This document shows positions 1 to 64,000 of a DNA stretch of 64,000 bases, piece by piece. The stretch is taken from contig NZ_NFJR01000001.1 in NCBI RefSeq assembly GCF_002159975.1, positions 578,030 to 642,029 of the forward strand. Reading direction: 5' to 3'. Numbering within the stretch: position 1 is the stretch's first letter; every line of letters begins with the position of its first letter. Position numbers and translations under genes: made by a program. Source of the stretch: Barnesiella sp. An22. GTDB lineage: Bacteria > Bacteroidota > Bacteroidia > Bacteroidales > Barnesiellaceae. The notes under the pieces are model-generated. The model had not been told where the DNA came from. It searched no databases and saw nothing but the letters and a program-made list of their open reading frames with translations.

Positions 1-32
1 GGCAAGGCGTCCATTCGGCTCCCGACTTTTTG

Positions 33-40
33 TACATTTG
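33..40 (+). promoter_or_regulatory. Bacteroidetes -7 box
   Basis: TACATTTG fits the TAnnTTTG consensus and lies 28 bases before the glutaredoxin start. No clear -33 TTTG is seen at the usual spacing. Confidence 0.45.
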
Positions 41-68
41 TCCCACGAAACCTATCGGAATAACCGTT

Positions 69-368
69 ATGATCAAGATATATGGCATGAGCACCTGCCC
101 CGACTGCACCTACGTCGAGGAGCAGGTCAAAGGCAACAGCCGCTACGAAGTGATCGACATCGGGCGGCACGTGAGAGACCTCAAAGCCTTTCTGCGGCTG
201 CGCGACACCCACCCGGCATTCGACGGCGCCAAGCGCGCAGGAGCGGTGGGCATACCCTGTTTCGTACTCGACGACGGCACCGTCACCCTCGTGGCCGAAG
301 AGGCCGGCCTGCACGCCCGCCCCGTGGCCGACGGCTCGGCCTGCAACCTCGACGGCAGCGGCTGCTGA
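69..368 (+). CDS. Glutaredoxin-like / thioredoxin-fold protein
   Basis: This is a small (99 aa) cytosolic thioredoxin-fold protein, probably a thiol-disulfide oxidoreductase of the glutaredoxin-related type. It opens with a beta strand (MIKIYG) followed by the dithiol motif CPDC at about residues 10-13. A GIPCF segment at about 65-69 carries the proline expected at the cis-Pro position of the fold. I chose the ATG at 69 because it begins exactly at the first strand; an upstream in-frame ATG at 30 would add a non-conserved tail and would overlap the -7 box. The last residues hold two more cysteines (SACNLDGSGC), which is unusual and could be a second thiol site. It stands 24 bases before the esterase gene and may share its transcript. 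The substrate is unknown. Confidence 0.75.
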   Translation: MIKIYGMSTCPDCTYVEEQVKGNSRYEVIDIGRHVRDLKAFLRLRDTHPAFDGAKRAGAVGIPCFVLDDGTVTLVAEEAGLHARPVADGSACNLDGSGC

Positions 369-392
369 CCCCGCCACACACACCTCTGCCCT

Positions 393-1004
393 ATGGAAAC
401 GGCCATGCCTCTCGTTCTCTTCCTCCACGGTTTCTTTGCCGCAGGAGCCTGTGCGCCTGCCCAAGCCTTGACTCAAGGTCTCGCGGGGCAAGCCCGGGTA
501 GTTGCGCCCGACCTGCCGCTGCACCCCGGCGAGGCGCTCGACCTCGTCCATCGGCTATGCCTGCAACTCCACCCCGCCGCGATTGTGGGCAACAGCAACG
601 GCGCATTCTTGGCCCAGATGGTGGCCTCGCGCCTGGGGCTGCCCGCGCTGCTGGGTAACCCCCACCTCGAGATGACCCGCTTCCTCACCCCGCGCCTCGG
701 GCCCCACGAATACAAAGCCCCGCGTGCCGACGGCCGCCAGCACTTCGTCATCGACCAGCCCCTCATCGACGAGTTTGCCCGGCTGCAACAGCACCAGTGG
801 GACTACGACTCCCCCGCCAACCGCGACCGCATCTGGGGCCTCTTCGGCACGAGCGACACGCTGGCCCACTACGAACCCCTCTTCCTCGAGCACTACACCC
901 ACGCCTTCCACTTCCCCGGGGCCCACACCCCTACCCCCGACGAGGTGCTGCGCTACTACGTGCCGCTGGTCGTGCAGCTCATCGACCGCTACGCCACCCG
1001 GTAG
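393..1004 (+). CDS. YqiA-like alpha/beta-hydrolase (esterase)
   Basis: This is a 203-aa alpha/beta hydrolase resembling the YqiA/UPF0227 esterases, which cleave short-chain acyl esters in the cytosol. The N-terminal strand is followed by HGF (oxyanion-side motif). The nucleophile elbow GNSNGA (about residues 68-73) has the catalytic Ser in GxSxG form. An FGTSD segment supplies a candidate Asp and GAHTPTP a candidate His near the C-terminus, so the triad looks intact. An alternative start at 405 (MPLVLF) fits the family at least as well, because strand 1 follows directly. It lies just downstream of the glutaredoxin-like gene. The physiological substrate is not predictable. Confidence 0.72.
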   Translation: METAMPLVLFLHGFFAAGACAPAQALTQGLAGQARVVAPDLPLHPGEALDLVHRLCLQLHPAAIVGNSNGAFLAQMVASRLGLPALLGNPHLEMTRFLTPRLGPHEYKAPRADGRQHFVIDQPLIDEFARLQQHQWDYDSPANRDRIWGLFGTSDTLAHYEPLFLEHYTHAFHFPGAHTPTPDEVLRYYVPLVVQLIDRYATR

Positions 1005-1049
1005 CCGCCGGCTCTCCATCCTCCCGCTTGCGAAAACCATCCGTTTTCA

Positions 1050-1081
1050 TTTGCCACACCACAACTCTTTTTGTATCTTTG
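1050..1081 (+). promoter_or_regulatory. Promoter of hsdMSR
   Basis: TTTG at 1050-1053, a 20-base spacer, then TATCTTTG at 1074-1081. This is an exact Bacteroidetes sigma-ABfr type promoter. Transcription should begin near 1088, about 50 bases before hsdM. Confidence 0.85.
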
Positions 1082-1139
1082 TTTAAATTTACAAACGATA
1101 ACAAGGAAATAGAGCGATACTCGCATAAACAACCTCCCT

Positions 1140-3143
1140 ATGAGCGAAGAAGAATTGCAGAAACAGACCTCTGTCAACATACAAGAAAAGGCGAACCTCA
1201 TCTGGTCTATCGCCGATAAACTGGTGGGTCTATACAAGCCTCACGAGTATGGCCGGGTAATACTGCCCATGTGTGTCATCAAGCGGTTCGAAGATACCCT
1301 GGCCCCCACCAAAGAGGCCGTGATAAAGACCAACCAAGAGCTCGATGCCAAAGGTATCGTGGTTAAGAAGGGATTTCTCGAAGCGGCTGCCCAACAACAC
1401 TTCTACAACACCAGCCGATTCACCTTCGACATTCTGCTGGCCGATGCCGACAACATCAAAGACAACTTCGAGAACTACCTGAGCCACTTCTCCGAGAATG
1501 TAATCGACATCATCAACTGCATGGAGTTCCACAACGAAATCAAGAAGCTGGCCGACAACAACCGCCTCTACCTGGTCATCAAGGAGTTCTGCTCGGCAAA
1601 AGCCTATCTGGGGGCCGATATGGTATCGTCGGTAGATATGGGCTACATTTTCGAAGAGCTGGTGCGCAAATTCTCCGAGTCGTACAACGACCAGGCGGGA
1701 GCCCACTTTACGGCCCGCGACATCATCTACCTGATGAGCGAATTGCTGGTAGGCGACCGGGAAGCTCAAATGAAAGAGCAAGGCATTGTCGCCTCTATCT
1801 ACGACATGGCCATGGGCACCAGCCAGATGTTGGCCTGCCTCGACGAGCGCTTCCGGCAGATCGACCCCGAGGCCGAAATCACCTGTTTCGGGCAGGAGCT
1901 GAACCCGCAAACCTACGGTATTGCCAAGGCCGACATGCTCATCAAAGGTGGCAATACCGACAACATGCGGTTGGGCGATACCCTGGGCAACGACCAGTTC
2001 AAGGAGTATCACTTCGACTACATCATCTCCAATCCTCCCTTCGGTATCGATTGGGAAGCCTCCGAAAAGAGGGTCGTGGCCGAGCACGAATTAGGCGAGG
2101 CCGGCCGCTTTGCTCCAGGTTTGCCGGCCAAGGGCGACGGGCAGATGCTCTTCATGCTCAACGGTGTAGCCAAGCTCAAAGACGACGGCCGCATGGCCAT
2201 CATCCAAAACGGGTCGCCGCTGTTCAAGGGCGACGCCGGCAGCGGCGAGAGCGCCATACGCGGCTATCTGCTCGAACACGACTGGCTCGAAGCCATCATA
2301 CAGTTGCCCAACGACCTATTCTACAACACCGGCATTGCCACCTATATTTGGGTGGTGTGCAAAAACAAGACCGAAGAGCGTACCGGCAAAGTACAGCTTA
2401 TCGACGCGAGCAAATGTTTCGAAAAACTGCGCAAGCCGCTCGGCAACAAGCGGGTAGAGATTTCTACCGCCTGCCGCAACCTCATCATGCAGGCCTATCG
2501 GGGTTTCACCGATTGGGAGTATACCGACGAACAGAACCCGCAACTCAAGGTAGAAAGCAAGATAAAAGAGGTGGAGGACTTCAAGTTTACAAAACTGATT
2601 ATAAACCGGCCCCTCCGTCTGGAATACAAAGACATCCACTTCGACGAGGCTACGGCCACCGGCTATAAGGAGGCCGACAGAGCCCTGCTGAAAGAGGTGG
2701 CCACATACTGGGAAAACAACCTCCCCAGCCATGAAGGATGCCCCGATATTACATTCTTCCTCGCCCTGAAGAGGGCCAAGATAAAGGTGCCGCAAGGGAA
2801 AGTCGCCCTTCTGAGAAACTATTTTGGCAAACGCAACGCCGATATGGCAGAGGCCTACGTAAAGCCTACCGACCCGGAAAGCGGATTTGCCCCCGACCCG
2901 GAACTGAAAGACAGCGAGATTATTCCGTGGAAAGAGGACCTTGCGGAATACCTCGACAAGAATGTGCGCCCGTATGCCCCCGACTTCTGGTACAACGAAG
3001 CCGAAAGCAAAATCGGCTACGAAATACCTTTTACCCGCGAATTTTACAAATACACTCCGCTCGCACCCAGCGCTGTCATTTTCGATGAACTGAAACAGTT
3101 GGAAGAGAGAGAGTCGGAACTGATGTCCAGGCTATTGAGGTAA
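1140..3143 (+). CDS. hsdM: Type I restriction-modification methyltransferase subunit HsdM
   Basis: This is the DNA adenine methyltransferase subunit of a type I restriction-modification enzyme (667 aa). It transfers methyl groups from S-adenosylmethionine to adenines in the site chosen by HsdS. The N-terminal helical HsdM_N region (about 15-165) is followed by the Rossmann methyltransferase domain with the catalytic NPPF motif at about residues 297-300. The SAM-binding motif I region reads DMAMGTSQML near residues 222-231, which lacks the Cys and second Gly of the usual ACGSG form. The extended C-terminal half (about 450-667) is helical. The stop overlaps the hsdS start as TAATG, so the two are translationally coupled. 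The family call is firm; whether the altered motif I lowers activity is not known. Confidence 0.93.
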   Translation: MSEEELQKQTSVNIQEKANLIWSIADKLVGLYKPHEYGRVILPMCVIKRFEDTLAPTKEAVIKTNQELDAKGIVVKKGFLEAAAQQHFYNTSRFTFDILLADADNIKDNFENYLSHFSENVIDIINCMEFHNEIKKLADNNRLYLVIKEFCSAKAYLGADMVSSVDMGYIFEELVRKFSESYNDQAGAHFTARDIIYLMSELLVGDREAQMKEQGIVASIYDMAMGTSQMLACLDERFRQIDPEAEITCFGQELNPQTYGIAKADMLIKGGNTDNMRLGDTLGNDQFKEYHFDYIISNPPFGIDWEASEKRVVAEHELGEAGRFAPGLPAKGDGQMLFMLNGVAKLKDDGRMAIIQNGSPLFKGDAGSGESAIRGYLLEHDWLEAIIQLPNDLFYNTGIATYIWVVCKNKTEERTGKVQLIDASKCFEKLRKPLGNKRVEISTACRNLIMQAYRGFTDWEYTDEQNPQLKVESKIKEVEDFKFTKLIINRPLRLEYKDIHFDEATATGYKEADRALLKEVATYWENNLPSHEGCPDITFFLALKRAKIKVPQGKVALLRNYFGKRNADMAEAYVKPTDPESGFAPDPELKDSEIIPWKEDLAEYLDKNVRPYAPDFWYNEAESKIGYEIPFTREFYKYTPLAPSAVIFDELKQLEERESELMSRLLR

Positions 3144-4495
3144 TGACGAACGGCAAAGAAATCTTTACGAACGAGATTGATTTCTCTGACTATGACAAAC
3201 AGAAGGACTTGACGGTTATGGAAAACAGATACGATAAATATAAAGACAGTGGCATCGCTTGGATTGGGGAGATTCCAGAGCATTGGGAGGTAAGAAAAGG
3301 GAAAAATATTTTTAAATTAAGGAATTCAAAAGGGAATAGTAATGCAATTCTACTTGCTGCTACTCAAAAATATGGGATGATTCCTCAATCTCAAATAGAA
3401 GGAGTAGTTCAGGTAAAACAAAATACAAACCTTAATACATTTAAGACTGTACATAAACATGATTATGTAATTAGTTTACGGAGTTTTCAAGGAGGATTTG
3501 AAATATCTGAATATGAAGGAGTTTGTTCCCCTGCATATCAAGTATTTTACAGTACAATACCATGTTGTAATTATTTTTTCAAATATCTATTTAAAAGTTA
3601 TGGTTTTATATCACAAATAAATGCTTTCACTCTTGGTATAAGAGAAGGGAAAAATATTCAATATGAAGACTTCTCTTTAATGAAGTTACCATTTCCAGTA
3701 TTGCACGAGCAACAGGCCATAGCCGACTACCTCGACCGGCGGTGCAGCGAGATAGACGAACTGATAGCTTTGCAAGAGGAGATGATAACCAAACTGCAGA
3801 GCTACAAGCAATCGGTCATTACCGAAGCGGTTACCCGGGGTCTCGATAAGAATGTACCTTTGAAAGACAGCGATATCGATTGGATTGGGAAAATTCCGGA
3901 GCATTGGAGCAGAAATAAAATTGTAAGATTATTTAGTATAATTGGTAGTGGAACGACACCCAAATCCAATAAAGAAGACAATTATATAGGTTCTATAAAT
4001 TGGATTCAGTCAGGCGACATAAATGGAGGCTATATAGAAAACTGTAAGAATACAATTTCCAAAACTGTACTTAAAGAATACTCTGCATTAAAAATATACA
4101 AAGCTCCTTTTATTATTGTAGCCATGTACGGAGCATCGGTTGGAAATATTTCTATTTCAAAAATAGATGGTTGTGTAAATCAGGCATGCTGTGTCATGAA
4201 TGATACAGAACAGAATTTTAGGTATTTATTTTATTCTATTATCTCTGTAAAGAATTATCTGATATACAAAGCAGAAGGAGGAGGACAACCCAACATTAGT
4301 CAAGATAAGATAAAAAATACATGGTTGCCTATTCCCCCTCTCGCCGAGCAACAGGCCATAGCCGACTACCTCGACCAGCGGTGCAGCGAGATAGACGAAC
4401 TCATCGCCCTCAAGCAACAGAAAATCGAGAAGTTGAAGGAGTACAAAAAATCATTGATATTCGAGTGCGTAACCGGAAAAAGGAAAGTGAGTTGA
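3143..4495 (+). CDS. hsdS: Type I restriction-modification specificity subunit HsdS
   Basis: HsdS sets the DNA target of the complex. The 450-aa protein has two target recognition domains, each opened by an IGxIPEHW motif and closed by a conserved helical spacer (EQQAIADYLD...CSEIDEL). It is the classic two-TRD arrangement, giving recognition of a bipartite site. The TRD-coding stretches (about 3290-3700 and 3910-4330) are strikingly AT-rich, while the spacers are GC-rich like hsdM, which suggests TRD exchange. The ATG at 3143 overlaps the hsdM stop. An ATG at 3218 (MENRYDKYKD) would start nearer the conserved core and is a real alternative. Specificity cannot be read from sequence alone. Confidence 0.92.
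   Translation: MTNGKEIFTNEIDFSDYDKQKDLTVMENRYDKYKDSGIAWIGEIPEHWEVRKGKNIFKLRNSKGNSNAILLAATQKYGMIPQSQIEGVVQVKQNTNLNTFKTVHKHDYVISLRSFQGGFEISEYEGVCSPAYQVFYSTIPCCNYFFKYLFKSYGFISQINAFTLGIREGKNIQYEDFSLMKLPFPVLHEQQAIADYLDRRCSEIDELIALQEEMITKLQSYKQSVITEAVTRGLDKNVPLKDSDIDWIGKIPEHWSRNKIVRLFSIIGSGTTPKSNKEDNYIGSINWIQSGDINGGYIENCKNTISKTVLKEYSALKIYKAPFIIVAMYGASVGNISISKIDGCVNQACCVMNDTEQNFRYLFYSIISVKNYLIYKAEGGGQPNISQDKIKNTWLPIPPLAEQQAIADYLDQRCSEIDELIALKQQKIEKLKEYKKSLIFECVTGKRKVS
3707..3762 (+). repeat. hsdS internal direct repeat, copy 1
   Basis: A 56-base spacer segment matching 4346-4401 with a single mismatch. It codes for EQQAIADYLDRRCSEIDEL. Such identity between the two half-subunit spacers allows recombination that swaps target recognition domains. 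Confidence 0.9.
4346..4401 (+). repeat. hsdS internal direct repeat, copy 2
   Basis: The second copy of the 56-base spacer repeat, identical to 3707-3762 except for one base (CAG for CGG, Gln for Arg). Confidence 0.9.
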
Positions 4496-4566
4496 CAGGA
4501 AAAACACCAAGAGCCACCAATAGCACATTGTGGCTGACAGACAACTAAAAAAAAGGGAGATTGATT

Positions 4567-7500
4567 ATGGATACCACAGGATTGAAAGAGAAGAATTTCG
4601 AAGCCGACATCGAGCACTATCTGCTCACCGAGGGCGGCTACACGCCGGGCAATCAAGCGACCTACGACAAAGAGCGTGCCATAGATATGCCGGTATTGGT
4701 CTCTTTTATCGAGAAGACTCAGCCCAAAGCCTGGAAACGCTACACGACCAAATATGGCGACAAGGCCGAGAACCGGCTCTACCGCCTGTTTCAAGAAAAC
4801 GTGACACGCTACGGCCTCATCCATGTACTGCGCAAAGGCATCACCGATGCCGGCATACCCATCCGATTCTGCTACTTTGCTCCGGCCTCGTGGCTAAATG
4901 ATGAACTGGTGGCCAACTACCGGGCCAACATTCTCACGGTCACCCGGCAGTTTGCCTACTCGGTACACAACCGCAACACCATAGATATGGTACTGTCGCT
5001 CAACGGTATCCCGGTAGTGGCTCTCGAACTGAAAAACCAGTTTACCGGGCAGAATATCGAAAACTCGAAACGCCAGTGGCGCGAAGACCGCGACCCGCAG
5101 GAACCGCTGTTCCGGTTCGACAACCGCATATTGGCCTACTTCGGGGTAGACCTGTATGAAGTGGCCCTGACTACCGAACTGAAAAGGGAGAAGACCTTTT
5201 TTATCCCCTTCAACCAAGGGTCGAACGGTGCAGGCCAAGTGGGTGGTGCAGGCAATCCCGAGCGCCAGGACGGGGGCTATGTAACCTCGTATCTGTGGGA
5301 ACACATCTTGAACCGGGAGATGCTGCTGGCCATCCTGCAACGCTACATATCCCGGCAGCAAGAGGAGAAACTGAAAATCGTCGTCGACAAGCATGGCCAG
5401 GAAAAAGAGGTGACCGAAACCTCGGTAAAGATCATATTCCCGCGCTACCACCAACTCGATGTGGTGGAGAAGCTGGTAGCCGATACGTACCGGAACCACA
5501 CCCAAGAGGCCGACAACGAAGACAGAGAAACGACCGGCTACAGCCTGGCGGCCGAACCGCTGGGACCCTATCTGGCTCACTGCCCCACCCCCAGACGCCA
5601 CACCGGTAACAACTTCCTGATTCAACACTCGGCCGGCTCGGGCAAATCGAACTCGATAGCCTGGCTCACCTACCGGCTGGCCTCGCTGCAAAATGCCCGC
5701 CAGCAAAACATGTTTAACAGCGTGTTTGTGATTACCGACCGACGGGTATTGAACAAACAGTTACAAAGCACCATCCTGGGGTTCGACCACATCGAGGGGC
5801 AGATAGAGACCATCACCGACAACGACAACTCGGAGAAACTGGCCCAGATAATCAACAACGACAACTCCCGCATCGTCATCACCACGCTGCACCGGTTCCC
5901 CATCATCTACAAAGAGCTGAGCAGCCGCAGCGGCAAACGCTATGCCATAGTCATAGACGAGGCTCACTCGTCGCAATCGGGGAAGAGTGCCGAGAAACTG
6001 AAGGCGGCCCTGGCCGATACTGACGAGGCCTTGCGGGAATATGCCGAACAGGAGGAACTCGAAGTGGAGGCTCTGGAGAAGAAACGCGACGCGCTGCTCG
6101 AAGACCTGCTGGCCCAGGGACAACACCACAACCTCTACTTCTATGCCTTCACGGCCACCCCTAAGCCCAAGACTTTGCAAACCTTCGGCGAACTGGTAGA
6201 AAAGGGCGAGACACCCGAAAAAGACCGGTATGCCGCTTACCATACCTACTCGATGCTGCAGGCCATCGAAGAGGGGTTTATCATGGATGTACTCAAATAC
6301 TATACCACCTACGAGACCACCTACGAAATAACCAAAAGCATCGAAAACGACCCCTCGTACGAAGAGACCCCGGCCACCCGTGCCATCAAAGCCTATCACG
6401 ACAATCACCAGCATGTGATTGAACAGAAAACGGCCATCGTGGTCGAGAAATTCAGAGAGGTGACCCTGAACGCCATGCAGGGCAAGGCCAAGGCCATGCT
6501 GGTGTGCCCGTCGCGCGCCCATGCCGTAAGGTATTTCCTGCAAATCAAGCGATACTGCGCCGAGCACCATATCGACGACGTGAAACCCATGGTCGCCTTT
6601 TCGGGGGTCGTATCGTATGAAGGCATCGAGTATACCGAACCCAAGCTGAATTCGGCCGACGGGCGCAACATATCGGAGAGCCGCCTGCCCCTCTATTTTG
6701 CCTCGGACCTGTACAACTTGCTGGTCGTAGCCGACAAATATCAGACCGGGTTTGACGAACCACGCCTGCACACGATGTTTGTAGACAAGAAACTGAAAAA
6801 CGTGAAGGCCGTGCAGACCCTGTCGCGCCTGAACCGGTGGCACAAGGATAAAAAAGACACGTATGTACTCGACTTCTGCAACACGCCCGAAGAGATAAAG
6901 AAATCGTTTGAGCCTTTCTACAAAGGCACAGAACTGATAAAACCGGTAGATGTAAACTACGTGTACACCTTCCGCCAGGATATACAGATGTACCACCTGT
7001 GGAGCGAGGCGGACGAGCAACGGTTCTACGACCTGCTAAGCGGAATTGAGAAGCAGAAGGACCGGCTGGGAGCTCTGTCGAATGCCTTCAAGAGCACGAT
7101 TGCCCGCTACGAAGCACTGGACGAGGAGAAGCGTTTTGCCGTGCGGTCGAAGATAAAGAATTTCATACGGTTCTATGCCTACATGGCCCAAATAGAACGC
7201 ACCTACGACAAGAGTCTTTACAAGGCTTATGTCTATGCCGACTACCTGTACCGCCTGTTGCCGAAGAACGCCAAGACCAGAGTAGACCTGAACAAGCAAA
7301 TCATGCTGCTCTACTCGAAAATAACCGAGGGCGAAACGGTCTCTATCACACTGGACTCGCACGTAAAACCGCTTGAGGGAGAAAAGCCCAAGGGAAGCAA
7401 ACCGCAAACCGCCAAAAAGGACCTGTTGAGCCAGATTATCGACAAGGTGAACCTCATGTATCAAGGGAACTTCTCGGAAAGCGACCGGGTGATTGTGGAG

Positions 7501-7743
7501 ACAATCTACGACAGAATGGTAGCTACCGAAAAGAAAAAGTTGACCAAACAGGCCAACAATACCGATGCCAAACAGTTCGAAGAGAGCATCTTCCCGCATA
7601 TATTCGACGAGGTGGCCCGAACCTGCTATGTGGAGCAGATGGATTCGTTTGGCAAGCTGTTTGAAAATCCCGACTTCTACAAAAACGTGATGACCCAGAT
7701 GGCTCAAATCATCTACGAAAGTTATAAAGGGAAACGGTATTGA
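4567..7743 (+). CDS. hsdR: Type I restriction endonuclease motor subunit HsdR
   Basis: HsdR is the ATP-driven translocase and nuclease of the type I enzyme (1058 aa). The N-terminal nuclease domain shows the E-x-K core of the PD-(D/E)xK fold in ELK at about residues 154-156. The helicase motor follows with Walker A SAGSGKS (about 355-361), the DEAH box (about 463-466), the TATP motif III region, and the later helicase lobe with QTGFDEP and SRLNR. The C-terminal third is helical and should contact HsdM. I chose the ATG at 4567, preceded by AAGGGAGA, over a TTG two codons upstream. The gene is intact, so the system is probably active for restriction. It is followed by a strong terminator. Confidence 0.93.
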   Translation: MDTTGLKEKNFEADIEHYLLTEGGYTPGNQATYDKERAIDMPVLVSFIEKTQPKAWKRYTTKYGDKAENRLYRLFQENVTRYGLIHVLRKGITDAGIPIRFCYFAPASWLNDELVANYRANILTVTRQFAYSVHNRNTIDMVLSLNGIPVVALELKNQFTGQNIENSKRQWREDRDPQEPLFRFDNRILAYFGVDLYEVALTTELKREKTFFIPFNQGSNGAGQVGGAGNPERQDGGYVTSYLWEHILNREMLLAILQRYISRQQEEKLKIVVDKHGQEKEVTETSVKIIFPRYHQLDVVEKLVADTYRNHTQEADNEDRETTGYSLAAEPLGPYLAHCPTPRRHTGNNFLIQHSAGSGKSNSIAWLTYRLASLQNARQQNMFNSVFVITDRRVLNKQLQSTILGFDHIEGQIETITDNDNSEKLAQIINNDNSRIVITTLHRFPIIYKELSSRSGKRYAIVIDEAHSSQSGKSAEKLKAALADTDEALREYAEQEELEVEALEKKRDALLEDLLAQGQHHNLYFYAFTATPKPKTLQTFGELVEKGETPEKDRYAAYHTYSMLQAIEEGFIMDVLKYYTTYETTYEITKSIENDPSYEETPATRAIKAYHDNHQHVIEQKTAIVVEKFREVTLNAMQGKAKAMLVCPSRAHAVRYFLQIKRYCAEHHIDDVKPMVAFSGVVSYEGIEYTEPKLNSADGRNISESRLPLYFASDLYNLLVVADKYQTGFDEPRLHTMFVDKKLKNVKAVQTLSRLNRWHKDKKDTYVLDFCNTPEEIKKSFEPFYKGTELIKPVDVNYVYTFRQDIQMYHLWSEADEQRFYDLLSGIEKQKDRLGALSNAFKSTIARYEALDEEKRFAVRSKIKNFIRFYAYMAQIERTYDKSLYKAYVYADYLYRLLPKNAKTRVDLNKQIMLLYSKITEGETVSITLDSHVKPLEGEKPKGSKPQTAKKDLLSQIIDKVNLMYQGNFSESDRVIVETIYDRMVATEKKKLTKQANNTDAKQFEESIFPHIFDEVARTCYVEQMDSFGKLFENPDFYKNVMTQMAQIIYESYKGKRY

Positions 7744-7775
7744 ACCCCACCCCATCCGCAGAGATAGACAAAAAC

Positions 7776-7818
7776 AAGCGTTGGCCCAAGGAGTTACCTC
7801 CTTGTGGCCAACGCTTTT
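7776..7818. terminator. Bidirectional terminator between hsdR and the T6SS operon
   Basis: An 11-bp outer stem (AAGCGTTGGCC with GGCCAACGCTT) and a 7-bp inner stem (CAAGGAG with CTCCTTG) around TTAC. TTTT follows on the plus strand and GTTTTTG on the minus strand, so it can stop both convergent transcripts. Confidence 0.85.
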
Positions 7819-7884
7819 CTCGAGGAGAATGTACTTCTATTGGGACCTCTGAAACAAACTGTACCCTCGAGAGTTGGTGCAATA

Positions 7885-8676
7885 CTATGGTCGATATTTC
7901 CGTTTGAGCCACCCGAACAGAGAGCCTTCGGACAGACGGGAACCGTTTTGAGACATCAGCGTAATAACGGTAATGTCATCGTCACTCCCCTGAGCCAATG
8001 CCAGATTCAACAAAGCGACCGGCAGTTGCCCTTTGTCTGCAGTATCCTCTATCTGCACTTCGATAGCCCGATCTCTGCAATACCCCGAAAGACCGTCGCT
8101 GCAGGCGACAACAATATCCCGCGGATTCAGACAATAGACTGTAAAGTCGGGGATACAGGTATCGGGACCTCCGCCGACAAACCGGGTAATCAAATTGCTG
8201 TCGGGATGAGTATAGGACTCGTCGACCGTAATGCGGCCCGCATCGACAAGATCTTGAACGTAGGAATGGTCTTTGGTGAGGCTGTGTATTCCTCGCTTGG
8301 GATTATACACGTAACAGCGGCTATCGCCACACCAGGCTATATATAGGTTCTGCTTTTGACGGATTAAAATCACAATGGTTGTACCCATCCCCGCCGCAGA
8401 AGGTTCGTCGGCAACATGGGACATGATACAGTCGTCGGCTTTATGTATGGCATCAAAGGCCAACCGTTGCAGTTCGTCGGCGGCCATATCGTCGGAGAGA
8501 CCGTTTTTCAAAATCGACGACACGGTATCGACTGCCAATTTAGAGGCTACTTCACCATCGGATTCTCCCCCCATTCCATCGGCCAACACGATGAAACGGT
8601 CGTTACAGAGATAACAGTCTTCATTCTCTCTATGGCCTCGGCCTTTCGAGGTTGCGGCACGAACGACATATTCCAT
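7885..8676 (-). CDS. PP2C-family Ser/Thr protein phosphatase (PppA-like)
   Basis: A 263-aa soluble PP2C/PPM phosphatase that should remove phosphate from Ser/Thr residues using two metal ions. The N-terminal R-x-x-N-E-D motif, ADGMGG (about 34-39), GDSR, SDGL and a final DDDIT segment supply the metal-binding acids. Closest known role: PppA and Stp1, which reverse Hanks-kinase signalling. It is the last gene of the long operon, 4 bases after the WG-like gene and two genes from the kinase. I infer that it antagonises that kinase, as PppA does with PpkA in proteobacterial T6SS. Confidence 0.9.
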   Translation of the reverse strand: MEYVVRAATSKGRGHRENEDCYLCNDRFIVLADGMGGESDGEVASKLAVDTVSSILKNGLSDDMAADELQRLAFDAIHKADDCIMSHVADEPSAAGMGTTIVILIRQKQNLYIAWCGDSRCYVYNPKRGIHSLTKDHSYVQDLVDAGRITVDESYTHPDSNLITRFVGGGPDTCIPDFTVYCLNPRDIVVACSDGLSGYCRDRAIEVQIEDTADKGQLPVALLNLALAQGSDDDITVITLMSQNGSRLSEGSLFGWLKRKYRP

Positions 8677-8680
8677 GGCT

Positions 8681-10453
8681 CTATATCTCCAATCTGGGGG
8701 TCGACGATTCTTTTTTCGCCTCAGCCGACTTCTTACGAATCACAACCTTCTCTTTCTCTTTCTTCTTGGGAACAGGTTTGGTGTAGGTAATCTCGAAGGG
8801 GAATATCGATGAGGGGCATCCTTTTTCGGTAACAAATATATTCAAGCTGTTGTCCCCCTCTTGCAGATTATAGACGGTACATTTATAGCGGGTCTCCGAT
8901 ATTTTTTCGTAATCGACCGTAATGGAGTCGGCCTCGATTCTTACTTCAAACGGATAGTCACCCTCACCCACATTACGCTGGGCGTTGATATTGATGGTAA
9001 ATGAAGCGACACCGTTGTCGACGGTTGTCTCAGAATCGATGGGGTCGACATTATAGTATTTCAAATGCCAGGCTCGTACCCGTATAGGACTGTCGAACAT
9101 CGATATGCCATCGTACGAGACAACCATGGGAGAGTAGGTAATCTCGGTAATCGTATCGGGTAACGAACGCGGAATATTGAGCGAACAATTATACACGACA
9201 AAGTTTCCGCTTTCGGTATCTTTGGTTTCACGAGACGTCTTGTCGATGATACAACCTGTCGATTCCGGAATATCGATGCGAGCCTCTTTGGCCGAAATTT
9301 CGGCCGGTAAGTCCAAGCGAACCTGAGTCTCGAATTTTTGATGTCTAAAGGCAATATCTTCACCCTTGTTGACACTTATCTGGTAGGTCAAATCGGGCAA
9401 GATTTCAAGGATACCCCATCTCCCTTGTTTCTTTACAAACGCTCTGTTTCCATACATAAGAGACACCTCGTCGAACTGTTGGGGTAAAATAGGCTTTGAG
9501 TTCATGGACAAGCCTTTCTGTCCTTTGCCATACGAAGAGAGCGAGGTTTCATACTTGACAGGGGTCGAGACGGAAGTCTCGAACAGAAGATCTTCGTCGT
9601 CAAACGTAAATCGTGCAGGCACCAGCTCGTTATCGAACCGAAGAACGGCTTTTTGCTTCCGTCCATATTTGGCACGTATAACCACACTGTCGGAAGGCAG
9701 ACTCAAGAAATATTGTCTATAATCGCCCTCGAGGGTCAGATGCCGTCGTTTTTCCGATTCTTCGTCTCCCCAGAGCAAGGGCTCAAACATCCCCGTAGAG
9801 GCACTGAACCAATACAGTTTATTCTTGATTACGGCTACCCCTTTCCCATTGGGACCGATGCCAGACAAGAAACTGATTTCGTCGGGTTCAAAATCCTTTA
9901 CTTTTTCACCGTTATATATCCTGTAATATATCAAACGATTACCCGAAGTATGATAGCCATAATAAGGGTCTTTCCGCTTATCCATCTGTGCGAATGTCAA
10001 GTAAGGTGCATATCCCGAGTGAAAAGGATAGGACTTTACACTCTCGGCCATATAGGCCACATTACCATCCCGCATGCAATAGCCATAACTGTCGCCATCC
10101 TTGAAACAGAGATAGCCGTCGTGAAAATAGGGATCGTCATAGGCAATCTCCATATCAGGAAGAGCCGTAAAGGTTCCCGACATATCGATGAATCCAATAA
10201 TCGACCTCGTATTCTTTTCTACAATGGTAGCTACACCTTCGTTAAAAGCCTGAATTTCATGCTCTGTCTCAAATATCCGTTTCCCGTCAAAGGTCCATAA
10301 CGAAGTCCATCCGGCAGAATCTGTCGCCAAGATACGATTATCGACTTTTACCGACAATGAATTGAACACGGGGTGTATGACCCACTTCGCCAGTTGCGCC
10401 TCGACGGAAACACATCCTATCAAGCCAATGAATAACAGCAGTATTTTTCTCAT
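8681..10453 (-). CDS. Exported protein with WG-like repeats
   Basis: A 590-aa protein with a signal peptide (MRKILLLFIGLIGC, cleavage near VEAQ). The N-terminal half has several degenerate WG-like units in which an aromatic-Gly pair precedes a short strand (GFIDMSG, YGYCMRD, WGILEIL), as in WG repeat/beta-propeller-like proteins. The C-terminal half looks like Ig-type beta-sandwich domains, and the protein ends in a Lys/Glu-rich tail. No catalytic motif is visible. It lies between the kinase and the phosphatase (6 bases and 4 bases away), so it may be an envelope protein that senses or is controlled by that pair. Function unknown. Confidence 0.7.
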   Translation of the reverse strand: MRKILLLFIGLIGCVSVEAQLAKWVIHPVFNSLSVKVDNRILATDSAGWTSLWTFDGKRIFETEHEIQAFNEGVATIVEKNTRSIIGFIDMSGTFTALPDMEIAYDDPYFHDGYLCFKDGDSYGYCMRDGNVAYMAESVKSYPFHSGYAPYLTFAQMDKRKDPYYGYHTSGNRLIYYRIYNGEKVKDFEPDEISFLSGIGPNGKGVAVIKNKLYWFSASTGMFEPLLWGDEESEKRRHLTLEGDYRQYFLSLPSDSVVIRAKYGRKQKAVLRFDNELVPARFTFDDEDLLFETSVSTPVKYETSLSSYGKGQKGLSMNSKPILPQQFDEVSLMYGNRAFVKKQGRWGILEILPDLTYQISVNKGEDIAFRHQKFETQVRLDLPAEISAKEARIDIPESTGCIIDKTSRETKDTESGNFVVYNCSLNIPRSLPDTITEITYSPMVVSYDGISMFDSPIRVRAWHLKYYNVDPIDSETTVDNGVASFTININAQRNVGEGDYPFEVRIEADSITVDYEKISETRYKCTVYNLQEGDNSLNIFVTEKGCPSSIFPFEITYTKPVPKKKEKEKVVIRKKSAEAKKESSTPRLEI

Positions 10454-10459
10454 AAATAT

Positions 10460-11965
10460 TTATTTTTTTGATATTTTACTTTTATTTTCTTCCAACATGT
10501 TAAGGCCTCTTTCTATCCGATTTATCAAAAGTGTATCGTTGCACTGCTCGGCCCATATCTTTGCCTGCAGTAACAGGTATTCGGCTCGATCTACATCTTT
10601 CACAAAAACCTTATTGGGGTTGACATAATAGCAGGCCAACCGATACAAGGCATTGGCATTGATACTGGGATAAGCCGGATTGTTAAACTCTTCTATCCTC
10701 GTAAACAGTCCAATCGCCTTATTATTGATCTGATGCGATTGGGGCAGAAACTCTTCATCTGTACCTCGTGGATACAACTCGATATGAAGCAACTGTTTTC
10801 GTGCCACCGAAGCACTGTCGGAATACCAGCCATAGGTAAATGCCTGTTCATACAAAGCCGGTATATACCCCAAAGATCCAAGGCTATCCATCAGGTTCAA
10901 TCCTTCGGACAAAGAGGCGACATCGTCAGTATTCACCAACGCCAGAGCTTTTGCAAAAACCTCTTCATTGGTCAAATGCTCGGGAGCCCGCCTGGAAACA
11001 AACAGAAAAGCAACAATCCCCAAAATGATAACAAGACCGACCAAACCGCCTATCATATATTTCCCGACAGAACGCACCGGATAACGCTCCAATTGAGCGG
11101 CTCGGCAAATCTCCTTCGCCGAAGGCCGCTTGGCCGGGTCCAACGCAAGACAATCTGAAATGAGTTTCTTAATATCGCCGGGTATCGGTTGTGTTATAGG
11201 CGGTAATGAAAGTTGTTTGTCCAACTGCTCTTTTCCCCCTAATTCTCCAAAAGGTACCTTACCGGTTATCAACTCATACAACGTGGCTCCAAAAGACCAA
11301 ATATCGCTCTCCGGAGTAGCCTCATATTCTTCGGTAAAGCGTTCGGGAGCCATATAGGCCATAGTTCCGCTTTGCGTATCCTTATCCTCTCGATTCAATC
11401 CGCCTCGATGCGAACTGATGCCAAAATCGGTAATCGCGTAATTGTTGTTATCGTCAATCAAGATATTGGCCGGTTTTATATCTTGATGTACAATCGTTGG
11501 ATTAAAGGCATGCAGATAGGCCAATCCAGCCGAAACATCGGCAATATATCGCCACAGTTCTCTCTTATCGGTAATTTTTCCCTGCAGCTGTTCCGATGAA
11601 CCATTCTGACAAAAAGGCAAGACCAGATAAGGAATGCCATCTACAATAGAAAAATTTATAGGTTGTACCAAATTGGAATGATGACAATTAAAGACAATCT
11701 TAAATTCATCTCTAAATCGCTGTTCTCCAAGATCCAAGGCATTTTTAGGCCTGTAGATTTTTATCGCGACCTTTATTCCAGACTCTTCTTGAGATATTAT
11801 AGTATCGTCATCATCGTTATATATTTCGTCTATCGTATTCGTATCCAATGCAAGCCACACATCGGCAGTACCACCATCGGAACTCAAGGTGCGAAGCAAC
11901 TTATAACGACCATCAAATAAAATGCCACGTTCGGCAATCGAATTCATATTTTCCATTTTATACAC
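10460..11965 (-). CDS. Hanks-type Ser/Thr protein kinase with a membrane segment (PpkA-like)
   Basis: A 501-aa membrane kinase. The cytosolic kinase domain (about 20-290) has a Gly-rich loop (SDGGTADVW), the VAIK lysine at about 69, catalytic HQDIKPAN at about 160-167, DFG at about 180-182 and the APE motif at about 206-208. The usual HRD is HQD, so it is a non-RD kinase, but all catalytic residues are present. One transmembrane helix (about 303-324) precedes a ~170-aa extracytoplasmic domain with TPR/Sel1-like helices. Start could be 11965, 11956 or 11947. In proteobacterial T6SS, PpkA phosphorylates an FHA protein; here the FHA domain is on the 20360-22756 protein. I infer a phosphorylation switch for secretion. 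Confidence 0.9.
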   Translation of the reverse strand: MYKMENMNSIAERGILFDGRYKLLRTLSSDGGTADVWLALDTNTIDEIYNDDDDTIISQEESGIKVAIKIYRPKNALDLGEQRFRDEFKIVFNCHHSNLVQPINFSIVDGIPYLVLPFCQNGSSEQLQGKITDKRELWRYIADVSAGLAYLHAFNPTIVHQDIKPANILIDDNNNYAITDFGISSHRGGLNREDKDTQSGTMAYMAPERFTEEYEATPESDIWSFGATLYELITGKVPFGELGGKEQLDKQLSLPPITQPIPGDIKKLISDCLALDPAKRPSAKEICRAAQLERYPVRSVGKYMIGGLVGLVIILGIVAFLFVSRRAPEHLTNEEVFAKALALVNTDDVASLSEGLNLMDSLGSLGYIPALYEQAFTYGWYSDSASVARKQLLHIELYPRGTDEEFLPQSHQINNKAIGLFTRIEEFNNPAYPSINANALYRLACYYVNPNKVFVKDVDRAEYLLLQAKIWAEQCNDTLLINRIERGLNMLEENKSKISKK

Positions 11966-12088
11966 AAAAAATGCAGGGACCTTCTACACACTGAGGGTAG
12001 ACTATGTTCTCAATACTCGCTCGGGGATTACACATTTCCGACTTCTGATTCTTCATACTTCATAATTCTTACTGCGAAGAGCTTCATA

Positions 12089-13072
12089 TTACTTCAACCG
12101 TATTCGAGTGCCCTCTTTAAGTCTTACATAGTCATTCAAATCGTTCATCTTCGCCAATCGATGCAACTGTATTCCAAATTTTTGAGATACCTCGTACAGA
12201 GTCTCTCCACCAGTTGCCCAATAGACATCCTGTGCACCGTCGTATTTTTTCTTCTTTTTATTCAGGAATATAATATCACCAGCCTTCACTTGATATTCCG
12301 ACTCCAACTCATTATACTTCAACAAATCTATGGGCGATATATCGTGTTTGCGAGAGACCGAAGCCAGCGTTTCCCCAGGTTGGACTACGGTACAATGAAT
12401 GTTGTTGATTTCAACCGCATATCGCTGCATGGCCTCAACAATGATACGTTGCTCGTCGGTCTCCTCATCTTCGGGAATCACACAAGTTTCATCAAATACG
12501 GGTTTTTCCTGTTCGATATATTTTGTAATAATAACCGTCTTCCCGGGCCTAAGCTTTACACCTCCATTGATTGCATACAATTTGTACTGATCAATTATTC
12601 CTATCAAGGCTTGAGCATAATTAGGAGCAGTCGCATATCCAGCCTTTTTCAAACCATATGCCCAGCTTCGATAATCATAAACGCTAAAACTGAATAGATT
12701 CCGATAATACTTACTGGTACTCAATAATTGGGCGTAATCCCGGAACGAAGATTCGGCCGAATCATAACACCGAAATCGACTTTTAGTCTTTTCATCGTCC
12801 CATGCCAAGTAGACACGGCCGGTCCAACTTATTCCGGCCTTAATACAAAAATGATTGTTAGAAGCTCTTGTAAGGCTACTTGTTCCGGCTCCTGATTCAA
12901 GAATACTTTGTGCCAAAGTGATTGAAGCCGGAATGCCATACTCTTTTTCGAACTGTAAAGCTAAGGACTTGTATTGGGATATATAACCTCGAACCGTTTC
13001 TGCTCGCTGAGCTAAAGCACTCGATACAGACAGTAAAACAAGCAACAAGACAGATACAGAAAGAGGCCTCAT
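12089..13072 (-). CDS. Exported N-acetylglucosaminidase with two LysM domains
   Basis: A 327-aa secreted peptidoglycan hydrolase. A signal peptide (cleavage near ALA) is followed by a FlgJ-type glucosaminidase domain (about 25-180) with the catalytic Glu in QSILESGAG and the family motif ASNNHFCIK. Two LysM domains follow (about 220-265 and 280-325) that bind glycan. The ATG lies just downstream of the preceding gene's stop, in the T6SS operon. Known parallel: proteobacterial T6SS recruit a lytic transglycosylase to pass the cell wall. I infer local wall remodelling for apparatus assembly; a secreted wall-degrading effector is less likely because it has its own signal peptide. The 123-base gap before the kinase shows no gene. 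Confidence 0.88.
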   Translation of the reverse strand: MRPLSVSVLLLVLLSVSSALAQRAETVRGYISQYKSLALQFEKEYGIPASITLAQSILESGAGTSSLTRASNNHFCIKAGISWTGRVYLAWDDEKTKSRFRCYDSAESSFRDYAQLLSTSKYYRNLFSFSVYDYRSWAYGLKKAGYATAPNYAQALIGIIDQYKLYAINGGVKLRPGKTVIITKYIEQEKPVFDETCVIPEDEETDEQRIIVEAMQRYAVEINNIHCTVVQPGETLASVSRKHDISPIDLLKYNELESEYQVKAGDIIFLNKKKKKYDGAQDVYWATGGETLYEVSQKFGIQLHRLAKMNDLNDYVRLKEGTRIRLK

Positions 13073-13073
13073 A

Positions 13074-14219
13074 TCAAAAAATTCGCACTATGCTTTTATA
13101 GCCTTCAAGTGCAGTTTCCGAAAACGACACTTCGGCCTCGTCCATAAAATATGTTATCAGAGCAGCTATAAGTATGGCAACAATAGCGACAATAACCGCA
13201 ATCCACCCGGCCGATATAGATGCACCCACTACAGCCCCGACAATCAGCTGTGCAAGTACAAACGAAGCAAATCCGACTACTATATCATCCAGAAACTCAA
13301 AAAAATGTTTGACGATTTTTGCCTTCCATGCCTCTGTACCCCATTCATCTACCTGACATAAATCATAAATGAGGTCCTTCAGATTCAACAGCACCAAGAG
13401 TCCTCCACCTTTAATCGTAATACCAGGCTTACTCTTTAAAGCACTTAACTCTATTCGCCCGGTTATTCCCTTACTGGCCAAAAATTTTTCTATTTTACTT
13501 AATACGTCAAACTTCTTCAGCTCGCCGATTAAATCCAAACTGGCCCTTTGGGCTTGACGGGTATTTATGCGAATCGCCTGCTTCGACTTAGAAACAGCTC
13601 GCTGAGCTGCACGAATATTCAACTCCGCTACCGAGCTCTTCGCACCAAAACCGGGCTGTTTGGCTAACGCCATGTTTTTTGCAATCGTATCATTGGCTAC
13701 CGTATTCTTTCCCAATAATTGCTTTAACTCTTTCATCTTCGGATCAAATCTTGTTGCAAAAGCTACATACCGATTTTTTAGAGCACCCGCATCTAACCGG
13801 CCCAAACTATTCACATATCGTATTTCGCCCTTGACAAAATCGTTGGTATTACTCAAAAACGCGCCTATGGCATCGATAGCCTTTACAAGAAAAGATTTAT
13901 CGGCCAATCCCTGCGTATCGTAATAGGGTTTTAAGGAACTTGATTGAGCTGTAATTATAGGTATTCGCTTATATGAATCGGCAATATAATCTATGGTCGT
14001 AGGGCCTAAGACTCCAGATGCAGGGGTTATACCCCGATAAATTTGATATGCTTTGACGGCCTGAGCTGTTTTAGGACCGTAAATGCCATCCTCCGACAAG
14101 TATTCCCAATTCAGATGATACTGCGTGCGAATACGATTAAGCATCGCCTGAATTTCCCGAACCGTTGAATCTGCTTTCGATTTAGTAGAAGGGCTATAAT
14201 TATAATACTGTGCTGCCAT
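13074..14219 (-). CDS. Peptidoglycan-binding domain protein with C-terminal membrane helices
   Basis: A 381-aa protein without a signal peptide. Residues ~15-75 match the peptidoglycan-binding domain 1 fold (EDGIYGPKTAQAVKAYQ followed by GVLGPTT). The middle is helical and Lys-rich. The C-terminus holds two hydrophobic stretches (about 310-335 and 340-365) rich in Ala/Gly/Ile that could be membrane helices. This arrangement, a non-Sec wall-binding module plus a hydrophobic hairpin, is what one expects of a T6SS-delivered pore-forming toxin, but its place between tssF and the glucosaminidase would also suit an apparatus part. No immunity gene is obvious next to it. Function is open. Confidence 0.7.
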   Translation of the reverse strand: MAAQYYNYSPSTKSKADSTVREIQAMLNRIRTQYHLNWEYLSEDGIYGPKTAQAVKAYQIYRGITPASGVLGPTTIDYIADSYKRIPIITAQSSSLKPYYDTQGLADKSFLVKAIDAIGAFLSNTNDFVKGEIRYVNSLGRLDAGALKNRYVAFATRFDPKMKELKQLLGKNTVANDTIAKNMALAKQPGFGAKSSVAELNIRAAQRAVSKSKQAIRINTRQAQRASLDLIGELKKFDVLSKIEKFLASKGITGRIELSALKSKPGITIKGGGLLVLLNLKDLIYDLCQVDEWGTEAWKAKIVKHFFEFLDDIVVGFASFVLAQLIVGAVVGASISAGWIAVIVAIVAILIAALITYFMDEAEVSFSETALEGYKSIVRIF

Positions 14220-14225
14220 ACTTAA

Positions 14226-16001
14226 CTATCCCATATCAATTAAGGTCACAATAATCGGCATCGATATACAAGATTTCTCTGTAATCTTTTGCCGCAGATT
14301 GTAATCTAAAGCCATTGACTCCGCCTTTTGATAATTTTTACTATCCTTGAATAAAATGTCTATGTATAGACCTCTCTTTAACCGAGGTCCGCCTCCGGCT
14401 CCTTGTACCTGAATACTATATTTGATACGATCCATCTCGTCTTTTCCAAACTCCTTCAACAGTTGCATCCGCAAAAATGCGTCTATGTCCATTTTGGTAT
14501 ACAACCGATCCGACGTGAGCGTATAGTATCTTAACAACTCATATCTTTGATCGGCATCCGGCTTATCCTCACCCCCCATTCCCGACGTTATCACAGAGAC
14601 CTCCTTTTCAACTGCAGCATCTTTTTTATTCTCCATCAACTCTCCTGACTTGGGGGCATTACCAATTCGGCCCCAAGTCGTAAGATACGATACTTTTACA
14701 ACGGAAGACAACTGAGCCTGATTTACATTGCGCATCGCATAAACCCCTTCGTCGAATTGATTTCGGGAATCGCCCCCAGAGACAACACTCTTTCCGATAC
14801 GATTGATAATATTCCGCAACGATTTTATCAATTCGCCATCTTTCAATCCATGATAATCGACAAACGCATAATAGTCATCGATAAATCGATTATACAGATT
14901 GCGTACATCTCTATACAATAAATCTTTATTATAACAAGAGGCATTGAAATCTCGAATCACAACATCATCTTCGATTTGGCTAAAGCCCTGTTTTTGCGAA
15001 GTAGAACTCGTCTCTATCAAGTGAAAGAAATAGGCTCCATCACTTTTTGTTAATTGGGCTATCGGAGAGGATTGCGTCAAAGAGACACTATTGAAGCCCA
15101 CATTCACTACGGGTACCACATTGGGCAAGATTTCAATCGTATCGGGAACCTCATATTGATTACCAAAATCGAAAAGTATCCATAGTGTATTATTCCCAAA
15201 CGTATCTAAATCACTACTTTCCAAAGATTTCTGAAAAGACTTTGGATACGCTTTACCTTTGAATACATCCCGATCGACCAGCGCATCGGTAATATAAATC
15301 AGACGTCCATCATCATTCTGACTCGACAAGACTTGTTTCCAACAAGACAAGGCTTCAAAAAAAGAATGGTGTGCCTGTTGTGAATCAAACGGCTCGATAA
15401 TAGCGATTCGTTCCATCTGCTCTGCCGAAGCAAAAGCCAACTCTACCGGTCCATTACCTGCATACACTTTCTGTGGAAGCAAACCATTCGTCCCCCTTAT
15501 AAAAAACGAGACATGGGTTAGGGTCTCGATTTCTGTATCCATCTCCATGCCCAACCATACTTGTCCTTTTTGACCAGACATCACTTGCGTAATCGAGGCG
15601 CCGGTTTTAAGGACTCGTGGAGTCAACACATGCAATCGAGTGTACGGAACAATCAAGTTCGCGAAAAGCGGATAATACGACAATATCTGTTTCGCACTCA
15701 GTTTATAAGTGAAATATGTACCGTTGGCTAAACTATGGGGTACAATATCTTTTTTCTGCTTCAACGCGATTTGAACCAGACAAAGAGCTGGTATCGCATC
15801 GACCTTATTGCCCGGAATGAAATAGGAGCATAATCTATCGACTACACGACTGGGGATACTCTCGATTTCGTCTCTAATCTTTTGAGTTTGATAAATCAAT
15901 GTCGTAACCATCAATTTCGAAACCGGATCATTCATATTCTGCCCCGCCTTTTTCAGCTCTACGATTAGCTCATCTATCTGTTTTTGGATTATGCTATCCA
16001 T
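14226..16001 (-). CDS. tssF: T6SS baseplate protein TssF
   Basis: TssF is a baseplate wedge protein that with TssG, TssE and TssK forms the platform on which the contractile tube is built. The 591-aa length matches the family. The N-terminal signature (DPVSKLMVT...IRDEIESIPSRVVDRL...YFIPG) corresponds to the TssF N-terminus, where a stretch describing the helical region precedes a proline-rich turn. It has no signal or membrane segment. It is 4 bases downstream of tssE in a tssG-K-E-F block. The family identity is by pattern, as these Bacteroidetes forms are divergent. Confidence 0.8.
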   Translation of the reverse strand: MDSIIQKQIDELIVELKKAGQNMNDPVSKLMVTTLIYQTQKIRDEIESIPSRVVDRLCSYFIPGNKVDAIPALCLVQIALKQKKDIVPHSLANGTYFTYKLSAKQILSYYPLFANLIVPYTRLHVLTPRVLKTGASITQVMSGQKGQVWLGMEMDTEIETLTHVSFFIRGTNGLLPQKVYAGNGPVELAFASAEQMERIAIIEPFDSQQAHHSFFEALSCWKQVLSSQNDDGRLIYITDALVDRDVFKGKAYPKSFQKSLESSDLDTFGNNTLWILFDFGNQYEVPDTIEILPNVVPVVNVGFNSVSLTQSSPIAQLTKSDGAYFFHLIETSSTSQKQGFSQIEDDVVIRDFNASCYNKDLLYRDVRNLYNRFIDDYYAFVDYHGLKDGELIKSLRNIINRIGKSVVSGGDSRNQFDEGVYAMRNVNQAQLSSVVKVSYLTTWGRIGNAPKSGELMENKKDAAVEKEVSVITSGMGGEDKPDADQRYELLRYYTLTSDRLYTKMDIDAFLRMQLLKEFGKDEMDRIKYSIQVQGAGGGPRLKRGLYIDILFKDSKNYQKAESMALDYNLRQKITEKSCISMPIIVTLIDMG

Positions 16002-16005
16002 ATTT

Positions 16006-16506
16006 TTAAATACTTATCTTACATACAATCGGCTCGACCATAAAAGAGACTCTCTTTTCATACTGGCGACTAATCCCCAAACCTATATCGATAGCCCCGG
16101 TAATCACAACGTGCATTTCATACTTGGGCCGTTTATTCCCTACTTGATATTTCGAGGTACTCTCTTCAAGCTCAACTTTAACCTCGGGCTGTTGCAACCG
16201 TGGCTCATACGTCAGAATACTTTCCCGAATGCTCTCCTCACACTGTTTTCGAGAAATATTATCTCCTTTTGATACTCCAGACATCAAGCCCAAATAATTG
16301 TTATTAAATTCCCGAACATTGATATTCGAAAACTCATGGTTCCAATATTCAAAGCCAAACTCAGGATCAGCGTCGAAAGAACCTTTAGGCGTAAATATTA
16401 TCAAGTCCAATATGTTATCAATACTCATTTCAATATCTCCACCTTCTCGCTCAATTACGGGAGACTTATCAAATGCAATAGATAACGGGATATTGATAAA
16501 ATTCAT
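16006..16506 (-). CDS. tssE: T6SS baseplate protein TssE (gp25-like)
   Basis: A 166-aa homologue of phage T4 gp25, which starts sheath assembly on the baseplate. The order of features fits gp25: SIDNILDLIIFTPKGSF, then the acidic FGFEYW patch, then the (S)IRESILTYEPRL strand-helix segment ending in beta strands. It lies between tssK and tssF, 4 bases from the latter. Conserved EPRL with Glu is the core gp25 motif and is present. Confidence 0.85.
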   Translation of the reverse strand: MNFINIPLSIAFDKSPVIEREGGDIEMSIDNILDLIIFTPKGSFDADPEFGFEYWNHEFSNINVREFNNNYLGLMSGVSKGDNISRKQCEESIRESILTYEPRLQQPEVKVELEESTSKYQVGNKRPKYEMHVVITGAIDIGLGISRQYEKRVSFMVEPIVCKISI

Positions 16507-16521
16507 CTTCTCGTATCGTGT

Positions 16522-17502
16522 TTAAATTTCCTTCCTGTTTTTTCTCGGCTTCGGTAATTCCGGCTCCTTTACGACTTTTTTTTCTTCAACAACGACAGGT
16601 ACCTCTTCGACCATTTTAAAAACGGTCTCCATTTTTTGCGCTATCATACACAGCAACTCACACCCCTGCTCAATATCTTTATATACATTTCGCAAATCAT
16701 ACGGCTTCTGCATATACTGCAAAAATGGCTCCTGGTTCTCGAGATTGATGTGACAATCCAACCTGCAACCGAGTACAAATGCACTGACAAAATTCTGTAC
16801 TTCGGCATATAACTGATTCGGAGTAAGTGTATCTCGCTCCTTATCCAGCCTTATTGCAACCCGACTTATTGCCAAACAAACCTCAGACAAGAGTATGCGG
16901 GCCTCACACCTATCCGCTTGAATACATTTGACCCAAATATCTTTGGCCAAGGATTGTATTCGTCCCAACTGATTCATATACATCGGATGCGCCGAAAGAT
17001 ATAAACAAGGAGGAACAAAATCTATTTCATTCAATCTCCACCCATACTGATTTACGATACAACCAATCGGCAATGAATCGTCATCAATCTTACTGTTCAC
17101 ACCAAGGAGCTCAAATGTATATTTAGACTCGGAATACATCTCGTCGACTTCTCTCCACTCCCGTGCATACATTTTTACAACAAGAAGATATGCGTCGGAT
17201 TCATGATGTGCAGGAATCGCAATTCGAGTATCAAACGTATTTGAATAATTAGAATCAAACTCTATATCTACAATTTTTCCACTACGTGTAACACCATGAC
17301 AAGACAACGATGTTACCTCGAGAGTATTATTGTTGATATTGACCGATAACTCAAAAGGCTTAGATGTTGTAAAGAGCCCCAACCGACCGGCCGAGGTCAA
17401 CAATGCAGCCATATGCAACGTGTCTTCATAGGCATTATCGGCGGCAATAAAGACCTCAGGACTAAGCCGCATGCCTTTTTTCCAGGTTATTTTCCGAGAC
17501 AT
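16522..17502 (-). CDS. tssK: T6SS baseplate protein TssK
   Basis: TssK links baseplate to membrane complex in known T6SS. This 326-aa protein begins with the family opening (ITWKKGMRLSPEVF, comparable to the W-x-x-G-M-x-L-x-P-x-H/Q-F signature), followed by beta-rich shoulder and a helical C-terminal half. It is shorter than the ~440-aa proteobacterial form, as usual in Bacteroidetes. The last 30 residues are Lys/Glu/Pro-rich and probably flexible, a likely docking tail. It sits between tssG and tssE. Confidence 0.8.
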   Translation of the reverse strand: MSRKITWKKGMRLSPEVFIAADNAYEDTLHMAALLTSAGRLGLFTTSKPFELSVNINNNTLEVTSLSCHGVTRSGKIVDIEFDSNYSNTFDTRIAIPAHHESDAYLLVVKMYAREWREVDEMYSESKYTFELLGVNSKIDDDSLPIGCIVNQYGWRLNEIDFVPPCLYLSAHPMYMNQLGRIQSLAKDIWVKCIQADRCEARILLSEVCLAISRVAIRLDKERDTLTPNQLYAEVQNFVSAFVLGCRLDCHINLENQEPFLQYMQKPYDLRNVYKDIEQGCELLCMIAQKMETVFKMVEEVPVVVEEKKVVKEPELPKPRKNRKEI

Positions 17503-17508
17503 TGATTT

Positions 17509-18381
17509 TTATATATTTGTATTATAACTCAAGTAATTATAGCACATATCGTCCGATAATCTAACCGGCAACGTATCGGTTGAAATATCGAACTTTATTT
17601 TCGATTCGATTCCGACAAAATAATCATTCAAAAAACGCTCAAATACACCGACCTCTTCGACAAAATCGAGAAAAGTCGAATCGCACATACTATCGTTCCA
17701 ATAATGAATCTTATAGGTCGTTATCTCCTCGGGGAATTCATTACCCAAATAAACTTCGTCCTCACCATTCAAATAACAACTATAACGCGGCTGTCGATCG
17801 CATACAATCTCGTTGTTTTTCTGTAATTCCAATTGCAACCCTTCTTCATTAAAGATTTTCCGACACATCAAAGACAACAAGGTTTTATCGCCTCTTATCC
17901 TACTGCATTCCGGTATAAACGATTTGGCTTTAGTTACGAATCGGTTATGGCGGTATTCATCAGGCATATCATCACAAAGGATATCGACTAAAACCTTATT
18001 GTCGGAATAGTCCCGGCACTCCATGTCCAGAACCTTACAGCTGAGGTCCAACAAAAACTCATCGAAAGGTCTAAAAAAAAGTCGGGCATTATCCTCTTCG
18101 GCCTGCTGCTCTTCACAAGCCTCATGGAATCGCTTCTCTCGCTCATTGGTCGGTATATTCTCAAATCTATCAATCGAATGAAACAGCCCCTCTGGAAGAA
18201 TATCATACAAGCCATTACGACTTATCGAAATATCATAGCCTCCTTGCTCCTCAAAAATCAACTCCAAAACATCACGATATGCCGTTCGCTTATGAGTACC
18301 ACACAGCTTTATCTGTCGTTTCTCTTGGGAGAGATAATTCAATAAAATTTCTGCTTTTAAATCAGAAGGAATATACATCAT
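17509..18381 (-). CDS. tssG: T6SS baseplate protein TssG-like
   Basis: A ~290-aa soluble protein in the position of tssG, next to tssK. The segment DILPEGLFHSIDRF resembles the TssG core in which an YHALPEALFH-like motif is followed by acidic helices. I chose the ATG at 18381 (or the adjacent 18378), just after the E1-like gene stop at 18383; the upstream extension would overlap that gene and has no similarity. The family assignment rests on this motif and on context. Confidence 0.7.
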   Translation of the reverse strand: MMYIPSDLKAEILLNYLSQEKRQIKLCGTHKRTAYRDVLELIFEEQGGYDISISRNGLYDILPEGLFHSIDRFENIPTNEREKRFHEACEEQQAEEDNARLFFRPFDEFLLDLSCKVLDMECRDYSDNKVLVDILCDDMPDEYRHNRFVTKAKSFIPECSRIRGDKTLLSLMCRKIFNEEGLQLELQKNNEIVCDRQPRYSCYLNGEDEVYLGNEFPEEITTYKIHYWNDSMCDSTFLDFVEEVGVFERFLNDYFVGIESKIKFDISTDTLPVRLSDDMCYNYLSYNTNI

Positions 18382-18382
18382 A

Positions 18383-19591
18383 CTACTCAAACAACTTCTT
18401 GTCGGCCGACAACTCCACAAAAAACTCACCTTTTTCTGTCGAGACTTTGAGGATATCGTAATGAGGGATACCTATCTGTTTCAAAGTCAAATCGAGATAT
18501 GGAAATGAGACATCGATATTTTCAAAGAATTTTTTATGGAAAATAGTTCTATAACTCAACATACGCATCTCTGTATTTCCGGCAATCACCTCGTCGAGTT
18601 TAGACTCTGGTATCCTCACTTCAAATTCCTTTTCGGGAGAGTCTGATATGATTGTTTCTATAAACTTATTATTCATCAAGTTTATTTCTACCGTTCTACA
18701 ATCACATATTTCCTTCAGTTCTATTATCGCCTCTTTGACCGACATATCGGCCGACAGATTTTCATCTGTAACAACAGGGCCCCATTTCTCATGTGAAGGA
18801 CAATTTTTTTTCCAAGAGGCAAGACGATATACATGAGTCGAATTTGTCAAGCCTTCATAATGAAACATTTTACCTTGCAATGTAGTAAAAGGCAAATGCT
18901 CCGAATCGTAAGAGTCCAGATGGATCATCTTCATTGCCTCCTGCGACTGTATTGCCCCCACAATCGATGCACTTATCGGGGTAGTTGCAACTCGTCCTTG
19001 TGAAGCCTGGGTTCTAACGACATCGGCACACCCGGTACGAAGCATGATAATATTGAACTCTTCCCGAGACAGACCACACTCATAACAATTTATTCCAGGC
19101 GTAAAAACCTTTACGACACCGGTCAGATTCTCTATACTGCCATCAATCCAAGTTTTACCAGCTCGCATGGCCATACGATTAAGCTGATAACGAGCCAACC
19201 TGCTATCCAAGCATCCAATAATAACATCGACCGACCGATACAAAGCCAATCCCACGTCCGAAAAGAGATTGCCTACGATAGGCACTACCTTGATTTGCGG
19301 ATTGATCTCCATCGCCCGTTTAGCCACGACATCAGCTTTGAATCTATGCTCAAAGGCGTCTTCCTCCCTAAAGAGAACCGATCGGGTAAGGTTACTGATC
19401 TCTATACGGTCAAAATCGACAACAAAAATATGACCTACTCCAAACAGTGTTAAATCTTTAACGACTTCATTTCCCAATGCGCCGGCTCCTACGACCAGGA
19501 CTCGAGCATCGCGTACTCGTTCTTTTTTAAACCAGGAGAGCAATGTGAATACACCCTCTCCCCACTCGTATGTGTTCGATCTTGTAGTCAC
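18383..19591 (-). CDS. E1/ThiF-like ubiquitin-like activating enzyme
   Basis: A 402-aa adenylating enzyme of the E1/ThiF/MoeB superfamily, which activates the C-terminus of a ubiquitin-like protein with ATP. The Rossmann motif GAGALG is at 35-40, the acidic strand end DFD at 59-61, and the SNLTR motif at ~66-70 supplies the Asn/Arg that contact ATP. A CYEC pair (169/172) may bind zinc with C264 and H267 (CPSH). C188 in RTGCADV lies where E1/ThiF proteins carry a thioester Cys. A ~120-aa C-terminal domain follows the adenylation domain. It lies between the 257-aa exported protein and tssG. I infer that it charges the Ubl at 27781-28104. Activation of a sulfur carrier is the alternative. Confidence 0.88.
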   Translation of the reverse strand: MTTRSNTYEWGEGVFTLLSWFKKERVRDARVLVVGAGALGNEVVKDLTLFGVGHIFVVDFDRIEISNLTRSVLFREEDAFEHRFKADVVAKRAMEINPQIKVVPIVGNLFSDVGLALYRSVDVIIGCLDSRLARYQLNRMAMRAGKTWIDGSIENLTGVVKVFTPGINCYECGLSREEFNIIMLRTGCADVVRTQASQGRVATTPISASIVGAIQSQEAMKMIHLDSYDSEHLPFTTLQGKMFHYEGLTNSTHVYRLASWKKNCPSHEKWGPVVTDENLSADMSVKEAIIELKEICDCRTVEINLMNNKFIETIISDSPEKEFEVRIPESKLDEVIAGNTEMRMLSYRTIFHKKFFENIDVSFPYLDLTLKQIGIPHYDILKVSTEKGEFFVELSADKKLFE

Positions 19592-19599
19592 GACTCTGT

Positions 19600-20328
19600 T
19601 TATTTAAGTACAAAGCCTACTTTCGCACCGATAAAAGCTCGTCCTGCGGCCATTTTATACACATCGCATCCGCCCGGTGTACAGTTGACTTTATATCGTC
19701 CATAAAAACCGATACGCATAATCATTGCCCCGACGGGTATATTCCCTCCCACTTCTACAACAGGAGCTATTAAAAAACCCGACTTTTTCACACCGTCGGC
19801 TCGACTTGCATCTATCGTGCTCCATTTCTCGGCATTGACCGTTGTATAAACCGTGGGTACCAACCCAACCGAACCATACAACGATGCATACTGATGGTTC
19901 AACTTTCCCAGTTCTATCTGCAATGGAACACCTATCTCCAACATGTTTCGCTTTAGCAAGTAGCCATAGTCGGTATGGGTAAGATCCAGCGAAAGACCGC
20001 CATTAAAATAGACATTCCCAATCAAATTTTTTTTCCAAACACCTTCGATTCCAAACTCTTTCGGGCGGTCTGGATTAAATCCAATCTGAGCCGATAACTG
20101 TATTGTACTCTCTACCGGAACCTCTTTATGGATTGAAATAATCGTAGTATCTCTTTGAAGTTCAAAAAAATCGTACAAATCGACATTATCGCGCAACCTA
20201 TATTTTACGTCTCCTTGTCCATGATAGTCAACAACATACGGACCCACATAAAAATGATCGATAGGAGTTTGTGCCATGCTTGCCATACCCCCGATGACAA
20301 GGGCTCCCAATAACAATACTTTTCTCAT
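19600..20328 (-). CDS. Exported 242-aa protein, possibly outer-membrane beta-barrel
   Basis: The start at 20328 gives a clean signal peptide (MRKVLLLGALVIGGMASMAQ); the longer start at 20373 overlaps the upstream gene and lacks one. The mature protein has alternating Gly/aromatic strands (YFNGGLSLDL, ASLYGSVGLV, MIMRIGFYGRY, AFIGAKVGFVLK) typical of small outer-membrane barrels, ending in a hydrophobic residue-rich strand. No named family was recognised. In the operon it lies between the RING/FHA fusion and the E1, so it could be the outer-membrane element of this secretion system. Confidence 0.65.
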   Translation of the reverse strand: MRKVLLLGALVIGGMASMAQTPIDHFYVGPYVVDYHGQGDVKYRLRDNVDLYDFFELQRDTTIISIHKEVPVESTIQLSAQIGFNPDRPKEFGIEGVWKKNLIGNVYFNGGLSLDLTHTDYGYLLKRNMLEIGVPLQIELGKLNHQYASLYGSVGLVPTVYTTVNAEKWSTIDASRADGVKKSGFLIAPVVEVGGNIPVGAMIMRIGFYGRYKVNCTPGGCDVYKMAAGRAFIGAKVGFVLK

Positions 20329-20359
20329 GTATTCTATAAATTTTAAATGATTATTCTGA

Positions 20360-22756
20360 TTAAACTTCTTCATATTTAAAGATGGTATCGCCTATCTTGA
20401 AGGTGTCGCCGTTACTTAAAACAGCCGTTCGATTGATTGGCAACTCGACTCTTGTATTGTATAAAACACCTGTTGCCAATGGCTTAATCACTGGGAAACC
20501 TTTCTCATGATCGATATAAAGTTGTGCATGTTCTTTTGCCACTTTATTGCTTTTTTCCCAGTTCATTTGTATTTCACACTCTCCTGTCATACCGATTGAG
20601 ACTTTATTCCCACCGCCAGTTGCATTCATCCATTTATGGATAGGAATTCTCAACCCCGATTTCACGCCGTTTTGAATCACTAAGAAATACCGTTCGGCAA
20701 TCATTCGCACCGTAATGAGCGAAGCTCCTAAACCGCCTCCATAGATAATAAAATCCAACAGCATGTTTATCCATTCGTAGCTACTGCTTGTAAACTTCGT
20801 AAAATAGAGGACCAAAAATCCTATTACGGCCGAGCATAGCCCTCCGATAAGAGCACTTCGAATCGGTATTGACGATTTTATTGTCAATGCCAAAGAGACA
20901 CTTATTGAAAATAATATATAGGCTGGCAGCGAACAATACCAGGGTATATAGGTCTTTCCCGTCCATGATAATATCAGGCAAAACAAATCGGCTCCAATAG
21001 CAAATGCTATCATACCGATAAAAGCCGTAAGGACAGAAAGCCCTACAATCTTAAGCCATATTTGCCAATTCTTATTACGAATATCATCCTTGTACCTAAA
21101 GACCAACGAAATAAAGAATCCTAACAGGAGTCCTATCATCAAAAAAGAAGAGGTGCGCGTAACACAATCATTGATAAGGAATGTTTGAGCATTGGTTTCA
21201 TCAAAAACAAATCCAACAATCAACCGAGACAGCTCCGGGAATCCCCCCCGGCCACATGCTTCATAGATAACCCAACTAATCAACCCGGCCAAAATCCCGG
21301 CTATAGTCTGTGAGCAATCTTTCAACGTACTCCATCTAAACAGATCGGCCCATTCTACATGGTTCTGAATTCCCGTTTTGCAGTTTTGTCCAAACTCAGC
21401 ACACTTATATCCGTTCTCCTCCCAGCAATGCTTATGCATCCAGTGATTACATTTCGTTACAATAATTTGTCCCGGCCTCAATTCTTGTTTGCAGTAATGA
21501 CAAATACGTCTTTGAACATTTTCTTCTGGCTCGTATCTCTTATAATACTTCGACTTGAATGTCATAAACCGGATATAGGGTACAATGACTTTCATAATGA
21601 TGAAGAAAAATGCAAAAGCAAGTACCGCTACCAATATCGCTACCAGAAACTCGACCAATATACTTGTCGAACTTTGTTCTCGCTCGGGCCACGGCCGCTC
21701 TGCCGATCCTATGGTAAACGTAGCGTCACCTACCATATTACGTCCCCACTTCGCACTATAATTGACATTGCCAGAATATATCTTATTCGGGTTAGCAATA
21801 TAAGTCAACTCGTAGTCGTATGTAGCGTCTTCTATTACTTGCTCAAACGAAGAGAGTACATTCTCCATACTTGCCGACGGCAAGTATCGGCCCCGCAAGG
21901 AAGGAATAATGCGATTAGTACTATCCTTAGGCTGTGTAATACCGTCAAGCGTAATGTCTATGCTCGTATCTTCTCCATCGGCTGTATAGTAAAAAGCATA
22001 TACGCGAGGCATTTCATCGGCATACTTAGACTGATAATCGGATACTTTTATATAATCCAACTCTTCATCATCGGGCCGGCGGCTGCCTTCGGCAAAAATC
22101 ATCAGAATATTCTTACCCGGATTCGTTGCCGCCCGAGAACAAATTAATGGATTTGGGGTATAATCTACCGATTTCACCTCATCCATATACTCTGCTTGAG
22201 CCGGAGAAAACTCCGCTAACTTGGAATAGACACCACTATAAAAAGCCTTACCGGTAATCGTATCCAAGAAAGCCGATTCGATACGGTCGAAATTCTCGGT
22301 CGTTGCCTGTACACTATTGGTTACCCCATCGCCATAAAAAGAGATAAATACACTGGTATCTGCAGCAACTTCAATAAATTGTCTTATTGTATTCAATATT
22401 TGTTGCTTTCCATCTCTCGGAATACTCTGATCTAAGAGAATCGAAAATGTATATTCCTTGGGAATTCGCACGCCAGTTCTGATTTGACGCACCTTCCTAT
22501 CTTGAACTTCCTGGCCATCTTCATAAAAATAGAACATCTCATCGATTCTATCCGACGATACATTGGGTTGTCTTTTCCCATCATCCCCCAGTATATTAAA
22601 ATAAATCTTTATCGAATCATTCCCCAGCCCATAATTATAGCTCCGATCACAAAACTGAATGCTTGAAACCATAACTTCTTGGGCAAACATAGGAAAGCCC
22701 AATAGCACAACTCCTAACAACAGGAGCAATTTACTTATCTTTTTCTTCGTGTCCAT
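20360..22756 (-). CDS. vWA / RING-H2-like / multi-membrane / FHA fusion protein
   Basis: A 798-aa membrane protein. A signal peptide (to about 26) leads to an extracytoplasmic von Willebrand A-like domain (about 100-320; MIDAS-like DQS at 109-111 with Pro in place of the second Ser). A transmembrane helix (about 366-393) leads to a cytoplasmic zinc module: C419, C422, C436, H438, H441, C444, C452, C459, in the RING-H2 ligand order except that the last pair is C-x6-C. Five or six further helices (about 485-685) follow, then a C-terminal FHA domain (about 705-798; GNKVSIG, then a KEHAQL core, then SNGDTFKIGD). FHA domains bind phosphothreonine, and RING domains act as E3 ligases; both roles here are inferred. 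It overlaps the JAMM gene by 22 bases. Confidence 0.8.
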   Translation of the reverse strand: MDTKKKISKLLLLLGVVLLGFPMFAQEVMVSSIQFCDRSYNYGLGNDSIKIYFNILGDDGKRQPNVSSDRIDEMFYFYEDGQEVQDRKVRQIRTGVRIPKEYTFSILLDQSIPRDGKQQILNTIRQFIEVAADTSVFISFYGDGVTNSVQATTENFDRIESAFLDTITGKAFYSGVYSKLAEFSPAQAEYMDEVKSVDYTPNPLICSRAATNPGKNILMIFAEGSRRPDDEELDYIKVSDYQSKYADEMPRVYAFYYTADGEDTSIDITLDGITQPKDSTNRIIPSLRGRYLPSASMENVLSSFEQVIEDATYDYELTYIANPNKIYSGNVNYSAKWGRNMVGDATFTIGSAERPWPEREQSSTSILVEFLVAILVAVLAFAFFFIIMKVIVPYIRFMTFKSKYYKRYEPEENVQRRICHYCKQELRPGQIIVTKCNHWMHKHCWEENGYKCAEFGQNCKTGIQNHVEWADLFRWSTLKDCSQTIAGILAGLISWVIYEACGRGGFPELSRLIVGFVFDETNAQTFLINDCVTRTSSFLMIGLLLGFFISLVFRYKDDIRNKNWQIWLKIVGLSVLTAFIGMIAFAIGADLFCLILSWTGKTYIPWYCSLPAYILFSISVSLALTIKSSIPIRSALIGGLCSAVIGFLVLYFTKFTSSSYEWINMLLDFIIYGGGLGASLITVRMIAERYFLVIQNGVKSGLRIPIHKWMNATGGGNKVSIGMTGECEIQMNWEKSNKVAKEHAQLYIDHEKGFPVIKPLATGVLYNTRVELPINRTAVLSNGDTFKIGDTIFKYEEV

Positions 22757-24831
22757 ATTTTTAATTCATCAATATTTACATCCCCGTAAAAACGCTCATC
22801 CATGACAACGTCGCCGTTAACAACAGGTATTGAAGTCAATGTCATTAACTTGGAAGAGTACACTAATACAAAATCTATATCCGCACAGATAGGAATAATC
22901 AGCCGTTGGATTGTCGGTAAACTCATATGCGTAATACTCACAAGACACCCTACAACTCCAGTAGCGGGTCTATCATGAACTCTGACCAGACTCGACACTA
23001 TATACTCTTTCCCATTTTCCGTATCAACCGGAAATCCGACAGCCCAACCGACCAGTCCCGTATTAGGCTCTATGGTAATCTGTGTCAAGTCAATAATCGC
23101 ATTGTTATTCACCTCGATCCCAAAGCATGAAGCTGCCCGTGCGTTGGCTGTTTTCAATATATTATAGAAATTATCAGGAATAAAGGATTTACGCTCACTG
23201 CCCAATGCCCATTTGTACATCTCTTCCAAAGAGTACATCTTTAATAAATCGCCTTTCGAATTGATTGTTCCATCTCCTCTAAATGTAAATATACCTAACT
23301 CCTGATTCGACGTCAAAATATCCACGACAAAAGCGACTAAGAAATTGGGATGTTGCGAATGTTTTAACTGCATCTGCACATTACTATCCGAGTTACTGAA
23401 AAAGACCCCAAGCCCCGGATGGGAATGAATCCAACATGTCAGATCATATTGCAAATTGGTATCTTTTCTCAATTTCCGAAGTTTTTCGGCAATGCGCAAT
23501 TTTATTTTCCCCCCGAAATTCAACTCATACTCCTTAAATACAGCATCATCTCCAGGAAACACAACATACTCTAATGAAACATCGTAGGTATGCGTAGCCT
23601 CATCTTGTACCCAACGTCCCAACACCATACAGCCATCTTCTTTAGGGTTGTCGGCATTACGCAAATCTTCGGCATATAAATTGTACACATCTTTGATACA
23701 TGTATTCTTTATATAGATGCGACGAACAGCCGAATCATTCGAAAAATCAGCCGAATCAATCATCAAATAATCCGGGTTATTGACAACATCATCGAGACTC
23801 TGTTTTTTCAAAACAGATGTGGTCTTTCTACGGACAACAATCGCAGCATTCGCCTCTTCTTGCGTTTGATGTTCGGGAACTGACTTCCCCGAATTCTTAC
23901 TTACTCGCTTCCCCTTTTTCCGCTTGTTTACGGCTATAATTATCCATATGACCAAAATCAATACAATTCCACCGACAAGGCCATAATTAAGCAAATCATG
24001 CTTATTAAGGAAACTCTGTGAATCGGCATTATACACATCGGTCACCAAATCATTCAACTGGTTATAGGCATCTTCACGATTTCGCAACCGATTATTCAAT
24101 GTCTCAACGACATAGTTGATTAAAGTTTCCTGACCCGAAATCGTCGTGGTTTTCGAAATAGCAACAATTTCCTGTGCTACAATAGGAATTTCAATGCGCT
24201 TCTGATTAATCTCGGCTATCGAATTTTTCAGAAATTCATCTAAATCGTAATCTATTACAAATTGTTTCTTGTCTTGCGAAGCTAAAAGAGCCTGTGAAAA
24301 ACGATCTACCTGATCAATATAGGCTTGAACAGATTCAATTCCAAAAAATTCATCCCTATTCATTCGATCCAGATAGCTCTCCGAAACTACCCCCTCTTGC
24401 TTTGACGGCTGACGTTCTTGTTTTTTGTTAACCCTCGCTTGCGATATGCGTGGCAACGACTCGGTTACCGTATCGACACTCTCCTTCTCGATTTCTGACG
24501 AACTGACAGCTTCGACTTTAGGCGCAACATACCTCCACAGTAAGGCACCACTACTTCTCGGATAGTCAAACCGGACAGACTGTCGGGCAATCTGATTAAC
24601 CTGTGCACTCGACTCTCGATTAATTGTTTTCGATTCTTTATTATCAATATATAATATAACTCGTTTCGAAGATTTATTCCAAATATTCAACACTTTGATG
24701 CTACTGTCAGCCTGAATCTCATAAGATATGGTAACATCGTTCTTTGAAACCTGCTTTCCCCAAACGGTCTCCGAACAAATACTAACCCATAGCAATAGTA
24801 GGATTAGTGCATATAACTGTTTACATTTCAT
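22735..24831 (-). CDS. Membrane-anchored JAB/JAMM-domain isopeptidase candidate
   Basis: A 698-aa membrane protein. A signal peptide (about 1-25) leads to a ~250-aa exported region, one transmembrane helix (about 284-301), a basic stop-transfer stretch, and a cytoplasmic part with a JAB/MPN+ domain (about 380-530). The JAMM metal motif is complete: H469, H471, S479 and D482 in HSHPGLGVFFSNSD. The likely catalytic Glu is E398 in PKEDGCMVLG. JAMM enzymes cleave isopeptide bonds of ubiquitin-like proteins. Residues 530-698 form another domain of unknown type. The gene abuts the 401-aa gene (24832) and overlaps the RING/FHA gene. Membrane attachment puts the putative deconjugase at the secretion apparatus. 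Confidence 0.85.
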   Translation of the reverse strand: MKCKQLYALILLLLWVSICSETVWGKQVSKNDVTISYEIQADSSIKVLNIWNKSSKRVILYIDNKESKTINRESSAQVNQIARQSVRFDYPRSSGALLWRYVAPKVEAVSSSEIEKESVDTVTESLPRISQARVNKKQERQPSKQEGVVSESYLDRMNRDEFFGIESVQAYIDQVDRFSQALLASQDKKQFVIDYDLDEFLKNSIAEINQKRIEIPIVAQEIVAISKTTTISGQETLINYVVETLNNRLRNREDAYNQLNDLVTDVYNADSQSFLNKHDLLNYGLVGGIVLILVIWIIIAVNKRKKGKRVSKNSGKSVPEHQTQEEANAAIVVRRKTTSVLKKQSLDDVVNNPDYLMIDSADFSNDSAVRRIYIKNTCIKDVYNLYAEDLRNADNPKEDGCMVLGRWVQDEATHTYDVSLEYVVFPGDDAVFKEYELNFGGKIKLRIAEKLRKLRKDTNLQYDLTCWIHSHPGLGVFFSNSDSNVQMQLKHSQHPNFLVAFVVDILTSNQELGIFTFRGDGTINSKGDLLKMYSLEEMYKWALGSERKSFIPDNFYNILKTANARAASCFGIEVNNNAIIDLTQITIEPNTGLVGWAVGFPVDTENGKEYIVSSLVRVHDRPATGVVGCLVSITHMSLPTIQRLIIPICADIDFVLVYSSKLMTLTSIPVVNGDVVMDERFYGDVNIDELKIWTRRKR

Positions 24832-26037
24832 CTATATAGATTTTCTATTTGATTTATTCTGCTTTTGAGAGATATCCCGTATCTCTTTATATAATTTACT
24901 CTTCCCTGTATCAGTCATTCGATGTGTTTGATTACGCACACCTTCGCGTACTCTTCTGTTCGCTTCATTTTCGGCTTGCTTGGCCAAGGACTGTTGCATC
25001 TCCAGAATACTCCGTTGATTCTTCAAATCCCGAATATGTTTAAGTACCATATTCCCCCCAAAATATAAAGCTATCAGAATCACTCCACCTATAATCATCC
25101 AGACGGTTCGCTTTTGCTGTTTTGCTTCTTCGATTCTGGTCTCTTCTTCTTGTTTCTGTTGCCTGGCCTCTTCCTCTTGCTTCTGCTGGGCCAACCAGGC
25201 CTGCTCCTCGGCCTTAGCCGCCATATTATCGGCCTCTTGCTGCTCCTTCAACTCTTTTTCCTTAGCGGTATATTCAAGCAATACATCATTGATTTTCTCG
25301 ATAACTTCCTGATTATCTATCCTGTTTTTCAACATCCGTAAGTTATAGACTTCCATTTGAAGTGTTTGAGAAAAGGGTAATTCATTTGCTGTAGCCAACA
25401 ACTGACGAATCATATCCATACTACTTAATGCGTTTATAATATCACCATTATTCTCTTCCAATTCACTTGACGAATGAATAGCAATATGTTCCACATGAGT
25501 ACTCTTTTCGGGTGGTGTCCGATGACCTTTCGTCGTCTCGGCGATCTGAACCTTTAATGCTACAGTTCCTCGCCCTACAATTTTGTAAGTTTTTTTCTTT
25601 TCGTATACTGCTATAAAAACAGGAAATTCGACAGTCGAGTTCTTACTGCTCTTCTTACCAAACACAATAGGAGCCGATTGGCCCAAAATGTAAAAGCCCT
25701 CTTTATTTTTTTTGTAACTCAGATTGGCCGGCACCATAAATGTCGTGGGATTTAATCCACCCCATTCGACATCGCCAAAGTCGCCCACTCGGTCGAAGAT
25801 AACGACCTTTAGCCTATCCAAATCGCCCTTGCATAAGCGACGTAGATACTCCGAGGGAATAATGCGAGGAGATTCCAATATCTTAAATGCCACATTACCA
25901 TCCTCTTCAAAAACGCCGTAATTCAGTATTATCTTATCTTTTCGACTGGTATACAAAGTATCGGTAACCGAGGTCGCAAACAATACAGTCGAAGAGATAG
26001 CCCACAAAAAAAATACTACAAATACAGGGAAACGCAT
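24832..26037 (-). CDS. Exported coiled-coil protein with one membrane helix
   Basis: A 401-aa protein with a signal peptide (cleavage near LFA), a beta-rich extracytoplasmic domain (about 25-165), a linker, a Gln/Glu/Lys-rich coiled coil (about 250-310, e.g. QQKQEEEARQQ), a transmembrane helix (about 313-334) and a basic cytoplasmic tail (about 335-401). The topology puts the coiled coil in the periplasm next to the membrane. This resembles membrane-complex components of T6SS (TssO/TssP-like size and architecture), but I see no family signature. It ends immediately before the JAMM gene begins (one base). I infer a structural part of the envelope complex. Confidence 0.6.
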   Translation of the reverse strand: MRFPVFVVFFLWAISSTVLFATSVTDTLYTSRKDKIILNYGVFEEDGNVAFKILESPRIIPSEYLRRLCKGDLDRLKVVIFDRVGDFGDVEWGGLNPTTFMVPANLSYKKNKEGFYILGQSAPIVFGKKSSKNSTVEFPVFIAVYEKKKTYKIVGRGTVALKVQIAETTKGHRTPPEKSTHVEHIAIHSSSELEENNGDIINALSSMDMIRQLLATANELPFSQTLQMEVYNLRMLKNRIDNQEVIEKINDVLLEYTAKEKELKEQQEADNMAAKAEEQAWLAQQKQEEEARQQKQEEETRIEEAKQQKRTVWMIIGGVILIALYFGGNMVLKHIRDLKNQRSILEMQQSLAKQAENEANRRVREGVRNQTHRMTDTGKSKLYKEIRDISQKQNKSNRKSI

Positions 26038-26047
26038 AACTTCAATT

Positions 26048-27091
26048 TTAGAAATTGATTATTCGCTCATAATAATCGTTGATTTTTCCACTATAAAAAC
26101 TATCGCGTCCCCGTCTCCGATTCTGGTGATAACAATTATGCAACGCTCGAGCAGTCTTAACAGCTTCGTCTTTAGTGATACGCCCGGTATGCAATCGCTG
26201 ATACGTATCGTCAAGTCTATGGTATATTTGCTCTGTACTCAAAGAGCAATAGCCACACCGGTGTACCCGTTTATGCTTGCCACAATCTGATACATACTCG
26301 TCAAGATTTACAGATTCGATTTCTTGCTTCAAACGTGTATATGCCTGATGCGGTAAATCTTGAGACATCCACGGATTACTCTTGAAAATGCTGTCTATGA
26401 CCAATATCATGCTATCCTTAATGGCCTGGTATGGTCTTTGCTGGTCAACTAATGAAGGCTTGTGCATTTTGTTTCCACAAAATTTCACATTTTTCAAACG
26501 TGCCTTAAAATCCGATATAGTCCGCTTCACACCCACATAGGTAGGGTCCAGTTCGCTCCAACCGTCTATTTCCAAAATGAATTTTATGTTATCTTCCCTC
26601 AATATTCGATATTTTGCCGAGCGTAAAAATCCCCTAGGAACATATTTCGCAATATAAAACGGAATAAGTAACTCGGAAGGTTCCGACACCGAGCCTTCGA
26701 AAACAAACAGTTCCCGAGTTTCAGCCGGTTCTATTCGTTCAAAAATATTCTTTACATTCCGGCATCCCGAAACAAACCGATGCCCTTTCTCGCCACCATA
26801 AGTTTTTTCAAACAGGACCTTAGGCTTACGTTTTTTAAGCATCTTCTCGTCTTGGGTACTATTAAAAAGCAAGACCGTCTGTGATGGCGTCAGGTTCTCT
26901 ACCGAAACTTCCACTTGGGCCTGGTTATTATAAACGGTAGTAAAATGGAAGGTTACTGCCGCATATCCCAAATCTACAGTCTGCGTTTCATGCCCCTGCC
27001 TGTCGAGTTTAACAAGAACCTCCTGATCGGCCCATGCAACTGATCCGGTGAATAGGACACAACATAGCAACAATATAAACTTCCTTATCAT
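26048..27091 (-). CDS. Exported protein with C-terminal Cys/His cluster
   Basis: A 347-aa protein with a signal peptide (cleavage near WAD). The N-terminal half is a beta-rich domain (about 25-200). Around residues 268-280 is C-x3-H-x3-H-x-C-x2-C (CGKHKRVHRCGYC), a candidate zinc site or disulfide cluster. The C-terminal 60 residues are helical and basic. No known family is recognised. Its start overlaps the E2-like stop by 4 bases (ATGA), so it is translationally coupled to it. It probably belongs to the same envelope complex as the adjacent 401-aa protein. Confidence 0.6.
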   Translation of the reverse strand: MIRKFILLLCCVLFTGSVAWADQEVLVKLDRQGHETQTVDLGYAAVTFHFTTVYNNQAQVEVSVENLTPSQTVLLFNSTQDEKMLKKRKPKVLFEKTYGGEKGHRFVSGCRNVKNIFERIEPAETRELFVFEGSVSEPSELLIPFYIAKYVPRGFLRSAKYRILREDNIKFILEIDGWSELDPTYVGVKRTISDFKARLKNVKFCGNKMHKPSLVDQQRPYQAIKDSMILVIDSIFKSNPWMSQDLPHQAYTRLKQEIESVNLDEYVSDCGKHKRVHRCGYCSLSTEQIYHRLDDTYQRLHTGRITKDEAVKTARALHNCYHQNRRRGRDSFYSGKINDYYERIINF

Positions 27092-27759
27092 ATATTTTTG
27101 GCAATAATTTTAGAACTTGTTTTCGTAATGCGCTCCTCTGGTTTTTCTCTCAAATTGCCTTTCTCGGACTCTCCTTCATCCGACATGCTTTGTCCAAAGC
27201 GTACCCATCCGTTCGGTTCACCTTCTTCTCGTACCCATTCGGCTACATTCTGGTCCTCGGGATAAGGATAAGTATTTTGTGCATGATACAGCTGATACTT
27301 CAAATACTGTTCAACACGAAGTACTAAATCTTTCAAGGAAGAAAGGACTCCCATCTCCTTAATAGTCAAGCACACATGGCCTTTAAAACTACCCGAATAG
27401 CGAATATTTGGATGCCAAATATCGGTACGGAACGTAAATATGGGATTTCCATCGGCCGAAGGATAGTTATTGGGAAGCACAATACTCATTTTATGCAGAT
27501 ACCCGAAAACAGGCTCTCTCGGTATCGTGTTGCCCTTAACACCAACAATCGACTTCACTCTATACCAAATCTCATATTCGGTAGGCAATCCCATTACATT
27601 CTTACGCCTGATAATATACGAGATGGAAGGCTGACGTGGATTGTCGGCTGCTGCCTTCCGTTTTGCGCACAACGAATCAAGTTCTTTCCACTCTTTCCAA
27701 AGGCGGGCATCTCGACCAGAAAGTTCTTTCTGATTAAACTTATTTATCGCTTCGTTCAT
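27088..27759 (-). CDS. E2/UBC-like ubiquitin-like conjugating enzyme
   Basis: A 223-aa E2 (UBC fold) protein. It has the signature of the family: a PNNYP turn (about 96-100), the HPN motif at 116-118 (WHPNI) and the catalytic Cys in GHVCL at C130, followed by a helix (SLKDLVLRVEQYL). HPN supplies the Asn that stabilises the oxyanion in eukaryotic E2 enzymes, and its presence shows a canonical rather than remote E2. The C-terminal ~50 residues are basic and disordered. The gene follows the Ubl gene by 21 bases and overlaps the next one. I infer that it carries the Ubl as a thioester and passes it to a target, probably with the RING-like protein. Confidence 0.9.
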   Translation of the reverse strand: MNEAINKFNQKELSGRDARLWKEWKELDSLCAKRKAAADNPRQPSISYIIRRKNVMGLPTEYEIWYRVKSIVGVKGNTIPREPVFGYLHKMSIVLPNNYPSADGNPIFTFRTDIWHPNIRYSGSFKGHVCLTIKEMGVLSSLKDLVLRVEQYLKYQLYHAQNTYPYPEDQNVAEWVREEGEPNGWVRFGQSMSDEGESEKGNLREKPEERITKTSSKIIAKNI

Positions 27760-27780
27760 AATAAAATCGTTTATATTTTA

Positions 27781-28104
27781 TTACCCGGCAATAGGAACTG
27801 AAATAAGATGTAAATGATCTCCAGGTTGGATGTTGTAATCGATGAGAGCTTGCTCACGACCATCTACATCTTCAAACTCAAGAATCTTATCCTCTCCGTC
27901 ATCCATAAATTGACCCAATAAATACTGAATCGGATTACCCCCATTATCCAATTTAGGCAATTCGAATACGGCAACAATACTCGCAATCTGATCGCGTATT
28001 GTTTTTTGAGGGTCTGTTACTTTCACCTCCACTTCTTCGTAAGGAGAACCATCGATAGTCAAATTGACGATGAATTCATCGTCGTAGTCTTGCTTGTTTT
28101 CCAT
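27781..28104 (-). CDS. Ubiquitin-like beta-grasp protein
   Basis: A 107-aa acidic protein with a predicted beta-grasp fold. A beta hairpin (residues ~10-30) is followed by a helix and a late segment DVDGREQALIDYNIQPGDHLHLI, which matches the Ub-type L-x-DYxIxxGDxLHL strand/turn. The C-terminus is ...PIAG, ending in a single Gly that an E1 could adenylate without processing. An ATG at 28104 is preferred over a GTG two codons upstream. YukD/EsaB proteins of type VII systems also have this fold and are not conjugated; that is the main alternative. The E1, E2 and JAMM genes around it favour conjugation. Confidence 0.85.
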   Translation of the reverse strand: MENKQDYDDEFIVNLTIDGSPYEEVEVKVTDPQKTIRDQIASIVAVFELPKLDNGGNPIQYLLGQFMDDGEDKILEFEDVDGREQALIDYNIQPGDHLHLISVPIAG

Positions 28105-28143
28105 AATCACTTATTATTTATTTTGATATATTTTTTTATCGGT

Positions 28144-29154
28144 TCACCATATCCAGGCCCCGTGAGGCTGGTCATAATTTTCTGAACGATAATCTTCAAA
28201 CTTATTCTTAAAAACAATCATTTGATATGCCGTTGCGGGTATTACCTGAGGGACCTTAAGTCCATAGCGGAATAAAGCCAATTCATACTTCTTTGCCTCG
28301 CCATCGATACGAATGATAAAATCGCTCTTCGTATCCCGATGAATTCCATAAAACCGATCGAAGATTTCGCAAATCTTCACCTCATCAAACCAAAAGTATG
28401 CACTATATTCACACTTGCCTACATGCCATTTAACAGCCAATCGTTTAGGCTTACCTGCCTCGTGATAATTCATCAGCCTACCATCGTGAAGTTTATCGTA
28501 AGTCCCGTCATAAAGCGACTCCTCGCACCAATCAAGTTGAGGTCTTAACGGGTCCTCTTCTTTATATGGCTCCCATTTATCTCCATCCCATTTCTCCAAC
28601 ATCGGGAAGTATCGGTAGACAAACTGCTGCATATATTTTACAAACAAACTCTTCGGAGGGAGCCCCCCATGAAGTATATTTTGCTTAACATCATCAAATT
28701 TTTCAATACACTCTTCACAATAGTCGTTCAACGAGACTCCTTCGATCGATGGAGCAAATTGATCCATACCGACATTTATCTCTTCCCCTATATAAGAATC
28801 TATATATTTACTTTTCAATGGGCCACAAACCCAGACAACAACCAATCCATATGGAGCCATCCCTATCACAATATGTGTTACAGGATACTCCGAGATACAT
28901 TCTCGTAAATACGAATCTCTCAACCGTTCTTCAACTGAATAAAACTTTTTTTCAACAACAGACAGATACACTACATCAAGGATTTGGGGAACCGTGTCGT
29001 CTTCATCCTCCAAAATATGAGTAGAGAGTATTCTACCCCATTCTCCCTTAAACGGATATCTGTGAGGTATCTCTCTTACTTTATCCTTTGTATACAACAA
29101 CCCAAAAAAGGTATCAACCGGATATAGAGTATGTGCCGACCCTGATATTTTCAT
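28144..29154 (-). CDS. DUF2931-family protein, candidate immunity to the lipase effector
   Basis: A 336-aa protein with features I recognise from DUF2931 (YPV near the start, GEWGR, ILDVVYLSVVEKKFY, VIGMAPYGLVVVWVCG). DUF2931 proteins are frequent in Bacteroidetes T6SS loci. It has no signal peptide or lipobox, although many relatives are lipoproteins. Its ATG overlaps the stop of the Tle1-like gene by 4 bases (ATGA), giving tight coupling. Toxin-immunity pairs are often arranged so, hence I infer immunity or an accessory function. It could instead be an adaptor for loading. Confidence 0.72.
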   Translation of the reverse strand: MKISGSAHTLYPVDTFFGLLYTKDKVREIPHRYPFKGEWGRILSTHILEDEDDTVPQILDVVYLSVVEKKFYSVEERLRDSYLRECISEYPVTHIVIGMAPYGLVVVWVCGPLKSKYIDSYIGEEINVGMDQFAPSIEGVSLNDYCEECIEKFDDVKQNILHGGLPPKSLFVKYMQQFVYRYFPMLEKWDGDKWEPYKEEDPLRPQLDWCEESLYDGTYDKLHDGRLMNYHEAGKPKRLAVKWHVGKCEYSAYFWFDEVKICEIFDRFYGIHRDTKSDFIIRIDGEAKKYELALFRYGLKVPQVIPATAYQMIVFKNKFEDYRSENYDQPHGAWIW

Positions 29155-30854
29155 AATAAATCTATTAGAGTTGTTACAACCGGCTGTTCCGAAAATATTC
29201 CTTGATAAACCAATCGAGTAAGAATTGATTGCTCGTCCTGATCTTCTGAATTATATACATAAGGAGCATTTACAAGCCATTGGTTCGATGAGAGTGTTGC
29301 CAAACGCTCATTGGCCGAATAATGTAAATATTTTCTTCTCAAATGAGCATAATCCGATGGAGATATTGCAATACGGCCGCTCCTGCCACTCTGCATCTGA
29401 GTTTTTGCCTTATTATATACCTCCTCGACAATATTATCTGTCGGTATTGGGAACAGTTCGGTTCTAAAATTGAACATGTCACACCGTTCCTTTACGGCAT
29501 CCTCAACCATCAATGCTAAAGAGACATTGCTATAACCATATTGCACATGTCGAAACATGCTGATATTAAAAGTCCCTTCGGTATAGTAATTTCCCAAATT
29601 TCCCGCAAGAGATTCATTGAACTCATCAACCTGTTTATCTTCGTCAATCCACCCCATTTCTATCAATGTATCAACCGTTACGGGTTGTTGTGTGTCTGGA
29701 TTTGCCGGATCTACGCAGATAAAGCGAAGATTTTGCCGTGTATTATCCTCATTTTCTCTTAAAAAGAAATTCATAGGAGTCAGCATCGTATTCTTCACTT
29801 TTTGCGAAACTATTTTTACCCCGGCAAAATCCACTTTATTGATAATTGCAGGTTCATCTCTTCCCATAGATATACCTCCTCCAATATCGGTATGACAACC
29901 CGGGAGAAACAATTCCAAACCATTAGAATGGACTGAACTCTCTATATCGATAATTGCGAAATTTTTTCTCAATTCGTCCATCCCGCACAAGTGCACTACT
30001 CGCCGGCACATATCTGTCGCCCAAAGTCCATATTGGGCCACATTATCACTATGTACGACTCCAACGGATCCTACCGTATCAAAAATTCCCAGATATTCTA
30101 CCTCTTTCGATTCTATATCTTTCTCGGGTTGCAATTTCTTGACAAACGAGTCACTATTTTTCTTAAGTTCCTCATTCCCGGATTTTTGAGCTATTTTATC
30201 ACTATAAACGATATAATTAAATATTCTCGCAGCCGTTGCACCTCGACTAAAACCAAAGACATCGAAATGCAACCTATATTTCTGACCATTTGGTTTCGAT
30301 GACAAGATAAAATTAGATATAAAATCCAAAGCTTTACCTACTTTTGCCACAACGCCATTATCTCCTGCACCTAAAGCCAATCCTATGAAATCAGCTCCGG
30401 TACTGTCAAAATCCATATCACTCCCCGACCCTTCTACATACAACGAATAATGAGTCGCATCCGTCTTATAAAAAGACTCAAGTATGGCTACATTAGTATA
30501 CGATACATTTTGAGAATTGCTATTTCTATACTTCCCATACACTTCGTCCGAAACCTTATCGTCCAATATTTCAGCAACCTCTCTATTCTCGGCTTCATCT
30601 TTCGATTTTGACGAAATTGCATATCTTTTCCTATCGTCTTGGAGTAGCTGCTCTTGACTCTGCTGATCCACATAGGCAAAGCCTTTGGCATTAACTTTAC
30701 TTTCTTGGCGAAATCTCCTCCCTATGGCAGCCTGTACCTTATTGTTATTTGTTCCATCAAAGAAAATACCGATATAAATATCTACAACAGTCATCTCCTG
30801 CAGCATCGACTCCTTCTCTATATCTTTTCCTCCAATGGTAGCACTCATCTCCAA
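29151..30854 (-). CDS. Tle1-like (DUF2235) lipase effector
   Basis: A 567-aa alpha/beta-hydrolase of the DUF2235/Tle1 type, the family of T6SS phospholipases that attack membranes of rival cells. The N-terminal FFDGTNNN motif, the nucleophile elbow GFSRGA (GxSxG) with catalytic Ser at about residue 206, and LPGCHTDIGGG with the His and Asp near residue 325 are all present, so the triad appears complete. It has no signal peptide, as expected for a T6SS cargo. It lies between the PAAR-like gene and the DUF2931 gene. I infer that it rides the VgrG-PAAR tip. An ATG at 30848 is an alternative start. Confidence 0.88.
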   Translation of the reverse strand: MEMSATIGGKDIEKESMLQEMTVVDIYIGIFFDGTNNNKVQAAIGRRFRQESKVNAKGFAYVDQQSQEQLLQDDRKRYAISSKSKDEAENREVAEILDDKVSDEVYGKYRNSNSQNVSYTNVAILESFYKTDATHYSLYVEGSGSDMDFDSTGADFIGLALGAGDNGVVAKVGKALDFISNFILSSKPNGQKYRLHFDVFGFSRGATAARIFNYIVYSDKIAQKSGNEELKKNSDSFVKKLQPEKDIESKEVEYLGIFDTVGSVGVVHSDNVAQYGLWATDMCRRVVHLCGMDELRKNFAIIDIESSVHSNGLELFLPGCHTDIGGGISMGRDEPAIINKVDFAGVKIVSQKVKNTMLTPMNFFLRENEDNTRQNLRFICVDPANPDTQQPVTVDTLIEMGWIDEDKQVDEFNESLAGNLGNYYTEGTFNISMFRHVQYGYSNVSLALMVEDAVKERCDMFNFRTELFPIPTDNIVEEVYNKAKTQMQSGRSGRIAISPSDYAHLRRKYLHYSANERLATLSSNQWLVNAPYVYNSEDQDEQSILTRLVYQGIFSEQPVVTTLIDLL

Positions 30855-30856
30855 TC

Positions 30857-31234
30857 CTATTTCTGCCCATCAAATGTGATGGTAATCGTCCCTCCATATA
30901 TGCACTTGAGAGTAGAGCTTTTCAATAAAGCAGGCTGTCCTTTCAAAATCACATCATTTTTTCCACCCATCCAGGGAAAAGGTGTGTTCGGCACACAAGG
31001 CATCGGGGTCAATTTGCCATGAGCCGCTGCGGTTGCTGCTCCAGTAGGCGGATAGGCCGTTGTATGACACCGACCAAACGGAGCTATATTTTTCAAAGAC
31101 GTATGATCGCTGATATTGGCCTGTGGCTGCCCCGTCAACCAGACCGTTCTATCGGGAAATACAGTCAAGGTAGAGATTTTGTCTCCACAAGAACATTGTA
31201 TCCGGGCCGTCGAACAAACATACGAATCGTCCAT
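30857..31234 (-). CDS. PAAR-like (DUF4280) T6SS tip protein
   Basis: A 125-aa PAAR-like protein of the DUF4280 type, which caps the VgrG spike and can carry effectors. The short Cys-containing N-terminus (CSCGD), the GPG/GRC-x-T segment, the PCVPNTPFPW turn and the glycine-rich final strands fit. It sits two genes after vgrG and directly before the lipase gene, the usual arrangement for a tip-cargo set. Confidence 0.88.
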   Translation of the reverse strand: MDDSYVCSTARIQCSCGDKISTLTVFPDRTVWLTGQPQANISDHTSLKNIAPFGRCHTTAYPPTGAATAAAHGKLTPMPCVPNTPFPWMGGKNDVILKGQPALLKSSTLKCIYGGTITITFDGQK

Positions 31235-31242
31235 ATCAACAC

Positions 31243-31551
31243 TTATACTTTATACAATCCCGACTTTACTTCAATACCGCACGAAGTATTCATCTGCTCG
31301 AGATTCCGAATATAATACCCCTTATCAGACATTCCATTCAAGTCACCAGCCATCATTACCTGAAGATGAAAAACAATCTGTTTATTTCCTTGAGACGACA
31401 ACTCATCTATCAAGTGTCTAATTTTGTCCATACAAAATCCTCGTGGACCTTCAAACAGGGGCTTTGCTTTGTAAGCTACAATCGTATGTCCTCCACGATG
31501 AATCATGATATTCACATGGATTGCCGAATCGGAAGAAAAAATAGTATCCAT
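31243..31551 (-). CDS. Small unknown protein between VgrG and PAAR
   Basis: A 102-aa soluble protein of mixed alpha/beta composition with no signal peptide. I recognise no family. Its position, 7 bases after vgrG and 8 bases before the PAAR-like gene, suggests a chaperone or adaptor for tip loading, or a small structural part. Base composition is like its neighbours. Confidence 0.6.
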   Translation of the reverse strand: MDTIFSSDSAIHVNIMIHRGGHTIVAYKAKPLFEGPRGFCMDKIRHLIDELSSQGNKQIVFHLQVMMAGDLNGMSDKGYYIRNLEQMNTSCGIEVKSGLYKV

Positions 31552-31558
31552 TATATTG

Positions 31559-33583
31559 TCAATTAATTTTTACCATAGCTGATTTTACATCGATGCGATT
31601 GGTCGCATTGATAGCAGTTTCGTCTGATGCTTTCTGGTGATGAATCTTAGAGTATTCCAATAACTTATCTGTGGCCTCAACTCGAATATTCTCGCCTGTT
31701 ACCTGAAGTTGATGAACAACTTGCTCGTCTTTATTGTTGTTCACTCGGATAAGCTGATTTTGATGCACGGTTAATGAGTCGTTCTTATCGATAGTCGAAG
31801 TCCTGTCATTTCCCGCGTGCTCCCGTATATCGTTATCGGCCGTACGCTGCATATCATGTGAAGCATCAATGAAAACATCATTGTCGGCCGAGGCTTTGAT
31901 ATCGTGTCCAGCTCTCAGAATAATATCATTTGCGGCACACAATTCAATATTCCCCGTAGATTCCAATTTGATAAGTTTCTTGTCTGTCGAAAAAGTAAGA
32001 ATGTAATTCTCTTTTCCGTGATCGTATATGCGTATATATCCGTCCTCCCCCTCATCATGAATCTCTATGGTGTGTCCGTTTCGTGTACGAATAGACTTTA
32101 CTTGATTGGAACTGTTGTCGTTATCGATCCAAGTCCTATCAGGCATACCTTTTCCGTTGTACAAGGTTCCCTTCACATAGGGTCGCTCGGCATTTCCGCC
32201 CTCAAAATCGACCATCACCTCTTCGTCAATCTCGGGAATAAAACTAAAACCTTTTCCGCCACCGGCATAAGGTTGGGAGATACGAAGCCAAGGAGACATC
32301 ATAGATTCACTTTGCTGGGCCTGCCAATCAAATTGCACCCGAACTCGTCCCAAATAATTAGGGTCTTCATTATCTTTTACCCGAGCCCTACACGATGAAG
32401 CAACCGGATACACATCGCTATTGACATAGGGAGGATAATCACAGGCAGAAGGTATCCCTACAAAATGATTGCAATAAGTCTCATCGGACGAGAAGGTATG
32501 AACCAACTCCGTAATCAATATTTCGTCTTGCTCTACGTTGCTCTCGCGGCCTACAAGGTCGTCGGTCAAAAAATTATCTTGAATGATAAGTATGCTGCCG
32601 ATACGAAGCTGTGAACAATAGGTCATCCCCGAATAGGTCAACATACCGGCTTTCTCGCCACGAGCCTGCGTCTTGGTCGATATATTCAGGACCGTAGACC
32701 GGCTATCACTATCGGCAAAGCCGCCGGAATGCAAATTTTGTAATGTAGCCTTGGTCATGACGCTCTTTGTTGCTGCAAAAACAAGCTCGGCCAAACTATT
32801 ATACTCCAACTCCATCTCTTCCAAGCCTTCCTTTTGTTCTGCGTCGTACGAGTTATACGACGATGCGACGTGGCTAAATGCGACATGCTGCATCTTCAAA
32901 TCTACATGATAGGCCGAAATATCTTTATTGGGATATCCCAATACGACAGGATCTCCCTGCGGCAGCTTCCCAAACACCAGATGTTCCCCATCGTTATACA
33001 TCCACTCTCCAAATCGTTGGGCAAGTCGAAGCAAAAACTGATAATCCGTCTCGTTGTATTGTACGGTATAGGGTAAAACTTCGGTAAAGCGCGGATTGAT
33101 TTCAGCCGCAATCTTATCGGAATAGTCATCGACGACATCCTCGACAATTTCGCTCAAGTTTTTTTTCTCAAAAGATTTGCAATTAGGATTATCAATCAAG
33201 AGGGCATCATAGCTTCTTGCTTCGACCTCTATACTATACTCCGTCCGGGAACGTGATCCCGAAGCCGAAACGATAGCCCCTCTAAATCTGATTTCCCGGG
33301 TTTTCGCATCTTCCGATTTCAACGATACCTTCTCTATATTCTCTGTTTCGAGAACCAGAGAAACATCTTTCCCGATAATATATCCACAAGCCCTAAACTG
33401 CGGCTCATCATCTCCTTCTTTAGGCCCTTTCCTTAATCTAAAAGTTAATATATTAGGCTGCAAAAGGCACTGTGACAACGTAAAATCGTCCATTGCGAAG
33501 AGAACTCCGGCTATTTCAATCAAGAAATTTTCGGAACGTGCATCACCGATGGTAAGCGTAAGTTTAGATACCGTTGTTGACAT
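31559..33583 (-). CDS. tssI: T6SS spike protein VgrG (TssI)
   Basis: A 674-aa VgrG: phage gp27-like N-terminal domains and a gp5/gp44-like OB fold and beta-helix, forming the membrane-puncturing spike. The OB region shows MMSPWLRISQPYAGGGKGF...EIDEEVMVDFEGG, the best VgrG marker. The C-terminal region is rich in short repeated AxxDI/xDxx beta-strand units (about 540-640) of the triple-stranded helix. It has no C-terminal toxin extension, so cargo must come with separate effectors. It lies between tssD and the small unknown gene. Confidence 0.93.
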   Translation of the reverse strand: MSTTVSKLTLTIGDARSENFLIEIAGVLFAMDDFTLSQCLLQPNILTFRLRKGPKEGDDEPQFRACGYIIGKDVSLVLETENIEKVSLKSEDAKTREIRFRGAIVSASGSRSRTEYSIEVEARSYDALLIDNPNCKSFEKKNLSEIVEDVVDDYSDKIAAEINPRFTEVLPYTVQYNETDYQFLLRLAQRFGEWMYNDGEHLVFGKLPQGDPVVLGYPNKDISAYHVDLKMQHVAFSHVASSYNSYDAEQKEGLEEMELEYNSLAELVFAATKSVMTKATLQNLHSGGFADSDSRSTVLNISTKTQARGEKAGMLTYSGMTYCSQLRIGSILIIQDNFLTDDLVGRESNVEQDEILITELVHTFSSDETYCNHFVGIPSACDYPPYVNSDVYPVASSCRARVKDNEDPNYLGRVRVQFDWQAQQSESMMSPWLRISQPYAGGGKGFSFIPEIDEEVMVDFEGGNAERPYVKGTLYNGKGMPDRTWIDNDNSSNQVKSIRTRNGHTIEIHDEGEDGYIRIYDHGKENYILTFSTDKKLIKLESTGNIELCAANDIILRAGHDIKASADNDVFIDASHDMQRTADNDIREHAGNDRTSTIDKNDSLTVHQNQLIRVNNNKDEQVVHQLQVTGENIRVEATDKLLEYSKIHHQKASDETAINATNRIDVKSAMVKIN

Positions 33584-33590
33584 AATACTG

Positions 33591-34076
33591 TTAGAAAGGC
33601 TTTATATTCTCGGCTATAGTACCCCGAATAAAATCTTCCAAATTGGACGACAACATTTCGACCGAATCATTCGTCCACGTATTCATGAACACCGCTGCAT
33701 TCATGGTTCCTATTCGAATAATCTGTGCCGATATTTTAATAGTCGTATACATCAGTTTGCCGTCCTGATCATTGAAGTAATCTTTCAATGTGGTACAATA
33801 GGCATTGGCAAAACTGACTGTTTTGTAGCTAGGCTTGTTGTCATTGGTATATATGCAGAATCGTAATATACCTGCCTTAACCTCCGACTTATGAAACATC
33901 CAATTATAAAAGAACATATCGTCGTCATTTGTCGAAGGCATGGTAATCCAGATTTCACCCCCTTGAGGTCGCGATGACGGTTTACCTGTTTCATCGATCA
34001 TTTGAGAGAATTCATAATGGCACTCCACCACACCATACGTTCTCCCTCCAATCTTTAGACTTCCATGTAATGCCAT
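33591..34076 (-). CDS. tssD: T6SS tube protein TssD (Hcp), second paralogue
   Basis: A 161-aa Hcp-like protein of the Bacteroidetes TssD family, which stacks as hexameric rings to form the inner tube. It has the family pattern of a central FYNWMFH helix followed by an RFCIY strand and late TTIKISAQII strand. It is longer than the first paralogue (34140-34544) and diverges at the C-terminus (MLSSNLEDFIRG), so it may carry or specialise for cargo. It lies after a stable hairpin. Confidence 0.85.
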   Translation of the reverse strand: MALHGSLKIGGRTYGVVECHYEFSQMIDETGKPSSRPQGGEIWITMPSTNDDDMFFYNWMFHKSEVKAGILRFCIYTNDNKPSYKTVSFANAYCTTLKDYFNDQDGKLMYTTIKISAQIIRIGTMNAAVFMNTWTNDSVEMLSSNLEDFIRGTIAENIKPF

Positions 34077-34090
34077 AGTCTTGAGAATAT

Positions 34091-34129
34091 CTCATAAGGG
34101 GATATTCTGCGAGAAAAGCCCCTTATGAG
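34091..34129 (-). promoter_or_regulatory. Hairpin between the two tssD genes
   Basis: Perfect 11-bp inverted repeat CTCATAAGGGG (34091-34101) and CCCCTTATGAG (34119-34129) with a 17-base loop. No T-run follows on the minus strand, so it is more likely an mRNA-stability or attenuation element than a terminator. It could raise the level of the upstream, probably main, Hcp transcript. Confidence 0.75.
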
Positions 34130-34139
34130 AAAAATTAAA

Positions 34140-34544
34140 TTAGTTGTCGATAGTCCAACGATTGTTATGACGAGCATTGCCAATCTGAATCTCTTTAGCC
34201 GAGATTGTAAACTCTTCATATTGCAGAAGGCTATTGGTCGAATCGTAAGTTTCGGCATATTCTACCACATACCCTTCTTTGAATGAGAGATGCTTCATCT
34301 CTCCACCTTGGCGGTTGGGAAAAGAGATTGTTCCCGACTTGCTCATATAGGTATCAATCATCCACTCGAGAATATCGGTATTCCCATCGTCATTTGATTT
34401 TACCTTAACATAAATTTTGCCTCCCCGTGTTGTCCCCGTAGGCTGACCTTCGACATCGGTCTGCTGATTGAGTTCATACCGAACAAACAGAACTTCGCGC
34501 TCCTGAATACCATCAGCCGAAATAGTTGCGGTTCTCGTTGCCAT
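34140..34544 (-). CDS. tssD: T6SS tube protein TssD (Hcp), first paralogue
   Basis: A 134-aa Hcp-like tube protein. The segments TRGGKIYVKV, DILEWMIDTYM and FTISAKEIQIGNA fit the TssD beta-barrel with the family's conserved strands. It is closer to the standard size than the second paralogue. It is encoded right after TssC, with an A/T-rich ~50-base leader and a hairpin downstream, which suits a highly expressed structural protein. Confidence 0.88.
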   Translation of the reverse strand: MATRTATISADGIQEREVLFVRYELNQQTDVEGQPTGTTRGGKIYVKVKSNDDGNTDILEWMIDTYMSKSGTISFPNRQGGEMKHLSFKEGYVVEYAETYDSTNSLLQYEEFTISAKEIQIGNARHNNRWTIDN

Positions 34545-34594
34545 AATTTTCGAATTAAATAGTTAAACAATTAAATATATGTTACTTACAAATA

Positions 34595-35980
34595 TTACTG
34601 TACATTTTGTTCCCAATCGACCCCTGCTGTACCATTATGACCGGTAAGTTCTATCAGGAAGTTTTTTGCGGCAAAGAATGGTTTAAGTTCTACCTGAATC
34701 GATATATCCTTGGTCTCTGGATCCTGATTGATACCCTTCAAGTTATAATTCTCGATCAACTTACCCGGGCCTTTGTATTCACTCAAGAAATCATGAACAG
34801 CCTGTTGTAACTCTGCCTTTACCGAAGAGTTCCAGTTAATGAAGGCTTCATCATTAAAGAAATTCTGGAATACCTTTCCAATCCAATCGAACACTCGTAC
34901 AATGGGATACTCCTGTAACCCCATTGTTGCCCCGTTATACAGCGAACGATTTGAGAATGCCATCACTCGACCATCTTCCTCTACAATAGGTACCACGCCG
35001 TGGTCAATAACCGACGCTATTTCCGATTTACGCATCTCCATACGAGCGCCTTTAACATTCGAAAGCGTACCATACTTTTTCCCAGCTATACCTTGTGCAA
35101 TAACCACCTCATCGGTATTTGTCATTCGCCCGGCCAATGCTCCCGAGGCCGGAATATAGACATCTTCATATTCGTCTGCCAGTTCCGATTTTTTACGTCC
35201 CAATATATAATTACAGGTCATCACTACGTTGGCAAGCTGTACATCCTGACCCTGCAGATTCGCATCATCCAGTTCTTCTTGCAACATACTGAAATTGAGA
35301 CTGTCTTTAAAATCGGTAATCAACAATATTTTATTCCGATATGCCGTCGAAGCCCACATTCTTACCACATCGCTATCACCCAAATAACCGGGTATAACCA
35401 TTAGGCTGTAATTGTTTTTAAGGCTAAGGCGATCGTAGTATTTCTCTAACTCGTCTCGGACAGCAACAGTATCTTCTGAATCATGTGTCCCAAGTTCGGC
35501 TTTATCGACATTCATCAAGGTAATGCAGTTGACTTGCGACTGACCTGCATTGGCAAAAAATGAATCGAGGGTTCGATACGTTATTTCCAGATCCTTGATC
35601 TCTTCATGAATTCGCAAAAGATTTGACTGAAGATTTTCTTCGGCTCGTGCACTTTGCTCCTTGCACATATCCACGATTTGAGTCCGTTCCAAGCCTCCTT
35701 TCTCGAGAACATCAATCCACATAGCCAGCTCGTTTTTCAGCCGTTTTCGAGTGTCCTCATACGTTGCATCTTGCAAAAAGATATTCTTTACAGCCTTACG
35801 ACGAGGATCCATATTGGCGGCATCTTTAATAAGACCTTTTATCAACTGAAATCCGCCAAATTTATCAAGCTCTTTTAATTGTGCAGGCAGGAGCTCCTCT
35901 GCCTTCAATGAACTGTTAGTGCCTTGAAACTGCAATTGTTCATTATCTGTCTGATTCGATAATTGTTCTTGTGTTGCCAT
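34595..35980 (-). CDS. tssC: T6SS sheath large subunit TssC
   Basis: A 461-aa TssC (VipB-like), which with TssB forms the contractile sheath. The Bacteroidetes-type opening (NQLQFQG-like region, AELLPAQLKELDKFGGFQLIKGLI) and the middle of the sheath handshake (ITLMNVDKAELGT) are seen. I chose the ATG at 35980 (MATQEQ); the ATG at 36001 would overlap the tssB end. The gene directly follows tssB as in other T6SS. Confidence 0.88.
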   Translation of the reverse strand: MATQEQLSNQTDNEQLQFQGTNSSLKAEELLPAQLKELDKFGGFQLIKGLIKDAANMDPRRKAVKNIFLQDATYEDTRKRLKNELAMWIDVLEKGGLERTQIVDMCKEQSARAEENLQSNLLRIHEEIKDLEITYRTLDSFFANAGQSQVNCITLMNVDKAELGTHDSEDTVAVRDELEKYYDRLSLKNNYSLMVIPGYLGDSDVVRMWASTAYRNKILLITDFKDSLNFSMLQEELDDANLQGQDVQLANVVMTCNYILGRKKSELADEYEDVYIPASGALAGRMTNTDEVVIAQGIAGKKYGTLSNVKGARMEMRKSEIASVIDHGVVPIVEEDGRVMAFSNRSLYNGATMGLQEYPIVRVFDWIGKVFQNFFNDEAFINWNSSVKAELQQAVHDFLSEYKGPGKLIENYNLKGINQDPETKDISIQVELKPFFAAKNFLIELTGHNGTAGVDWEQNVQ

Positions 35981-35990
35981 AGACTTTGAA

Positions 35991-36560
35991 TTAATCTGCA
36001 TTTTCTATCTCTGCCAACAGAGACTTAAGTACATTTACTAAACTCTCTCGTGAATTGGCCTCTTTAAGTACACTTCTCAAAGACTTATTCTTCTCCAACT
36101 GAAAGATGATAGCTTGATACGCGTCTATTTTTGCCTTTTTATCGGAGAGTAAAGCACTCTGTTCAATCAATCTATCGTCTTCAAAATCCTTAATTTGTCT
36201 GAACTCGAAATCTTCATAAACGACTCCACCTTCTTCCGTATTCAGATCGATACCCTCTTTCGTAGGTCTATAATGTTCAAAGACCTCTTTCATACTTCTG
36301 GGTTTAAAACCTTCACGCTCCTCATCCGTATTCGGAGCATTATCGGTAAACTGATCGACATAGAGCGTTCTATTCTGAGGAAACTCTATAACACCATCTC
36401 GAGCCTCTGTATCCAAGACTTTGGTGATAACAGTCTTCTTTGCCATAACTTGTTGTTTTATCGTGTTAATATTGATTTTTGGCTGATTTTTCTGAACTGT
36501 ATCATTCGGCTTTCGAAAAAACCGCGATACGCTTTCAATCAATTTCCCAAACCATTTCAT
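35991..36560 (-). CDS. tssB: T6SS sheath small subunit TssB
   Basis: A TssB (VipA-like) protein, the small sheath subunit. The C-terminal helical region (DKKAKIDAYQAIIFQLEKNKSLRSVLKEA) and the central FKPRSMKEVFEHYRP motif fit the family. The full ORF is 189 aa and overlaps clpV by 26 bases. An internal ATG at 36446 (MAKKTVITKV) gives 151 aa, the usual size. The N-terminal extension is Lys/Arg-rich with no known counterpart; it could be real or an artefact, and only transcript or protein data can decide. Confidence 0.82.
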   Translation of the reverse strand: MKWFGKLIESVSRFFRKPNDTVQKNQPKININTIKQQVMAKKTVITKVLDTEARDGVIEFPQNRTLYVDQFTDNAPNTDEEREGFKPRSMKEVFEHYRPTKEGIDLNTEEGGVVYEDFEFRQIKDFEDDRLIEQSALLSDKKAKIDAYQAIIFQLEKNKSLRSVLKEANSRESLVNVLKSLLAEIENAD

Positions 36561-38778
36561 TTTTTTCCATATCGTGTTTCATTATGACAGTATCGCCAGG
36601 TACCACATCGCCAGCGATAATCATCTTAGATAAAGGTCTACGTATCTCTTTCCGAATAATCCCCAATACAGGCCTTGCTCCATAATGAGTATTGAATCCC
36701 ACTTTGGTTATGTATTGTTTTGCCGTATCATCAATTTCGAGCTTAATATCCTGCTCATGCAACGACTTCATCAGATTCTTAATATGAATATCAAAAATCT
36801 TGTATATCATCGATTCTGTGATAGGTGAGAAAGGAATAATTTCGGTAAGACGAGCTAGGAATTCAGGTCTGAACTGTCCCTGCATAACCTCTAGCATCTG
36901 GTCGTGTGTAGGTATACGATTAGCTTCGAACGACTGGAAAATATAATCACTACCAATATTGGAAGTAAAAATAATTAAAGCATTGGAGAAGTCGCCGACA
37001 CGACCGAGCCGATCGTGCAGTTTCCCTTCATCCAATATTTGCAAAAACAAATCAAAGACCGAACGGTGTGCCTTTTCTATTTCATCAAAAAGCACGACCG
37101 AGTAGGGATGCCGACGTATTTGATTGACAAGCAAACCGCCCTCTTCATATCCCACATATCCCGGAGGAGCACCATAAAGCAACGATACGGAATGCTCCTC
37201 TTTATATTCCGACATATCGAATCGAAGAATCGAAGTTTCATCATCGAACAAAAATTCGGCCAACGCCTTAGCCAACTCTGTTTTTCCCGTTCCCGTAGGT
37301 CCCAAAAAGAAAAACGATCCGATAGGTTGACCCTTTTTGTTTAATCCCGACCGAGATTCATAAATTGCATCGAGTATACTTTTCACGGCATGATTTTGAC
37401 CAACCACTCGTCGATGCAATATCTCCTCGGCATTAGACAATTTGATTCGCTCCTCCGATTGCACATTGCCCATAGGTATCCCGGTCATGGTAGAAACCAC
37501 ATCTTTTACATAGTCTTTATTCAGAACCGATATTGTTGATGCAGATTCACTTAACTCCAATTTTATTTTTACCGAAGCCATTGATCTATCCAACAAGTCA
37601 ATAGCCGATGAAGGTAAACTATACTCGGGTATGTATCGTTTGGAGAGTCGCACAATTTCTTCTGCCACCCCCTCTTCTACCTCGACCTTATGAAACTCGA
37701 CATAAGTAGGTATTTTACTTTTCAAAATCCTTATCGAATCACTCTCCGAAGGTTCTTCTACACTGATTTTCTCGAAAAAAGAGAGAAGTTCCTTATCTTT
37801 TTCTATATCTTTTGTAAAACCTTCGACAGTCGATGTACATATCAATTGAAGCTTACCTTTCGATATCTCTTTCTTTATTATCGGGACTATACTATTCAAC
37901 AAAGATTGTTTGTCTTCTATCCGATGAAAATTTTCAACGACCAATACCGGTTGCGAATGTCGACTTATCTCGTTTACCAATTTCTTAAACCGATCTTCAA
38001 TCTCACCTTTATAGCTTACACCTTGTGTAATAGCTATCAGATCGAGCTCAACCGGATAGAGATTCTTTAACGATGCTGGAAGCGAACCGTCATTTATTCT
38101 CTGCAATAATCCATATATCAAACTGCTCTTCCCGACGCCCGGTTCTCCAACAATAATCACATTGGCCTTGTCTTTACGAGATAAGACTTCGACCATAGAA
38201 CGTATCTTATCGTCAAGTCCCAATATTGGCAAATGTGGTAACTCTTCTACCAATTCCGTATAATAACGATCTTCTTTACGCTCATCAGATGTTGTGGTAA
38301 AGGACTCTCTCTCCCGACTCGAAATTTTATTCTTTGGTTCATCACCCGAAATAGCCTGTATCACACATTCACTCGTAAGAGGCAGTGTTTTCAGTTGATC
38401 GGCCGTGAAACCGACTCCCGGAGAAACGATTGCAGCAAGTAGACAATATGTGCTCAAGCAATCCGGGCCTAACTTATCGGATAGTTTTTTTGCTTCCCTT
38501 ATAACACTTTTAGCCTCATCGGAATAACAAATCTCTTTCATCGGATATGCCGATTTCAAAGTCTGCCGCAATCTCATATCGGCCCAGTCGAGCAGATAGT
38601 AATAATCCGAATCCAATCGATTTTCAATCAAATCAATCAGACCAACATTCTTGTGTAACAACGCTCTAAAGATGTGGGCTGGCTCAATTCTTGATGAATT
38701 GTTATCCACAACAAATGACTTTACAATATGAAGAAAGTCATCAGGAATTTGAGTGAGGAACTCTGTATATTTGTCCAT
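36535..38778 (-). CDS. tssH: T6SS sheath-recycling AAA+ ATPase TssH (ClpV)
   Basis: ClpV unfolds contracted sheaths so that subunits can be reused. This 747-aa double-ring AAA+ protein has an N-terminal domain (about 1-150), D1 with Walker A GEPGVGKSS at about 211-219, and D2 with GPTGTGKTEL and Walker B VLFDEIEKAH. It is somewhat shorter than the ~850-aa proteobacterial form. D1 lacks a clear DExx Walker B, reading VLVVEN in the corresponding place, so D1 may not hydrolyse ATP; this is a weak observation. It follows the UpxY gene by 15 bases and precedes tssB. Confidence 0.92.
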   Translation of the reverse strand: MDKYTEFLTQIPDDFLHIVKSFVVDNNSSRIEPAHIFRALLHKNVGLIDLIENRLDSDYYYLLDWADMRLRQTLKSAYPMKEICYSDEAKSVIREAKKLSDKLGPDCLSTYCLLAAIVSPGVGFTADQLKTLPLTSECVIQAISGDEPKNKISSRERESFTTTSDERKEDRYYTELVEELPHLPILGLDDKIRSMVEVLSRKDKANVIIVGEPGVGKSSLIYGLLQRINDGSLPASLKNLYPVELDLIAITQGVSYKGEIEDRFKKLVNEISRHSQPVLVVENFHRIEDKQSLLNSIVPIIKKEISKGKLQLICTSTVEGFTKDIEKDKELLSFFEKISVEEPSESDSIRILKSKIPTYVEFHKVEVEEGVAEEIVRLSKRYIPEYSLPSSAIDLLDRSMASVKIKLELSESASTISVLNKDYVKDVVSTMTGIPMGNVQSEERIKLSNAEEILHRRVVGQNHAVKSILDAIYESRSGLNKKGQPIGSFFFLGPTGTGKTELAKALAEFLFDDETSILRFDMSEYKEEHSVSLLYGAPPGYVGYEEGGLLVNQIRRHPYSVVLFDEIEKAHRSVFDLFLQILDEGKLHDRLGRVGDFSNALIIFTSNIGSDYIFQSFEANRIPTHDQMLEVMQGQFRPEFLARLTEIIPFSPITESMIYKIFDIHIKNLMKSLHEQDIKLEIDDTAKQYITKVGFNTHYGARPVLGIIRKEIRRPLSKMIIAGDVVPGDTVIMKHDMEKNEMVWEID

Positions 38779-38793
38779 ATTATTAGAGAATAT

Positions 38794-39369
38794 CTATTCC
38801 TTAACAAGTACCAGATCCGTTTTATCTATTTTTATACTTGCACACCCTATATAGTCAATAACTATCGAAACTTTTGATTTCGAATCGCTTATACCTGTAA
38901 TAAATCCTTCCAGTCCTTTGAGATTTCCTCTAACGATTCTTACCCGATCGCCTTTTTTTATTTCTAACGACTCCAATGTGATTTCAGAATCACAATTCCC
39001 CAGCATGAACTTAAATTGGTCCATCTGCTCACACGGAATTTTTGCTGGCTTACAGTCTCCAGGAGCACGCAATAGCCGATAAACAAACGATAATTTTTCT
39101 ATTTCTTTAACTGTTTCCTCATCGGAGCGTACAAAAACTACGAGTGGTATAACTATTTTCTCTACTTTTTTCCGCCTATCGGACCATTGATGAATTTCAG
39201 ATTGAACAGGGACAAAAGTTTCATATCCAAGAGCACTTAACTTTTGAGCTGTTTTTTTCTCACATTTCATTTGAACTTGAGCTACATACCAATTTTTTGG
39301 ATACGCTTCGCGAACGATAGCCCCATTAACTATCGTTTCAACGCCCCTTTTTTCGTTGCTCGCATTCAT
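38794..39369 (-). CDS. UpxY-type NusG-family antiterminator
   Basis: A 191-aa NusG paralogue. It has an NGN domain beginning NWYVAQVQ (about 26-130) and a C-terminal KOW domain with KKGDRVRIVRGNLKGLEGF, the signature of UpxY factors that let RNA polymerase pass through long Bacteroides surface-polysaccharide operons. It is the first gene of the operon. I infer that it antiterminates this ~31 kb transcript. The ATG at 39369 lies 33 bases from the inverted repeat that bounds the putative promoter segment. Only the family, not the target, is certain. Confidence 0.9.
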   Translation of the reverse strand: MNASNEKRGVETIVNGAIVREAYPKNWYVAQVQMKCEKKTAQKLSALGYETFVPVQSEIHQWSDRRKKVEKIVIPLVVFVRSDEETVKEIEKLSFVYRLLRAPGDCKPAKIPCEQMDQFKFMLGNCDSEITLESLEIKKGDRVRIVRGNLKGLEGFITGISDSKSKVSIVIDYIGCASIKIDKTDLVLVKE

Positions 39370-39402
39370 TTTTGCGTAATTTTACAGAAAGCAAAATGCA
39401 CG

Positions 39403-39420
39403 TCTCTATCTGAGAGAGCA
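39403..39420 (+). repeat. Left inverted repeat of invertible segment
   Basis: TCTCTATCTGAGAGAGCA, the exact reverse complement of 39618-39635. It is itself partly palindromic (TCTCT-ATCTG-AGAGA), like a tyrosine-recombinase core site. Confidence 0.88.
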
Positions 39421-39598
39421 TCCTTTTTAAGAAAGAATTATCATAGAACTATTTAGAATAATAGTCTATAAAAGATACAAGAAACAAATCCCCTAAAAAG
39501 ATATTGAGAATTTGAAGTCTAACTTATATGATTTATATTTTTTTTATTGAAAACGATAAAAAAAACTCAATCCCCCTTAATATTAATATTTTTTTTAG

Positions 39599-39606
39599 TA
39601 CTTTTG
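39599..39606 (+). promoter_or_regulatory. Predicted promoter -7 box inside the invertible segment, pointing right
   Basis: TACTTTTG matches TAnnTTTG and is 11 bases from the right repeat. A -33 TTTG is not clear. In this orientation it fires rightward, antisense to the recombinase. No reverse-oriented box is seen in the segment. Inversion would place it at 39432-39439 on the minus strand, ~60 bases before the UpxY start. Confidence 0.65.
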
Positions 39607-39617
39607 ATACCTGTAAT

Positions 39618-39635
39618 TGCTCTCTCAGATAGAGA
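39618..39635 (+). repeat. Right inverted repeat of invertible segment
   Basis: TGCTCTCTCAGATAGAGA, the perfect 18-bp partner of 39403-39420. It contains CTCTCT-CAGAT-AGAGAG. The 197-bp region between the repeats is AT-rich with no gene. Confidence 0.88.
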
Positions 39636-39685
39636 GATACATGTTGCCCCTTTATAAGATCAGTACTTAACTTATCCCAAATAAC

Positions 39686-39715
39686 TCGACAAAATAGGTA
39701 TAAACAATTTGTCGA
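39686..39715 (-). terminator. Possible recombinase-gene terminator or binding site
   Basis: An 8-bp perfect inverted repeat, TCGACAAA and TTTGTCGA, with a 14-base loop, 38 bases after the recombinase stop on the minus strand. No good T-run follows, so the role as terminator is weak. Confidence 0.4.
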
Positions 39716-39753
39716 ACTCTATTTCAAATTTTATTTACATCTTTTTAAAACCA

Positions 39754-40953
39754 CTACAAATCACTCAAAATCAATCTATTTGCCTTATCAATTTTTGAAT
39801 TTTGAAGAGAATCAAGATAAATTTGAGTGGTTATTTCACTATCATGCCCAAGACCTTTACTAATGACAGATAATGAAATACCCTTATCTCGTGCAATCGT
39901 TGCCCAAGCATGCCGAGCTACATATGTCGAAAGCGGTACCGATAGATTTATCATTTTACCTATTTTCTTCAAATTTCGATTTATCTTCATCATCTGATTT
40001 CTATATTGCTTGCGCTCTGTCCCATTCTCTACGAGAATCAATGGCAATAAATATTGTGTCTCATTATGATATTTCGAAATAATATCGAGAATATCGGGTA
40101 CCAACTCTACACTGAGTTGCTGACCGGTTTTTTTGCGATAATAAGTTATATACCCATTGGCTATATCTTTCTTTCGTAAATATGCCATGTCAACAAAACT
40201 CATACCTCGAGTATAAAAACTAAATAGTAATATATCCTTGGCAAAATCTAACGCAGGTCGATTACTCGTATTCAAGTATTTTATTCTTCTTATATCATCG
40301 ATTGTTATCGCCCGCTTTGTCGTTTTATCGACTCCGGTATATACTTTACAAAAAGGATGAACATCATTAGTTATACCTTCTTCTACGGCCGTTCTATATG
40401 CTGAACGAAAGTTTCTCATGTAAAACGAAGTCGTATTTCGACTTAAACCTCGATTTCGAAGGTATGCCTCGTATTGTTCGATAACATCTTTATCCAATTT
40501 TGTAAAACTTATATCTATTTCACCTCGAAATTTTCTAAAGCTATGCAATGTACTTTGCATAGCCTCACAGCTTCTTATCCGACCGAGACTTCTCAATCGC
40601 TCAATTTGTTTTCCCAAATATTCAAAAACTCCATTCTTCGACAACGGTTCATCTCGACAAAGAGACATGAGCTCATTTATCGAATAGTCTTTGTTTTCCA
40701 TCTCTTCCACCAAGTTTTCAAATCGCTTGATCTCATATTGAATATCTCTTTTTATAGAACACAGATATTCATACCTAGGACTATTGGAGTTGGAACAGAG
40801 AACTATTCCTATTCTCTCATCCCATTCGTCTTTATAAATATGATACCCGGTATTAAACCGCCTCACCCTACGATTTTGAATTACTTGATAATAAATAGTT
40901 CCCTCCCTATCTTTCAATGCTGATGGCCGAAATTTAATTTTGATACTTGTCAT
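39754..40953 (-). CDS. Tyrosine recombinase (integrase family), candidate promoter invertase
   Basis: A 399-aa tyrosine recombinase with the Bacteroidetes layout: an Arm/SAM-like N-terminal half and a C-terminal catalytic domain. The catalytic Arg lies in YTRGMSF, the second His/Arg site in ARHAWATIARDKG, and the nucleophile Tyr in GHDSEITTQIYLDSL. Recombinases of this size next to inverted repeats flip promoters in Bacteroides surface loci (Tsr/Mpi type). It lies 118 bases to the right of the repeat and is transcribed toward it. Alternatively it could be the integrase of the island itself. Confidence 0.9.
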   Translation of the reverse strand: MTSIKIKFRPSALKDREGTIYYQVIQNRRVRRFNTGYHIYKDEWDERIGIVLCSNSNSPRYEYLCSIKRDIQYEIKRFENLVEEMENKDYSINELMSLCRDEPLSKNGVFEYLGKQIERLRSLGRIRSCEAMQSTLHSFRKFRGEIDISFTKLDKDVIEQYEAYLRNRGLSRNTTSFYMRNFRSAYRTAVEEGITNDVHPFCKVYTGVDKTTKRAITIDDIRRIKYLNTSNRPALDFAKDILLFSFYTRGMSFVDMAYLRKKDIANGYITYYRKKTGQQLSVELVPDILDIISKYHNETQYLLPLILVENGTERKQYRNQMMKINRNLKKIGKMINLSVPLSTYVARHAWATIARDKGISLSVISKGLGHDSEITTQIYLDSLQNSKIDKANRLILSDL

Positions 40954-41257
40954 ATTACTCTTTTATTAGGTTCATTTAATTATTCAATACGTTGCACTCT
41001 CTCAAAATACTTTTACGGACCATGATGTTTCATTGCGAACCACATTTGTTCAGATGAAAGTGATATTACGTTTTTCATATAGATTAAAAGGAAAAGATTA
41101 CATAACAAGCGATTAGATCTATTGACAAATATACTTCTCCAATTTCAATATGCGTTCACTTCAACATTTAAACCACCAAGGGGGATCCTCCTTTCGGAGA
41201 GTCCCCCTTTACCTATCTACGACCTCGGTCGTAAAGTATCTTAATGCAGTTAAATTA
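40954..41257. other. Intergenic region upstream of the recombinase
   Basis: No gene is seen. A minus-strand -7 box (TATATTTG; CAAATATA at 41126-41133 on the plus strand) lies 173 bases before the recombinase. The hairpin at 41178-41209 ends the neighbouring gene cluster. Confidence 0.55.
41178..41209 (-). terminator. Hairpin after the exported-protein gene
   Basis: AAGGGGGA pairs with TCCCCCTT and inner CTCC with GGAG around TTTC. It lies 49 bases past the stop of the 41258 gene. It probably ends that transcript, although no strong T-run follows. Confidence 0.6.
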
Positions 41258-42409
41258 TCAGTTTCTCAGGTAGACAATCTTGTCGGCCTTGCGAGAGCCG
41301 TCGGTATAGACAGTAACCTTGATGACCAAGCTACCCTCTTGCGGCTCGGCAAGTTTGCGACCATCGATGGCATAGTAGTCGATGTGCGAAACCTCTTTTT
41401 CGACATTAGTCATGGAGGGAGCCTCGATAGCCGAGATGTCGGTCTTGGAGACGTCGTAAGTCACGTTTACCGTTTTGACAAACTCGTAGAACTGATTCTC
41501 ATCGACCATGATGCCGCTCTCGCTATATTTGGCTACCCAAATAGCCATGGGGTCGATGGCGATTTCGCCTTTTTCGAGGTCGATCGAGGCACGCACCTTG
41601 CCATAGTTATTGGTTCCGGAATAGGCTACTTTGGTGGGCATATTGGTATCTTCGTCATACTCGCAGCCAGTGAGGATACGGTAATTCCCATCATTGGCCT
41701 GCCCGGTGAGGGTATAGCCAAACCACACTTTACCGGCTGTGCGATCGATGGTTCCGCTCAGGTGCACGCCATAGCCATACTGGTCGGCCTGCAAAACGTT
41801 GTAAATATCGATGTTGTTGCCCGAGATGGTGACGTAGGAAGGACGTGATTCGATATACTCGTCCTGTTCATCGGCTGTTCCTACATATGAGGTATTGTTG
41901 GTAGTCCCATTGCAACGAGCAATGCGCGAGCCGCTGGAGAAAACGGACATTTGCATTTCTTCTCCTTGTATGGCCACGAGCATCAAATCGGAATTACACT
42001 CCCAAACGTTGTTGCCGATATATTTGTATTCGATGGGGCGCATGATTACCTCTTCGTCCTCGGTATTCCAGGGATAGAGATAAATCAAATAGGATCCAAA
42101 GTAATCGAACACAGGGGTCCCGGCGGGGATACTTATCTTGCCGGTCGTCTCGCTATACTCGGCTTTGAAATCGAGGCAGTTTCTCATATAAAATCCGCTG
42201 AGTGTAATCGAGTCGTTGTCAGCCGGCTCGATGGTGAACGGCTTCATCGACGCGAGGCTTTTCACGCCATTATAGGATTGTGAATTTAAAACGATGAAAT
42301 CGCCTGTCATTTCACTCATCGAGGGGACTGTCGTTGTTTCTTGTGCGCAAACCGATGCGGCAGCGGCCACTGCGGTGACCAGCATAAACTGTTTAAACAT
42401 TTTCTGCAT
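41258..42409 (-). CDS. Exported protein with a C-terminal sorting-like domain
   Basis: A 383-aa secreted protein. A signal peptide (MQKMFKQFMLVTAVAAAASVCA) is followed by a ~300-aa beta-rich part with a repeated ~45-aa look (e.g. YDVSK, IDPMAIWV, WFGYTLTGQA) and a C-terminal IDYYAIDGRKLAEPQEGSLVIKV segment like the C-terminal domains of Bacteroidetes cell-surface proteins. Function is unknown. It is 10 bases after the protease gene and likely co-transcribed with it. It could be a protease-associated or calycin-like protein. Confidence 0.65.
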   Translation of the reverse strand: MQKMFKQFMLVTAVAAAASVCAQETTTVPSMSEMTGDFIVLNSQSYNGVKSLASMKPFTIEPADNDSITLSGFYMRNCLDFKAEYSETTGKISIPAGTPVFDYFGSYLIYLYPWNTEDEEVIMRPIEYKYIGNNVWECNSDLMLVAIQGEEMQMSVFSSGSRIARCNGTTNNTSYVGTADEQDEYIESRPSYVTISGNNIDIYNVLQADQYGYGVHLSGTIDRTAGKVWFGYTLTGQANDGNYRILTGCEYDEDTNMPTKVAYSGTNNYGKVRASIDLEKGEIAIDPMAIWVAKYSESGIMVDENQFYEFVKTVNVTYDVSKTDISAIEAPSMTNVEKEVSHIDYYAIDGRKLAEPQEGSLVIKVTVYTDGSRKADKIVYLRN

Positions 42410-42418
42410 TTTATTAAT

Positions 42419-44623
42419 TTATTGAACAATTATCTTTTTTACCATTGATTTTGTATTTCCACCCATGATGCGCAGCATGTATATGCCTGCGGCAAAGTCA
42501 TTGAGGTCGACTGTCACCTCTTCGCCGGCAGCAACCTTGCCAATGGCACGGGTAGCGACACAGGCGCCTTGCAGGTTATACAGTTGCAAGGCTACCTGAC
42601 TGTCGTCATAACCGAAGAGCACCCGCACACAGTTGCCATCGTTGACTACCAGATGCGAGCGGTTGTCGGCCAGACTCGGCTCAATGCCGCTTTCGTAACG
42701 GATACACTCTTTGATACCTGCATAAGCATCGATTTTACCATAGCCCCAGAGGTTGGAGGGCAAGGTCTCGCCCGTGAAGGAGTCGTGGCGTGCGGTAGCC
42801 TGCATGATTTCGCGGGCATACTCGGGAGTCAGGCCGGGGAAGGCCTGCAACCAGGTAGCCATTACACCTGTCACAAAGGGCGAGGCCATCGAGGTACCCT
42901 GCATATAGCCGAACTCATATTTCTTGTCGTTCCATGTAACGGTGCTGTACTTGAGCTTGCTGCCCGAGTAGTAGCTCGAGAGCGACGAGATGATGTAGGT
43001 ACCGGGGGCGGCAATGTCGGGTTTCACACGACCGTCGGCCGTGGGACCCTTGCTCGAGAAGGAGGCCAGGGCGTCTAACGTCTCGCCCGAATAGGAGGGT
43101 ATGCCGTATTGCGTGCAGTGGTCGCGAGAGACATAAGCCCCTACCGAGATGATGCGTTTGCCGGTGCCGCCCAGCTCGTCCATGGACGACTGGTCGTTGC
43201 CGTCGAGGAATCCGGGACGGTCGTAGCTGCTGAGCGAAGTGGTGAACTCGTCGGTCCACAGGTGTATCGTGCCGGGATTGGACGAGATGATGTAGAAGCC
43301 GCGGTCGTAGCCCTCGGTGATGGAGTAAAAGTCGGGAGCGAGAATGAGGTGGGTTTTCCCGTTGACGGGATTGATTTCACCCTCGACGCCCAGACTGCCC
43401 CACACGCCGTCGACATTGGTATCAAAGGTGTATATGGTGTTTTCACACACGGTGGAGTTGAATCGGGAGGGTTCGTATGTACGCTCTACCTTGTTTTCCT
43501 TGATGTTGTAAACGATGGGCACAAAGGAGACGTCCATGCCGGGGTCGCACCACACCTCGACGGTACCATACTGCCCGTCGATATAGTTGAAGTCGAAGAA
43601 TGTGGCCAGCGTGTCGGGCTCATTGCCTTCGAAGGTCTTGCTCACGTGGTATTTCGTACCGCCGCTGTTGCCGCTGGAACCTACCAGCAGGCGGCCCGGG
43701 CCTTGCAGCTCGTCGGCCAGGCGGTCGAAGGTAGAGGAGCCGTCGCGCGGTCCCCAGTAGGAACCCAGGCTCAGGTTCACCACGCAGGGTTTGCCTACCG
43801 ACTGGGCATAGTCGAAGATGTATTTCACACCGTCGATGATGGCCGTGTTGTCGCCCGTGTACATATCCTTGCTGTTGTACGAAACCAATACGATGTCGGC
43901 ATCGGTAGCTACACCGTAGAGACCTTTGTTGTCGGTATTGTCGGCACCGGCAGCGATACCCAGCACGTGGGTGCCGTGGGTGGTCTGGTCGGTATCGTAC
44001 CCCTTGGCGAGAATGGCCTCGGCAGTGGTGTATTCACAACCGTAGTCGAAACCTTCGGGGGCCGTGCCCGAGGCGTTCTGATCCCACACCCGCTTGATGC
44101 GCAACTCGCTCTTGTCGCGGGTATAGAAATCGGGGTGCGTATAGTCGAAACCGTTGTCGACCACACCGACTACTACCCCACTGCCCCGGTATTCCTGGGG
44201 AAGCGATACGCCGGTTTGTACGTCGTCGACGAGGGCATCCATGCGGGCCTCGTTAAGTCTCGGCTTGACGGGCGTTCCCATCTCGACATATTTCACTCCC
44301 TCGAGAGCGGCTACCTGGTCCAGGGCCTCGAAGGGAATATCGGCCGTGAGTATCTGACCGATGACCGAGCGAACCTCTACACCGCAAGGGGTGAGGATGT
44401 CGGGGGTATACCCTTCGTTCAAGTGAATGAAGGCCGGGATGACCAGTTGGCCCCGCGTATTGAGTTTCTTCTGGAGCGGAGTTTTGCCCGACTGCCGGCT
44501 ATCGGCTACTTTTTCCTGTTTGATACGCTCGACATAATGTCGCGTGTATGGGGACAATTTGGATTGCCCCCATACCGACAGTGACATTATAGCGAGCAGC
44601 ATCGCTATAAATAGTTTCTTCAT
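42419..44623 (-). CDS. Secreted subtilisin-like (S8) serine protease with type IX sorting domain
   Basis: A 734-aa secreted S8 protease. A signal peptide (MKKLFIAMLLAIMSLSVWG) is followed by a pro-region and the catalytic domain. The catalytic Asp is in VVDNGFDYTHPDF (about residue 156), the His in HGTHVLGIAAG (about 216) and the Ser in GTSMASPFVTG. All three are present. The C-terminal ~80 residues (VQLYNLQGAC-like, AAGIYMLRIMG, KIIVQ) are a type A sorting domain for the type IX system. The ATG at 44623 is preferred over 44635. It lies 20 bases after the 731-aa gene. Confidence 0.9.
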   Translation of the reverse strand: MKKLFIAMLLAIMSLSVWGQSKLSPYTRHYVERIKQEKVADSRQSGKTPLQKKLNTRGQLVIPAFIHLNEGYTPDILTPCGVEVRSVIGQILTADIPFEALDQVAALEGVKYVEMGTPVKPRLNEARMDALVDDVQTGVSLPQEYRGSGVVVGVVDNGFDYTHPDFYTRDKSELRIKRVWDQNASGTAPEGFDYGCEYTTAEAILAKGYDTDQTTHGTHVLGIAAGADNTDNKGLYGVATDADIVLVSYNSKDMYTGDNTAIIDGVKYIFDYAQSVGKPCVVNLSLGSYWGPRDGSSTFDRLADELQGPGRLLVGSSGNSGGTKYHVSKTFEGNEPDTLATFFDFNYIDGQYGTVEVWCDPGMDVSFVPIVYNIKENKVERTYEPSRFNSTVCENTIYTFDTNVDGVWGSLGVEGEINPVNGKTHLILAPDFYSITEGYDRGFYIISSNPGTIHLWTDEFTTSLSSYDRPGFLDGNDQSSMDELGGTGKRIISVGAYVSRDHCTQYGIPSYSGETLDALASFSSKGPTADGRVKPDIAAPGTYIISSLSSYYSGSKLKYSTVTWNDKKYEFGYMQGTSMASPFVTGVMATWLQAFPGLTPEYAREIMQATARHDSFTGETLPSNLWGYGKIDAYAGIKECIRYESGIEPSLADNRSHLVVNDGNCVRVLFGYDDSQVALQLYNLQGACVATRAIGKVAAGEEVTVDLNDFAAGIYMLRIMGGNTKSMVKKIIVQ

Positions 44624-44642
44624 GTTGATTTGCAATTAAGAC

Positions 44643-46838
44643 TTACCGAACAATAATCTTTTGAACCGAGTCATTGCTCTTGACTATATAGATACCGGGA
44701 TAAAGCGAACGCTCATAAACCGTCTCGGTAAACGAGTCGACAAGCATACCGCCGGCGCTGTAAATTGCAACGGCCCGCCCATCGGGATTGTCCACTCTCA
44801 CGCTGTTCTTTCCTGTTGTAATCACGAGCTTGCTGTCTTCGCCCTTCACGGTTTCGATACCCGACGGTGCATCGAGACGAATATCGAATACGCGGAGATA
44901 CTCATGGAATTTCTCGGAGGTCACGTGGAACGCATAGTAGTAAACGCCATCTTCGTCGACCGTGATAGGTACTTTATATTCGGTTACCGGATTATCTTCG
45001 CCGACACTGGGTACCTCGGGAATATCGAGCAGCTGCTTGGTCTGCTCTTCGGGAGTGCGGCCTTTGCCGAATGTTATCTCCATCGACTCGGGATATTCGG
45101 CCATCGACGAATAGGCTTTGAACAGCAAGGTATAGTTTACGCCCTTCTTATAATTGATGGGAGGAGCAATCAGCCAGTCATCGGCAGCCTGCGTTTCGTT
45201 ATAGATATACAAGGCAGCGCCGATGCTCTTATCGAAATTCCAGCAGTAGCCGTCACCGTTCGAATCGATCAGCGTATAGTAGCCAAACATATCGTTCGGT
45301 TCGGAGAACAGTCCGCCATAAGGAGGATTGAGAGGCAAGCCGAGCACAAGCTCTTCGGAGAATGAATAGCCACCGTCTTCGCCCTCATAGGTCGAGACTA
45401 CGAAATATCTGTAATAATTCATGTCGGCGGGGTGCGTCTCGGTAAAGGTGCACTCTTTAAGATTCTCGGCTACCACGCTATTGGTACCCTGGTAGTAACC
45501 GGTTTGTTTAATTACCCTGTAACGAATGTTGTCTTTGTCGATAATAGCACCGTTCATGCCTGTGGTAGGAGCTTCCCAGGTAAGCGTGGTCGTGAGGCCC
45601 TCATAAGAGAGTTTTACGTTGGTAGGAGCAGCAGGCAGGTCATAACCGGCATAGAATGTCCGTTGGATAGTGGGCCCTGATCCCTTTTCGTTCGACAAGG
45701 TAATCGATACGGTGTGATTGTCGTTCAGCAAGGCAAGCTCCTCGCTCTTGAATAATGTGCCGGCTTGAGCCGTAGCGTCGACAAGCACCTTGTCGCCCTC
45801 GACAACCTTTATCTTCAAGTTGGAGTCGGTGAAGGGGTTGCCTCTATAATCGTTCTCGGGCAACCGGAATTGAATAGAGCCGCTTGCCGACCCCTCTTCG
45901 GGGGTTACATATTCAAAATCAGAGATAATGCCCGGTGCTCCGTTGTTGGGTTCTTTGAACCAAGCGCCGCTCACTTGATAGCAACGACTCAAATAAGAGA
46001 CCATGGTAGCCTCGGCATTCGTGAGGTTCACCTCGAAGATGGGCGAATACTCGCTGTCCAGCTTGGAGCTGTTGCTTTCGAGTATCCAATAGGCCTTGCC
46101 CGTAGAGCGGTTGAGGAACATGGCCTGTTCGGTTGCGCTATTAAACAGATAGTCATCCGGGCCGAGCAGGTTCTTGGCGGTAATGTCTCTTACCTTCACG
46201 GCCAGGCCATCGGTCTTCCTGATTTTATAGAGGCTCGATACGCCCGAATCGATTACGATACTGTAAAGCATACCGTTGTTTGTCGAGACCAGAGTTTTAA
46301 AGCGCAGATTGCGATCAAAGTTGTCGCCTACCCGGGTCATATCGCCGGTCTCGGGATCGATTTCGACCAAATGAGAATCGGTAAAATCGACAACAATACC
46401 ATAGATTTTGTCGTTGGTGATGTCATAGGCAAGTGATTTGGTGGTACATACGCCATTATCGGGCAGCTCTTTCTCGTAAAGCACCTTATAGGTTTCGGCA
46501 TCGAGAATGGTCCACACCGGTTTTTGGGTAGACAGGTTGGCCTCGTCGTTGTATACGTTGCAATAGATTTTACCTTCGTGATATACACCGCCACCTGCAA
46601 TATACCGACTGAACAAGACTCCGTTATCGTCGGGTTTGAACTGTTGGTCATACCCGAACTTGTACATACCCGGAGTCATCTCGTCGATTTGATTGATTGC
46701 CGAGAAGGTCACTATACCATACATCTCGACACCCTCCATGGCGATTCGCTGATTATACTCCTGAGCGACAGCCATATTCACACTACCCAAAAGCAATGCG
46801 GCCGACCACAGGAAACCTTTAAATAAGTTTTTCTTCAT
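44643..46838 (-). CDS. Secreted adhesin-like protein with FN3 and choice-of-anchor-J-like domains
   Basis: A 731-aa secreted protein with signal peptide (to about residue 25). The N-terminal ~300 residues look like a seven-bladed repeat (e.g. MYKFGYDQQF, VEIDPETGDMTRVG), then FN3-like domains (APTNVKLSYEG...TLTWEAP) and a jelly-roll NGDGYCWNFDKS...DDWLIAPPINYKKG segment of the choice-of-anchor-J/cleaved-adhesin type. A C-terminal sorting domain ends YIVKSNDSVQKIIVR. It is likely the first gene of a three-gene transcript with the protease. Its target is unknown. Confidence 0.82.
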   Translation of the reverse strand: MKKNLFKGFLWSAALLLGSVNMAVAQEYNQRIAMEGVEMYGIVTFSAINQIDEMTPGMYKFGYDQQFKPDDNGVLFSRYIAGGGVYHEGKIYCNVYNDEANLSTQKPVWTILDAETYKVLYEKELPDNGVCTTKSLAYDITNDKIYGIVVDFTDSHLVEIDPETGDMTRVGDNFDRNLRFKTLVSTNNGMLYSIVIDSGVSSLYKIRKTDGLAVKVRDITAKNLLGPDDYLFNSATEQAMFLNRSTGKAYWILESNSSKLDSEYSPIFEVNLTNAEATMVSYLSRCYQVSGAWFKEPNNGAPGIISDFEYVTPEEGSASGSIQFRLPENDYRGNPFTDSNLKIKVVEGDKVLVDATAQAGTLFKSEELALLNDNHTVSITLSNEKGSGPTIQRTFYAGYDLPAAPTNVKLSYEGLTTTLTWEAPTTGMNGAIIDKDNIRYRVIKQTGYYQGTNSVVAENLKECTFTETHPADMNYYRYFVVSTYEGEDGGYSFSEELVLGLPLNPPYGGLFSEPNDMFGYYTLIDSNGDGYCWNFDKSIGAALYIYNETQAADDWLIAPPINYKKGVNYTLLFKAYSSMAEYPESMEITFGKGRTPEEQTKQLLDIPEVPSVGEDNPVTEYKVPITVDEDGVYYYAFHVTSEKFHEYLRVFDIRLDAPSGIETVKGEDSKLVITTGKNSVRVDNPDGRAVAIYSAGGMLVDSFTETVYERSLYPGIYIVKSNDSVQKIIVR

Positions 46839-46856
46839 AGTTATTTGTGTAAATAA

Positions 46857-46885
46857 GGCACTGCCCCTTATTCGGGGGCAGTGCC
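46857..46885 (-). terminator. Terminator after the giant adhesin gene
   Basis: GGCACTGCCCC and GGGGCAGTGCC form an 11-bp stem with a 7-base loop, 19 bases after the stop of the 46904 gene on the minus strand. TTATTT follows. It separates that gene from the next one. Confidence 0.78.
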
Positions 46886-46903
46886 ACTTGTTTGATTGTT
46901 TCT

Positions 46904-49900
46904 TTAATTCTTCATTACCTTCAAGGAGATTACATTGCCCTCGGCATTCACTGCCTTCACAATGTAAATACCTTTACTCATGTTGGCCATCGAAATCGTA
47001 CCGTCGGCATTCTCGGTGTCGAGTACCAATTGTCCCTGCATATTGAAGATCGATACCTGTTCTATATTTTCGGGGACATAGAGGGTCGAGGTCGATTGAG
47101 CATAGTAGATACCACCGTTGTCTTCTACCTCGGCAATACCCGAGCCACCCGATACCTTCTCGATCTTGAAGTCGTCGATGGCAATAATACCCGAGTTGGC
47201 TGCCGTAGCAAGGAACTTGAAATAGAAGCAGTAGTCCATATCATACTTGGGAGTATATTTTACAAGATACTTGGTCCACTCCTTGGCAGGCTCGGTCATG
47301 GCTTGCAGCAACGGCAATTCAATGCCGCTTTCATCTTGTGTATAGGCTTCATAAAGGCCACCTATCGTAATGTTCTCACCGTTACCCGGCATATAGAGGT
47401 AGTAGGAGATTTCGTAGGTCTTACCCGCTTCGAGCGAGAAATAAGGCGTATACAGAAGCTCGTCTCTTGCACCCAAAGTGTACTCGTTGGCGACAACAGC
47501 ATATTCGCCCGAGTGAGCAGCCACGGTATTTTCGGGCATGGTAGTTACCCGGAAGAGAGCAGAGCTCGAGGTGCGGCAACCCCACTTGTTGGTGAAATTC
47601 GTATCGTCGACATCCGTGCGGTTTTCGAAATCCTCTTCATAGGGGAGTTCTACCGGCTCGTCCTTGGTCATCAGGCGGTATACCTTGAAGCTCTTCACCT
47701 GAACCTTCGAACCGTTTTCGCTCTCGACATGGATACCGAAATAGTTGCTTTCGTCCTCGGGGAGGAAAGTACCACCGACTTCCATCAAGGCATAGTTGCT
47801 CAATATGACATTGTCGAAGCTGTAAATTACCTCGGTCTGATCTTTCACACTCGAACCGTTACCGCGGGTGAAAGTAACATCGGCATATTGGTCGACATCG
47901 GTCATAAACTCGCACAATACATAGTACGATTTGCCCGGCTTCAAAGTAAGTTCGGGCGAGATGAGCCACTCGTCTTTGCCGGTGGTTACCATCTGGCCAC
48001 CCTCGGCAGCCCAAGTCTTGCTGTCGTTGTCATTGTCGACAGCGGTCCAGCCGTTATCGCCCTCGGCAAAGTCGAAGATTTGGATTTGTTCTTTCAGGTA
48101 GCCGAAGGTGAAGCTGCTGAGCGAAACCACGGCAGTCGTGGCAGGGCCGGCCTCGGTATCGATGCAAGGCACAAATTTATAAATCTTTTGGCCTGTGAAT
48201 TTATCAAAGTCGGCATAAGTATAGGTAAACGACATGGGGATACCCGTTTCGGCATCGACCGTACTTGCGTCGGGCATGACCACCGTAGGCTCGGCAATGA
48301 GTTCGGTGCCGTCATAAATTTGAGTCTTTATGACAGAACCCTTTTGTATCGTTTCGCCGTCGACATCGACAAGGGGGTGATTCCAGCTGAAGATTATGCT
48401 TTGATTGGAGCTGATAACCATAGCCCTTGCATTCATGACAGCTGCCGGCTTCACAGGTTCAATCTCAACGATTTGGTCTACGGCAAAATCGTCAATCTTA
48501 ATATCGACATCGCTGGCACCATCGCTCGTGACTTTGATTACGAAGCAATACTCGGCAGCCTCATCGACGGTAAGGTCGAAGCTCTTTTCTTCCCAGCTGG
48601 TCATGCCGGTCTGACTATTCACCTCGAAGACGGGCTCGCCCACGATGCTCTCTTGATTTTGATCCGTAGCTTTGTAAATGGCAATAGAATTATTGGCTTT
48701 CCCGCTCAACTGGAACATATTGAACTGGAAGCTAACCGTGTAGACATTACCCGGTTCGAACGAGAACTTGGGCGTATAGGCCACCTCTTCCCGTGCCTCG
48801 GGAGCATTGCCCTTAACCATCAAGGCATTGGGCCGCGAATAGGCGTTCATATAAATCGTAGCAGCTTGAGAGACATTGCGCACATAGAAACCAAGCTCAT
48901 CGCTGCTGCGTTCCATTCTCCAACCGGTGGGTATTTCGGTATTTTTGTCGAAATTCTCGAAATAGGGAAGCTCCATCACCGGTGCCTCTTGATACTCTTG
49001 AATGTAGCATACGTTTACATCTCTCACACGCATACCGTTTTCTATATTACCGGCTTGGAAACCTATATAATAGGTACCGGCGGTCTCTACACTGAACTGC
49101 GGCGTGCTCGTGCTTACGAACCCGTTGTAGTAAATGTTGTTGAGCGACAGAAGCTCGGTATCCATGTTATCAGCGGTTTGAGCATCGCCCAACCATACTT
49201 GGAGGTTGCCTGCAAACGCTTCACTTGTAGCTACATCGAATTTAACGACATAACGCTTGCCCGGCTCGAGTTGTACACCCGGAGTAATGGCCCAGTCGTT
49301 GTGGTCGCCCGAGCTGGTCGTAGGAATGGTGATAGCCGAGGCCGAATAGTTCCACGTGCCACCGCCGTCCTTATTTTCGATAACCCATTTTGCAAAATCG
49401 TCGGCCGTATCCAAAGGTATATCCTGCAACAGAATTGCCTCGCCATTGATATCGTCGAGGTTGATGCTTGCTTCGACAGGCAACGATTCTATGTCGTTAA
49501 TCGAAGCTACGACACGATACAGAGCCATACCGCCAAATTTGGCAGGAGAATAGGTGTAGGTATCTTTTTCACCGACAGCGCGGTCTTCCAAGGTAGCCAC
49601 CTTAACACCGTTTTCATAAATCGTGATGTCGAGAGTTTCGATAATAGGAGCTTCGGTGACATCGAACGCGGGGTTGGTCCAGTTCAAGGTTACCGTTTGC
49701 TCTTTATGATTGGAAGAAACTCTCAAACCGTCTACCGGTTGGGGCTTGGCTTTCGAGGTTTGCGATACCGAAATCTTATCCAACGAAATGATACCGTTGG
49801 GATTGGCCGTTGTCAGGTTGAAACCTATATACACATTGCCCGACTGGCTGCAAGTCAAACGAATCACTTTGTCTACCGACCCGCTGCCCAAATTGATGCT

Positions 49901-51238
49901 CTCGGTCGTGAGGCTGTTGGTCATGCCTGCGGCCGTAGGAGTAGTACCCCATTTGATAACAACCTCGTCGGCATCGAATGCACCGGCTTGCGAGAGGGTG
50001 TAACGAATCACGTAGTCGTTGCCGGCAACCATATTCAAGGCCGGCGTGATGAGCCAATCATTGGCTTCGCCTATGGCCATGTTGCCATTATATGCAGGAC
50101 CGGCATAACCTTCTTCCATGGCCCATTTCACATTATCGGTGTTGCTATCGATGACAGTCCAGCCATTAAGAGGCTCGCTCTCGTCAAACCGGGTCGAATA
50201 AATCTCGTTCTCCTCGGGCATCACCTCTACATATTTATCTATGGCAAACGATTGTATCATCAGAGTATTTCCACCCGTAGTCGATGTGTTATGGAACGAG
50301 AAATAGTAGTTGCCACTCGATGTCGGGGTAAAGATAATTTCCTCTATGTTTTCTCCTATTTGGTCAAAGTCAAGCTGTTTGATGGGCTGCATTTGAGCCT
50401 TATCGGTACCTTGTGTAAGGGTTACGACATCGTAATCCTTGGGAGCACCGTCTATCGCAATATTGGTTGTAATCTTATAAGCTACACCACCCTCGAGAGT
50501 TACCTGCGGCGAGAAAAAATCGTCATCGTGCGATCCCATACCGAGCATAACGCCGAAGCCGCTCGATGGAGTCCAAGTCTGGCCGTCATCGTTGTTGTCG
50601 GCCGATGTCCAATTTTCAGAATTATTCAAAAAGTCGATGCTGTAAGGCACTTCTACGACAACCTCTTCGGGAGTCTCGCCCGCATCATCGCCCTCATACA
50701 ATTTGAACTCAAAAAGGAAACATGGGTTGCTGAACGCCGGACTCGTGTTGTGAAATGCAAAATAGAAAGTTCCGCTCGAAGGTGCCTCGAACGGAGTTTT
50801 TTGGGCTGCGGGATACTGCGAAGTATCATCGAGGGTAATATCGTTCAATTTTACGAACGTGCTCATATCGCTGGCCGAGCTCGCATAACCGATAGAAAGG
50901 ATGCAGCCGTTCATACCAGAATTTAGCATACAGGCATTGCTCTCAATCGTGTATACCTTACCAGCTTCGAGCGTAAACCCGGGCGACACATAATAGTCGT
51001 TACACTCCGACGCATAATCCGTCATCATCATGACACTGCCATAATAGGTACCTCCAATATAGGCCCACCGGGCATTATATCCCCAGGTGGTACCCGGCGT
51101 GGTACTGTTATCGACCGCCGTCCAGCCTTCCTGGCTATTGCCAAAATTAATCGAATACGGCAACGCGGTCTGCGCTTTACCGACATTTACCCCCGCAAGG
51201 AGAATAAATGTAAACACTACAAGTATTAGTTTTCTCAT
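46904..51238 (-). CDS. Large secreted protein with repeated choice-of-anchor-J and FN3 domains
   Basis: A 1444-aa secreted protein. The ATG at 51238 (MRKLILVVFTF) starts a good signal peptide; the longer reading has an unlikely N-terminal extension. It has about seven jelly-roll modules recognisable by a GWTAVDNDxDxxTW opening and NDWLISPxLxLxxGxxY ending, with FN3-like KPQPVDGLRV...LNWTNP linkers. These are the modules of cleaved adhesin/gingipain-hemagglutinin type proteins that bind cell surfaces or glycans. A C-terminal sorting domain (VSIFNMQGQLV...GIYIVKAV) points to type IX export. The coding strand is minus; the long plus-strand reading frame is only its shadow. Confidence 0.88.
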   Translation of the reverse strand: MRKLILVVFTFILLAGVNVGKAQTALPYSINFGNSQEGWTAVDNSTTPGTTWGYNARWAYIGGTYYGSVMMMTDYASECNDYYVSPGFTLEAGKVYTIESNACMLNSGMNGCILSIGYASSASDMSTFVKLNDITLDDTSQYPAAQKTPFEAPSSGTFYFAFHNTSPAFSNPCFLFEFKLYEGDDAGETPEEVVVEVPYSIDFLNNSENWTSADNNDDGQTWTPSSGFGVMLGMGSHDDDFFSPQVTLEGGVAYKITTNIAIDGAPKDYDVVTLTQGTDKAQMQPIKQLDFDQIGENIEEIIFTPTSSGNYYFSFHNTSTTGGNTLMIQSFAIDKYVEVMPEENEIYSTRFDESEPLNGWTVIDSNTDNVKWAMEEGYAGPAYNGNMAIGEANDWLITPALNMVAGNDYVIRYTLSQAGAFDADEVVIKWGTTPTAAGMTNSLTTESINLGSGSVDKVIRLTCSQSGNVYIGFNLTTANPNGIISLDKISVSQTSKAKPQPVDGLRVSSNHKEQTVTLNWTNPAFDVTEAPIIETLDITIYENGVKVATLEDRAVGEKDTYTYSPAKFGGMALYRVVASINDIESLPVEASINLDDINGEAILLQDIPLDTADDFAKWVIENKDGGGTWNYSASAITIPTTSSGDHNDWAITPGVQLEPGKRYVVKFDVATSEAFAGNLQVWLGDAQTADNMDTELLSLNNIYYNGFVSTSTPQFSVETAGTYYIGFQAGNIENGMRVRDVNVCYIQEYQEAPVMELPYFENFDKNTEIPTGWRMERSSDELGFYVRNVSQAATIYMNAYSRPNALMVKGNAPEAREEVAYTPKFSFEPGNVYTVSFQFNMFQLSGKANNSIAIYKATDQNQESIVGEPVFEVNSQTGMTSWEEKSFDLTVDEAAEYCFVIKVTSDGASDVDIKIDDFAVDQIVEIEPVKPAAVMNARAMVISSNQSIIFSWNHPLVDVDGETIQKGSVIKTQIYDGTELIAEPTVVMPDASTVDAETGIPMSFTYTYADFDKFTGQKIYKFVPCIDTEAGPATTAVVSLSSFTFGYLKEQIQIFDFAEGDNGWTAVDNDNDSKTWAAEGGQMVTTGKDEWLISPELTLKPGKSYYVLCEFMTDVDQYADVTFTRGNGSSVKDQTEVIYSFDNVILSNYALMEVGGTFLPEDESNYFGIHVESENGSKVQVKSFKVYRLMTKDEPVELPYEEDFENRTDVDDTNFTNKWGCRTSSSALFRVTTMPENTVAAHSGEYAVVANEYTLGARDELLYTPYFSLEAGKTYEISYYLYMPGNGENITIGGLYEAYTQDESGIELPLLQAMTEPAKEWTKYLVKYTPKYDMDYCFYFKFLATAANSGIIAIDDFKIEKVSGGSGIAEVEDNGGIYYAQSTSTLYVPENIEQVSIFNMQGQLVLDTENADGTISMANMSKGIYIVKAVNAEGNVISLKVMKN

Positions 51239-52079
51239 ATCAACTGTTATTAAGTTATATTGTATTCGCAAGTTATAAAAATTAAAAATATTGAATATCT
51301 CAATATTCATAAAAGCGATTCACTTTCATGTATATTGAAATTATATTCACTATTTTGCAAATTTAGAATCTCCTCTTTTCATATTTATAAGGATATGCTC
51401 TCTACACACTACCACAATCTACAATAAGCGATTGTCTTTTCTATAAATGTCTATATTCATTAAGTCTCTCGCACCTTGCACACCTTGGAAGAATTTCGCT
51501 TTTACAACCAAACTCCCCCTCGACGAATGCACGAAAAATAACCAAACCTTCAACAGGAAACAAGAATACCTACTGCTACACTATACACCGATGCACACAC
51601 CTGCCCATCACGACCCGCTAATGCCGCGACTCTCTTTCTATGAAACTGGTGTGCACTTTTTTCATTACGTCTCTCCTGCTCGATGTCATCATTATACCAC
51701 TGCATCTTGCCGCCATTTTTATAGAAATCCATGCAAAGATATAACATTATTACAAAAATAAGCTATTAAGTCTACTAATTTTACAACGAAACTCAAAAAA
51801 AAGATAATATTCTGCTTTCGTTTTTTGCTCTACGGTCACATTTTTCCAAGAGGCTTTTGATTCTCCGTGCATGACAATAGACTCAGAGTCAACCCTTCAG
51901 GTCCAGACAGAGCTTCGGCGAACAATCTTTTCAACCCCGCTACAAGCACTTGAACCGGCTCTTGCATTCGCCGCTGCAGAAGAGAAACAACTCCCCCAAA
52001 AGCGTATGCCCATACGCTCTACACATTATTATATTATACCTATATGGAGGTTTTCCCCGAAACCGCTACCCCCTACCTC
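51239..52079. other. Gene-poor intergenic region
   Basis: I see no convincing gene here. There are minus-strand -7 matches at 51358-51365 (TAAATTTG) and 51734-51741 (TATCTTTG), neither with a well-placed -33. The first could drive the 46904 gene with a ~110-base leader. Confidence 0.5.
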
Positions 52080-53120
52080 CTACCGGCGACTCTCGATAGC
52101 TACCTTGATTACTCCGTCGGCTTTGCTCTCGAACAGGCGGTAGGCTTCGTCGATGCGGTTCAGCGGGAAGCGGTGGGTAATCAGCGGCGTGGTATCGATC
52201 TGCCCCTCGGCAATCAGGCGCAATATCTCGGCACAGTCGCAACCATCTACCCCGCCGGTCTTGAAAGTCAGATTCTTGCCATACATGTCGGGCAGCGGCA
52301 ACACCTGGGGCTTGTCGTAGAGGGCCACGACAGTGACTATCGCATTGGGGCGCGCACTCTCCCACGCCAGGCGGAAGGTGTCGTCGCCACCGGCAACCTC
52401 AATCACCACATCGGCACCACCGTGATCGCTGTGTGCCCGCACAAAGTCGACACACCCGTCGGGTGCAGTCACCAGCACCTGCGGGTAATGCTCGCGCACG
52501 AAGCGCTGACGCTCGGGCGACTTCTCACACACGATTACCCGGCACGGATGCTTCAGCAAGGTACACAACAGGGTACAGATGCCCGTAGGACCGGCCCCGA
52601 TAATGAGCACCGTATCGTCGGGCGAAACCTCGGAGATGCGCGTGGCCCAGAAACCGGTAGCCAGAATATCGCCCACGAAGAGGGCCTGCTCGTCGCTCAC
52701 CCCGGCCGGGATGGACGTGAGGCCGCAATCGGCATAGGGCACCCGCACATATTCGGCCTGGCCGCCGTCGATGCGACAGCCCAGTGCCCAGCCGCCCTGC
52801 GGGTCGGTGCAGTTGTTCACATAGCCATGTTGGCAGAAGAAACACTCGCCGCAAAAGGTCTCGACATTCACCACCACCCGGTCGCCGGGAGCAACCGTAG
52901 TAACAGCCGGGCCCACCTGCTCGACAACACCTACCATCTCGTGCCCCACGGTGATTCCCGGCACGGCCCGCGGCACACTGCCGTGCTTGATGTGCAGGTC
53001 GCTGGTACAGATACTGCCAAGGGTTACCCGCACAAGGGCATCGCGCGGGTCGATAAGTTGAGGCAACGGTTTTTCGCGCAGCTCGAACTTGCCGCGCTCG
53101 ACATAGGTATAGGCTAACAT
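52080..53120 (-). CDS. Zinc-dependent alcohol/polyol dehydrogenase (MDR family)
   Basis: A 346-aa medium-chain dehydrogenase, probably NAD-dependent. The catalytic zinc site is at C37 or so (ICTSDLH) and GHEMVG with the His; the structural zinc loop has Cys residues in FCGECFFCQHGYVNNC. The Rossmann motif is GAGPTG. The family includes sorbitol, threonine and other alcohol dehydrogenases, and the substrate cannot be assigned. Promoter candidate TATATTTG lies at 53245-53252 (minus). The gene has no close neighbours on its strand. Confidence 0.85.
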   Translation of the reverse strand: MLAYTYVERGKFELREKPLPQLIDPRDALVRVTLGSICTSDLHIKHGSVPRAVPGITVGHEMVGVVEQVGPAVTTVAPGDRVVVNVETFCGECFFCQHGYVNNCTDPQGGWALGCRIDGGQAEYVRVPYADCGLTSIPAGVSDEQALFVGDILATGFWATRISEVSPDDTVLIIGAGPTGICTLLCTLLKHPCRVIVCEKSPERQRFVREHYPQVLVTAPDGCVDFVRAHSDHGGADVVIEVAGGDDTFRLAWESARPNAIVTVVALYDKPQVLPLPDMYGKNLTFKTGGVDGCDCAEILRLIAEGQIDTTPLITHRFPLNRIDEAYRLFESKADGVIKVAIESRR

Positions 53121-53297
53121 GGTGTATATTCTCCTTTCTCTTTCTTCGATTTTTATACAAATACAGGCAAAGGCGAGTGTAGAGACAACCGGGAACCACG
53201 TTCCCGAGTTTGGCTACGCCGAGCCGACTCCTGCATTCGTGGAACAAATATAGTAAAAGGAGAGAGCAAAAGAGGTAAACCTATTTGAGATTTTGTG

Positions 53298-53389
53298 TAT
53301 CTTTGAATAAGACAAGTGTCGTTTGGGCAGAGTCAGATTTGAAAACCTTGGGTTTCATTTGCCTCCGCATTCACCTTTTGCTATCTTTG
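53298..53389 (+). promoter_or_regulatory. Tandem -7 boxes before the AsmA-like gene
   Basis: TATCTTTG at 53298-53305 and again at 53382-53389. The second has TTTG at 53358-53361 with a 20-base spacer and is a full promoter. The region between carries an inverted AAACC-TTG-GGTTT element. A very similar module stands at 57790-57880. Confidence 0.75.
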
Positions 53390-53501
53390 TAGAAGACAAG
53401 AGAAGCTCGACGAAGTCCGAAGAAAAAGAAAGTCGTGTGTTCTGTTTATCCCGGCTCTCTCCTTTTCTTATCGTATAACAGGCAGTAAAGACAAAACCGA
53501 T

Positions 53502-56462
53502 ATGAGACATCGAACCAAAAAAATACTCAAGATTACCGGCATCACGCTGGTGTCGATTGTGGTACTGGTGACAGCCGTCATCGCCGTGGCCATCAATTTC
53601 GTATTCACGCCCGAAAAGCTGACTCCCGTCGTGCTGAAGGTCGCCAACCAGAACCTGAACGCCAAACTCGACATGAAGAGCGTGGAGCTGACCTTCTTCT
53701 CGACCTTCCCGCGATTCGGGGTGAAACTCACCGACGGTTCGCTGGTGTCGAAATCGATACGCGACTCGTTGTGGCAACGCACCGACTCGCTGCTCACCTT
53801 CAAACGGGCGATAGTCGTGGTCGATGTGGCCGACTATCTGCGGGCCAAGAAAATCAGCCTCAACCGGCTGCGCCTCGACAGCATCAACCTCTATGCCTAC
53901 AAAGGGAAGGATGGCGTGGCCAACTGGGATATTGTGGCCTCCGACACGGTGGCCGAGACCGATACCACCTCGACCGGCCCGATTGCCAGCGAGATAGACA
54001 TACGGCGTATCGTCGTGCGCCACGCCACCGTCACCTACGACGACCGCGAGACCCGGGTCTTTGCCAACCTGTGGGATGCCAACCTCAAACTGAGCGCCCA
54101 CCTGAAGCGGGGCCACTCGATGCTGGCGCTCGACTTCGACAACAAGAACATCTTCTTCTGGCAGGATGGTGAACTGCTGGCTCACCGCATAGCCTCGCGG
54201 CTGAAGACCGAAATCGAGTTCAACCGGGCCCAGCGCACCATCGCCTTGCACGACGCCCTGCTCGATGTCAACGGCGTGGAACTCGACCTGAAGGGGTCGG
54301 TACGCCGCGACACCGTGGCCAAAGCGCTGGACGTAGACCTGCAGTATGGCCTGCATGCCCCCTCGCTGGAGCGGGTCTTGCACATGATTCCCGAGAGCGT
54401 GGTCAAGAAGGAGGAGGTCTCGGCACAAGGCGACGTGACCCTCAACGGTATCGTGAAGGGACTGTACGGCAAAGACCGAATGCCCATGATTACCCTCAAG
54501 GTATTGATAGACAAAGCCTCGGCCAAATATGCCCGCTTGCCCTACGGTATCGACGAGTTTAAGGCCGACTTCTTCGGACAGGTCGATCTCTCGAAGCAGA
54601 AACCCTCCTACCTCGACCTGAAGATATTCCACTTCAAAGGGGCCCACACCGACATCCTGGCCGATGCCAAAGTGACCGACCTGCTGGGCGACCCCGACAT
54701 CACGCTCAATACCCAGTCGACCATCGACCTGACGGCCCTGGCTCAGACCTTCCCCCTGCAAGAGGGGGTATCGATCGAGGGGAACGTCGATGCCGACCTG
54801 CGCCTGCGCTGCCGCCTGTCGTCGATCAAGAAGAAAGACCTGGGGCGCATCAAGGCATTGGGCAAACTGAACATGACCCGCCTGGCCCTTCGCGACAAGA
54901 ACAAAGATTTCGAATTCACGAGCGACGCCTCGCTCCGCTTCTTCGGCAACGACGTACTGGGAGCACAGGCCCAAATCAAGAACATCGTGCTGCACTCGCC
55001 GCAACTCAACTCGACCGTCGAACAGCTGTCGGCCTCCATCAAAACGACCAACCCGCAAGATACCACCCGCATCGCCACGGTACGATGCCAGGTAAATGCC
55101 AACAAACTAAAGGCTTCGATGAGTGACTCGCTGCTCCTCTTCTGCGGCAAAACGAATGCGACCGTTCATCTGCAACCGGCCGAGAACAAACCTACCCAAC
55201 CCCAGGTACAGCTCACACTCGAGGCCGACACCCTGTTCTGCCGCCTGGGCGACAACCGGCTGGGCATGGATAAAGCCGGCATCCGTCTGAAAGCCAAACA
55301 GGTAAAAGACTCGATATGGATACCGCAGGGCACGGTGGGATTCAACCGTCTGTTTGTGCGCACCCCCATGTCGTCGCTTCCCATACGGGTACAGAAGACG
55401 GCCGTATCGGTGGGCAACCGCACCATCACCCTGCACAACGCCACCATGCGCATAGGACGGTCGGACCTCACGGCATCGGGCTCTATCCACAACCTCTATG
55501 CCGCCATGCGCCGCAACAAGATGCTGAAGGCCAACTTGAGCCTCACCTCGAGAAATCTGAACTGCAACCAGCTGATCCGGGCTATCTCGTTCCCGCAGGA
55601 CACGGTACAGATCGAGACCGAAACCGACACCACCTCGACCCCGCTCAAGCTCTTTGTCATCCCCAAAAACATCGACTTTGAGCTGCAGACCAACCTGAAG
55701 CGGGTGCGCTACGGCAAAATGCTCTTTACCAACGTACACGGAGCCGTCGATGTGCGCAACCAGGCCATCCACCTCAAGGAGCTCGGCATGGAGGGATTGG
55801 GTGCCACCATGAACACCACCCTCATCTACCAGGCCCGCGAGCCCCAGTCGGGCTATGCCGGTTTCGACTTCAAGCTGCACAACATCAACATCGGCAAGTT
55901 GGTCGACTTCATTCCCTCGCTCGACACCATCGTGCCCATGCTGCGGTCGTTCCAGGGTACCGTCGAGTTCAACGTGTCGGCCGAGTCGGCTCTCGACTCC
56001 TGCCTCAACCTCAAGATACCCACCCTGCGGTCGGCCATCCATGTCGAGGGCGACAGCCTCGTGCTGCTCGACGGCGAGACCTTTGCCGAAATTTCGAAGA
56101 AGTTCCTCTTCAAGAACAAGGAACGCAACCTCATCGACAGCATCTCGGTCAACATCAGCGTGGCCGACGGCAACGTGACCGTCTACCCCTTCGTCATCGA
56201 GATGGACCGCTACCGGGCTGCCGTGGGCGGCACGCAAGACCTGGACATGAACTTCAACTACCACATATCCATACTCAAGTCGCCCATCCCCTTCAAACTG
56301 GGATTGAATATCTCGGGCAACCTCGACAAGATGAAGTTCGGCATGGGCAAAGCCAAGTACAAGGATGCCGTTACCCCCGTCGAGATACACAAGGTCGACA
56401 GTACCATCGTAAAGATGGGCGAGCAGATTGTGCGCGATTTCAGGCGGGTGATGCGAAGGTAG
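53502..56462 (+). CDS. AsmA-family protein
   Basis: A 986-aa envelope protein of the AsmA/TamB-like family, which bridge the envelope and move lipids or affect outer-membrane assembly. A single N-terminal membrane anchor (about 10-32) is followed by the AsmA domain (EKLTPVVLKVANQNLNAKLDMKSVELTFFSTFPRFGV) and long beta-rich repeats typical of the family. The C-terminus ends KMGEQIVRDFRRVMRR. It is a housekeeping-type GC-rich gene with its own promoter. The lipid-transport role is inferred from the family. Confidence 0.88.
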   Translation: MRHRTKKILKITGITLVSIVVLVTAVIAVAINFVFTPEKLTPVVLKVANQNLNAKLDMKSVELTFFSTFPRFGVKLTDGSLVSKSIRDSLWQRTDSLLTFKRAIVVVDVADYLRAKKISLNRLRLDSINLYAYKGKDGVANWDIVASDTVAETDTTSTGPIASEIDIRRIVVRHATVTYDDRETRVFANLWDANLKLSAHLKRGHSMLALDFDNKNIFFWQDGELLAHRIASRLKTEIEFNRAQRTIALHDALLDVNGVELDLKGSVRRDTVAKALDVDLQYGLHAPSLERVLHMIPESVVKKEEVSAQGDVTLNGIVKGLYGKDRMPMITLKVLIDKASAKYARLPYGIDEFKADFFGQVDLSKQKPSYLDLKIFHFKGAHTDILADAKVTDLLGDPDITLNTQSTIDLTALAQTFPLQEGVSIEGNVDADLRLRCRLSSIKKKDLGRIKALGKLNMTRLALRDKNKDFEFTSDASLRFFGNDVLGAQAQIKNIVLHSPQLNSTVEQLSASIKTTNPQDTTRIATVRCQVNANKLKASMSDSLLLFCGKTNATVHLQPAENKPTQPQVQLTLEADTLFCRLGDNRLGMDKAGIRLKAKQVKDSIWIPQGTVGFNRLFVRTPMSSLPIRVQKTAVSVGNRTITLHNATMRIGRSDLTASGSIHNLYAAMRRNKMLKANLSLTSRNLNCNQLIRAISFPQDTVQIETETDTTSTPLKLFVIPKNIDFELQTNLKRVRYGKMLFTNVHGAVDVRNQAIHLKELGMEGLGATMNTTLIYQAREPQSGYAGFDFKLHNINIGKLVDFIPSLDTIVPMLRSFQGTVEFNVSAESALDSCLNLKIPTLRSAIHVEGDSLVLLDGETFAEISKKFLFKNKERNLIDSISVNISVADGNVTVYPFVIEMDRYRAAVGGTQDLDMNFNYHISILKSPIPFKLGLNISGNLDKMKFGMGKAKYKDAVTPVEIHKVDSTIVKMGEQIVRDFRRVMRR

Positions 56463-56509
56463 CCGCAAAAGACCGGCACACCGCCCGCCCCCACCAATAC
56501 CCCTATACC

Positions 56510-56558
56510 ATTACCCCCGGCAGCCACAAGTCTACGACTTGCAACGGTCGGGGGTAAT
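56510..56558 (+). terminator. Hairpin after the AsmA-like gene
   Basis: ATTACCCCCG and CGGGGGTAAT form a 10-bp stem with an inner CAAGTC/GACTTG stem. No T-run follows, so it may act as a weak terminator or stability element. Confidence 0.5.
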
Positions 56559-56584
56559 CGCTGTCGGACTCTACCCGACAGGAT

Positions 56585-56620
56585 ACAAAAATCCCTGCGA
56601 CCCGGCCGGGTGCGCAGGGA
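56585..56620 (-). terminator. Terminator of the DUF486 gene
   Basis: TCCCTGCG and CGCAGGGA with inner CCCGG/CCGGG stem, followed on the minus strand by ATTTTTG. It lies 7 bases after the stop of the next gene. Confidence 0.8.
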
Positions 56621-56626
56621 GCAAAA

Positions 56627-56995
56627 TCATTTCATAAATACGAAGTAGACGGCCAGAACCAGACAACCGAAAGCGGCTATGTGATTCCAGTGCAGCGACT
56701 CGCCCTTGAAAAAGACCACCGAGAAGATGGTGAAGATAATGAGCGTAATCACCTCTTGTATCACCTTCAACTGCATGAGGCTGAAGGAGCCGCCGTTCTC
56801 ACGGAATCCCAACCGGTTGGCCGGAACCTGGCAGCAATACTCCAGCAGGGCAATACCCCAACTGAGCAGAATGACCCCGTAGAGCGGCCAGTTGCTGATA
56901 ACCTTCATCTCTTGCAACTTCAGGTGGCCATACCAGGCCAGCGTCATAAAAATGTTGGATATGATAAGTAACCCTATCGAATATAAACCCTGCAT
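56627..56995 (-). CDS. DMT-superfamily protein DUF486
   Basis: A 122-aa inner-membrane protein of the DUF486 branch of small drug/metabolite transporters. Four hydrophobic helices are seen (about 3-20, 33-52, 73-95, 102-121). The start at 56995 (MQGLYSIG) fits the family; an upstream ATG at 57028 overlaps the promoter. The -7 box TATCTTTG is at 57033-57026 on the minus strand with CAAA (TTTG) at 57052-57055. Substrate unknown. Confidence 0.82.
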   Translation of the reverse strand: MQGLYSIGLLIISNIFMTLAWYGHLKLQEMKVISNWPLYGVILLSWGIALLEYCCQVPANRLGFRENGGSFSLMQLKVIQEVITLIIFTIFSVVFFKGESLHWNHIAAFGCLVLAVYFVFMK

Positions 56996-57025
56996 ATCTT
57001 TTTCTCCTTTTTCAAAAATCGGGTG

Positions 57026-57055
57026 CAAAGATACGCATTAAAAATGAGAAACAAA
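57026..57055 (-). promoter_or_regulatory. Promoter of the DUF486 gene
   Basis: On the minus strand TTTG (57055-57052), 18 bases, then TATCTTTG (57033-57026). It lies about 31 bases before the ATG. Confidence 0.7.
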
Positions 57056-57297
57056 GCGAATCGAGACAAGAAGCTCATCGCGCAGAGCATTCACACGGCA
57101 CACCCTGCTCTATCCCTCATCGTGACCCCGGCGCTATGCCCGACCATCCGGCCAGAACGCCGGTCGAGAATCGCCCCACCCGGTCTCAACGGGACAAATT
57201 CAGAGGCGATACAATCCACTGCTTATTTGATAAAAAAAGTTAATCTCCCGGTCGAATGGCAAAAATGCGCCATCTTTGTAAACCAGACAGCACGACT

Positions 57298-57786
57298 ATG
57301 GCAGAGAAGACTATCGTTACCCAACCCTGCAAGGTATCGCCCATGCACTACTTCGGGCGACTGCTGCGCACCTGGCTCTACCGCAACTGGGCCTGGCTGG
57401 CGCTGATTGTGGTGTTGCTCGTGATGCTGTCGGTTCACAACCCGCTCTTTATCTACGTGGGGCTCATGGTGGTATTTCTTGTTTTCCCCTTGATTCTCTA
57501 CTACTTGTGGTTTGTCTATGCCTTGCACCCCGATTGCCGGGCCTCGATTCTGACAAAGCAGGTGGAGCTGGACGAGCGGGGCATCACCTGCCGGTTCGAG
57601 GATGACCGCACCGAGACCATCGCCTGGAGTCGGGTGACCGACGTACAGCACTCGTCGAGCGACCTGATTTTCTACCTGTCGAAATATGTATTCTTCATTC
57701 TGCCCTGCGATTCGTTCGAGTCGCCCGACGATTTGGAATATTTTCTGAAAAAAATTCTCGAGCCGGCCTTCAGGAACCGAAAATAA
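57298..57786 (+). CDS. YcxB-like membrane protein
   Basis: A 162-aa protein of the YcxB-like type with two adjacent transmembrane helices (about 28-46 and 52-72) and a cytoplasmic C-terminal domain with the YcxB pattern (VELDERGITCRFEDDRTETIAWSRVTDVQ...YLSKYVFFILP). The ATG at 57298 is preferred over one at 57256, which would run through the weak -7-like CATCTTTG. Function unknown. Confidence 0.72.
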   Translation: MAEKTIVTQPCKVSPMHYFGRLLRTWLYRNWAWLALIVVLLVMLSVHNPLFIYVGLMVVFLVFPLILYYLWFVYALHPDCRASILTKQVELDERGITCRFEDDRTETIAWSRVTDVQHSSSDLIFYLSKYVFFILPCDSFESPDDLEYFLKKILEPAFRNRK

Positions 57787-57789
57787 TTG

Positions 57790-57880
57790 TATATTTGTAG
57801 AATATAAGATACGGCTCAGCAGAGTCCAATTGTGAAACCTTGCGTTTCCCTTGTTCTGCTTTCGCCTTTCACTATATTTG
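57790..57880 (+). promoter_or_regulatory. Tandem -7 boxes before the TPR/propeller gene
   Basis: TATATTTG at 57790-57797 and 57873-57880, 83 bases apart, with TTG at 57851-57853 before the second. The stretch GAAAC-CTTGC-GTTTC between them is an inverted repeat. The module is clearly related to 53298-53389. Confidence 0.7.
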
Positions 57881-57983
57881 TAGAATATAGGATGCAGCTC
57901 AACCAGGGCTAAACCGAAAGGGGAAGAAGCAACAACGAGTCTGCTGCCCGAGCCGGCTATCCAGAAGTACAATTTTTTTGCAC

Positions 57984-59435
57984 ATGAAGCTATTCAAATC
58001 TATCTTTCCATATTCGCTGGCGGCAATTTTCGCCCTTGTCACCATGGCTCCGGCCGAGGCCCTGACCCTCGACCAGGCCCGCGAACTGTACAAGGCCGGG
58101 AAGTATGCCGAAGCGGCCCCCGTATTCAAAGCCCAACTGAAACGCCGCCCCAACGACGGGTCGCTGAATCACTGGTACGGGGTGTGTCTCTTCCACGAAA
58201 AGAAATATGCCGAAGCCGAAAAGTACCTGAAGGTGGGCGTCAAACGCAAAGTGCTGGAGTCTCCCCACTTCCTGGGCGACGTATATATGGCCCAATATCG
58301 TTTCGACGATGCCGCAGCCAGCTATCAAGACTATATCGATGCACTGGAGAAGAACAAGAAGCAGGTACCCGACTCGGTGACCGAAGCGATTGCCCGGGCC
58401 CGCAAGGCCAAGCTGATGCTCAACCATGTAGAGCAGGTGCAGGTTATCGATAGCCTCATCGTCGATGCCGACTCGTTTTTCGAGCATTTCAAGATGACCC
58501 CCGAATCGGGGCGAATAGGTACAGCCGAGACACTGGACGTCGCTATCCCCGACAGCACCATCGGCTACATGCCGCAACGGGGCGACAAGGTATTCTTCGG
58601 GATGCCGGTCGAGGGCAAAGGGTATGAACTGTGCGCGATGAACAAACTCACCGACGGCCGCTGGAGCCGCATCACACCGCTGCCCGAGGGGGTCAACACA
58701 ACCCGCAACGAGGCCTACCCCTTCTTCCTGAACGACGGGGTGACCCTCTACTACGCCTCGAACGGCGAGGGCTCGATAGGCGGATACGACATCTTCATCA
58801 CCCGGCTGAACCTCGAAAACAACACCTACCTGAAACCCGAAAACGTGGGCATGCCCTTCAACTCGATCTACAACGACTACATGATGGCCGTAGACGAGAT
58901 GCTCAACATCGGCTGGTTTGTCTCGGACCGGGAGCAGATACCGGGCAAGGTGACCATCTATCTGTTTATCCCCAACTCGAGCAAACAGACCTACGACCTC
59001 GACGAAATCAAGACCGACATCAAATCGCTGGCCCTCATCCGCTCCATCCGCGACTCGTGGCCCGAAGGTGCCGACTATACCGACCTGTTGCAGCAGTTGA
59101 ACGACATTCAGGAGGCGCAAGTGGTGAAGCGTCCCGACTTCGTTTTTGCCATCTGCAACGGAGTACACTACACCTCGCTCGACCAGTTTACCAGTGCCGA
59201 GGCACGCAATCTCTATATCAAGGCCAACGAGGCACGCAAACACATTGCTCAACTGGAATCGAAAGTGGCCGAACTGCGGCCCCAATATACCCAATCGCAA
59301 GGGACTACCCGCCAACGGCTCTCGGCCGAAATCGGGTCGCTCGAGTCGCAGTTGCTCTCGCTCTATCCCCAACCCGGGGAGTATGAAAACCAGGCTCGCA
59401 AAGCCGAGCTCGACGCCCTGCAAAAACGACGTTAA
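57984..59435 (+). CDS. Exported TPR and PD40-like beta-propeller protein
   Basis: A 483-aa envelope protein with a signal peptide (MKLFKSIFPYSLAAIFALVTM). TPR units cover about 30-150 (ARELYKAGKYAEAAPVFKAQL), then a WD40-like/PD40 propeller (AYPFFLNDGVTLYYASNGEGSIGGYDIF). The last 80 residues are a coiled coil. Such TPR-PD40 proteins are common in the Bacteroidetes envelope, for example with OmpA-like domains or type IX machinery, but no OmpA domain is present. It precedes the nfeD-floA genes by 28 bases and may be co-transcribed with them. Confidence 0.75.
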   Translation: MKLFKSIFPYSLAAIFALVTMAPAEALTLDQARELYKAGKYAEAAPVFKAQLKRRPNDGSLNHWYGVCLFHEKKYAEAEKYLKVGVKRKVLESPHFLGDVYMAQYRFDDAAASYQDYIDALEKNKKQVPDSVTEAIARARKAKLMLNHVEQVQVIDSLIVDADSFFEHFKMTPESGRIGTAETLDVAIPDSTIGYMPQRGDKVFFGMPVEGKGYELCAMNKLTDGRWSRITPLPEGVNTTRNEAYPFFLNDGVTLYYASNGEGSIGGYDIFITRLNLENNTYLKPENVGMPFNSIYNDYMMAVDEMLNIGWFVSDREQIPGKVTIYLFIPNSSKQTYDLDEIKTDIKSLALIRSIRDSWPEGADYTDLLQQLNDIQEAQVVKRPDFVFAICNGVHYTSLDQFTSAEARNLYIKANEARKHIAQLESKVAELRPQYTQSQGTTRQRLSAEIGSLESQLLSLYPQPGEYENQARKAELDALQKRR

Positions 59436-59463
59436 CCTCGAAATCGACTAAATACTTACAGCT

Positions 59464-59934
59464 ATGTTCGACATTCTGGCCATCGCCCTGCTGATAGCAA
59501 TAGCCCTCACACTGGCTGTGCTGGAGATTTTTTTCCTCCCCGGCATCACCATCGCCGGCATCTGCTCGCTCGTCTTCTACGGAGGGGGCATCTACTATGC
59601 CTACACGATATACGGGTCGAACGGCGCCGTCATCACCCTGCTCATCGCAGCCATAGCCACCATTGCGACCCTGATCGGATTCATGCGATCGCGCAGCTTC
59701 GACAAGGTGGCCCTGCACACCGAAATCGATTCGGTCGTCCCCTCGCAGGTATCGCCCGACATACAGGTGGGCGACAAGGGCGTAACCCTGAGCCGGTTGA
59801 ACCCCATGGGAAAAATCATGGTGGGCAAGCACACCCTCGAGGCCCAGGCCGAAAACGAACTGATCGACGAGGAGACCCCGGTACGCATTACCCGCATCGA
59901 GTCCAATGTAGTGATTGTAAGCAAAGCCGAGTAA
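59464..59934 (+). CDS. NfeD-like membrane protein
   Basis: A 156-aa NfeD-family protein: hydrophobic helices (about 5-28, 30-45, 50-66) and a C-terminal OB-fold domain (GDKGVTLSRLNPMGKIMVG...LIDEETPVRITRI). NfeD proteins act with flotillins in membrane microdomains. It lies 50 bases before floA, the usual pairing. Confidence 0.88.
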   Translation: MFDILAIALLIAIALTLAVLEIFFLPGITIAGICSLVFYGGGIYYAYTIYGSNGAVITLLIAAIATIATLIGFMRSRSFDKVALHTEIDSVVPSQVSPDIQVGDKGVTLSRLNPMGKIMVGKHTLEAQAENELIDEETPVRITRIESNVVIVSKAE

Positions 59935-59984
59935 TCCCCCATATAAAAATAAGAGAAAAACAATACTAACAAACAATACAGATA

Positions 59985-60959
59985 ATGGTAGCAATCGGAC
60001 TATTACTGGCGTTCGGTATTATCGTAATACTCGCCATATTCTTCTATTTCGTGCCCTTCCTGCTATGGATTTCGGCACAAGTGTCGGGAGTGAGAATCTC
60101 ACTCATACAACTCTTTCTGATGCGTATCCGTAAGGTTCCGCCCCAAGTCATCGTGCGAGGCATGATCGAAGCCCACAAAGCCGGCCTCAAAAACATCACC
60201 CGTGACGAGCTCGAGGCTCACTACCTGGCCGGCGGTCACGTAGAACGCGTGGTTCACGCCCTCGTATCGGCCTCGAAAGCCAACATCGACCTGGGCTTCC
60301 AGATGGCAACGGCCATCGACCTGGCCGGCCGCGACGTGTTCGAGGCTGTGCAAATGTCGGTAAACCCCAAGGTAATCGACACCCCGCCGGTTACCGCCGT
60401 GGCCAAGGACGGTATACAGTTGATAGCCAAGGCCCGCGTAACGGTGCGTGCCAACATCCGGCAACTGGTGGGTGGTGCCGGCGAAGACACCGTGCTGGCC
60501 CGCGTAGGCGAGGGTATCGTCTCGTCCATCGGTTCGTCCGAGTCGCACAAGCAGGTGCTCGAGAACCCCGACTCCATCTCGAAACTGGTGTTGAAAAAGG
60601 GCCTCGACTCGGGTACGGCCTTTGAAATTCTCTCGATCGACATTGCCGACATCGACATAGGCAAAAACATCGGGGCTACCCTGCAAATGGACCAGGCCCA
60701 GGCCGACAAGAACATCGCCCAGGCCAAGGCCGAGGAACGCCGCGCCATGGCCATCGCCCTCGAACAGGAGATGAAAGCCAAGGCTCAAGAGGCCCGCGCC
60801 AAAGTAATCGAAGCCGAAGCCGAAGTGCCCAAGGCCATGGCCGAAGCCTTCCGCTCGGGAAACCTGGGCATTATGGACTACTACCGCATGAAAAATGTCG
60901 AAGCCGACACTGCCATGCGCGAAGCCATAGCCAAGCCAACGGCCAAGCCCGAGAAGTAA
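59985..60959 (+). CDS. floA: Flotillin-like protein FloA
   Basis: A 324-aa FloA (UPF0365) scaffold of membrane microdomains. An N-terminal membrane hairpin (about 5-30) is followed by the SPFH-type domain and the EA-rich helix ([36 protein letters not shown]). Length and N-terminal [17 protein letters not shown] match the family. It is paired with NfeD. Confidence 0.95.
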
Positions 60960-61019
60960 TTTCGGGCCCCAAAAGCCGATATTTCGTCGTCAAAAGAAGA
61001 TTATCGGTCACAAAAGCAA

Positions 61020-61047
61020 TTGGAAAGAAAAAATATTCGTATATTTG
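61020..61047 (+). promoter_or_regulatory. Promoter of the superoxide dismutase gene
   Basis: TATATTTG at 61040-61047 with TTG at 61020-61022, a somewhat short spacing. It is 48 bases before the start. Confidence 0.6.
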
Positions 61048-61094
61048 AAACCTTTTTGACAACAAAGTTGTTATATAGGAAAACAAAATAAACA

Positions 61095-61682
61095 ATGATT
61101 ATGATGTTTCAACTACCGCCACTGCCCTATGGTCCCAGCGATTTGGCCCCGGTTATCAGCCAGGAAACCATCGAATACCACTACGGCAAGCACGAACAAA
61201 CCTATATCGACAACGTGAATAAGATGATCGAAGGCACTCCCTATGCCGAGATGCCGCTCGAGCAAATTATTCGAGAAGCCGAAGGCGCCCTGTTCAACAA
61301 CGCCTCACAAGCGTGGAACCACATATTCTATTTCTTCTCCTTCTCGCCCAACGGTCGAAGAGCACCGCAAGGGAAGTTGGCCGAAGCCATAGAACAACAG
61401 TGGGGAAGCCTGGAAAATTTCCAGAAAGAGTTTGAACAGGCCGGCGTGACCCTTTTCGGGTCGGGCTGGGTATGGTTATCGAAAGACCCGCAAGGGAAAC
61501 TGGTAATCAGCAAAGAGAACAATGCAGGTTCCCCGCTGACCAAGGGGCACACACCGTTGCTGACATTCGACGTGTGGGAACATGCCTACTATATCGACTA
61601 CCGCAACAGACGAGCCGAACACCTGCACCGCTTGTGGGAAATCGTAGACTGGTCGGTTGTCGAGTCGAGATACAACGAATAA
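61095..61682 (+). CDS. sodB: Iron/manganese superoxide dismutase
   Basis: A 195-aa Fe/Mn-SOD that converts superoxide to hydrogen peroxide and oxygen in the cytosol. Metal ligands are visible: His in EYHYGKH, His in AWNHIFY, Asp and His in FDVWEHAYYIDY. An in-frame ATG at 61104 (MFQLPP) is closer to the usual start. Fe versus Mn preference cannot be told, although Bacteroides SODs are often cambialistic. Confidence 0.94.
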   Translation: MIMMFQLPPLPYGPSDLAPVISQETIEYHYGKHEQTYIDNVNKMIEGTPYAEMPLEQIIREAEGALFNNASQAWNHIFYFFSFSPNGRRAPQGKLAEAIEQQWGSLENFQKEFEQAGVTLFGSGWVWLSKDPQGKLVISKENNAGSPLTKGHTPLLTFDVWEHAYYIDYRNRRAEHLHRLWEIVDWSVVESRYNE

Positions 61683-61753
61683 TTCGCATAGTCGCGCGTG
61701 AGCGTAACTCTATCTAGCACTTTAAAATAAGCATAATGTGATGAATTCTAAAG

Positions 61754-61784
61754 AAGAGATGCTGCGTGAGCAGCGTCTCTTTTT
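61754..61784 (+). terminator. Terminator after sodB
   Basis: AAGAGA-T-GCTGC stem pairing with GCAGC-G-TCTCTT around GTGA, followed by TTTT. It lies 72 bases after the sodB stop. Confidence 0.85.
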
Positions 61785-61833
61785 GCTTTAAAAAGAATTA
61801 AATCGAAATACAAATAGATATATTTTTATCTAT

Positions 61834-61867
61834 TTTGCATACAGATAATAAATTTTCCCTATATTTG
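61834..61867 (+). promoter_or_regulatory. Promoter of the trpB-like gene
   Basis: TTTG at 61834-61837, a 22-base spacer, then TATATTTG at 61860-61867. It is 58 bases before the ATG at 61925. Confidence 0.7.
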
Positions 61868-61924
61868 CTATCATTCAGATGCAATAATTGCATCTTTATT
61901 TACATTTTTAATTACAAACATCAC

Positions 61925-63292
61925 ATGCCTATGGCCACTAAAAAATTTATTCTCTCTGAGAAAGAGATTCCGCAGGCTTGGTACAACATTGTCGCCGACA
62001 TGCCACACAAGCCCATGAGCCCGCTGAACCCGGCCACCAAACAACCGCTCGCCGTCGAAGACCTCTACCCCATCTTTGCCGAAGAGTTGTGTAAACAAGA
62101 GCTGAACGCCACCGATGCTTGGATAGAGATACCCGAGCCCGTGCGCGACATGTACAAGATATGGCGCCCCACCCCGCTGGTGCGAGCTCTGGGTCTCGAG
62201 AAGGCACTCGACACGCCGGCTCATATCTATTTCAAGAACGAGAGTGTAAGTCCCGTAGGCTCGCATAAACTCAACTCGGCCATTCCCCAGGCCTACTACT
62301 GCAAACAACAAGGTGTGACCAACATCACCACCGAAACCGGTGCCGGGCAATGGGGGGCCGCCCTCTCGCTCGCCGCCAAAGCCTTCGGTCTCGAGCTGGC
62401 CGTCTATATGGTCAAGGTGAGCTACCATCAGAAGCCCTACCGCCGCTCCATCATGCAGACCTTCGGTGCCCAGGTAATCGCATCGCCCAGCATGTCGACC
62501 AAAGCCGGACGCAAGATTCTCACCGAGCACCCCAACTACCAGGGAAGCCTGGGCACGGCCATATCCGAGGCGATAGAGCTTGCCCTGAGCACCCCCAACT
62601 GCAAATACACCCTGGGCAGTGTGCTCAACCACGTGTCGCTGCACCAGACCGTCATCGGCCTCGAAGCCGAAAAACAGATGGAGATGGCCGGCGAATATCC
62701 CGACGTCATCGTCGCCTGTTTTGGCGGAGGGTCCAACTTCTCGGGCATCGCCTACCCCTTCCTGCGCCACAAACTGCGCGAAGGCAAGGAGATCCGCCTC
62801 GTGGCTGCCGAACCCGCCTCGTGTCCCAAGTTGACCAAAGGCGTATTCCAATACGACTTCGGCGACGAGGCCGGCTACACCCCGCTGCTCCCCATGTACA
62901 CCCTGGGGCACAACTTCGCACCGGCCCATATCCACGCCGGCGGACTGCGCTACCACGGGGCCGGGACTATCGTCAGCCAGCTCAAGAAAGACGGATACCT
63001 CGAAGCCGTCGACATCGACCAGCTCGACACCTTCAAGGCGGCAACCCTCTTTGCCCAGAGCGAAGGCATCATTCCGGCCCCCGAGTCGGCCCATGCCATC
63101 GCCGCAACCATCAAGGAAGCGCTCCAGGCCAAAGCCGAGGGTAAAAAACGGTGCATCCTCTTCAACCTCTCGGGGCACGGACTCATCGACATGGCCGCCT
63201 ATGACCAATACCTGGCCGGCGACCTCAGGAACTACAGCCTCTCCGAAGATGAAATCAAGAAGAATATCAATGAGTTAGACAAGATTATTTAA
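61925..63292 (+). CDS. trpB: TrpB-like (TrpB2) tryptophan synthase beta chain
   Basis: A 455-aa PLP enzyme of the TrpB2 type, which joins indole and serine to make tryptophan. The catalytic Lys is in VGSHKLNSA, the phosphate-binding loop is GGGSN, and GAGQWG and CFGGGSNFSG match the family. It is longer than TrpB1 with the N-terminal TrpB2-specific segment (IPQAWYNIVADMP). No trpA is next to it, as is common for TrpB2. ATG at 61931 is an alternative. Confidence 0.92.
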   Translation: MPMATKKFILSEKEIPQAWYNIVADMPHKPMSPLNPATKQPLAVEDLYPIFAEELCKQELNATDAWIEIPEPVRDMYKIWRPTPLVRALGLEKALDTPAHIYFKNESVSPVGSHKLNSAIPQAYYCKQQGVTNITTETGAGQWGAALSLAAKAFGLELAVYMVKVSYHQKPYRRSIMQTFGAQVIASPSMSTKAGRKILTEHPNYQGSLGTAISEAIELALSTPNCKYTLGSVLNHVSLHQTVIGLEAEKQMEMAGEYPDVIVACFGGGSNFSGIAYPFLRHKLREGKEIRLVAAEPASCPKLTKGVFQYDFGDEAGYTPLLPMYTLGHNFAPAHIHAGGLRYHGAGTIVSQLKKDGYLEAVDIDQLDTFKAATLFAQSEGIIPAPESAHAIAATIKEALQAKAEGKKRCILFNLSGHGLIDMAAYDQYLAGDLRNYSLSEDEIKKNINELDKII

Positions 63293-63353
63293 CCATGCAA
63301 AAAAACTCCGGGAAAAATATTCGAAAAAATAATTGATTTTTTTCGTCCAAAAA

Positions 63354-63385
63354 TTTGGTCAGTTCAAAAATACCGCCTATATTTG
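63354..63385 (+). promoter_or_regulatory. Promoter of tRNA-Glu
   Basis: TTTG at 63354-63357, exactly 20 bases, then TATATTTG at 63378-63385, 27 bases before the tRNA. Confidence 0.85.
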
Positions 63386-63412
63386 CATCGCCTTTCCGAA
63401 AGAAAGCAAGCT

Positions 63413-63485
63413 GGCGGTTTAGTGTAGTGGCCTAGCACGCAACCCTCTCACGGTTGAGACTCGGGTTCGATTCCCGGAATCGCTA
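63413..63485 (+). tRNA. tRNA-Glu (anticodon CTC)
   Basis: A full cloverleaf: acceptor stem GGCGGTT with AATCGCT and a discriminator A, anticodon stem CAACC/GGTTG with loop CTCTCAC giving anticodon CTC (Glu), and T-arm GGGTTCGATTCCC. The CCA end is not encoded. Confidence 0.93.
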
Positions 63486-63500
63486 CAAAGCAAGAAATGA

Positions 63501-63537
63501 AACTCAGAAGTCTGACATTCAGATTTCTGAGTTTTTT
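63501..63537 (+). terminator. Terminator after tRNA-Glu
   Basis: AACTCAGAA pairs with TTCTGAGTT and inner TCTGA with TCAGA around CAT, then TTTT. Confidence 0.88.
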
Positions 63538-63573
63538 CTTTTTATCCTCCCGGGACAGAAACGGGACAAAATG

Positions 63574-63605
63574 ACGGATCAACGTAAAAACGGATCAACG
63601 TAAAA
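63574..63605 (+). repeat. Tandem 16-bp direct repeat
   Basis: Two exact copies of ACGGATCAACGTAAAA in tandem, just before the transposase ORF. They may belong to the left end of the insertion sequence. Confidence 0.75.
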
Positions 63606-63631
63606 ACCTGAGGAGTAAACCGTATAAAATC

Positions 63632-63640
63632 GTATCTTTG
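63632..63640 (+). promoter_or_regulatory. -7 box before the IS ORF
   Basis: TATCTTTG lies near 63632-63640, about 25 bases before the transposase ORF start. Confidence 0.55.
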
Positions 63641-63663
63641 CGAGCAATGAATCAGCAACAGAT

Positions 63664-64000
63664 ATGGAAAGTAACGGCTATCGTCTCCTTCTTCCCGAAG
63701 GGACATTGGATTATTTCATCATCTTGGATGTAAAGGAAAGCAGTACGGAAATAGTAATATATCTGGAAGAGAAAAATGAAGTTCCTGAAGAACATTCAAA
63801 AATGAAAGTGGAAAGCAAGGGATTTTATGATCCTGTAGTGGTTCAGGACTTTCCGGTTCGTGGCAAGAAACTTTTCCTGAATATCCGCCGTCGCAGATGG
63901 ATTGTGAAGGAAGAAGGCCGTTATGTAAGCCGCAACTGGAAGCTGATTGCAGAAGGGAGCCGTATGACGCAAGAATTTGCGTCTTTTTTAAAAGAACTAT
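63664..64000 (+). CDS. ISAon1-type transposase N-terminal protein (cut by the window end)
   Basis: An ORF from the ATG at 63664 running off the end (112 codons seen). It reads MESNGYRLLLPEGTLDYF... and has the pattern of the ISAon1-family transposase N-terminal region protein, a short first ORF found with a downstream transposase. The 16-bp tandem repeat and -7 box precede it. It lies close to the tRNA. I cannot see the other end, so completeness is unknown. Confidence 0.72.
   Translation, partial: MESNGYRLLLPEGTLDYFIILDVKESSTEIVIYLEEKNEVPEEHSKMKVESKGFYDPVVVQDFPVRGKKLFLNIRRRRWIVKEEGRYVSRNWKLIAEGSRMTQEFASFLKEL

What the first reader, a model, noticed from the sequence alone, without database searches (positions are those of the whole stretch)
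18383..28110. Complete ubiquitin-like conjugation cassette inside a T6SS operon
Seen: in one minus-strand operon there are a ubiquitin-like protein (27781-28104), an E2 with HPN and Cys (27088-27759), an E1/ThiF-like enzyme (18383-19591), a RING-H2-like protein (20360-22756) and a JAMM protease (22735-24831), with tssB, C, D, H and I upstream and tssG, K, E and F downstream. Known: bacterial E1/E2/JAB/Ubl operons act in antiphage defence (for example Bil and CBASS-linked systems), and Ub-like proteins occur in type VII systems (YukD/EsaB). Inference: here a Ubl could be conjugated to an apparatus part or effector to control assembly, firing or sheath recycling. I know of no well-described T6SS with its own full Ub-like cascade, but cannot rule out earlier reports.
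Basis: partly seen in the sequence, partly recalled or inferred. Interest (0 to 1): 0.97.

Follow-up and report, generated by a model that had tools for sequence, protein, structure and literature searches.

The report
T6SS with its own ubiquitin-like cascade
Inside one operon for a bacterial type VI secretion machine (a molecular spear gun) sit genes for a ubiquitin-like tag, its E1 and E2 enzymes, a membrane RING protein and a tag-removing protease; the same set lies beside the machine's structural genes in dozens of related genomes in which the usual membrane-anchor gene tssN was not detected, and it is predicted to tag a machine part reversibly at the membrane.

Summary
One minus-strand T6SS operon (tssH,B,C,D,D,I ... 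tssG,K,E,F) holds a beta-grasp Ubl ending in Gly, an HPN/Cys E2, a ThiF-type E1, a JAMM protease and a RING-H2 protein, plus three predicted envelope proteins. The RING protein is predicted to be an inner-membrane protein: periplasmic vWA, RING, TM bundle, FHA. It is not a local accident: 47 of 57 E2 relatives have tss genes nearby, and in 49 of 49 of the closest the detected genes keep one order. Catalytic residues are conserved; all 120 listed Ubl homologues end in Gly. Cassette divergence tracks sheath and baseplate genes (r 0.58-0.93) but not VgrG/PAAR (-0.24 to 0.21). TssN, hub of the known Bacteroidota T6SS membrane complex, is below cut-off in 36 of 36 cassette genomes tested, against 20 of 23 tssC genomes with it in a phylum sample. 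Best reading: a dedicated, reversible, membrane-bound Ubl-conjugation module acting where TssN normally docks the baseplate. Conjugation, target and effect are untested. Exceptions: a nested T6SS without the cassette (G222) and a cassette without tss genes nearby (L008). No listed paper of ten searches reports it; six lists were capped and key papers were not held.

The parts
27781..28104 (-). Ubl: 107-aa ubiquitin-like protein ending in ...VPIAG
   Evidence: AF2 pLDDT 83.7; beta-grasp matches; C-terminal Gly in the 120 homologues listed of 533 found
27088..27759 (-). E2 ubiquitin-conjugating enzyme-like, WHPN and C130
   Evidence: UQ_con E=4.2e-6, just under the cut-off; H116, P117, N118 and C130 in 58 of 58; profile matches E2 structures, UBE2K among the best
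26048..27091 (-). 'peri': signal-peptide protein, no family, predicted periplasmic
   Evidence: overlaps the E2 gene by 4 bases
24832..26037 (-). 'EssA-like': signal peptide, predicted periplasmic part, one TM helix (EssA hit below cut-off)
22735..24831 (-). JAMM/JAB protease with signal sequence and one TM helix before the JAB domain (predicted deconjugase)
   Evidence: JAMM residues in 51 of 51; TM about 278-305
20360..22756 (-). RING protein, candidate E3: signal peptide, periplasmic vWA (about 94-313), TM, RING-H2 (419-459), TM bundle, cytosolic FHA (about 688-798); topology predicted
19600..20373 (-). 'OMP': signal-peptide protein, small outer-membrane-barrel-like (inferred), between RING and E1
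   Evidence: no Pfam hit; similar-sized secreted proteins at the same place in L049 and G041, with only weak HMM scores
18383..19591 (-). E1/ThiF-like activating enzyme, C188
   Evidence: ThiF E=9.6e-49; C188 in 52 of 52; best PDB matches are UBA7 and the SUMO E1
17509..18381 (-). tssG; its ATG lies one base after the E1 stop codon
   Evidence: no Pfam hit; HMM finds the gene beside tssK in tssN-type loci; sequence
16522..17502 (-). tssK; directly between tssG and tssE, with no room for tssN
   Evidence: Pfam T6SS_VasE below cut-off; HMM
16006..16506 (-). tssE (gp25)
14226..16001 (-). tssF
   Evidence: no meaningful Pfam hit; HMM finds the gene beside tssE in other T6SS loci
13074..14219 (-). 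peptidoglycan-binding protein with C-terminal TM segments
   Evidence: PG_binding_1, hydropathy
10460..11965 (-). membrane Ser/Thr protein kinase
   Evidence: Pkinase E=1.8e-45; HQDIKPAN and DFG in the sequence
29151..30854 (-). Tle1-like phospholipase effector (variable slot)
   Evidence: PF09994 E=1.8e-17
30857..31234 (-). PAAR-like DUF4280
31559..33583 (-). tssI/VgrG
33591..34544 (-). two tssD/Hcp genes
   Evidence: PF17642
34595..36001 (-). tssC
   Evidence: PF17541 E=1.1e-128
35991..36560 (-). tssB
   Evidence: no meaningful Pfam hit; HMM finds the gene beside tssC in tssN-type loci
36535..38778 (-). tssH/ClpV

Best explanation
The cassette is a ubiquitin-like conjugation gene set kept with the core genes of a distinct clade of Bacteroidota type VI secretion systems in which tssN is not detected, and it most likely attaches its Ubl reversibly to a structural part of the machine at the inner membrane. 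Inferred route: the E1 adenylates the exposed C-terminal Gly and forms a thioester at C188; the Ubl passes to C130 of the E2; the inner-membrane RING protein would bring E2~Ubl to a target at the membrane-baseplate junction (TssK, TssG and TssF are the prime candidates, inferred), licensing docking or assembly; the membrane-tethered JAMM protease would remove the tag. The periplasmic vWA domain and the secreted partner proteins would sense or hold the envelope side. Shown here: gene content, conserved motifs, fixed order, co-divergence with the core, no TssN over cut-off. Inferred: conjugation, the target, and control of assembly.
For: Of 57 E2 relatives, 47 have at least one tss gene in the fetched stretch, 44 have all five Ub genes, 32 have tss-side genes on both flanks, and in L001-L049 the detected genes keep one order in 49 of 49. 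E2, E1, JAMM and RING residues are invariant or nearly so; the 120 listed Ubls of 533 found all end in Gly. Pairwise divergence of seven cassette proteins correlates with TssB, C, G and K (0.58-0.93) but not with VgrG/PAAR (-0.24 to 0.21). TssN: 0 of 36 cassette genomes over cut-off, against 20 of the 23 tssC genomes among 345 of the phylum. TssG and TssK adjoin (gap at most 113 bases) in 38 of 38 loci where both were found, and TssK and TssE (gap at most 86) in 14 of 14. In G041 the recognised frames from tssH to tssF are core tss genes, one 557-aa protein and the cassette. The own genome has one match to the E2 profile. The TssN hub of the known type has a Ub-fold domain and binds TssK (PMC10781749, passages).
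Against: No conjugate has been seen. G222 lies inside the cassette clade on the TssC tree yet has neither the E2 nor TssN, so the machine genes can persist without the cassette. L008 (E2 87% identical) has the cassette with no tss gene found within about 10 kb. Eight of 57 loci (L050-L057, two of them contigs of about 5 kb) are related cassettes without tss genes found, so the module has other uses. The Ubl ends in Ala-Gly, not Gly-Gly. The FHA lacks the usual Arg and Ser of phosphothreonine pockets (motif recalled; M in 98 and I in 20 of 120 at 723), so phospho-control through it is doubtful. ClpV, with only 6 sequences, correlated with VgrG (0.62) and PAAR (0.52) as well as with the cassette (0.90-0.97). 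Relatedness of species can by itself produce correlated distances; no significance test was made. TssQOPR were not searched.
Confidence: 0.5

Rival explanations
1. Antiphage defence module lodged in the T6SS locus: the Ubl would be put on phage proteins, as in Bil (recalled), and the T6SS link is only shared residence.
For: Bacterial Ubl pathways named Bil and Bub are treated as known or putative immune pathways (PMC13373217, passages). One related cassette without tss genes (G358, L088) sits beside an nSTAND1 NTPase and an ion channel.
Against: One order of the detected genes in 49 of 49 loci, a 1-base junction of E1 with tssG and co-divergence with the tss core are not expected of a passenger. 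No PADLOC model matched the Ubl, E2, JAB or RING protein at E<=0.1, though that library may hold no Bil model; the E1 matched only E1-E2 fusion models in part.
Confidence: 0.12
2. The Ubl tags or escorts effectors (or the VgrG/PAAR tip), controlling loading rather than the apparatus.
For: The cassette starts right after the PAAR/effector slot (window 28144-31234).
Against: Its divergence does not follow VgrG or PAAR (-0.24 to 0.21) and follows sheath and baseplate genes; a Tle1-like gene was recognised in only 13 of the 57 loci, so the effector varies while the cassette stays.
Confidence: 0.13
3. The envelope proteins matter and the Ubl is a non-covalent scaffold, as YukD/EsaB and EccD are in T7SS; the enzymes serve another chemistry.
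For: Ub-fold subunits of T7SS lack a C-terminal Gly-Gly motif, and EsaB is essential for T7SSb (PMC11217815, passages). The Ubl here also lacks Gly-Gly; it ends in Ala-Gly.
Against: The C-terminal Gly is kept in the 120 listed homologues, and E1, E2, RING and JAMM residues are kept, which a scaffold would not need. L022 carries a 4-residue tail after IAG and L050 one after IAG, as a processed precursor would.
Confidence: 0.1
4. Conjugation acts in tube or sheath turnover (on TssB/C, Hcp or ClpV clients), not at the membrane junction.
For: TssC and TssB have many lysines kept at 95% or more, and their divergence tracks E1 and RING (0.81-0.87).
Against: The candidate E3 and the JAMM protein are predicted inner-membrane proteins; the downstream genes are baseplate genes. 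TssC lysines may be kept for other reasons.
Confidence: 0.12

Closest known systems
T6SS-iii of Bacteroidota with the TssNQOPR membrane complex (PMC10781749)
   Same: Same core genes (tssB, C, D, E, F, G, H, I, K). TssN has a Ub-fold cytosolic domain and binds TssK; TssR has a vWA domain (paper sections 6 and 11 and passages).
   Different: No TssN over cut-off in the 36 cassette genomes tested. The Ubl is a free protein with E1, E2, RING and JAMM partners. The RING and Ubl profiles do not align with a 4-sequence TssN profile.
Bil (BilABCD) and Bub bacterial ubiquitin-like systems
   Same: Ubl, E1, E2 and JAB genes in one operon.
   Different: BilA has two Ubl domains, BilD two adenylation domains, and BilB a CEHH motif (PMC11354881, passages); here one Ubl domain, one ThiF stretch and an HPN E2, plus a RING membrane protein and three predicted envelope proteins, inside a T6SS operon.
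Type VII secretion Ub-fold subunits YukD/EsaB and EccD
   Different: [quoted passage not shown] that T7SS loci have no E1/E2 is recalled. Here the Ubl ends in a conserved Ala-Gly and has E1, E2, RING and JAMM partners.
Prokaryotic E1/E2/RING/JAB operons with YukD-like Ubls (Burroughs, Iyer and Aravind 2011; recalled, paper not held)
   Same: Same enzyme kinds; the cassettes without tss genes found here (L050-L057, L088, L090) are probably of this kind.
   Different: I recall no T6SS link there, but could not read it.
CHFR-type FHA-RING ligases of animals
   Same: FHA plus RING in one protein (PMC2258000, listing and abstract start).
   Different: Soluble, without vWA or TM bundle (recalled); an architectural analogy only.

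Membership tests
T6SS (general) | sheath, tube, spike, baseplate and ClpV genes in one locus | tested here: met
T6SS-iii (TssNQOPR type) | TssN present | tested here: not met
   PF17555: 0 in the own genome; 0 of 36 cassette genomes over cut-off, one weak hit below it. Positive controls: over cut-off in 6 genomes of 295 and 21 of 345
T6SS-iii (TssNQOPR type) | TssQ, O, P, R present | not tested
   only TssN was searched by family
Ubiquitin-like modifier | beta-grasp fold | tested here: met
   predicted model and fold matches
Ubiquitin-like modifier | exposed C-terminal Gly | tested here: met
   120 listed homologues of 533 found; 49 of 49 aligned sequences, one with a 4-residue tail; Ala-Gly, not Gly-Gly
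Ubiquitin-like modifier | covalent conjugation | not testable with these tools
   needs biochemistry
E2 enzyme | HPN motif and catalytic Cys | tested here: met
   58 of 58
E1 (ThiF fold) | adenylation domain and catalytic Cys | tested here: met
   C188 in 52 of 52; that C188 is the catalytic one is inferred
JAMM protease | E, HxHx7Sx2D | tested here: met
   51 of 51; motif recalled; Pfam score below cut-off
RING E3 | eight zinc ligands | tested here: met
   120 listed homologues of 393 found; 48 to 51 of 51 in the locus alignment; Pfam scores below cut-off
RING E3 | ligase activity with this E2 | not testable with these tools
   needs biochemistry
Bil | two-Ubl BilA and two-domain E1 BilD | tested here: not met
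   107-aa Ubl with one domain; 402-aa E1 with one ThiF stretch; definition from passages
CBASS type II | CD-NTase and E1-E2 fusion Cap2 (definition recalled) | tested here: not met
   E1 and E2 are separate genes; no cyclase family in the listed hits of the 30 window genes scanned
YukD/EsaB | YukD Pfam or PDB sequence match | tested here: inconclusive
   no YukD family at E<=0.5 and no YukD row in the 60 shown of 168

The most novel reading that the evidence does not exclude
A third kind of T6SS membrane complex: the envelope-spanning cassette (outer-membrane-like protein, periplasmic and single-TM proteins, JAMM-TM protein, vWA-RING-TM-FHA protein) replaces TssNQOPR and anchors the machine by covalent, reversible Ubl conjugation of the baseplate. 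TssN's built-in Ub-fold dock would here be a detachable, enzyme-loaded tag, so assembly at the membrane is switched by a eukaryote-style E1-E2-RING cascade.
Probability: 0.27. Interest if true: 0.96.

Novelty: new variant of a known kind. Interest (0 to 1): 0.88.

Why it matters
It would be a secretion machine with its own complete ubiquitin-like cascade, including a candidate RING E3 and a deconjugase, and a T6SS clade in which the membrane hub typical of its phylum is not found. It makes two open questions testable: what anchors T6SSs that lack both TssJLM and TssN, and what bacterial E1-E2-RING systems do outside phage defence. Two named isolates (Xylanibacter muris PMUR, L010, and Palleniella intestinalis PINT, L041; titles) carry the cassette beside tss genes, so gene removals are feasible.

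Tried and rejected
Homology of the RING protein or the Ubl to TssN: profile comparison gave nothing (probability 0.5% and 0.1%; the TssN profile had only 4 sequences). The fold lists for the Ubl and RING models name no TssN row; this was not used as evidence.

A Pfam model of prokaryotic E2s (PF14461) rang neither in the own genome nor in any control genome; it tells nothing.

PpkA-Fha style phospho-switch (PMC5995506, passages): a kinase gene lies in the window operon, but the FHA lacks the usual phosphothreonine-pocket Arg/Ser, and no kinase was recognised in G041's stretch after tssF (HMMs only, no Pfam). Kept only as a possibility.

A shortened TssK as a sign of a lost membrane-complex contact: 13 of 19 complete TssK frames at cassette loci are 323-326 aa and one is 351, but five are 410-415 aa (start calls not checked), and G041 keeps the segment. 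Inconclusive.

Conserved lysines as target clue: none kept at 95% or more in TssG, TssE or PAAR-like, one in VgrG, three in TssK and Hcp2, five in Hcp1, many in TssB, TssC and ClpV. Not informative.

Single capture of the cassette by T6SS: the E2 tree fits (support 0.71), but the E1 tree puts L049 with cassettes lacking tss genes (support 0.93). Undecided.

Spread on plasmids or phages: no match to the E2 in either collection at E<=1e-5. Promoter and terminator scans of 26000-39800 gave no more than shuffled sequence.

Contractile-injection link of cassettes without T6SS: an eCIS gene cluster lies on the same contig, about 20 to 50 kb from the cassette, in two genomes of one genus (G358, G452). 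gp19 hits came in 7 of 17 genomes, G013 and G671 being one genome counted twice; in G671, G674 and G676 the hit contig I fetched differs in length from the cassette contig, and G670 was not compared.
Full report
WHAT IS THERE. The minus strand from 38.8 kb down to 8.7 kb reads as one T6SS locus: tssH, tssB, tssC, two tssD, tssI, a 102-aa frame, a PAAR-like gene, a Tle1-like effector and a DUF2931-like gene; then ubl, E2, 'peri', 'EssA-like', JAB, RING, 'OMP', E1; then tssG, tssK, tssE, tssF, a peptidoglycan-binding protein, a glucosaminidase-LysM protein, a protein kinase and a WG-repeat-like protein (below cut-off). Genes overlap or touch: JAB/RING by 22 bases, RING/OMP by 14, E2/peri by 4, and the tssG ATG follows the E1 stop after one base.

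CONSERVATION AND ORDER. A scan of a collection of 84,980 species genomes with the E2 gave 57 loci. By tblastn 47 of 57 have at least one tss gene, 46 a core one, 44 all five Ub genes, 32 tss-side genes on both flanks; in 49 of 49 of L001-L049 the detected genes keep one order. Exceptions: L008 (E2 87% identical, no tss gene found in about 10 kb each side), L048 (5.3-kb contig, PAAR-like only), and L050-L057, more distant cassettes without tss genes found. L049 (E2 42% identical), G041 and G158 carry the same arrangement, so the link is old within Bacteroidota.

WHAT IT FOLLOWS. In the loci, pairwise protein distances of E1, E2, Ubl, RING, JAB, EssA-like and peri correlate with TssB, TssC, TssG and TssK at 0.58-0.93, but with VgrG and PAAR-like at -0.24 to 0.21 (22-50 sequences per gene before L048 and L049 were dropped; no significance test). 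The core genes TssB, C, G and K also fail to track VgrG/PAAR (-0.07 to 0.33). ClpV (6 sequences) tracks the cassette at 0.90-0.97 but also VgrG at 0.62 and PAAR at 0.52; the DUF2931-like gene tracks the cassette at 0.17-0.43. So the spike/effector module is largely exchanged while the cassette stays with the machine. This argues against an effector as the main target and against a passenger.

NO TSSN. Bongiovanni et al. 2024 (PMC10781749; outline, sections 6 and 11 and passages seen) report that TssNQOPR form the Bacteroidota membrane complex, that tssN lies between tssK and tssG, that TssN has a Ub-fold domain and binds TssK, and that TssR has a vWA domain. In the four tssN-type loci mapped here tssN lies beside tssK, on the tssF side in three (L078, L079, L083) and on the tssG side in one (L080). 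At cassette loci neither gap leaves room: TssG-TssK at most 113 bases in 38 of 38, TssK-TssE at most 86 in 14 of 14. PF17555 gives 0 in the own genome and 0 of 36 cassette genomes over cut-off, one weak hit (mostly MAGs, completeness not told). Controls: in 345 phylum genomes 23 have TssC and 20 of those TssN over cut-off; in 295 order genomes 14 have TssC, 6 of them TssN over cut-off, 3 of them the E2 (G000, G041, G158), and none both; G013 has the E2 without TssC. Five of the 14 have neither (G216, G222, G232, G235, G284; the G232 contig is 6.6 kb and the G235 hit lies at a contig end); G216 and G284 carry kinase/FHA/PP2C/FHA-protease genes near the T6SS. In the phylum sample three more E2 genomes (G358, G452, G474) have no TssC. 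TssQOPR were not searched.

THE COUNTER-EXAMPLE. G222 has a T6SS whose TssC falls inside the cassette clade (supports 0.989-1.0) with neither the E2 nor TssN (the TssG tree agrees with weaker support, its L049 node unsupported). At that place it has an M23 peptidase, a Tsi6-like gene just under cut-off and a PAAR-Ntox46 gene. The simplest reading is loss of the cassette. Either that machine is dead, or it uses another anchor, or the cassette is regulatory rather than essential. This is why I put the stronger claim (cassette = membrane complex) at 0.27 and the weaker (reversible tagging of the machine at the membrane) at 0.5.

OTHER CASSETTES. Most cassettes without tss genes keep E1-Ubl-E2-...-JAB-RING with secreted or TM partners (L056 is rearranged) and stand beside T9SS-sorted and PorP/SprF proteins (L053, L055), SrfB/Virul_Fac proteins (L082, the same contig as L050), or nSTAND1, an ion channel, SprB-repeat proteins and, farther off, an eCIS (L088, L089, L094). 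So a membrane Ubl module predates or is independent of the T6SS link.

LITERATURE. Ten paper searches were run (titles and abstract starts seen; lists of 21, 63, 101, 110, 111 and 116 were capped) and no listed entry reports a T6SS with a Ubl cascade. The gut Bacteroidales survey PMC4714493 has zero occurrences of ubiquitin, ThiF or JAB (find). PMC1779556 (passages) links YukD with ESX secretion; [quoted passage not shown] The 2011 RING paper and the 2025-26 Bub papers were not held; the library holds only open-licence papers, so an earlier report cannot be excluded.

VERDICT.

Noticed in passing
L094 (whole) and L088:2-17669: In genome G358 a related Ub cassette (with nSTAND1 and ion-channel genes) lies about 20 kb from an eCIS gene cluster (four gp19 tubes, sheath, CIS tube protein, base-V protein, eCIS_core protein); a genome of the same genus, G452, has the same neighbourhood spread over about 50 kb. 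Possibly a second contractile-injection link; base rate not measured.
   Followed up: partly
L053:13614-17252, L055:16829-20508, L089:1173-8322: Cassettes without tss genes sit beside T9SS-sorted (CHU_C, Por_Secre_tail), SprB-repeat and PorP/SprF proteins.
   Followed up: no
L082:11382-18543: SrfB and Virul_Fac genes follow a cassette without tss genes.
   Followed up: no
L073:2961-9565 and L074:1430-7518: T6SSs of G216 and G284 have no TssN hit and carry Ser/Thr kinase, FHA, PP2C-TM and FHA-TM-trypsin genes nearby (families from L073 only): a possible further TssN-less T6SS variant.
   Followed up: partly
L049:8949-9407: A second Ubl-like protein without a C-terminal Gly beside the conjugation-type Ubl.
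   Followed up: no
L008: A close cassette (E2 87% identical) without any tss gene detected in about 10 kb on either side.
   Followed up: partly
window 38794-40953: NusG-family gene and tyrosine integrase just upstream of tssH; a mobile origin is possible, but no plasmid or phage match to the E2 was found.
   Followed up: no
window 46892-51310: Two very long frames on opposite strands (1344 and 1468 aa) overlap almost completely.
   Followed up: no
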